Shown in pieces: positions 1-27,415 of a stretch of 27,415 bases of DNA. This DNA comes from a virus. The notes beneath the pieces were generated by a model. That model made no database searches and was not told the DNA's origin. It saw only the letters and a list, made by a program, of their open reading frames with translations. Made by a program: the position numbers and the translations under genes. Every line of letters begins with the position of its first letter. Position 1 is the first letter of the stretch. Where the stretch lies: positions 1 through 27,415 of IMG/VR virus record IMGVR_UViG_3300035698_012834. One strand, written 5' to 3'.

Positions 1-2
1 TA

Positions 3-2009
3 GATCAACTCAAGGAAAAGCTTTATAACCTTGAGAAAGAACGTGGTAGTATCCCTAAATCACTTACTCCGTTCAATAGATCTATTAAAGCTACAGCGAG
101 ATCTTTTGGAAGAGCATGGATTCCTCTTCCATTATATGGTATTCATCTTGGAGTATGTGTTGATACAAGAGATCCATGGAAAATAGGAAGAATAACGGTT
201 TATTGTCCCGTTGTTCATAATCTAAAAGAAGCAAAATATATGACAGAAACATCTTTACCATGGGCAAGACCATGTTCTGCATTTGGTGCTTTAGACGACG
301 TAGGATCAATTTTTATTCCTCCTGAAGGATCTGTAGTTCTTCTTTTATTTGAAGCTGGTCATAGAGAATCTCCTTTTTATATAGGTTCAACGTGGTTACC
401 GAAAAAATCTGATTCATCTAATGACGAGTCTAATTTCTCGCCCGATAGAGAAACTCAAAGATGGGGCGGAGGAAAGAGAAACAACGATATAAAAACCGGA
501 GAACCAGATAGTTTATTTCCACCTTGGAATAATGAATCATATTATGGAGAAGATCTCCAAGTCCAACAAGGCGGACAGATGATATCTGCAAATGATACAA
601 GAAATGTTCAACTTGATACTGTTCTTGATCAGGAAAAATCTGGAAAATTAGGGATAGGATATAATACGAGAGGATGGAGATCATTAGACACTCCTCATAT
701 TTATGGAATTAAAACTCCTGAAAAACACATGCTTCAGTTTGATGACGGGTCATATGATAGAGAAAATAAGTTGTGGGGAAAAAGACTTGTTCTTCAATCT
801 TCAAAAAGTAGTTTTGTTATAATGAAAGACGATAGTGATCAAACTGCACAAGAATTATATGAACATCAGTTTTGGGATTCTAAAAATGACGCCGCTTCTT
901 TTGGGTTGTGGCCTTTTGATAAGTCACCAAATAATCATGCTTTAGAATTAAATCATACTGGAATACAAGTACAGTCATTTGGCGGAGGAAGATTGATTAT
1001 TGATGATAAAATAAAAGGAGATTTAAAATCAAGTGGAGTGAATGAATGGTTGTCAACATTTCCTCCACAGCCAGAAAGTGGGGAACCATTGTGGAGAACA
1101 ATGGTACGACTTGAAAGTCATACTGAACATAGAATTACTCTTTCTGATCATCATGAAAATAAAGCATTTGAAAGATCGCCAAAAGACGGTATCTTTCTAA
1201 GTACTGCTTGTGGTCATTTTGTGGGAATGATTGATCACACCGATAGTTCTGGAAGAGCTGGTAGTAAAAGAAAAATACAAATCCAATCTACATCTGGACA
1301 TAAGATTGAACTAAAAGATAATAAGTGTAGTGTTAAATCGCCATACCTAAGAGTTAAAGATAGGTATGTAGGTATGAAAGGAGAATTTCCACAAAGAGCG
1401 CATAGAGATAACGGAGTATATGATTCTCCGAACTCTAAGTCAGACGGAAAAGATTTTGGAGAAAGAGTTTGCTTAAAAATAAGTTCTGGCTTCGGCCATT
1501 ATTTATTATTCGAAGACGGATCAAAACAAAATAAAGTTACAGAGCAATATTTGATATTATCAAATGCTCCTGGATGGAATGATCCTCATAACTTTTTGAA
1601 AATGAATCAGGTTATTGGAGACAAACTTGTTCACCTAAATTGCGCAGGAGAAAGATTGACTACTGTTGAGTCTAATTATTTGAGATATACTAAGCATAAT
1701 GAAACATTAATCGCTGTAGAAAATCAAGTTCATGTTTCTGAAAAAGGAAATATGATTGATGCCGTGTTATCACAAAATTTAGTACAATATGTAAAACTTC
1801 AAAATCATGTAATATTCTGTCGACATGGAGCTCACATAACATATGCTTTGCAAAACACGGCACACTTATCACTTGTAAGTCCACACATTATTCTTGGAGG
1901 AGTTCCTCCGGAAGGAGGAAAACCACCAGATGGAGTAGCTCCTGTACTGTTATATGGTGGAGAGGGGCCCTTGAATGCCCACGCCTCAAAATGGCTTATC
2001 GCGAATTAA
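3..2009 (+). CDS. Baseplate hub spike protein, T4 gp5/VgrG-like (5' partial)
   Basis: The frame is open to the left edge, so the true start lies outside the window; the ATG at 240 is internal, because the preceding in-frame codons encode the first part of the OB fold. That fold spans about 138-405 and shows a DPWKIGRI strand, a WARP motif, IPPEGSVVLLLFE and a final FYIGSTW, the pattern of the gp5/VgrG oligosaccharide-binding domain. The rest is Gly- and polar-rich, with recurring short strands ending in IELKD or LLFEDG, as expected of the trimeric beta-helix needle that punctures the outer envelope. I see no T4-type lysozyme domain. The last residues contain a Pro/Gly-rich loop (GGVPPEGGKPPDG). 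It heads the baseplate gene cluster. The family call is confident; assignment as hub spike rather than another OB-fold baseplate protein is inference. Confidence 0.8.
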   Translation, partial: DQLKEKLYNLEKERGSIPKSLTPFNRSIKATARSFGRAWIPLPLYGIHLGVCVDTRDPWKIGRITVYCPVVHNLKEAKYMTETSLPWARPCSAFGALDDVGSIFIPPEGSVVLLLFEAGHRESPFYIGSTWLPKKSDSSNDESNFSPDRETQRWGGGKRNNDIKTGEPDSLFPPWNNESYYGEDLQVQQGGQMISANDTRNVQLDTVLDQEKSGKLGIGYNTRGWRSLDTPHIYGIKTPEKHMLQFDDGSYDRENKLWGKRLVLQSSKSSFVIMKDDSDQTAQELYEHQFWDSKNDAASFGLWPFDKSPNNHALELNHTGIQVQSFGGGRLIIDDKIKGDLKSSGVNEWLSTFPPQPESGEPLWRTMVRLESHTEHRITLSDHHENKAFERSPKDGIFLSTACGHFVGMIDHTDSSGRAGSKRKIQIQSTSGHKIELKDNKCSVKSPYLRVKDRYVGMKGEFPQRAHRDNGVYDSPNSKSDGKDFGERVCLKISSGFGHYLLFEDGSKQNKVTEQYLILSNAPGWNDPHNFLKMNQVIGDKLVHLNCAGERLTTVESNYLRYTKHNETLIAVENQVHVSEKGNMIDAVLSQNLVQYVKLQNHVIFCRHGAHITYALQNTAHLSLVSPHIILGGVPPEGGKPPDGVAPVLLYGGEGPLNAHASKWLIAN

Positions 2010-2015
2010 TCGCGA
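1999..2015 (+). other. Small stem-loop over the spike gene stop codon
   Basis: TCGCGA at 1999-2004 and again at 2010-2015 flanks the five bases ATTAA. TCGCGA is self-complementary, so the RNA can form a 6-bp GC-rich stem with the TAA stop codon (2007-2009) mostly in the loop. The surrounding bases are strongly AT-rich. No U-tract follows, so it is not a classical terminator; a role in transcript end formation or mRNA stability is only a guess. Confidence 0.35.
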
Positions 2016-2078
2016 CATAAGTGTAATAAAACAAACAGTATATTTTTATTTAAAATTTTAAAAAACTGTCTTATAGCT

Positions 2079-2093
2079 AATATATATCACTAT
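2079..2093 (+). promoter_or_regulatory. AT-rich motif before homing endonuclease 1, shared with endonuclease 2
   Basis: The 15 bases AATATATATCACTAT run directly into the start codon of the LAGLIDADG gene. A copy with one mismatch lies at 25600-25614, upstream of the second homing endonuclease gene. No Shine-Dalgarno sequence is present here. A phage promoter element or simple AT-rich chance similarity are both possible. Confidence 0.25.
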
Positions 2094-3156
2094 GGAAAAG
2101 AAAAAATGGACAAAACAAGAAAATGATATAATATATCGCGATTATTTAAAGAACCCGTATATATCTAATCTTCTTCCTGGGAGAACTGAAGAGACTATTA
2201 GATGCCAAGCGTGGAAGTTGGGAATAACAAAAAGTAATAAAAAACCCAAATGGTCTAAAGACGAAGAAGATTTTATTAGAGAAAATTATTTGAATTTATC
2301 GCAAAAAGATTTTGCTGAAATTATCCCAGGAAGAAGTTGGAAAGCTATTAGGCTAAAAGCTTGCTCGCTGGGATTTAAAAAACAAGAACCAGGCAAGTTT
2401 TCAGATCTGTCTGTTCTTCTCGAAGAGAATCCAATTGCATATTACTGGATGGGATTTTTATTAGCAGATGGCCATTTTGCTAAATACTCTATCAACTTAG
2501 GCTTAGGTGAGCTTGACGTCGACCATGTTGGTAAATTTCGTAAATATATCAGTTATATTGGAGAGGGAGTTGATAAATGTAGATTTTCTGGTTTTGATAA
2601 AGAAATAGTTCCTCAAATAAATGAGAAGTTTAATTTAAATAGCAGAAAAACTTATAATCCACCAGGTATAAAATGGATAAAAAATAAAGATTTATTGTTA
2701 AGTATGATAATTGGTTTTATAGATGGAGATGGTTCTATAGGAGAGTTTGACACTAAATCAGAAGGAATTAAAAATTGGCTTAGAATAAAAGTACATCTAT
2801 CTTGGCTTGATAATTTGAAGTATTTTTATTATTTTCTATATAGGTACTCTGGTTTTATTTTAAAAAAGCAAGCATCAGGGCCATCTATAACTAACGACGG
2901 GTGGGCATTACTAAGCTTATATGACAACGACGTTTTAGCATTTATGAAAAGAAAAATTATAGAATTAAATTTGCCAGTTCTTGATAGAAAATGGGATAAA
3001 GTAGACGAAAATCATGTATCTCAAATAGAAAGAGAAAGAAAAATATGGCCTAATATAAAGGAAATGCTAGATAATAATATATCCAAATATGAAATATCGA
3101 GAAAATTTAATTTTTCAACTAAAGTGTTACGTAGAATTATCAGAGAAAACTGTTAG
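2092..3156 (+). CDS. Free-standing LAGLIDADG homing endonuclease with Myb-like DNA-binding repeats
   Basis: This 354-residue protein carries two LAGLIDADG-type helices: YWMGFLLADG at residues 118-127 and SMIIGFIDGDG at 204-214. The acidic residues near the ends (D126, and D211 or D213) are the expected metal ligands, so it should be a single-chain double-strand endonuclease. Upstream lie two Myb/SANT-like repeats (about 5-45 and 54-95), each with a W, an acidic helix, a PGR turn and a KA.SLG-type third helix. The C-terminus (about 318-352) looks like a helix-turn-helix. It sits between the spike gene and the baseplate genes and is not inside a recognisable intron. There is no Shine-Dalgarno sequence before the ATG, unlike its neighbours. 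Its TAG stop forms part of the ribosome site of the next gene. The protein probably spreads its own gene by cutting phages lacking the insertion; this is inferred from the family. Confidence 0.88.
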   Translation: MEKKKWTKQENDIIYRDYLKNPYISNLLPGRTEETIRCQAWKLGITKSNKKPKWSKDEEDFIRENYLNLSQKDFAEIIPGRSWKAIRLKACSLGFKKQEPGKFSDLSVLLEENPIAYYWMGFLLADGHFAKYSINLGLGELDVDHVGKFRKYISYIGEGVDKCRFSGFDKEIVPQINEKFNLNSRKTYNPPGIKWIKNKDLLLSMIIGFIDGDGSIGEFDTKSEGIKNWLRIKVHLSWLDNLKYFYYFLYRYSGFILKKQASGPSITNDGWALLSLYDNDVLAFMKRKIIELNLPVLDRKWDKVDENHVSQIERERKIWPNIKEMLDNNISKYEISRKFNFSTKVLRRIIRENC

Positions 3157-3166
3157 GAAATAATTT

Positions 3167-3499
3167 ATGAAAGTGTTTATACAATTTGAAGCAATTTTCC
3201 CTTGCCAGCCAGTTGAAATGAACGGAAGGCTATATAGTGAAAACGAATTAAATAAATTACACGGATATTCGTTTCCGGTACATAAATATCTTAGTTCTAA
3301 AGAAGACGTAGTTAGTGAAGGTAGATTATTTTGGGATGATAATTCTGGTAAGTTATATATGAGAGTGTGGTTGTCGCCTGATGATGTTAATTTTTTTGAA
3401 AGAGATATTTTATCTGGAGCATTAGTTCCATCTAATATTAGGTTAACTCCTGACACGATGAAAGAGGAAGATATAAAAACATATTTTGAAGAGAGTTAA
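3167..3499 (+). CDS. Hypothetical protein, 110 residues, baseplate cluster
   Basis: I do not recognise the family. The protein is small, acidic at the C-terminus and rich in aromatic residues, with a predicted beta-strand character (GRLFWDD, KLYMRVWLSPDDV). It has no signal peptide or membrane segment. The start is supported by TAGGAAA upstream, where TAG is also the stop of the endonuclease gene before it. The next gene begins two bases after its stop. The position between spike and gp25-like gene, with near-zero spacing, suggests a small structural or assembly protein of the tail; this is inference. A frame on the opposite strand overlaps it, but lacks comparable spacing or a ribosome site. 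Confidence 0.75.
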   Translation: MKVFIQFEAIFPCQPVEMNGRLYSENELNKLHGYSFPVHKYLSSKEDVVSEGRLFWDDNSGKLYMRVWLSPDDVNFFERDILSGALVPSNIRLTPDTMKEEDIKTYFEES

Positions 3500-3501
3500 T
3501 T

Positions 3502-4080
3502 ATGGCAGCAGATTATGAACAAAAAGAACTAAATAAACCAGAACAGTATGATAGTTGGTTTAATCCTGTTCAGACTAGAGCAGAATATGAGTCTGATAAG
3601 CTGTTTGAAATAAAAGGTTTTCCTTTCCCAGTAGACAGAGAAAGTAAAAGAGGTTTTTTTTATAAAGCTGTTAATCATGAAGTTATAAAGTCGGATCTTT
3701 TACAACTTCTTCTTACTGAGCCGGGGGAAAGAGTTATGCTTCCTTATTTTGGTACAGGTTTACGAAGAATGATGTTTGAACAAAAAGATTCGTTATCTGG
3801 CGATGAAATGAGGTCGTTGATTATTGATGCTATCGCTAGATGGGAACCTCGAATAGTTGTACACGAAGTGTCTGTGAAGTTTGGTGATGCCGGAAGAGAT
3901 TCTCGGTTTGCTTCTAAAAATCCACAACAAGATCCTCATGACAGCAGAGTGATTGTTCCTGGAGATAATGTTGATACTAATTCTTTTATAGTTAGGATTG
4001 TATATTCATTAAAGAATGATCTTGAAGGAATAGAAAATTTAGTATTTAGAATAAATTATAACGAACCAATTTTAAATTAG
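3502..4080 (+). CDS. Baseplate wedge protein, T4 gp25/P2 gpW-like
   Basis: The 192-residue product matches the GPW_gp25 family by its core at residues 60-125: a helix with DLLQLLLTEPGERVMLPYFGTG, then LRRMMFE, and an IARWEPRI strand leading to VHEVSVKF. In T4 this protein joins the sheath to the baseplate wedge with gp6 and gp53. The N-terminal 35 residues are polar and precede KGFPFPVD, the usual family entry. An insertion of about 30 residues (129-158, rich in D, R, N and P) separates the two C-terminal strands and makes the protein longer than typical 130-residue members. It starts two bases after the upstream gene and ends nine bases before the gp6-like gene, the conserved order in contractile tails. 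Confidence 0.9.
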   Translation: MAADYEQKELNKPEQYDSWFNPVQTRAEYESDKLFEIKGFPFPVDRESKRGFFYKAVNHEVIKSDLLQLLLTEPGERVMLPYFGTGLRRMMFEQKDSLSGDEMRSLIIDAIARWEPRIVVHEVSVKFGDAGRDSRFASKNPQQDPHDSRVIVPGDNVDTNSFIVRIVYSLKNDLEGIENLVFRINYNEPILN

Positions 4081-4089
4081 GAATAAAAA

Positions 4090-5676
4090 ATGGCACAAAG
4101 CATGCAAAATAGACCAGAAAATCCATTCAAAAATCCAAAACCTTTTGATATTGGTGAAATAATCGGGACACCAGATCTCAAAAATATTTCATACACATCA
4201 TTTGATTTCTTTGCTATTAAAGAAAGAGTTATTGAGTATGTTAAGAAATATTTTCCGAATGATTACAATGATTTTGTTGAGTCTGATCTTGGTATTATGC
4301 TTATAGAATTATGGGCATATATGGCAGATTTAATATCATTCAAATTAGATCTTTATTCGAACGAAGTTTTTATCGATACTGTTTCTCAAAGAAAAAACGC
4401 TCACAGAATAGCACAGTTAGTAGGTTATCCAGCAAGATCACCAAGACCATCAACCGCTCGTATTTCAGCCACACTTGGCGGACCATATGATTTTGATATA
4501 AAGATCAATCAAGGATATTTTGTATCTTTGACGTCTAGAGACGGAAAACCGCTTAATTTCGAACTTTATCCAGCTGATGAAGAATGGAATCCTTTGCTCG
4601 GAGAAGATATTATTATCCCAGCTGGATCAACAACAAATCTATCAGTGATAGGAATAGAAGGAACTTCTGCTACTACATCTTTTACTTCTGATGGTAGTAG
4701 ATTCCAGTATTTCCAAGTAGGAAATGATAATGTATTAGAAGGATCCACTGTCGTTCTTGTCAATAATCAACGATGGATAGAAGTAGATTTTTTTACCGAT
4801 GTAGATAATGGTCCATATTACAAAATAGAATATAACGAAAATTATAGAGTTTCAATTTTATTTGCAGATGATAGTAAAGGAAAAATACCTCCTAATGGAG
4901 CAGATATTGCAGTTAGTTATCGTTATGGCGGAGGAGAGAGAGGAAATATTGACATTGGATATTTGAATCAAATAGCTAATGTTACAAGTGATTTAGTTCC
5001 AGGACCTGTTCCCGTAACATTGACTAATTACACTAAAGGCGAAAACGGGGAAAACGCAGAAGATATAAGCGAATTGAAAACAAAACTTCCCTTGTGGGTA
5101 AAAGCACAAAACAGAGCCGTGAGCGGAGAGGATTATTCCTTCTTAGCAGAAAGTTTTTCTACTCTTTATCATGGAAGAATAGGAAAAGCTAAAGCAATTC
5201 TCAGGAATAGCGGATGTTCTGGAAATATTATTGATATTTACGTATTACAGTTTGATTCAGGCAGCTCGCTTATTACGGCTAATAATACTCTTAAAAGAGA
5301 GTTATCTACATTTTTTGGTTCTAAAAAAATGCTTACCGACTTCATTTGTATAAAAGACGCTTCTCAGGTTTTTCAAAATATAAATATCAATTTGACAGTA
5401 AACAAGTTTTATTCTGAGTTTAAAAAAGATATACATGACAAAACATTGGAAACAGTTAATGATTTTTTTAGTCTAGAAAAATGGTTCATCGGACAACCTC
5501 TAAAAAAACACGATTTGATTCAGTATTTGAATCAAATACCAAATATAGTTTCTAAAAGTGTAGAGCTTACGTATAATAGTCAAAATTTAGTTACAGATCC
5601 GGATTCAGTTGTAGTTGATTTTTGGAAGATTATTAGACCAGGTAATATTAATATTAGTATCGACACGGTTGATTAA
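4090..5676 (+). CDS. Baseplate wedge protein, T4 gp6/baseplate J-like
   Basis: The 528-residue product shows the baseplate-J plan. An N-terminal helical segment (about 60-115) contains ESDLGIMLIELWAYMADL and a following RIAQLVGY. A beta module at about 222-285 has VNNQRWIEVDFFTD, FADDSKGKIPPNG and YRYGGG. A helix at 340-356 reads QNRAVSGEDYSFLAE, matching the RAV..EDY signature of the family. The C-terminal part has alternating strands and helices (about 430-528). In T4, gp6 forms the dimeric core ring that links wedges. The ribosome site AGGAAT follows from the stop codon of the gp25-like gene. The TAA stop is two bases before the next start, so translation is probably coupled. Confidence is high. 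Confidence 0.9.
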   Translation: MAQSMQNRPENPFKNPKPFDIGEIIGTPDLKNISYTSFDFFAIKERVIEYVKKYFPNDYNDFVESDLGIMLIELWAYMADLISFKLDLYSNEVFIDTVSQRKNAHRIAQLVGYPARSPRPSTARISATLGGPYDFDIKINQGYFVSLTSRDGKPLNFELYPADEEWNPLLGEDIIIPAGSTTNLSVIGIEGTSATTSFTSDGSRFQYFQVGNDNVLEGSTVVLVNNQRWIEVDFFTDVDNGPYYKIEYNENYRVSILFADDSKGKIPPNGADIAVSYRYGGGERGNIDIGYLNQIANVTSDLVPGPVPVTLTNYTKGENGENAEDISELKTKLPLWVKAQNRAVSGEDYSFLAESFSTLYHGRIGKAKAILRNSGCSGNIIDIYVLQFDSGSSLITANNTLKRELSTFFGSKKMLTDFICIKDASQVFQNININLTVNKFYSEFKKDIHDKTLETVNDFFSLEKWFIGQPLKKHDLIQYLNQIPNIVSKSVELTYNSQNLVTDPDSVVVDFWKIIRPGNINISIDTVD

Positions 5677-5678
5677 TT

Positions 5679-8600
5679 ATGATTATTCAGACAACTTATG
5701 AAAACTTACAGATTGGAGAAACTGCCAGAATATATCTGGAAATAGACGATCTAGTTAACTCGTCTGGCCAACCAGAGCATCTAGGAAGAATAGATAAAAT
5801 TTTAATCGAAAGATTAAACAATAGCCACTTAGAACCAGATAAAATAAATCAGACAGTTCGTAACGTACTCGGCCCTCAATCTGCATCTGTTGTTTTAGAT
5901 TCGAATGATTCGACAACTAATTTTCATAATTATAACAATGCAAATAGTGCTAGAATTAATTTTACTGATGGATATTTTGTTCATGTAATATCTCCTTCTG
6001 CGATAGAAGGATATTACGAGATTAGAGACATACCAATTGAATTTTATGATTCAGACAATCAGCCAGTAGGAAAAGAATTGATTATCTCTGGTATATTTTC
6101 TTCTATTACAGAGGAAATAGTAGATTTTCACATAGTTGATTCAAATTATTTAAATGTTACTTCTGCTCCGTTCGAAAATGGAAGTATATTGTTTAATAAC
6201 GATGAAGAATTTATGGAACCAGTATGGAAAAAAGATGGTTTCTTCTTTGAAGATTTGAATAAAAATTATGACTTTGGTTCAATATCTAATTTTGATACTT
6301 GCACACTCCAAGTTACGATAAGTGGAACTACATATTCTTATCCATGTGGAAGAATATACAATACTGAATCTAATATTGATTATTCATTCTTTATTATAGG
6401 ATTTGATGAGCCAAGTGGTTATGAACAAAACTCTGTTATGTCGTGGGTAGTTAAAGACGCAAGCGGAAATACCGCAGTTAATGGCGCTCTTCTAAGTGCT
6501 ACTGGAAACAATGGTGTTATACAACCTTTTTATTATTCTCCAGTTAAAATCGATAGTTTCACGAATAGTGATGGCGAAATATTATATAGGTATTATTACG
6601 ACTGGCTGATAGAAGACTCTCTATTTAATGGAGAAGGAACATATCTAATTTATTGGTATGTCAGACGACAAGGTACTATTATCTTATATAATGAAATTTT
6701 TAGTAAAAATTATTTAGTCCACAATGATTTCGATCTTCCGGAGACTTATACGAGAAATTTCAATAGAGAAAATTACCATGAGTTACTAAAAACTTATCTT
6801 CCATTTTTTTATTTAGATTATCAAGCTGATGATGTAATAGATGAAACATTAAGAGCATTTGGAGAAAGTATTTATGATTTCCAACTAAAAGTCGATCAAT
6901 TTCTAAATTTGATAGATCCTAAAAGAATAAAAGTCAGTCTTCTTCCATATCTATCAAATTTGTTTTCTTATAATTTAAAAGGAAATGATATTGTAAGCTG
7001 GAGACAACAGTTAGATAATATTCCAAAACTTCTTAAAAGAAAAGGAACTATGGATGGACTTACAGAGCTTTTAGCGCTTATGTCCACAACTGTAAAAAAC
7101 GTTACGTTTTACTGGCAAGTTAGATCCCCATATCTATGGACTGATTATTTCTTTTTGACGAACAATAATACTATCACTGCGGAGTCATATGATTTGGGTT
7201 ACGAGCCAATAGTTCAATTAACAGGAGCGTCACGTACTTTAGATTTTTCTAGATTTTTGATAGAGTATTATTCTCAAGAACAATTAGCCTGGTATAATTT
7301 ATCTTACGATGATACCGGAACAGTTATCAATGAATTCCAAAGTCTAATAGACCTAAGTTTTTCTGAGAGAAAATCACAATACAATATTTATTCCAAAACT
7401 ATAAAGTGGAATTTGAATGATATTACAAGAAATCAAGTATTTGTTAGATATGAAGATGTAGGGTCGATCTTTTATGATAGTGATTTCGATAACAATTTAG
7501 TAAAATATCGAATTCATATAAAGTCTGGAGATGTAAAACATGGTCTATATGAGTTTGATCAGATAGATATTGATGATACGAAAACACAATCTTTGTATGA
7601 TGTTATTAAATTCAGATTGAGATACATAGAAGACGCGAGTGCTCTTATTAATGAAGATGAAAATATCAATATAGAAAAACAAATTATATTTAGTATAATC
7701 CAAGGAAGCGACGAGCTTGATAATCCTCTTGAGAATTATGTTGATCTAAGAGGGTCTATTGTAATCGAAGAACAAATTATCAAATCAGTTACTAATTTGA
7801 ATGGTAAAATTAGAGGATACAACTTGTCAACAACTACAATAGGGACATTTACTCCTCAGGCCAACGACGTGTTGAAGATAAGATATCAATATAAGGATTA
7901 TCCATATGAAATAAATTCTTCGAGCCAAGATTATCTTACTAATTTTGATAATTACGAATTATGTAAAGACGATTACATACTTTCACTTCCACTATCTGAC
8001 AGTAGATCTCCTTACGATAGTTTATATGCAAATAGTAGAGTTATTCCTCCCGTCAATTATAATATTAGACTGCTTCCTGACACAACATGTTTCGTTGCAC
8101 CAACTGACGAAATAGATGAATTCAATTGTTTATCTAAATATGAAGTTTGTGATTTATGCGCAACTAGAAATCCATTAGATAAACCAGTTATTTTTGGTCA
8201 TATCAGGACTAAACTCCCGTGGTCTGAAAATGTCTATAATATGGACGAATATGATGGTTCTACTAGACCATCATATGAACCGTGCGATATTGACGAAGAC
8301 TTTCTCGATAAGTGTTCTTGTTGCTGGAGTTCACAGTTCTCTATATCAGTAGAAGCTAATAAATTATCAAATAAATCTTTAGAGTCTATTCTAGAGGCGA
8401 TTGATGAATTCAAGCCTTTCCATTCTCAGTTGAAAACGTTCTCTTATACAGGATCTTTTACTGATTATTGCCATATCGATGATTTAGATTATAATTTTGA
8501 ACTCAAACAAAGTTATAAAGATACTTTCCTTATTAGCACTTTTAATCCATATCAAGGAAATACTAATAACAGATCTGATTGCTATAATTTTGCAGAAGGA

Positions 8601-10634
8601 ACATTTTCTACAGAATTAAGTGATTTGAAAGAAGGCGTTGTTCTAAGAGATAGCGAAGGTAATTTTAATCAGTTTGGAGTTGGAAAGAGAAATGATAATA
8701 TTGTTCTTCCGACATTTTATAATGTTGTGCGCTCGAGAGTAGTAATAGAGTCACCTGCCGGATCAATTCATAGTGGAAATATATATAACGTTGGAGTTAT
8801 TGGAAATAAAGAGATACAATTACTTGACGATACTAGTATTACACCAGGAGGAGAGACGGGCGATAATGTTGATAATATTCCAACCACTTTTCCTTATTCA
8901 TATGAGGGTCCATGGGCATATAGTATTTATAGCAGAAAATTTCCTATAAGTATTGAAACGCATGCTAGTGGATGGCCTGAAGATACATCGATAAATGTTA
9001 CTATTACTAAATCTGGAAAATATGTAATTTCAACTAATGTTGGACTTTTAGAAAATGGATTAGAATTGATTTCTACCAAGTCAAATCCTACTAATGTTTA
9101 TCGAGTAATCATTGAATCTGGCGCTCAGGCTGGAACATATAATATTTTAGATGCCCAGTCTAATTCTATTGTTCTTTATGATTATCAATATGGAGACCCG
9201 TTTGGTTCTAACCTTACGTTCTCTATAACAAGAAATGGAGTGCTTATTGACGGATTGTCATCTATTACTGGAACACTGGGCAGAGAAGAAGTTTATGGAA
9301 ATTTTACATATGCTGGGTCAAATGATATTATGACCGAGTGGGATATAGACAATGAGATCGCATATGTCTGTATTAATAATGGTACTTATTATCCAATAGT
9401 CGAAACAATTCCTTCTACTGGATCTGGAACCCAAGTAAAATTCAAGAATTATTCTTCAGGTCCAACTGGAAGCAATCGAATATCTATATTTGAAAAAAGA
9501 TTTTCAAGTTCAACTGGATATATTACATCTTCTACGAACGTCATTCATGTTCCCGCTGCCGGGACAGGTTCTGTTGATTTATATAATTTGATTCACAATA
9601 CCACAGAGAATGAAGATAGGATCAACGATCTCCTAATTGGTTTGTATTTGAATGGATTTTGGAGATATTATGGCGTTGAAGAAATATATTCAAGCGATGT
9701 TAATAAGATAAAACTTAGAGGTCTTGCAATAGACGAAGTTGTTACTGGGCAAGATTTGAGAGTTAGAATATATGAATTAACAAGTTATAAATCAGGAACG
9801 GTAAGACCGATGGTTAGTTCTGGTCTTTATGATATATTAGAAGGAACAGCTGATTTTGGTTCTAGTGCTACTATACTAATAGATGCAGTTACTAATTTTA
9901 CAACTAGTCATGTAGAAGAAGGAGACATTATTTATAATATTACTGATGATAGTTGGTCAATAGTAACATCTGTAGCAACTAATACTCTTGGTTTTTCTGC
10001 ATTAGTTCAAAACGGGGTAGCAGGGAGCGCATTTGCTGACGGAGAACAATATAGAATTATAAGAAGAACATTATATGATTATAATGTTTTTGGAAACGAT
10101 CCGGTTCATCAATATACTCAAAATATCAGTTTCGAAAGTTATAACCATAGCGGTATTGATTATGTTTTAGTTGGTTCTACTGGAGAATCTATTAAAGAAA
10201 CAGATCTTGATAATTTGCAAAGACAATTTGGCACATATAGGACTATTGACAGTGTCGAAGGATCACAGTTTAGTATTGGGGTATCTGTAGGAAGTAATTT
10301 TAATATTCTTCCTAGTACATTTAATGTATATGTAAATAATCATTTGTGGAAGAAAGTAGATTTTTGGACAGATCCAGAAGAAAAACCACTTCAAATAGGT
10401 CTACAAGAATTTATGGTAGAACAAAAATCATTTCATGACGTAGTTGTATGGTTTGGAGATAATTTTACAGGCAAAGCACCGCAGCCAGGAGATTGGATTA
10501 GAATAGATTATAACTATAAAGGATTCGAAAGAGACCCTAGTGTTCCTGAGTATGTTTACCAAAAAGAAAAAATATATTTTGAAATCTATGATGTAAATAC
10601 AGATAGTGCTCAAAGGATCTATCTGTATTCATAA
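5679..10634 (+). CDS. Giant baseplate wedge protein, gp7-like with tail protein I domain
   Basis: At 1651 residues this is the largest product here, well above T4 gp7 (about 1030). Residues about 363-483 resemble the P2 tail protein I domain: LKTYLPFFYL, a helix ending in DQFLNLIDPKRI, LLPYLSNLF, then LLKRKGTMDGLTELLALM. The rest is mostly beta modules. Nine cysteines fall in residues 762-882, including CDLC at 824-827 and CSCC at 879-882, suggesting metal binding or disulfides. A module at about 1385-1470 has TADFGSSATILIDAVTNF. The end (about 1549-1614) repeats the VNN.W..VDF.TD module of the gp6-like protein. The place directly after the gp6-like gene supports a gp7-like role linking wedge core and periphery. 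The peripheral modules may carry fibres; that is inference. Confidence 0.8.
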   Translation: MIIQTTYENLQIGETARIYLEIDDLVNSSGQPEHLGRIDKILIERLNNSHLEPDKINQTVRNVLGPQSASVVLDSNDSTTNFHNYNNANSARINFTDGYFVHVISPSAIEGYYEIRDIPIEFYDSDNQPVGKELIISGIFSSITEEIVDFHIVDSNYLNVTSAPFENGSILFNNDEEFMEPVWKKDGFFFEDLNKNYDFGSISNFDTCTLQVTISGTTYSYPCGRIYNTESNIDYSFFIIGFDEPSGYEQNSVMSWVVKDASGNTAVNGALLSATGNNGVIQPFYYSPVKIDSFTNSDGEILYRYYYDWLIEDSLFNGEGTYLIYWYVRRQGTIILYNEIFSKNYLVHNDFDLPETYTRNFNRENYHELLKTYLPFFYLDYQADDVIDETLRAFGESIYDFQLKVDQFLNLIDPKRIKVSLLPYLSNLFSYNLKGNDIVSWRQQLDNIPKLLKRKGTMDGLTELLALMSTTVKNVTFYWQVRSPYLWTDYFFLTNNNTITAESYDLGYEPIVQLTGASRTLDFSRFLIEYYSQEQLAWYNLSYDDTGTVINEFQSLIDLSFSERKSQYNIYSKTIKWNLNDITRNQVFVRYEDVGSIFYDSDFDNNLVKYRIHIKSGDVKHGLYEFDQIDIDDTKTQSLYDVIKFRLRYIEDASALINEDENINIEKQIIFSIIQGSDELDNPLENYVDLRGSIVIEEQIIKSVTNLNGKIRGYNLSTTTIGTFTPQANDVLKIRYQYKDYPYEINSSSQDYLTNFDNYELCKDDYILSLPLSDSRSPYDSLYANSRVIPPVNYNIRLLPDTTCFVAPTDEIDEFNCLSKYEVCDLCATRNPLDKPVIFGHIRTKLPWSENVYNMDEYDGSTRPSYEPCDIDEDFLDKCSCCWSSQFSISVEANKLSNKSLESILEAIDEFKPFHSQLKTFSYTGSFTDYCHIDDLDYNFELKQSYKDTFLISTFNPYQGNTNNRSDCYNFAEGTFSTELSDLKEGVVLRDSEGNFNQFGVGKRNDNIVLPTFYNVVRSRVVIESPAGSIHSGNIYNVGVIGNKEIQLLDDTSITPGGETGDNVDNIPTTFPYSYEGPWAYSIYSRKFPISIETHASGWPEDTSINVTITKSGKYVISTNVGLLENGLELISTKSNPTNVYRVIIESGAQAGTYNILDAQSNSIVLYDYQYGDPFGSNLTFSITRNGVLIDGLSSITGTLGREEVYGNFTYAGSNDIMTEWDIDNEIAYVCINNGTYYPIVETIPSTGSGTQVKFKNYSSGPTGSNRISIFEKRFSSSTGYITSSTNVIHVPAAGTGSVDLYNLIHNTTENEDRINDLLIGLYLNGFWRYYGVEEIYSSDVNKIKLRGLAIDEVVTGQDLRVRIYELTSYKSGTVRPMVSSGLYDILEGTADFGSSATILIDAVTNFTTSHVEEGDIIYNITDDSWSIVTSVATNTLGFSALVQNGVAGSAFADGEQYRIIRRTLYDYNVFGNDPVHQYTQNISFESYNHSGIDYVLVGSTGESIKETDLDNLQRQFGTYRTIDSVEGSQFSIGVSVGSNFNILPSTFNVYVNNHLWKKVDFWTDPEEKPLQIGLQEFMVEQKSFHDVVVWFGDNFTGKAPQPGDWIRIDYNYKGFERDPSVPEYVYQKEKIYFEIYDVNTDSAQRIYLYS

Positions 10635-10645
10635 AGGGGAAGTGA

Positions 10646-11122
10646 ATGATTCAAGAAAATATAAACAGCAAAGGATTTGTTGATATCGTAGTGACTGATT
10701 TGGAGACTAACGAGGTTATAGAACGATATCGAAGAAATACCGTTTTGTTATCTGGAAAAACATTGATGGCTCGTTCTTTAGCTGGAGAAATAAACGATCC
10801 ATTTGATTTTTACGTTTACAGTATGGAATTCGGAGTTGGAGGATTGGACGGATCAACTCCAAAAACAGTTAGTAGTGGATTAACATCTCTTTATCTTAGT
10901 GCCGGAGTAGATGTTTTAGTAGGAAGGTCATGGTCTAATTCAGCTCCTACACAGGCTGTTTTTACTGGAACTTTGAATACTGCAACGGGAAATGGACTAG
11001 ATATTAATGAAGCTGCACTGAAAACAGCTAATGGAGAATTATTTTCAATGATTACATTTCCTCCGCTATCTAAAACTAGCAATTTACAAATCACTTTGAA
11101 TTGGACAATTGTGTTTTCATAA
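10646..11122 (+). CDS. Putative baseplate or tail structural protein, 158 residues
   Basis: The function is not recognised with certainty. The N-terminus (GFVDIVVTDLETNEVIERYRRNTVLLSGKTLMARSLAG) followed by a beta-rich Ser/Thr/Gly middle and a closing PPLSKTSNLQITLNWTIVF resembles small structural proteins often found beside tail fibre genes of large phages. There is no signal peptide or membrane segment. A strong ribosome site (AAAGGGGAAG) lies before the ATG, and the gene is 11 bases from the wedge gene and 13 bases from the next one. It probably belongs to the baseplate or connects fibres to it. An antisense open frame overlaps the 3' half but has none of these supports. Confidence 0.7.
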   Translation: MIQENINSKGFVDIVVTDLETNEVIERYRRNTVLLSGKTLMARSLAGEINDPFDFYVYSMEFGVGGLDGSTPKTVSSGLTSLYLSAGVDVLVGRSWSNSAPTQAVFTGTLNTATGNGLDINEAALKTANGELFSMITFPPLSKTSNLQITLNWTIVFS

Positions 11123-11135
11123 ATAGGAGAGAGGC

Positions 11136-12563
11136 ATGGCATTAGTATTACCATCAATATCATTAGATGAAAATGGCAACCTGCAAGTAGGAGCAGGAAC
11201 TGAAATTGACACTAATTTTAGCGAAATAAAAAATAAAGTTAATCCATTATTTACAGATGTCTTAAATCTGCAAACTTCTTGGAATGGTTCATTTGAGACA
11301 TTAAGTGAGTTTACTTTAAATTTTCCTTCTAGTCCATCGTTGCCTGGAGGAGGAACATCGGGTCCATATCCAACAGGCGTATATCTAAAAAGTTCTGCAG
11401 TTCAACCTTTTACGATTGACTTAATAGAAGATAGTAGTTTATTTGTTAAAATGACTTTGCAAGAAAGATCATTTGTTGAATCTATTATCGATACAGATAT
11501 ATCAAGCTTCAAAATGAAGGTTGAAAATAATTCGGAAATCAATGAAACAATCAAACTTGTATCTGGTCAAATGATTACTTTGAGCCAGCTGTATGTTGAT
11601 AATGAAATTCAAGTTAAAATTGATGCATCAATTCCCACAGAATATTTTAGAACAAGTACTTATTCTGTCATTCCAACGAAACCAGATCCAAGCAATCTTT
11701 ATAGATATAAAATTTCTACAAGCGCATATATTTCCGGAACTCTAAGAGTATATGTTAACACGCATAGAGTTCCTAATAATTTAATTGATCAAAGTTTATC
11801 AAGTATTGGAGAGTTTTATTTTGTAAATACACTTCCTTTATCTGAACTTCCATCAGGACAAGATGATATTGTTTATTGTGATTTTGAAAACCCAATTATT
11901 GTTAGCCCATTAGAAGCATCGGCAAGTGATTCGACATTAGCTAAATGGTGGGGAGATATTTACACCGCGTCTGACGGAAGCGTTGTTCAGCCAACATCAG
12001 AATTACAACCTTTGAGATTTTATGCCTTGTCAGGCGATTTTTCAGCATCAGCTGGATATAATGCTAGTCAAGATTTATTCCGTATTGTTTCAGCTAATCC
12101 TTATACGGATGTTACAGGTTCTGTTGATAACGGTATGGAAACTGTATTCTTTATTTTAGATACTAACAAAATAGATCACGATCAATTAGAAAACTGGACA
12201 TTTAGTGCCCACCACCCAATAGGTTATGATAACCAAAATATGTGGTACAAAATAGTTGGAACAGATGCAAGTGAAGTTATTCCAAATTCTACGCAGACAA
12301 ATCTAACATTTTCATCAAGTGATGCGAGTGTTACCGCGGTGATTTCTGGATCTACTATAAATCTTGTTGCTTCTGGGTCAAGTTATTTTACTAGATCGGT
12401 TGGAATAATCAAACCAACAATAACCACTGATGATTTGGCTATATATTCAAATAGAAGATTCTATTTTGACGGAGGAACGAATACATATGTAACCTATGAC
12501 TCTGGAAATAGTAGATATGAATTTTTTATCGGTGGAGCTAGCGTGGGTCAAATGGGAGTTTAA
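11136..12563 (+). CDS. Putative tail fibre or baseplate-attached protein, 475 residues
   Basis: The product is rich in Ser, Thr and Asn, beta-rich, and lacks catalytic motifs. The start (MALVLPSISLDENGNLQVGAGTEI, then NFSEIKNKVN) resembles N-terminal attachment regions of phage fibres. The C-terminal 40 residues (RRFYFDGGTNTYVTYDSGNSRYEFFIGGASVGQMGV) match the short strand pattern often seen at the ends of fibre or appendage proteins, where a DGG.NTY motif is followed by a GGA strand. AGGAGAG precedes the ATG, and the gene overlaps nothing. It lies immediately upstream of the repeat fibre gene, so it may connect that fibre to the baseplate. The structural role is inferred from context and composition. 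Confidence 0.65.
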   Translation: MALVLPSISLDENGNLQVGAGTEIDTNFSEIKNKVNPLFTDVLNLQTSWNGSFETLSEFTLNFPSSPSLPGGGTSGPYPTGVYLKSSAVQPFTIDLIEDSSLFVKMTLQERSFVESIIDTDISSFKMKVENNSEINETIKLVSGQMITLSQLYVDNEIQVKIDASIPTEYFRTSTYSVIPTKPDPSNLYRYKISTSAYISGTLRVYVNTHRVPNNLIDQSLSSIGEFYFVNTLPLSELPSGQDDIVYCDFENPIIVSPLEASASDSTLAKWWGDIYTASDGSVVQPTSELQPLRFYALSGDFSASAGYNASQDLFRIVSANPYTDVTGSVDNGMETVFFILDTNKIDHDQLENWTFSAHHPIGYDNQNMWYKIVGTDASEVIPNSTQTNLTFSSSDASVTAVISGSTINLVASGSSYFTRSVGIIKPTITTDDLAIYSNRRFYFDGGTNTYVTYDSGNSRYEFFIGGASVGQMGV

Positions 12564-12575
12564 TGGAGTAATTAT

Positions 12576-15293
12576 ATGGCATTTTTTAAAACAAATAAAG
12601 GTTATTTGATATACGGTGGCGGGACTTTTGCTCTCTGGGAAGATGGCGGTCTTATATTTGGAAAAGCTGCTACTGGTGGAACAATTACCTGTGGAGCATC
12701 CGGACAAGACAGAGGATCTTTTGCCGGCGGAGTTATTACTACTACTGGCGGAACGATTATAGCTGATGCCGATGGATCTTTCGCTATTGGAAAAGTAACT
12801 TCTGGTACAATTAGATCTGGCCTAGGAGGAATGACCCAAGGAAATGTAACAACCGGATCTATTCATACAACTAGTGGACCTGGATCGCTTGCACAAGGAG
12901 TAGCAAAGGCAGGTCAAATTTATTCTTCTGGAAAAGGTAATTTCGCTCAAGGGTATATTACATCTAATCAAAAAATACAAGCTTCCGGAAACGGAAGTTT
13001 TGCTCAAGGATATACAATTGCCGGAAACATTGTGTCTTCAGGGTTAGGCTCTTTTGCGCAAGGAGCAAGTGCTGCTAATGCAACGGCCTCTGGACATGGA
13101 TCATTTGTTCAAGGCAACGCAGCTAATACTATGACAGCCGGTGGATATGGATCATTTGTTCAAGGTAATGCAGCAAACGCAGTAATGACTACTTCTGCAG
13201 CTGGAACATTTATACAAGGCAATGCTGCTGGAGGATCAATAACTTCTTCTAGTTCTGGATCTCTTTGTCAAGGAGCAACCCGTGGAACAGCGACTATTTA
13301 TGCTAATGGTATTGGTTCTATGGCTCAAGGATATACTAGTGGCGCTGGAAGTATAAACTCCCAAGGCGAAGGTTCTATTGCTCAAGGAAATGCTTCTGGA
13401 GGATCAATATATGCTTATACACATGGTGCTTTTGCTCAAGGAAAAGTAGGTTATTCAGGGTTTATTACAGCAAAAAATCTTGGAACATTTGCTCAGGGAA
13501 ACGCCGGAACAAGCGGAGAAATAAGCGCTATATCTAAAGGTTCTTTTGTCCAGGGACATACTTTGACAGGATCTATCTATTTAGGTGGGACAACTGGTAA
13601 TTTTGCTCAAGGATACACACTTTCTGGAGATATTGGCATTGCGTTTGGAAGTGGTAGTTTTGTGCAAGGAAGTGTTACTGGTGCTGGAAAAATATATACT
13701 CAGGGATTCGGATCATTTGCTCAAGGGTTTACTTCGAGCGGAGAAATAAATGCAGTACAATCAGGGACATTTCTTCAAGGCAGATGCGGTACAGGAAGCA
13801 TATTTTCAAGTTCAAGCGGAACATTTATCCAAGGGTACATATCTGATGGAGTAACAGCAACAACATCCGCGTACGGAGGAATGATACAGGGAAATTTTAT
13901 AGCGAGTCCAACGGCAAGTGGTATAGGTTCATTCATTCAAGGGGCAGCGACAAACACCGCGGGAATTATGACCGCTAGTGGATCTGGTTCTTTTGCACAA
14001 GGCAGAGCTTTAGGTCCTTTAACTGCAAGTGCTTTTGGTTCATTTGTTCAGGGGGCGTCAACAAATACTGTAGGAATTATGACCGCTAGTGGATCTGGTT
14101 CTTTTGTACAAGGCAGAGCGTCTGGAGACATGATTGCGTCGGCGTCTGGTTCTTTTATACAGGGAAGAACAAATTCTTCGTTGTCCTCAATGACCGCTAC
14201 CGGCGGTGGTTCGTTTGCGCAAGGACAAACTATCGGAACAAATAGTTATATGACATCTGGTACCGGAGCATTTTCACAAGGAATAATCACTGGAACTGGA
14301 TATATTAAATCAGTTGGTCCCGGAACCATGGTTCAAGGGTCTATAGCTAATGGATCTATTTCGGCGGCATTGGCCGGAGCATTCGCGCAAGGATATGGAA
14401 CTACTGGAAGTTTATATTCAAAAGGAAAAGGATCATTCGTACAAGGGCACGTAACAACTGGAAGTTTATATTCTAATTCTGGTTCCTTTGCTCAGGGATA
14501 TACTGCCGGAGGAACAATTAGTGCGTCTAACCAGGGTTGTTTTGCCCAAGGATATACTAAAACAACTGGAGATATTTATTCTGTTGGAAATGGATCATTT
14601 GCCCACGGGTATGCAAATACTGGTAATATTACAGCAACAGGTGTCGGATCGATTGCAATGGGAAGATGCTATGATGGAACAATAGTAGCAGGAGCAAATG
14701 GATCTTTCGCTGCCGGATGGGTTGCAGCAGGAACAATTACAGGATCGGCTAAAGGATCATTTGCACATGGATATACTAAAGCTTCTTCAGATATTTCCGC
14801 AAGCGGCCTTGGATCATTCGCTCAAGGATATATGGCCGATGGAATTCTTCATATGACTGCTTCTGATTCTGGTTCTTTTGCTCAAGGATGTTCTCTTTCT
14901 GGTCGTATTCAAGCAAGCGGAAAGGGTTCATTTGTTCAAGGATATTCTGATACAGGAAACCTAGATTCTACCGGTGCAGGTTCGTTTGTACATGGATTTG
15001 CATCTGGAACTGGAGCTATAGTAGCTGTTGCACAAGGATCATTTGTACATGGATTTGCTCCTGTTGGTACTGTATTGACAGCGAATGCATACGGTGCAAT
15101 TCTATTTTGTCATGGTACTTCAGCTACTAACAGTGTTGCTCAGTCGCTACAGGTTGGACCTGATGGAACTCAAATAAGAATCGTTGGAGGCGGAGCCGCG
15201 CCTGTGGCTCCTAGAAATGGAGATTTTTGGGTAGATTCAGGCAATGTATTTGTTAGGTCTGGTGGATCTAGTATAAATATTTCTAGTCTCTAG
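12576..15293 (+). CDS. Long repetitive fibre/adhesin with about 43 GSFAQG repeats
   Basis: After a 45-residue Gly-rich start (MAFFKTNKGYLIYGGGTF), residues 47-847 consist of about 43 units of 17-20 residues. The consensus is G-S-F-(A/V/I)-Q-G, four variable residues, often G, a hydrophobic strand, then a Ser/Gly turn. In the last third Q is sometimes H, M or A (GSFAHG, GSIAMG). Such regular strand-turn units with conserved Gly are expected for a beta-helix or beta-roll, comparable in style to YadA-type adhesin heads. The last 60 residues (VGPDGTQIRI, then PRNGDFWVDSGNVFVRSGG) look like a C-terminal fibre tip or trimerisation segment. There is no signal peptide, as expected for a virion protein. 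ATGGAG precedes the start. Receptor binding is inferred; the repeat architecture is seen directly. Confidence 0.82.
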   Translation: MAFFKTNKGYLIYGGGTFALWEDGGLIFGKAATGGTITCGASGQDRGSFAGGVITTTGGTIIADADGSFAIGKVTSGTIRSGLGGMTQGNVTTGSIHTTSGPGSLAQGVAKAGQIYSSGKGNFAQGYITSNQKIQASGNGSFAQGYTIAGNIVSSGLGSFAQGASAANATASGHGSFVQGNAANTMTAGGYGSFVQGNAANAVMTTSAAGTFIQGNAAGGSITSSSSGSLCQGATRGTATIYANGIGSMAQGYTSGAGSINSQGEGSIAQGNASGGSIYAYTHGAFAQGKVGYSGFITAKNLGTFAQGNAGTSGEISAISKGSFVQGHTLTGSIYLGGTTGNFAQGYTLSGDIGIAFGSGSFVQGSVTGAGKIYTQGFGSFAQGFTSSGEINAVQSGTFLQGRCGTGSIFSSSSGTFIQGYISDGVTATTSAYGGMIQGNFIASPTASGIGSFIQGAATNTAGIMTASGSGSFAQGRALGPLTASAFGSFVQGASTNTVGIMTASGSGSFVQGRASGDMIASASGSFIQGRTNSSLSSMTATGGGSFAQGQTIGTNSYMTSGTGAFSQGIITGTGYIKSVGPGTMVQGSIANGSISAALAGAFAQGYGTTGSLYSKGKGSFVQGHVTTGSLYSNSGSFAQGYTAGGTISASNQGCFAQGYTKTTGDIYSVGNGSFAHGYANTGNITATGVGSIAMGRCYDGTIVAGANGSFAAGWVAAGTITGSAKGSFAHGYTKASSDISASGLGSFAQGYMADGILHMTASDSGSFAQGCSLSGRIQASGKGSFVQGYSDTGNLDSTGAGSFVHGFASGTGAIVAVAQGSFVHGFAPVGTVLTANAYGAILFCHGTSATNSVAQSLQVGPDGTQIRIVGGGAAPVAPRNGDFWVDSGNVFVRSGGSSINISSL
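12714..15118 (+). repeat. Degenerate tandem repeat array inside the fibre gene
   Basis: Units of about 51-60 bases encode the GSFAQG motif, written mostly as GG(A/T)TC(T/A)TT(T/C)GC(T/A)CAAGG. They vary at synonymous positions and in spacer length, so most copies are old. Two stretches are nearly identical: 13962-14008 and 14073-14119, 47 bases with one difference. Confidence 0.85.
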
Positions 15294-15309
15294 TGTAAGG
15301 AGAATAATA

Positions 15310-15477
15310 ATGGCAAACAATTATGAAAAAATACCAAAAATACAATTACAGGAAGAGAAAATAAAAATTCTCCATGTAATAGCAAAAATAAATTTTAAAA
15401 TAACTGGGTCCGTAAAGAGAAAAGCAAAACTTCAAGTACGACTAGATCAGATTAACGCAATTCTTCTAACATTATAA
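15310..15477 (+). CDS. Small basic protein, 55 residues
   Basis: This short frame begins MANNYEKIPKIQLQEEK and ends RLDQINAILLTL. It is rich in Lys and Ile and has no membrane segment; the C-terminal half may form an amphipathic helix. Support comes from a strong Shine-Dalgarno sequence, TAAGGAG, 9-15 bases before the ATG, and from its place directly after the fibre gene stop, 16 bases apart. The function is not recognised. Possible roles include a small fibre-associated or assembly factor, but nothing in the sequence shows this. It is followed by a hairpin 16 bases after the stop. Confidence 0.6.
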   Translation: MANNYEKIPKIQLQEEKIKILHVIAKINFKITGSVKRKAKLQVRLDQINAILLTL

Positions 15478-15490
15478 AAATTTGATAAGA

Positions 15491-15515
15491 AAGATATAGT
15501 TCTTCAGAGCTATGT
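15491..15515 (+). repeat. Hairpin H1, first copy of a paired stem-loop
   Basis: Bases 15494-15502 pair with 15507-15515 in a 9-bp stem (two G-U pairs) closed by the loop TTCA. It lies 16 bases after the stop of the small basic ORF. Bases 15491-15515 match 15713-15737 at 19 of 25 positions, and the stem differences keep pairing in both copies. Confidence 0.6.
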
Positions 15516-15605
15516 ATGAATTAAATGTAAAAATTCAAAATAATATCATATATATTAATGTTGGATGGGACAACTTTCAAAATTAAAATGTTCTGATAAC
15601 ATCTA

Positions 15606-15740
15606 ATGTTTCAAATACTTACGGAACGTAGGGAATTCACGCCTGTGGAGTTTAATATCTCTACATTAGATAATTTTAGATTATCTAATGTAAGTACGAA
15701 CGTTGAACCAGGAAGATACGACTCTTCAGAGTTGTGTTAG
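15606..15740 (+). CDS. Possible 44-residue ORF or gene remnant
   Basis: The frame reads MFQILTERREFTPVEF at the start and ends RYDSSELC. Its composition looks like a real protein rather than random AT-rich reading, and an in-frame TAA just upstream (15597-15599) fixes this ATG as the first start. No Shine-Dalgarno sequence precedes it, unlike nearly all neighbours, and two hairpins lie inside it. It may be a remnant of a larger gene, an unannotated peptide, or chance. No family is recognised. Confidence 0.25.
   Translation: MFQILTERREFTPVEFNISTLDNFRLSNVSTNVEPGRYDSSELC
15662..15692 (+). repeat. 12-bp perfect stem-loop
   Basis: TACATTAGATAA (15662-15673) is the exact reverse complement of 15681-15692, with the 7-base loop TTTTAGA between. 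TACTT at 15616-15620 can further pair with AAGTA at 15692-15696, which would enclose this hairpin in a larger fold. No U-tract follows. Confidence 0.55.
15713..15737 (+). repeat. Hairpin H2, second copy of a paired stem-loop
   Basis: Bases 15716-15724 pair with 15729-15737 around the same TTCA loop as H1. Relative to H1, four stem positions differ: T-A becomes C-G, A-T becomes G-T, G-C becomes A-T and T-G becomes C-G. All keep pairing, which points to selection on the RNA fold. Confidence 0.6.
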
Positions 15741-15779
15741 TTCACTAGATTCAATTCCAGAATAACCTCACGAATAAAA

Positions 15780-15820
15780 ATTAATATTCTCATCTATATT
15801 GTATAGATGAGAATATTAAT
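15780..15820 (+). promoter_or_regulatory. Perfect 19-bp hairpin covering the glycosyltransferase start codon
   Basis: ATTAATATTCTCATCTATA (15780-15798) is the exact reverse complement of 15802-15820, with only TTG as loop. The ATG of the next gene (15807-15809) and its first codons lie in the right arm, and no Shine-Dalgarno sequence is present. In a transcript that enters from upstream the start codon would be buried. Five A residues flank the left arm, so read from the minus strand the stem is followed by TTTTT and resembles an intrinsic terminator in that direction. Confidence 0.65.
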
Positions 15821-18800
15821 AATATCATTTCCAAGTCACAAAACATTTATTGGCGGAGAAGATCAGGTTGCTCAGACATTGCTATACGAGTTTACAAGTC
15901 TTGGTTGTAGTGCTTCTATTTGCAATAGAGATAATTATGATTATACAGAAGAATACAATTATGATTTAATTTTCTCTTTAAATCATCCTGTAAAAATTAT
16001 TCAAAAAAGAAATTCTATATGGGCAACATGGCTATTTAATGAAAATATTGGACAAACAATTGATGAAATTAAGAATAATAACTATGACATTTTTTTCGTA
16101 AACTCAAAATTTGTTAAATCACAACTTGCTGCGCAAGGATATAATTCTGTTTTTCTTCCTTTTCCATCATTTGATTATTACTTTAGAAAAGAACTACTTG
16201 TTCATCCAGATAATAAAAAAACAGATATTATCTATTTAGGAAATTATAATCCAGAATATAAGTCGTTTGATAAAATCAATAATTATTTGATTCCATGTTT
16301 AAATTATGATTTTGAAATTTATGGTGGAGAAAAATGGTTGCTTCGGGAACAAAAAAAACTCTATAACAAAGGAATTTTTCAAGCAGAAAATTTTTGCGAA
16401 GCTTATGAACATTATTATAAAGGTGTTTTCCCAATAGAGAGATGTTCTAATATATCAGATTACTCGAAAATATTTATAAATTTCAATTCTCCTAGTCAGA
16501 TAAATCTACAAATGATTAATAATAGAATGTTTGATTTACTCAGTAACGGATGTTTTATTATTACCGACGACGATGGCAATCAAAGAGAAGAATTCGGAGA
16601 TTGCGTAGAGTATAGTTGTGGAGGAGAAGATTTGAAAGACAAGATAGATTATTATCTATCTAATCCCGATGTGATTTTTGAGAAACAAAAGAAAGCTTTA
16701 GAGTTTGCTAACAAGCGTATTGAAAAAATATCTTACGCAAAATTAGCTAAATCAATTGTTGATTATGTCACTAAAAATAAAGAAATAATTATTAATGATC
16801 GAAAATCTAACATTTTTCTTTTTGCTGTTATTGTTAATAATATAAATTTACTAAGTAATTGTATTAGATCTATTAGTAAAACAAATTTTGATCAAATCAG
16901 ATATCGGTTTTATGTTTCCAAGAATAATAGAATACATGCGACAAGAATCATTAACAATAATTTTTCCGAACAAGACTATGAAATAGTTATTATAGATTGC
17001 GACCCTCTTGAATATAGAATTTCATATTCAGATATTGGTTTTAAAGGTATAATAATTCCCACATACTCTAACATGATTTATCCTGAAAGTTTTTGTAGAA
17101 ACATATATGAGATGTTTCAAGAGAATGAATATTATGATATTATAAAGTTCTCAGTTATTGATTGTTCTGATTATCAGAAAAAAATATTTGGAATTAGTGG
17201 CGATAAAACGTGCGCCGATGATGACATGGATTATTTTGTGCCGTATGGATTTTATGCCGTTAATTATAGAAATAAACTTTCTACAAATCATTCTAATATA
17301 AATTGGAATGATTTGTCTAAAGAAAACGAGATTAAACAAATAAATTGTTCGCCAAACATAATTTTTGAAACAGAAAGTCAAAGAAAAAAGTTTGTTACTA
17401 AAAATTATGAAGAAATTATAGAATCATTATCTAAAAAAAGCAATAAACAAGAAACTAATTCTACAGGAACGAATAAGATAAATGTTCAATCTTTACGGTT
17501 TTCTGTGATTTCATTAGAAGAAGTAAAAACTCAATATAGCAATATCGAGAGTATCATAATATCAAATGATAACATAGAAGAAATTATAAGAAAACTAGAA
17601 AGTCATTATACTATTATTTGTTTTAAAGAATTAAATTTTGATTTACAAAATGTAGCTGATATTATAATTTCACATATGAATTATGATTCTTTTCTTGTAG
17701 GAGATTCATTATTCATAAAAACAGCATTATTATACCAATGTTGTCCATCGAATAATTTATTGAAATTAGGTAATAGTATTTTATCAGACAAGCAATATAG
17801 TTTGATGGTAGTCAATCCTAAAACATGTGATATAAAAATACTTCGCGATGATAATTTTATACCTAAAAAAGAAAATGGTCTCAAAATAGCTGTTTTATCA
17901 ATGTGTGGAGTGTCTTCATATGAAGATAGATATGGAATTGGTGGTGAACATCAGGTTATTCACTGGTTGAAAAGTTCATTTGAAAAAAGAGACGATGTTC
18001 AATTGTGCCATATATTTGATACATATAATTATGATCTTATGAACATAGATGAATATGATATAATATTTTCTAATTCATGCTGGAGAAGTATAGAACATAA
18101 AAGAAAACGTACAGATAATTTAACTATATTTTGGCATTTTAATATGGATTCTGGAAAAGCTACAATGGACACTATACTTAGATTGAATTATGATTGGATT
18201 TGGACTAACTCGTATATTGGATATGATTATTTTAAATCGAAAGATGTGAAATGTATGATGAAACAATTAAATGCATCCTCTCAATATCATTATCCATATC
18301 CGTATAAATCTAAACTTTATCTTGGAGATACGGTGTATATTGGCGGGTACCAAATTCATTATAAAGGTAAGGAATTAATAGATAAATTTATAAAACCTTG
18401 CTGTAGAAAAGAATTTGATTTTGCAATATATGGAAACAGATTATGGAAAGCTGAAGTACAAAAACAAGCATTATCAACTGATTTATATTTCAAAGAAGAA
18501 TATTACGACGAGTCTTTTGAGCCTCATTATAAAAAAATATTGCCAATGCAGGACTTCAATATTTTAGCTAAGAATACAAAGATATGGATTAATTTCAACG
18601 CAGCCACGCAACAAAAAATGCAGATGGTGAATGACAGGCCCATTTGGTCTCTTGCTTGTGGAGCTTTTGTTATTACCGATGATGTCGTAGCGAATAGAAG
18701 ATTCTTTGATGGAGATAACTGTCCGGTCGTGTTTTCGACCGGAGGAGATGACTTAATAGAAAAAATTAGATACTACCTAGACCATGAAGATAAAAGATTA

Positions 18801-18923
18801 GAGATTGCATCAAGAGGTCCAGATTTTATAAAGAAAAACAAATTATATACAGACGATACTACAAGCCAGGTTATGGATTTATATTACAGTGAAATTAAAA
18901 ATAAAAATAACTCACAAATTTAA
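15807..18923 (+). CDS. Double CgeB-like glycosyltransferase, 1038 residues
   Basis: The protein has two homologous GT-B halves around a different centre. The N-terminal half (about 1-320) starts MRILIISFPSHKTFIGGEDQV and contains FINFNSPSQINLQMINNRMFDLLSNGCFIITDD. The C-terminal half (about 692-1030) repeats the plan: LKIAVLSMCG, YGIGGEHQVIHWL, WINFNAATQQKMQMVNDRPIWSLACGAFVITDD, then GGDDLIEKIRYYLDHEDKRLEIASRG. That last stretch is the Glyco_trans_1_2/CgeB signature. The middle (about 335-540) begins FLFAVIVNNINLLSNCIRSI and has IIDCDPL, resembling a decayed GT2 fold. It should transfer sugars from a nucleotide donor; the acceptor is unknown. It could be a virion protein, phage DNA or a host glycan. 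The start is fixed by the GT-type N-terminus although no ribosome site is present and a hairpin covers the ATG. Confidence 0.82.
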   Translation: MRILIISFPSHKTFIGGEDQVAQTLLYEFTSLGCSASICNRDNYDYTEEYNYDLIFSLNHPVKIIQKRNSIWATWLFNENIGQTIDEIKNNNYDIFFVNSKFVKSQLAAQGYNSVFLPFPSFDYYFRKELLVHPDNKKTDIIYLGNYNPEYKSFDKINNYLIPCLNYDFEIYGGEKWLLREQKKLYNKGIFQAENFCEAYEHYYKGVFPIERCSNISDYSKIFINFNSPSQINLQMINNRMFDLLSNGCFIITDDDGNQREEFGDCVEYSCGGEDLKDKIDYYLSNPDVIFEKQKKALEFANKRIEKISYAKLAKSIVDYVTKNKEIIINDRKSNIFLFAVIVNNINLLSNCIRSISKTNFDQIRYRFYVSKNNRIHATRIINNNFSEQDYEIVIIDCDPLEYRISYSDIGFKGIIIPTYSNMIYPESFCRNIYEMFQENEYYDIIKFSVIDCSDYQKKIFGISGDKTCADDDMDYFVPYGFYAVNYRNKLSTNHSNINWNDLSKENEIKQINCSPNIIFETESQRKKFVTKNYEEIIESLSKKSNKQETNSTGTNKINVQSLRFSVISLEEVKTQYSNIESIIISNDNIEEIIRKLESHYTIICFKELNFDLQNVADIIISHMNYDSFLVGDSLFIKTALLYQCCPSNNLLKLGNSILSDKQYSLMVVNPKTCDIKILRDDNFIPKKENGLKIAVLSMCGVSSYEDRYGIGGEHQVIHWLKSSFEKRDDVQLCHIFDTYNYDLMNIDEYDIIFSNSCWRSIEHKRKRTDNLTIFWHFNMDSGKATMDTILRLNYDWIWTNSYIGYDYFKSKDVKCMMKQLNASSQYHYPYPYKSKLYLGDTVYIGGYQIHYKGKELIDKFIKPCCRKEFDFAIYGNRLWKAEVQKQALSTDLYFKEEYYDESFEPHYKKILPMQDFNILAKNTKIWINFNAATQQKMQMVNDRPIWSLACGAFVITDDVVANRRFFDGDNCPVVFSTGGDDLIEKIRYYLDHEDKRLEIASRGPDFIKKNKLYTDDTTSQVMDLYYSEIKNKNNSQI

Positions 18924-18974
18924 TGCTAAAATTCTTGTATATTATATAGTGAAAAGCTAAGGAGTGGTGAGTTT

Positions 18975-19087
18975 ATGGTAAGAGATTATACAGGACAAAA
19001 ATTCATCCAGCTGGCTGTAGGGTTGAAGATTTATTAGATTTTTCTTTGAAGTTTATAAAAGAATATAACCCATCTTTATTGAAATAA
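18975..19087 (+). pseudogene. Small ORF with apparent -1 frameshift
   Basis: A strong AAGGAG (18959-18964) precedes the ATG at 18975. The zero frame reads MVRDYTGQKFIQLAVG and stops at 19037. The -1 frame from about 19001 reads IHPAGCRVEDLLDFSLKF and ends KEYNPSLLK at 19087, just before the ribosome site of the next gene. Joined at the run of A residues (18997-19001), the product would be 37 residues. The opening DYTGQKF resembles the N-terminus of some phage HNH-type proteins, but the match is too short to rely on. It may be an indel-broken remnant, a sequence error or a real frameshift. No function is assigned. Confidence 0.35.
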
Positions 19088-19100
19088 ATAAGGAATAAAC

Positions 19101-19727
19101 ATGAATCTAAATTATAAAACACACCTTTTTCGATATGGATTTGATATAAAAATAGATTTTGATAAAAGATTTTCTGGCTTTTACTGGGAAGCTTTATCTG
19201 CAGATAATAGAGAAGTAGGAAGAGTGGATAACTATCTTCTTCAAAACAAAAGAAAGTTTTTTATTGAAACCTCGTTTTCTCCCGAGAAAGTAAATATATA
19301 CCCAGTTTATGCTGTTTCTAAAACAATATCTATTGAACCTTCCCTTATTCTTCCAGGTCAATGGAAGTTGAAATTTATTAATTTATCAGAGACTTTTAGT
19401 ACTATTCAAATTTTTGGAGCAAAGCAATCATCATATGAAGGATTTTTATTAGTTCCGTCTATTTCTCTGAGTGAAAGTAGGACTATGGAATTTGAATTCT
19501 TTACCTCTTCCGTGTTAGATAAATTATTTGTGAAGAAAGATAATTATTCTTCAGATCAAATAATAATCAGCGACTTTTCCCTTGCAAGAGGGAATGAGAT
19601 ATTAATCTCGGATCAGTCGCTGATTAAACCAGAACATGAGAATATAGTAAGAAAAAGTAATAGAATAGTATTTAAAGAAAATTCTCCTATATGGTCATTT
19701 TTTACTATTATGTTTCATAAACCTTAG
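19101..19727 (+). CDS. Hypothetical protein, 208 residues
   Basis: The family is not recognised. The product is beta-rich with many aromatic and charged residues (FRYGFDIKIDFDKRFSGFYWEAL, then PGQWKLKFINLSETFSTIQIFGAK). It has no signal peptide, membrane helix or Cys. AAGGAAT lies before the ATG. The TAG stop at 19725-19727 shares bases with the TAA stop of the minus-strand gene, so the two genes converge with no space for a separate terminator. Its strand content and location among adhesin genes fit a virion accessory protein, but this is weak inference. Confidence 0.65.
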   Translation: MNLNYKTHLFRYGFDIKIDFDKRFSGFYWEALSADNREVGRVDNYLLQNKRKFFIETSFSPEKVNIYPVYAVSKTISIEPSLILPGQWKLKFINLSETFSTIQIFGAKQSSYEGFLLVPSISLSESRTMEFEFFTSSVLDKLFVKKDNYSSDQIIISDFSLARGNEILISDQSLIKPEHENIVRKSNRIVFKENSPIWSFFTIMFHKP

Positions 19728-20275
19728 AAGGCATGTTCTTCTTTCAGTATATTGCGGACAATAAATTGCCATCTTCCATTTTCCCCACCATTTTTATCAA
19801 CATATTCTAGGGCGTCTATGAGTGATTCTAAGGATTCAAACATCCATTCCCATGGAATTATCCCAAACAACCATGCCGGAACATATTGTCTTCCTTCAGG
19901 GCACAATATAAGAGTAGGTTTTTTCTGTCGATCAGATTCGATAATTTCATGTATCCCGCCGGTTGTCTGAACATTTCTTGGCAGATAAAATATTGTAAAA
20001 TCAGAGATATCAACACATCGTAAATCTTTTCGCACGATTATTTTCATTTGACGACGAATTTCATCCCAGTTGCCGTCCTTATATAATTCTTCTCTGTTTT
20101 GAATCTCTGATATCCCTTCAAATTGTATTTTCTTAGGATCAAGTATTTGAACGCTTTTAGTTCTAAGATATTCATGTAGCTTATTTTTGTCATAAGGAAC
20201 ATGAATATCAAAGTTTCCCATAAATTCTATGGGGTATCCGTTATAACATCTTAATCCTTTTAAATATTCACTCAT
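19724..20275 (-). CDS. Nucleoside 2-deoxyribosyltransferase-like protein
   Basis: This is the only supported minus-strand gene in the window. Residues 84-125 (DLRCVDISDFTIFYLP, then TTGGIHEIIESDRQKKPTLI) match the plan of the nucleoside deoxyribosyltransferase-like Rossmann fold: a D..V..SDF strand, a Gly-rich T-G-G-x-x-E turn whose E110 would be the nucleophile, and a KKP strand. The C-terminal half has VPAWLFGIIPWEWMF and a helical end. Enzymes of the family exchange bases between deoxynucleosides, or split modified nucleotides, in the cytoplasm. AAAAGGA upstream of the ATG on its own strand supports the start. Why a nucleotide enzyme faces against a structural cluster is unclear; transfer as a single moron-like cassette is possible. 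The family call is moderate because overall similarity is judged by eye. Confidence 0.55.
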   Translation of the reverse strand: MSEYLKGLRCYNGYPIEFMGNFDIHVPYDKNKLHEYLRTKSVQILDPKKIQFEGISEIQNREELYKDGNWDEIRRQMKIIVRKDLRCVDISDFTIFYLPRNVQTTGGIHEIIESDRQKKPTLILCPEGRQYVPAWLFGIIPWEWMFESLESLIDALEYVDKNGGENGRWQFIVRNILKEEHAF

Positions 20276-20338
20276 TATGTCGTCCTTTTTTGTTTATTTA
20301 CGCTAGATTAAATAAAGAATAAGAAAGGAGATTTTTTT
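20276..20338. promoter_or_regulatory. Divergent intergenic region with symmetric TAAATAAA boxes
   Basis: This 63-base gap separates two divergent genes, so promoters for both directions are expected here. TTTATTTA (20293-20300) and TAAATAAA (20309-20316) form an 8-bp inverted repeat, giving each strand a TAAATAAA box facing its own gene. The boxes resemble, loosely, the TATAAATA late promoter of T4-type phages. Strong ribosome sites follow on each side. Assignment as promoters is inference. Confidence 0.4.
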
Positions 20339-20899
20339 ATGCCCGAGTTTGATGAATTGGTTCAAAAAATTAGTAATGAAATACGGAATGAACCACATGG
20401 ACACTCTGAATTTCAAATTAGAAACTTTATCATAGGCGCACAACCCACGATATATGGTAAATATAAACAGTGTGTGTTAGAGTTAAGGTCGAGAACTAAA
20501 AATTATAAGATCATTAAAGAAAGATATGATAAGATACGACTTAAAGAAGAATTGTCTTCAGATGAAATTAAACAGGTATCTGAATATGAAATTTTGTTAG
20601 AAGATATAAAGAGAGAAACATATATAATAAGTGATTTGTATAGAGAAATTAAGGAGGATATTGATTTAAATCATAGAGATGAATTAGAAATAGAATATTG
20701 GGACGCAAAATTCGGTCAAGAAGTTGCGACCTATAAAATTTCAGGATATCCATTGCCTGTTAACTTAATCCAAAATATTTTGTCATTACCAAATTCGTGT
20801 CGAACAAAGCAACTTTTGGTTCAATCGCTAAAAGAAAGCAAGAAATCAGGGGAATTATCACATGACTCACAGAGAAGTCTTACAGATAGACCAAACTAA
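20339..20899 (+). CDS. Hypothetical coiled-coil protein, 186 residues
   Basis: The product is highly charged and mostly helical. Residues about 45-112, dense in K, E, R and I with heptad-like spacing, could form a coiled coil. No enzyme motif, signal or membrane segment is visible. The start has AAAGGAG seven bases upstream. Its 3' end overlaps the next gene by 38 bases in another frame, and that gene has its own AGGGGAA site inside this one, so the two are probably translated together. It is the first gene of the adhesin block and may be an assembly chaperone or a rod segment. That is a guess from position and shape. Confidence 0.65.
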   Translation: MPEFDELVQKISNEIRNEPHGHSEFQIRNFIIGAQPTIYGKYKQCVLELRSRTKNYKIIKERYDKIRLKEELSSDEIKQVSEYEILLEDIKRETYIISDLYREIKEDIDLNHRDELEIEYWDAKFGQEVATYKISGYPLPVNLIQNILSLPNSCRTKQLLVQSLKESKKSGELSHDSQRSLTDRPN

Positions 20900-22055
20900 T
20901 TACACAGTTGGTGATCTCTCGTATTTTCCAAATGAATTAGATGATAACATTAGCTTGTATGATACCGAAAACAATGCAATTTCTGTTCTTACTGGAAAAA
21001 TTTCTGTTAATTCTGAATCTATTTTCGTTAATGATAATGGTTTATTTCCTAATCAAGGAATTCTTCATATAAATGATGAGTCTATTTATTATAAAACCAA
21101 AGCAATTAATATGTTTACAGATTTGATTCGTGGTTTTAATAACTCTAAAATCATGTCTCATAATTCTGGAAGTGTTGTTCTTGGATGCATTTCTTCATTA
21201 CATCATAACGGTGTTAGAGATGCAATTATTAGGTGTGAACAAAAAACAGGTCTTATGTCAGACTCTCCAGACATTAATGGAACTCTTACAAGTAGAGCGA
21301 AATTTTTAGATATAAAATGGTTTACTCCCACGGCAAGATTTATCGCTCTTCCTACGAAAGGTGCAGCTCCTTTAACAGTCAACTTCAGAAGCAGATCATT
21401 AGGAGAACCTTATATAGAAGGGAATTCCAGTTGGGATTTTGGTGATATAAACAATTCAGAAATTTCTTCAGCAAAACATCCCACTCACGTATATGAAAAA
21501 CCCGGAATATATACTATTACATTAAACGTACGCACAAATGATGGCAAAAATTCATCATTGAGCAAGAAAGATTATGTAGAAGTTTATGATGATTTAACTG
21601 TTTGGAATATTGTTGCTTATGCAAGAGATCCTGTTACAAAAGCAAAACTATCTATTAATGAAAATGGAATCCCGCTTTATTCAAACGAAATTCCGTTGGA
21701 AGTTGAGTTTATTGATCAAACATTAGGAGCCGTAATAGCTAGAAAATGGAATTTTGGAGATGGAAATATAGTGGATGTTAATACTCATGCATATGACCAT
21801 ATTATAACTCATACTTACACTGAACCAGGAGTATATTGGCCGCAATTACAGGCATTAGATCAAAATGATACTTTGCGATTATATTCATTCAAACAACCTG
21901 TTTTCGTTGGTCTAAGAAGCGTAGCTGATATAGATGAGTTGATAGTAGGAGCATCTATTAATGACAGCAGGTTATTGTCAAAAAGATTTATAGATTCTTC
22001 TAAACACTTGAAAGATGCGATAAACAATTTAGATAATTCTATAGTTATCAAATAG
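20862..22055 (+). CDS. Virion surface protein with shared N-terminal module and two PKD domains
   Basis: The first 130 residues carry a module shared with the next two genes: GILHINDESIYYKTKA, FTDLIRGFNNS (85-95), SLHHNGVRDAI (112-122) and ending E-x3-G at 126-130. Two PKD-type Ig-like domains follow. The first (about 156-242) has GAAPLTVNF, WDFGD at 191-195 and HVYEKPGIYTITLNV at 209-223. The second (about 247-350) has IPLEVEF, WNFGDG at 296-301 and HTYTEPGVYW at 317-326. PKD folds usually present or space binding domains on surfaces. The C-terminal 50 residues are helical and polar. AGGGGAA precedes the start inside the upstream gene. It is probably a baseplate or fibre component; the ligand is unknown. 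Confidence 0.75.
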   Translation: MTHREVLQIDQTNYTVGDLSYFPNELDDNISLYDTENNAISVLTGKISVNSESIFVNDNGLFPNQGILHINDESIYYKTKAINMFTDLIRGFNNSKIMSHNSGSVVLGCISSLHHNGVRDAIIRCEQKTGLMSDSPDINGTLTSRAKFLDIKWFTPTARFIALPTKGAAPLTVNFRSRSLGEPYIEGNSSWDFGDINNSEISSAKHPTHVYEKPGIYTITLNVRTNDGKNSSLSKKDYVEVYDDLTVWNIVAYARDPVTKAKLSINENGIPLYSNEIPLEVEFIDQTLGAVIARKWNFGDGNIVDVNTHAYDHIITHTYTEPGVYWPQLQALDQNDTLRLYSFKQPVFVGLRSVADIDELIVGASINDSRLLSKRFIDSSKHLKDAINNLDNSIVIK

Positions 22056-22063
22056 GTATTGAT

Positions 22064-24382
22064 ATGACTTTGCCAGTAAAATCTATATACCCAGAAAGAT
22101 ACGATACAGAAGACGAATTAAAAACTGTTAAGGACAGTTTGTATTCTCGCACTACCTCTGTAATTATTCCTTATGATCAAAACGATCCAGAAACATATGA
22201 TTGGGAAAACGGTGCGGGAGTTATTTCTTTACAAGATGTTAGTAGTTGGCCAAATTCAGGGTATGTAACGATATACTTAGATGGCCATTGGGATCATGCC
22301 ATAAACAGAGCGGTAAGATTTCATTATAGTTCAAAAACAGATGATATAACTTTGTCTAGAGTAACACTCATGGACGGACAAAATCTTCAGTATTTGCCTG
22401 AGAATTCTATAGCTATTCAGAATGTGGTTGCAGAAAATCACAACTACAGCAAAGATAGTATCATGAATTTAGAAAATTATCTTGGAAGCAGGTTTACATT
22501 AGATTCGTCAACTTTAGAATGGTTTGCCAATTTTTATACTAATAACATTAGAACTCCAAAAGCATGGATAGAAATAAAATCTATTCTTTCAGATTCTAAT
22601 AGTTTTGATTCTAGTTATCAAAGTTCTATTATTTGTATATCGGGTGATTATTTAACAATCGTTGATAGGACTTCTAGAATTCAACCTGGTTTTACTCAGA
22701 ATTTAGATCGATATGTAGAGTGGGAATTTGAGATTGGAAGTGAAGGTTCAGCTGAAGGATCTGGAATTGAAGCCAGAATAAAAGTTTCATTGGATGTTGA
22801 TAATCAAGAATATGTATTTAATATTACTAAATTTCGAAACGGACAATTATCTGAGTATGAAGAAAGAAAGAAAACATGGGACAAGAGAATTCACCATAGG
22901 TTTGTAAACCAAGGGTCCCATTACATTAGATTATTTGTTAAAAACGAATTTGGCGAAGACGAGCTTGTTCTTCGTAACATTGTTAACGTTATCGAAAAAG
23001 CTCCTAAATCATTAATGCTAAATGTATCTGGGCCGTTTACTGATGTTAGTGGAAATAGTTTAGTAAGATGCCTCTCTGAGAGAGATCAAATTACTCTAAA
23101 TTCATTTCTAGATAATGAAAACCAACTTAGAATATTAAAATATTTGTGGGATATTCCAAATAAACTATCTGATGAAATACCAAGTGCTCCATCTTTGAGA
23201 TTGACTTTCGAGGTTGGAGGAATTTACGACATAGGATTAAAGGTTATTTCTGTTGACGGATCATGGATCGGTTCTTTTTTAGATAATGCTGTTGATGTAG
23301 TTGAAAAAAATTCAGTTTGGATTGGATATGTATCAAAAGCTTCAGGAAAATTTACACTGAATGAATATTCTCCTGGAACAGATATTTGGAAATCTAATGG
23401 CACAAATTTTAATTTATCGTATTCTTATGATTTTATACAAAATGACGAAAGCTATTATGATTTATCATTCAGAGATAGTAAAGGGATGCATGCTATTCCG
23501 CTCACCGACACTGCGTTTCTTTTATGGGCGCCAGATGAAAGAAGTGTAAATAGTGCTCAATATAATTCTATGACAAATTCTTTTATGAATAAAAACACTG
23601 AGATTAGAATGCACAATTGGTTTACGCTTCATATGCCTGTGTTTAATTCTTCTAGAATTTATATTTTAGGTGGAACTACTGATCTTCAGAATTTTGCAGT
23701 TTTGAATCAACAGATTGCATATTATGATATCGATAGTGATAGTTATATAACTCTTACACAAGAGTTGGTATTACCATCTGATGGCGTTGGTATGTCTCTC
23801 TCTAAATCTTTTGAAAATGCCCAAGACTTTATTATAAATCCTTCATATATCCCAGGAGAACCAACAAGAAAACTCGTAAAATGGAAAACCGCGAATTATG
23901 CAGGAATGGGATACATGCTGAGGAATTCAGAAAACGATATTTTAGAGGACATGTTCAAGTTCGATCCATCATTGAATTTGTTTCATACTATTAATTCTAA
24001 TGTTCCTTTCTCTAAAACAGAACTAGGTATGAATGGATTATCAGATGGAGTTTATATAGTTTCAAACGCGGGAGATATTTTTAGATATACAACAGAAACG
24101 AATACTTGGACAACAACAACGGTGGGGGCTATAAAAGAATACGACACGATATTCAGACAAGGTGGCGGAGAGAGCACTAATGACAATGCAATATTGGTAT
24201 CAGGATCAGAAGCCAGAACAATAAACTCTTCTAATACGAATTTGTATTTTAGTTATAATTATAGTCGGAATGCTTTTGGTAAGTTTGATTCTACTAATTT
24301 GACTTATAGTAGACTTGGAACTAGGCCAGAGCTAGATGGTGACTTTTCAATTGTTACCCAGTGGGACGCAATAGTACTTTAA
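22064..24382 (+). CDS. Large virion surface protein with Ig-like and Kelch-like regions
   Basis: The 772-residue product starts with the module of its neighbours: a YLDGHWDHAINRAVRFHYSS stretch, then AENHNYSKDSIMNLENYLG at 123-141, equivalent to the HHN...E..G segment. The middle (about 225-430) is beta-rich, with two Ig- or PKD-like repeats ending in IRLFVKNEFG and IYDIGLKVIS. The last third (about 415-772) has Kelch-like blades: SRIYILGGTTD near 530 with a YYDIDSDSYI strand, and VYIVSNAGDIFRYTTETNTWT near 658, suggesting a beta-propeller. A weak ribosome site (AGGT) and an 8-base gap suggest coupling with the gene before it. A host-binding role is inferred from domain types; the propeller call is moderate. 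Confidence 0.68.
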   Translation: MTLPVKSIYPERYDTEDELKTVKDSLYSRTTSVIIPYDQNDPETYDWENGAGVISLQDVSSWPNSGYVTIYLDGHWDHAINRAVRFHYSSKTDDITLSRVTLMDGQNLQYLPENSIAIQNVVAENHNYSKDSIMNLENYLGSRFTLDSSTLEWFANFYTNNIRTPKAWIEIKSILSDSNSFDSSYQSSIICISGDYLTIVDRTSRIQPGFTQNLDRYVEWEFEIGSEGSAEGSGIEARIKVSLDVDNQEYVFNITKFRNGQLSEYEERKKTWDKRIHHRFVNQGSHYIRLFVKNEFGEDELVLRNIVNVIEKAPKSLMLNVSGPFTDVSGNSLVRCLSERDQITLNSFLDNENQLRILKYLWDIPNKLSDEIPSAPSLRLTFEVGGIYDIGLKVISVDGSWIGSFLDNAVDVVEKNSVWIGYVSKASGKFTLNEYSPGTDIWKSNGTNFNLSYSYDFIQNDESYYDLSFRDSKGMHAIPLTDTAFLLWAPDERSVNSAQYNSMTNSFMNKNTEIRMHNWFTLHMPVFNSSRIYILGGTTDLQNFAVLNQQIAYYDIDSDSYITLTQELVLPSDGVGMSLSKSFENAQDFIINPSYIPGEPTRKLVKWKTANYAGMGYMLRNSENDILEDMFKFDPSLNLFHTINSNVPFSKTELGMNGLSDGVYIVSNAGDIFRYTTETNTWTTTTVGAIKEYDTIFRQGGGESTNDNAILVSGSEARTINSSNTNLYFSYNYSRNAFGKFDSTNLTYSRLGTRPELDGDFSIVTQWDAIVL

Positions 24383-24392
24383 GGAAATTATT

Positions 24393-25544
24393 ATGTCAGG
24401 TATTTTTTCACTTCCTAAATTTCCAGATGATCTTGATACTAATAATGAATTGTATCATGTATTCAACGCGAGTGAATCTCCATTGAGATTAGATTTCTCA
24501 ATGAGCGATGATAAAATCCATGTTGTTCCAAGAAAATGGGAAGAACCGGAAATATGGTATAAAGGTAGTGGTATAATAAATGTAGAAGGTGAACTTATTC
24601 ATTATGCCGGTGTTCTTACAGAAGAAGATCCAAGTGCTCCAAATCCAGTAGACCCTCAGTATAGATTTTTCGATGATCCAAATATTTCAGAAGAACTAAA
24701 AAATAAATATAAAAGAGTCATAGCATTTACAGATCTTACTAGAGGTATCAATTTATCTTCTCCGCGTTTTCACTCTAAAGGAGAGTGGGTACGAGGATAT
24801 GTAATGGCAGAACATCATAACGCCTTGATGAGTGCTATTTTGGGAGCTGAAAATCTAATAGGAATAGACGCTTCTATTGATCATAACTCTATTGATTATA
24901 AACTACGCGATCTTAGCGAACTGGTCGATGAAATAGATGATGAAGAATGTCCATATGGTGTTTTTTGGTATGAAATATTGAATACTACTGGTACAACTAA
25001 AACAGTTCAGTTTCATATCAACATCATCGGTGATTATGAAAGTTTTCAATTTGTTCCAAAACAAGGAACAACGCCAATAGAAGAGGATTTTAATCCCGTT
25101 TTTACATATGGTTCTACTGAAGAAATTGGTGCGTCTCTAACTGTTCTAAAAATAGATTGCTGTGCATGTATAACTGAAAATAATGTTCCATGTGAACCAT
25201 GCCAATTTGATCCTCTTTTGGATGACATTCCTATTTTAGATTTACCTGTAATAGACTCCTGGAGTCTACCTTCTTTTACGTGTGATGTAGATTGCGTACT
25301 TGAATGTCCAGAGATAGAACCGTGTCTAACACCTTCATGTCCTACTCTTCCTACCTGGCCAGAAACCGTAGTTATTACTGGATTTCCAACTGAGATATCT
25401 ATTACTATCCCGGAACTTACTGTTACGGCTCCCACCGTAGATGTAAATGTAAACGTAAATGTAGATTGGGCAGGATCCACCGAAGACGATGGAGGAGAGG
25501 GCGCGTGTTTCCGACTCATTCCATGTCATTCTGTAACTTCATAA
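24393..25544 (+). CDS. Cys-rich virion surface protein with shared N-terminal module
   Basis: Residues 59-157 repeat the module of the two upstream proteins most clearly: GIINVEGELIHYAGV, FTDLTRGINLS (112-122), EWVRGYVMAEHHNALMSAI and GAENLIG. The C-terminal half is unusual. All 13 cysteines lie between residues 186 and 378, including C256, C257, C259, C267, C270 and a series at 297, 301, 305, 311 and 316. These are interleaved with acidic and Pro residues, then a Thr/Val-rich strand ending VDVNVNVNVDW, and a final ACFRLIPC. Disulfide or metal-stabilised tip structures are possible. TAAGGAA precedes the start. It ends the adhesin block; the next gene is a selfish nuclease. Function is inferred only from the module and position. 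Confidence 0.7.
   Translation: MSGIFSLPKFPDDLDTNNELYHVFNASESPLRLDFSMSDDKIHVVPRKWEEPEIWYKGSGIINVEGELIHYAGVLTEEDPSAPNPVDPQYRFFDDPNISEELKNKYKRVIAFTDLTRGINLSSPRFHSKGEWVRGYVMAEHHNALMSAILGAENLIGIDASIDHNSIDYKLRDLSELVDEIDDEECPYGVFWYEILNTTGTTKTVQFHINIIGDYESFQFVPKQGTTPIEEDFNPVFTYGSTEEIGASLTVLKIDCCACITENNVPCEPCQFDPLLDDIPILDLPVIDSWSLPSFTCDVDCVLECPEIEPCLTPSCPTLPTWPETVVITGFPTEISITIPELTVTAPTVDVNVNVNVDWAGSTEDDGGEGACFRLIPCHSVTS
25437..25466 (+). repeat. Hexanucleotide tandem repeat GTARAY x5
   Basis: Five in-frame copies of GTAGAT or GTAAAT/GTAAAC encode VDVNVNVNVD. Short in-frame repeats like this can change length by slippage, which would lengthen or shorten a beta strand in the surface protein. Confidence 0.7.
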
Positions 25545-25599
25545 GAATCAATATTCTACATAAAAAATAAAATAAATCTAAGGAATTAGTCTAAAACAG

Positions 25600-25634
25600 A
25601 ATATATATCTCTATATTAGTTTAGGAGATATATT
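25600..25634 (+). promoter_or_regulatory. Hairpin and shared AT motif masking the ribosome site of endonuclease 2
   Basis: ATATATCTC (25603-25611) pairs with GAGATATAT (25625-25633), a 9-bp stem with a 13-base loop that contains part of the ribosome site TAGGAG (25622-25627) and holds the rest in the right arm, directly before the ATG at 25635. The left arm overlaps AATATATATCTCTAT (25600-25614), which matches the motif before the other homing endonuclease in 14 of 15 bases. T4 I-TevI is known to be restrained by a similar RNA hairpin, so a comparable control is plausible. Confidence 0.45.
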
Positions 25635-26717
25635 ATGACTAGAAAACATTCTGAAGAAACTAAACAAAAAATGAGTGAGTCTGCTCGAGGTGAAAATAAT
25701 GGATTTTACGGGAAAAAACATTCCGAAGAAACTAAAGATAAGATCAGCAAATTATCTAAAGGTGAAAACAATGGTTTTTATGGACGAAAACATTCTGAGG
25801 AAACCAAGATAAAAATAAGAGAAAATATTAGAAAGAGAACGGCAGAATTATCTAAAAACAAAGTAATTAAGAAAAAAGTAACTAAGAAAAAAGAAATCAA
25901 AAAGAAAACTAGAAAATCTACAAAAGGAAAAAATAATTCTTTTTACGGAAAGAAACATTCTGAAGAAACATTAAAAAAAATAAGCGAAAGTAGAAAAGGA
26001 AAATGTGTTGGTGAAGAAAATCCTTTTTATGGCAAAAAACATTCCGAAGAAACTCGTAAAAAAATAAGTAAGGCTGTTAAAGAAGCTAACAAAAAAAGAG
26101 GAAAAATAGTTTTTAGCGAAGAACACAGAAGAAGACTAAGTGAAGCGTCTAAAGGAAAGAAAAAGTCTAAAGAACATCGAGAAAATTGGAAAAAGTCTAT
26201 AGAAGAAAAATATGGAGTTGGAACTCCTTCTTTGAATCAAGAAATTAAAGAAAAAATTCGGCAAGCTCATATCGGAACTAAACATTCTGAAGAAACCAAG
26301 AAAAAGTTAAAAGCGTCTCAAGCTCGGTTACAGGAAACTTATTGGACTCTAGAGAAGAGAAAAGAATATAGTGAAATGATGAAAGAAAGATTTAGAAAGA
26401 ATCCTGAGATGCATCCGACAAGAATTTTATCGAAAACAAAAATGTCAGGTCCTGAAAAGATAGTTTGTGATTATTTGACAAGTGAAAAAATAGAGTTTGA
26501 GTTTAATAAACGTATGGCTCCATATTTTGTTGATTTTGTGGTGAATGGATTAGGGATAGAAGTTGATGGCGAGTATTGGCATAAAGGAAGAGAGGATTAT
26601 GATAAAGAAAGGGATCAATATATTAAAAAACAATATGGAATGGATATAGTTAGATTTCCGGCTTCTAGAATTATTGATGAAGACCCACAAGTTATAGATG
26701 AAAATTTGTGCAAATAA
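25635..26717 (+). CDS. NUMOD3-array homing endonuclease with Vsr-like (EDxHD) nuclease domain
   Basis: The N-terminal two thirds are very basic and hold six KHSEET-type NUMOD3 DNA-binding motifs (residues 4-9, 28-33, 52-57, 107-112, 135-140 and 216-221), several preceded by NNGFYGK. A Lys-rich linker separates the third and fourth. The C-terminal domain (about 268-350) is Vsr/EDxHD-like: GPEKIVCDYL with E274, YFVDFVV with D300, GLGIEVDGEYWH (E309, D311, H316) and VRFPASRI. Such nucleases include the phage-encoded I-Bth0305I, which cut recipient DNA to spread. It lies between a surface protein gene and an unknown gene and is not inside an evident intron. Its start has TAGGAG eight bases upstream, partly masked by a hairpin. 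Domain calls are firm; activity as a homing enzyme is inferred. Confidence 0.85.
   Translation: MTRKHSEETKQKMSESARGENNGFYGKKHSEETKDKISKLSKGENNGFYGRKHSEETKIKIRENIRKRTAELSKNKVIKKKVTKKKEIKKKTRKSTKGKNNSFYGKKHSEETLKKISESRKGKCVGEENPFYGKKHSEETRKKISKAVKEANKKRGKIVFSEEHRRRLSEASKGKKKSKEHRENWKKSIEEKYGVGTPSLNQEIKEKIRQAHIGTKHSEETKKKLKASQARLQETYWTLEKRKEYSEMMKERFRKNPEMHPTRILSKTKMSGPEKIVCDYLTSEKIEFEFNKRMAPYFVDFVVNGLGIEVDGEYWHKGREDYDKERDQYIKKQYGMDIVRFPASRIIDEDPQVIDENLCK
25644..26301 (+). repeat. Repeated NUMOD3 coding segments
   Basis: AA(A/G)CATTC(T/C)GA(A/G)GAAAC recurs six times (about 25644, 25716, 25788, 25953, 26037 and 26280), with spacings of 72, 72, 165, 84 and 243 bases. It reflects duplication of the DNA-binding motif in the protein above. 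Confidence 0.8.
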
Positions 26718-26730
26718 TAATATATAAATT

Positions 26731-27415
26731 ATGCGTAAATTTAGAGACTTTATAAATATTCCAAGTTATAAACTAAAATCATTTAATGAATTTCTACTAA
26801 ATGAATCAATCTCATATATTTACAACGTACCCAACTCCCCGCAAAAACAACTATTTGATTTCTATCTATTATCATTATTCTACCAATACGATCTAAATGA
26901 AATATTACCAGGCATGGAAGATAATAAACAAGATTTGGAAGTTATATTAGAGGATGCAATAATAAAGATTACTGATAATCAACAATCTTTATTATTATCT
27001 GCTGGTCTTACTTCAATTGCTTCTGAGCTAAGACATGTATATACGATAAATAACGAAACTGATATAAAACAATTTTTTGATGATAATGGTTTAGATTATA
27101 ATAAATTTGAAAATTGGCATGACAATATTTTAGCTGAAAATATTGTACCGGCAAAAGGTAGTAGTAATATTAGAGATAAAGCTGGTAAATCAATCATCCA
27201 AGTTGGTTACCGACCTTATGAATTTGTAGATATTGCTCAACAATTATTTGATAATATGAAATGGGACGAAGATTATGGTGATAAATCTTGGGTAAAGATA
27301 TGTGAAGGTTGGAAACAATTATATGATGCTAAAGGAATTAATGAAAAAATACAAGCAATTGACCATATGTATGATTTACAACATAATACTGGTTTTGCTT
27401 TGAATAAAACAAAAA
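26731..27415 (+). CDS. Unknown phage protein, 3' partial
   Basis: The frame begins MRKFRDFINIPSYKLKSFNEFL and stays open for 228 codons to the right edge. It is acidic and largely helical. Near the visible end it has KSWVKICEGWKQLYDA followed by AIDHMYDLQHNTGFALNK, a sequence pattern that I associate with uncharacterised proteins of large phages, without a known function. No Shine-Dalgarno sequence precedes this ATG, and the first 13 bases after the endonuclease stop are all A/T (AATATATAAATT is typical). The start may therefore be a little further downstream, but the N-terminus looks natural. The gene is complete only outside the window. Confidence 0.7.
   Translation, partial: MRKFRDFINIPSYKLKSFNEFLLNESISYIYNVPNSPQKQLFDFYLLSLFYQYDLNEILPGMEDNKQDLEVILEDAIIKITDNQQSLLLSAGLTSIASELRHVYTINNETDIKQFFDDNGLDYNKFENWHDNILAENIVPAKGSSNIRDKAGKSIIQVGYRPYEFVDIAQQLFDNMKWDEDYGDKSWVKICEGWKQLYDAKGINEKIQAIDHMYDLQHNTGFALNKTK

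What the first reader, a model, noticed from the sequence alone, without database searches (positions are those of the whole stretch)
12576..15293. A fibre built from about 43 GSFAQG repeats
The sequence directly shows a 905-residue protein in which about 43 units of 17-20 residues share the G-S-F-(A/V)-Q-G core. The Q is conserved to an unusual degree and shifts to H, A or M only near the C-terminus. A ladder of identical residues every turn suggests a stacked beta-helix with a Gln or His spine. This resembles YadA-head design, but with a different core motif. It may be a new phage fibre fold or a metal or ion-binding spine.
Basis: partly seen in the sequence, partly recalled or inferred. Interest (0 to 1): 0.72.

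Follow-up and report, generated by a model that had tools for sequence, protein, structure and literature searches.

The report
Phage fibre of 43 GSFAQG layers
A virus of bacteria makes a long fibre from 43 near-identical short repeats that most probably stack like the head of the bacterial adhesin YadA, but with a glutamine where the usual greasy core residue sits; it is a new variant of a known kind of fibre, not a new fold.

Summary
In detail: window 12576-15293 encodes 905 aa with 43 contiguous layers of 17-20 residues built on G-S-F-(A/V/I)-Q-G. Q is present in 35 of 43 layers and H in 4. It lies downstream of baseplate genes, so it is most likely a tail fibre. It has no Pfam, PHROGs, NCBIfam, PDB or named-phage match, but I found about 13 relatives in viral contigs and one in a bacterial genome. 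They form a bridge: the window's 18-mers match 15-mer GSFAQG proteins (tblastn E 5e-19; profile E 2e-15); one 15-mer protein passes into YadA-type 14-mers within one chain; and a related cap motif closes a strong Pfam YadA_head protein. [quoted passage not shown] A polar core is already solved in BpaC; the Gln ladder is the new part. Trimer and handedness are inferred: AlphaFold2 gave a confident solenoid resembling right-handed beta-helices, a known AF2 bias, so the fold is not settled. Nothing supports metal binding. New variant of a known kind.

The parts
12576..15293 (+). fibre gene, 905 aa
   Evidence: ORF and translation
12576..12713 (+). N-terminal 46 aa, presumed attachment segment, with a possible degenerate first layer at residue 24
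   Evidence: function inferred
12714..15092 (+). 43-layer GSFAQG repeat array with the linker to the cap (residues 47-839)
13910..14164 (+). recent duplication of a two-layer unit (111 bp period, 76-84% matches)
15093..15293 (+). C-terminal cap (residues 840-905) related to caps of the relatives: ...SLQVG...IRI..GAAPVAPRNGDFWVDSGNVFVRS...
   Evidence: alignments A1 and A3
11136..12563 (+). preceding ORF, 475 aa, 12 bases upstream; probable fibre or baseplate-attached protein, no family match
   Evidence: role inferred from position
15310..15477 (+). 55-aa ORF just downstream of the fibre; candidate fibre-assembly factor, no family match
   Evidence: role is a guess from position
5679..10634 (+). 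1651-aa protein with a weak Tail_P2_I match (context)
   Evidence: E 0.005, below cut-off
4090..5676 (+). baseplate wedge subunit (context)
   Evidence: phrog_219 E 5e-32
3502..4080 (+). gp25-like baseplate wedge protein (context)

Best explanation
It is a contractile-tail phage fibre whose shaft is a homotrimeric YadA-type left-handed parallel beta-roll. Each of the 43 layers is one turn of each chain: strand 1 is G-S-F-A-Q-G (YadA positions 3-8), then a turn enlarged by 3-5 residues, then strand 2 (x-I-x-A-S-G, about YadA positions 11-1). Phe at position 5 and Gln (or His) at position 7 face the other two chains, so three Gln per layer stack in register along the threefold axis and hydrogen-bond to each other and to buried water, clamping the chains in register over about 43 layers (about 20 nm at 4.8 A rise). 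The ends are closed by layers with non-polar position 7 and a C-terminal cap. The fibre carries host recognition at its tip or along its loops. Shown: the repeats, the position after baseplate genes, the family, the stepwise sequence bridge to YadA-type repeats and the related cap. Inferred: trimer, left-handed roll, Gln facing the axis, water network, receptor binding.
For: Window to 15-mer GSFAQG proteins: tblastn E 5e-19, 36% over 479 columns including the C-terminus; profile-profile 98.5%, E 2e-15, against 0.19-0.71 for shuffled controls, with the gap placed after strand 1. 15-mer to YadA-type 14-mers: profile E 4e-4, controls 0.07-0.5; the L031/L042 protein runs from GSFAQG 15-mers into SFALG-type 14-mers in one chain and passes the Pfam YadA_head cut-off in one search but not in another (14.6 of 25 bits). 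L060 is a strong YadA_head protein (165 bits) and ends with the family's cap motif QFGPGTNALANSF. L035 mixes 15-mers with 18-20-mers carrying the same kind of turn insertion. Layer numbering and core positions 5 and 7 from BpaC/YadA (PMC9543794). Glycine at position 8, invariant in solved rolls, is present in every layer. Trimer: in L005 the repeat block lies between collagen blocks, and collagen is three-stranded (general knowledge). Baseplate neighbours.
Against: No direct match of the window protein to YadA_head and no significant direct profile match to 14-mers (E 0.36). Layers are 17-20 and not 14-15 residues. AlphaFold2 (pLDDT 87, pTM 0.86) built a single-chain solenoid closest to right-handed beta-helices (Z 13.8 Ag43b, 13.5 Dettilon tailspike), and no left-handed roll appeared among the hits. 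The 15-mer control model also failed to match one. AF2 is known to give confident false beta-solenoids for repeats (PMC11795689), so this is weak evidence either way.
Confidence: 0.6

Rival explanations
1. Single-chain beta-solenoid (right-handed, pectate-lyase or Ag43 type): each chain closes its own helix and the Phe and Gln ladders are buried inside it, like the Asn ladders of pectate lyases. The fibre may or may not trimerise afterwards.
For: AF2 model of residues 580-905 with pLDDT 86.9, pTM 0.86; Z 10-14 to right-handed beta-helices over 210-270 residues. 18-20 residues a turn is nearer to these than to a 14-residue roll.
Against: AF2's documented bias; sequence bridge to YadA repeats and related cap; no PDB match by Foldseek at E below 1.
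Confidence: 0.25
2. The Gln/His ladder is an ion- or metal-binding spine on which stability or function depends.
For: Regular Gln with His tending to follow the Gln block in several members (permutation p 0.005, members not independent).
Against: Gln is a poor metal ligand (general knowledge); in BpaC's polar core the buried sites hold water and K+ did not replace it.
Confidence: 0.06
3. It is a head fibre or decoration protein and not a tail fibre.
For: In relatives L007 and L010 the homologous gene lies among head genes: after the major capsid gene, and right after the portal gene. The cap weakly resembles a crAss001 capsid chain (7qof_l, not significant).
Against: In the window the gene follows gp25-like, wedge and Tail_P2_I-like genes.
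Confidence: 0.15
4. Low-complexity, disordered repeat without defined fold.
For: Gly, Ser, Ala and Thr make up over half of the residues.
Against: Strict layer spacing, glycine in every layer and conserved alternation kept across diverged relatives and with different codons.
Confidence: 0.04

Closest known systems
YadA-type left-handed parallel beta-roll heads of trimeric autotransporter adhesins (Pfam PF05658 YadA_head)
   Same: core G-S-hydrophobic-A-x-G in register, Gly at position 8 in every layer, A/V/I at position 6, cap motif shared by the family and the YadA_head protein L060
   Different: 17-20 residues a layer against 14-15, Phe at 5, Gln/His at 7 against Ile/Leu/Val; window protein has no Pfam match; phage fibre without autotransporter barrel
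BpaC C-terminal head (PDB 7o23)
   Same: long roll with polar residues at position 7 near the threefold axis; the roll structure hit by the 15-mer relatives (E 0.013 and 0.65)
   Different: N/S/T at 7 and T/S at 5, 14-mers; here Q at 7, F at 5
'YadA domain-containing structural protein' of cyanophages and a pelagiphage tail fibre with a C-terminal YadA-like domain (PMC9146016, PMC3909814)
   Same: YadA-like domains already reported in phage structural proteins
   Different: no GSFAQG-type relative of the window protein found in 50,697 named phage records
Right-handed beta-helix tailspikes and Ag43
   Same: AF2 model superposes with Z 10-14
   Different: no sequence link; model type is subject to known bias

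Membership tests
YadA head (PF05658) / left-handed parallel beta-roll | match to the Pfam model | tested here: not met
   window protein 0 families at E 1, 0 matches at E 10; relative L060 met, L031/L042 met only
YadA head (PF05658) / left-handed parallel beta-roll | Gly at position 8 in every layer | tested here: met
   unbroken chain of layers all with Gly; the search pattern itself asks for Gly, so the unbroken spacing is the test
YadA head (PF05658) / left-handed parallel beta-roll | 14-15 residues a layer | tested here: not met
   17-20; relatives L031/L035 mostly 15
YadA head (PF05658) / left-handed parallel beta-roll | Ile/Val core at positions 5 and 7 (canonical subtype) | tested here: not met
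   F at 5, Q at 7; the BpaC subtype also breaks this rule
YadA head (PF05658) / left-handed parallel beta-roll | small residue at position 6 | tested here: met
   A 23, V 11, I 5, C, L, S of 42 tallied; V/I are larger than the usual Ala
YadA head (PF05658) / left-handed parallel beta-roll | left-handed roll in the structure | tested here: inconclusive
   AF2 model nearest to right-handed helices; 15-mer control did not match a left-handed roll either
YadA head (PF05658) / left-handed parallel beta-roll | homotrimer | not testable with these tools
   only single chains can be predicted; collagen flanks in L005 are indirect
phage tail fibre | gene in the tail/baseplate module | tested here: met
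phage tail fibre | present in virions at the tail | not testable with these tools
   needs mass spectrometry or EM
right-handed beta-helix | superposition with solved members | tested here: inconclusive
   Z up to 13.8, rmsd 3.2-5.6; model bias known

The most novel reading that the evidence does not exclude
A distinct, previously undescribed subtype of trimeric beta-roll in which more than 30 consecutive layers of three Gln (ending in His) run along the threefold axis as a hydrated polar zipper, with Phe packing around it, used as a long phage fibre shaft.
Probability: 0.45. Interest if true: 0.55.

Novelty: new variant of a known kind. Interest (0 to 1): 0.4.

Why it matters
It would link YadA-type adhesin heads to a family of environmental phage fibres not covered by the family libraries searched, and give a second, much more regular example of a polar core in this fold. 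A natural series from Ile/Leu to Gln cores, within single chains, makes the question of how such rolls stay in register without a hydrophobic core testable.

Tried and rejected
Single-protein locus scan found no relative; degenerate three-layer DNA patterns did. Several pattern hits were chance or other repeats (5-residue periodic L018, L026, L034; also L003, L012, L013, L016, L025, L036) and were set aside. PDB sequence profiles gave nothing useful (a pneumococcal surface protein and a MORN repeat at E 0.27-1.6, rejected). The PHROG tail-fibre match of L058 (phrog_8443) was not reproduced in the genome search and not in the window, so I do not use it. BLAST absence from named phages is not due to filtering: the same kind of search, scaled to that database size, finds the relatives at E 3e-4 to 5e-19. 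The 55-aa ORF as a gp57A-like chaperone has no support from family searches. AF2 structure as proof of fold: rejected because of the published bias; left-handed rolls were absent from the fold-search lists for both models, which is not evidence that the folds differ. The closest phage by baseplate protein, LR756511 (595 kb), has no GSFAQG pair.

Full report
Observation. Window 12576-15293 (+) is one ORF of 905 codons. The repeat is real: 43 consecutive layers at residues 47-826 with spacing 17 to 20, far above chance (33 strict cores, shuffles mean 0.10; 12 three-layer DNA matches, shuffles 0). The fifth core position is Q in 35 layers, H in 4, and G, I, M, A once each. Exact GSFAQG and GSFVQG cores are all spelled with different codons, which points to selection on the protein; one two-layer duplication of 111 bp is recent.

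Context. Upstream lie a gp25-like protein, a baseplate wedge subunit and a 1651-aa protein with a weak Tail_P2_I match, then a 158-aa ORF and a 475-aa ORF ending 12 bases before the fibre. Downstream are a 55-aa ORF and a 1038-aa glycosyltransferase-like protein. The best baseplate match in named phages is the 595-kb uncultured phage LR756511 (37%), so the window is probably a piece of a large myovirus (inference).

Relatives. The protein has no match in Pfam, PHROGs, NCBIfam or PDB sequences nor in 50,697 phage records. Degenerate DNA patterns over viral and bacterial contigs and a cap search brought in L002, L005, L006, L007, L010, L014, L020, L022, L023, L031/L042, L054, L058, L059, L060 and the bacterial-genome locus L035 (Kiritimatiellaeota B1221). 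Apart from L060 (YadA-type 14-mers) and L031/L042 and L035 (mostly 15-residue GSFAQG layers), these carry GSFAQG-type layers of about 17-28 residues. Most share the cap NSxQFGPGTN...SLQVG..IRxKG..GAP...NGDFWV...VYVRSNGVS. The window cap keeps the second half of this clearly (SLQVG, APRNGDFWV, VFVRS); its first half is degenerate.

Bridge to YadA. The window protein finds L035 at E 5e-19 and 36% identity through its last residue. Tandem profiles of window 18-mers and L031/L035 15-mers match with E 2e-15, against 0.19 to 0.71 for shuffled or column-permuted controls, and the alignment places the extra residues just after strand 1. The 15-mers match the 14-mers of L060 at E 4e-4 (controls 0.07 and above), but the window 18-mers do not directly (E 0.36). 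The L042 protein runs from GSFAQG into GSFALG and YSFTLG 14-15-mers inside one chain and reaches Pfam YadA_head's cut-off when neighbours are summed in one search, though a plain scan gave 14.6 of 25 bits. L060 is an unambiguous YadA_head protein (165.5 bits) that ends with the family's cap motif. The link is therefore stepwise, not direct.

What the numbering predicts. In the solved BpaC and YadA rolls the layer is GxNSVAIGAxSxAx; positions 5 and 7 contribute to the trimer core, 7 nearest to the threefold axis, and Gly 8 is invariant (PMC9543794). GSFAQG maps onto positions 3 to 8, so Phe is at 5 and Gln at 7. BpaC already shows that position 7 can be polar (N/S/T) with buried water and high stability, and that potassium does not replace the water in simulation. 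In several members His follows the Gln block toward the C-terminus, and the last cap layers have F, I, V or M at 7 (permutation p 0.005 for His after Gln, members not independent). A collagen block on either side of the repeats in L005 is indirect evidence for three chains.

Structure prediction. AF2 on residues 580-905 with 14 rows gave pLDDT 86.9 and pTM 0.86, superposing on right-handed beta-helices with Z up to 13.8 while Foldseek found nothing below E 1 in the PDB. AF2 is reported to make confident false solenoids from repeats (PMC11795689). A control on L035 (pLDDT 84, two strands a layer in most of the chain) matched no left-handed roll of the YadA kind and only weak mixed helices. So structure prediction leaves handedness and oligomer open; only single chains could be predicted.

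Verdict. Best reading: trimeric YadA-type roll with a Gln/His axis, serving as a tail-fibre shaft (0.6). Main rival: single-chain beta-solenoid (0.25). Not a new fold on present evidence; a new variant of a known kind. No paper in the held library prints GSFAQG, GAFAQG, GSFVQG or FAQGYA, which is only a weak test of novelty.

Noticed in passing
L005:561-4634 (-), from a 527-kb viral contig: GSFAQG repeat block and cap lie between two long collagen-like blocks in one 1358-aa protein.
   Followed up: partly
window fibre model, residues 580-905: Foldseek in the viral library lists giant-virus collagen-like and serralysin-like proteins (TM up to about 0.5, 22-26% identity, E 0.01-0.2); could be the same kind of repeat in giant-virus fibrils or only a shared AF2 solenoid.
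   Followed up: no
L002:209-1045 (-) and L042:2143-3063 (+): In two different contigs an ORF beginning with LPRSGSTLLC (sulfotransferase-like start, from memory) lies downstream of the GSFAQG fibre gene.
   Followed up: no
window 15807-18923: 1038-aa protein with two Glyco_trans_1_2 stretches follows the fibre gene; might modify fibre or host surface sugars.
   Followed up: no
window 2092-3156 and 25635-26717: Two homing-endonuclease-like genes (LAGLIDADG-like/D5-like, and NUMOD3 with DUF559) inside the structural gene module.
   Followed up: no
L058:540-3086 (+): One open frame joins a head-closure protein domain at its start to SAHVH-type fibre repeats and a GSFAQG block with cap.
   Followed up: no
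cap of the family (e.g. L002, L020, L022): In the last two layers Gln sits at position 6 and F/I/V at 7 (NSFQIG, QFGPG), the reverse of the shaft layers.
   Followed up: partly
window 20862-24382: Two adjacent proteins with PKD domains, one also matching wedge and tail-fibre PHROGs.
   Followed up: no
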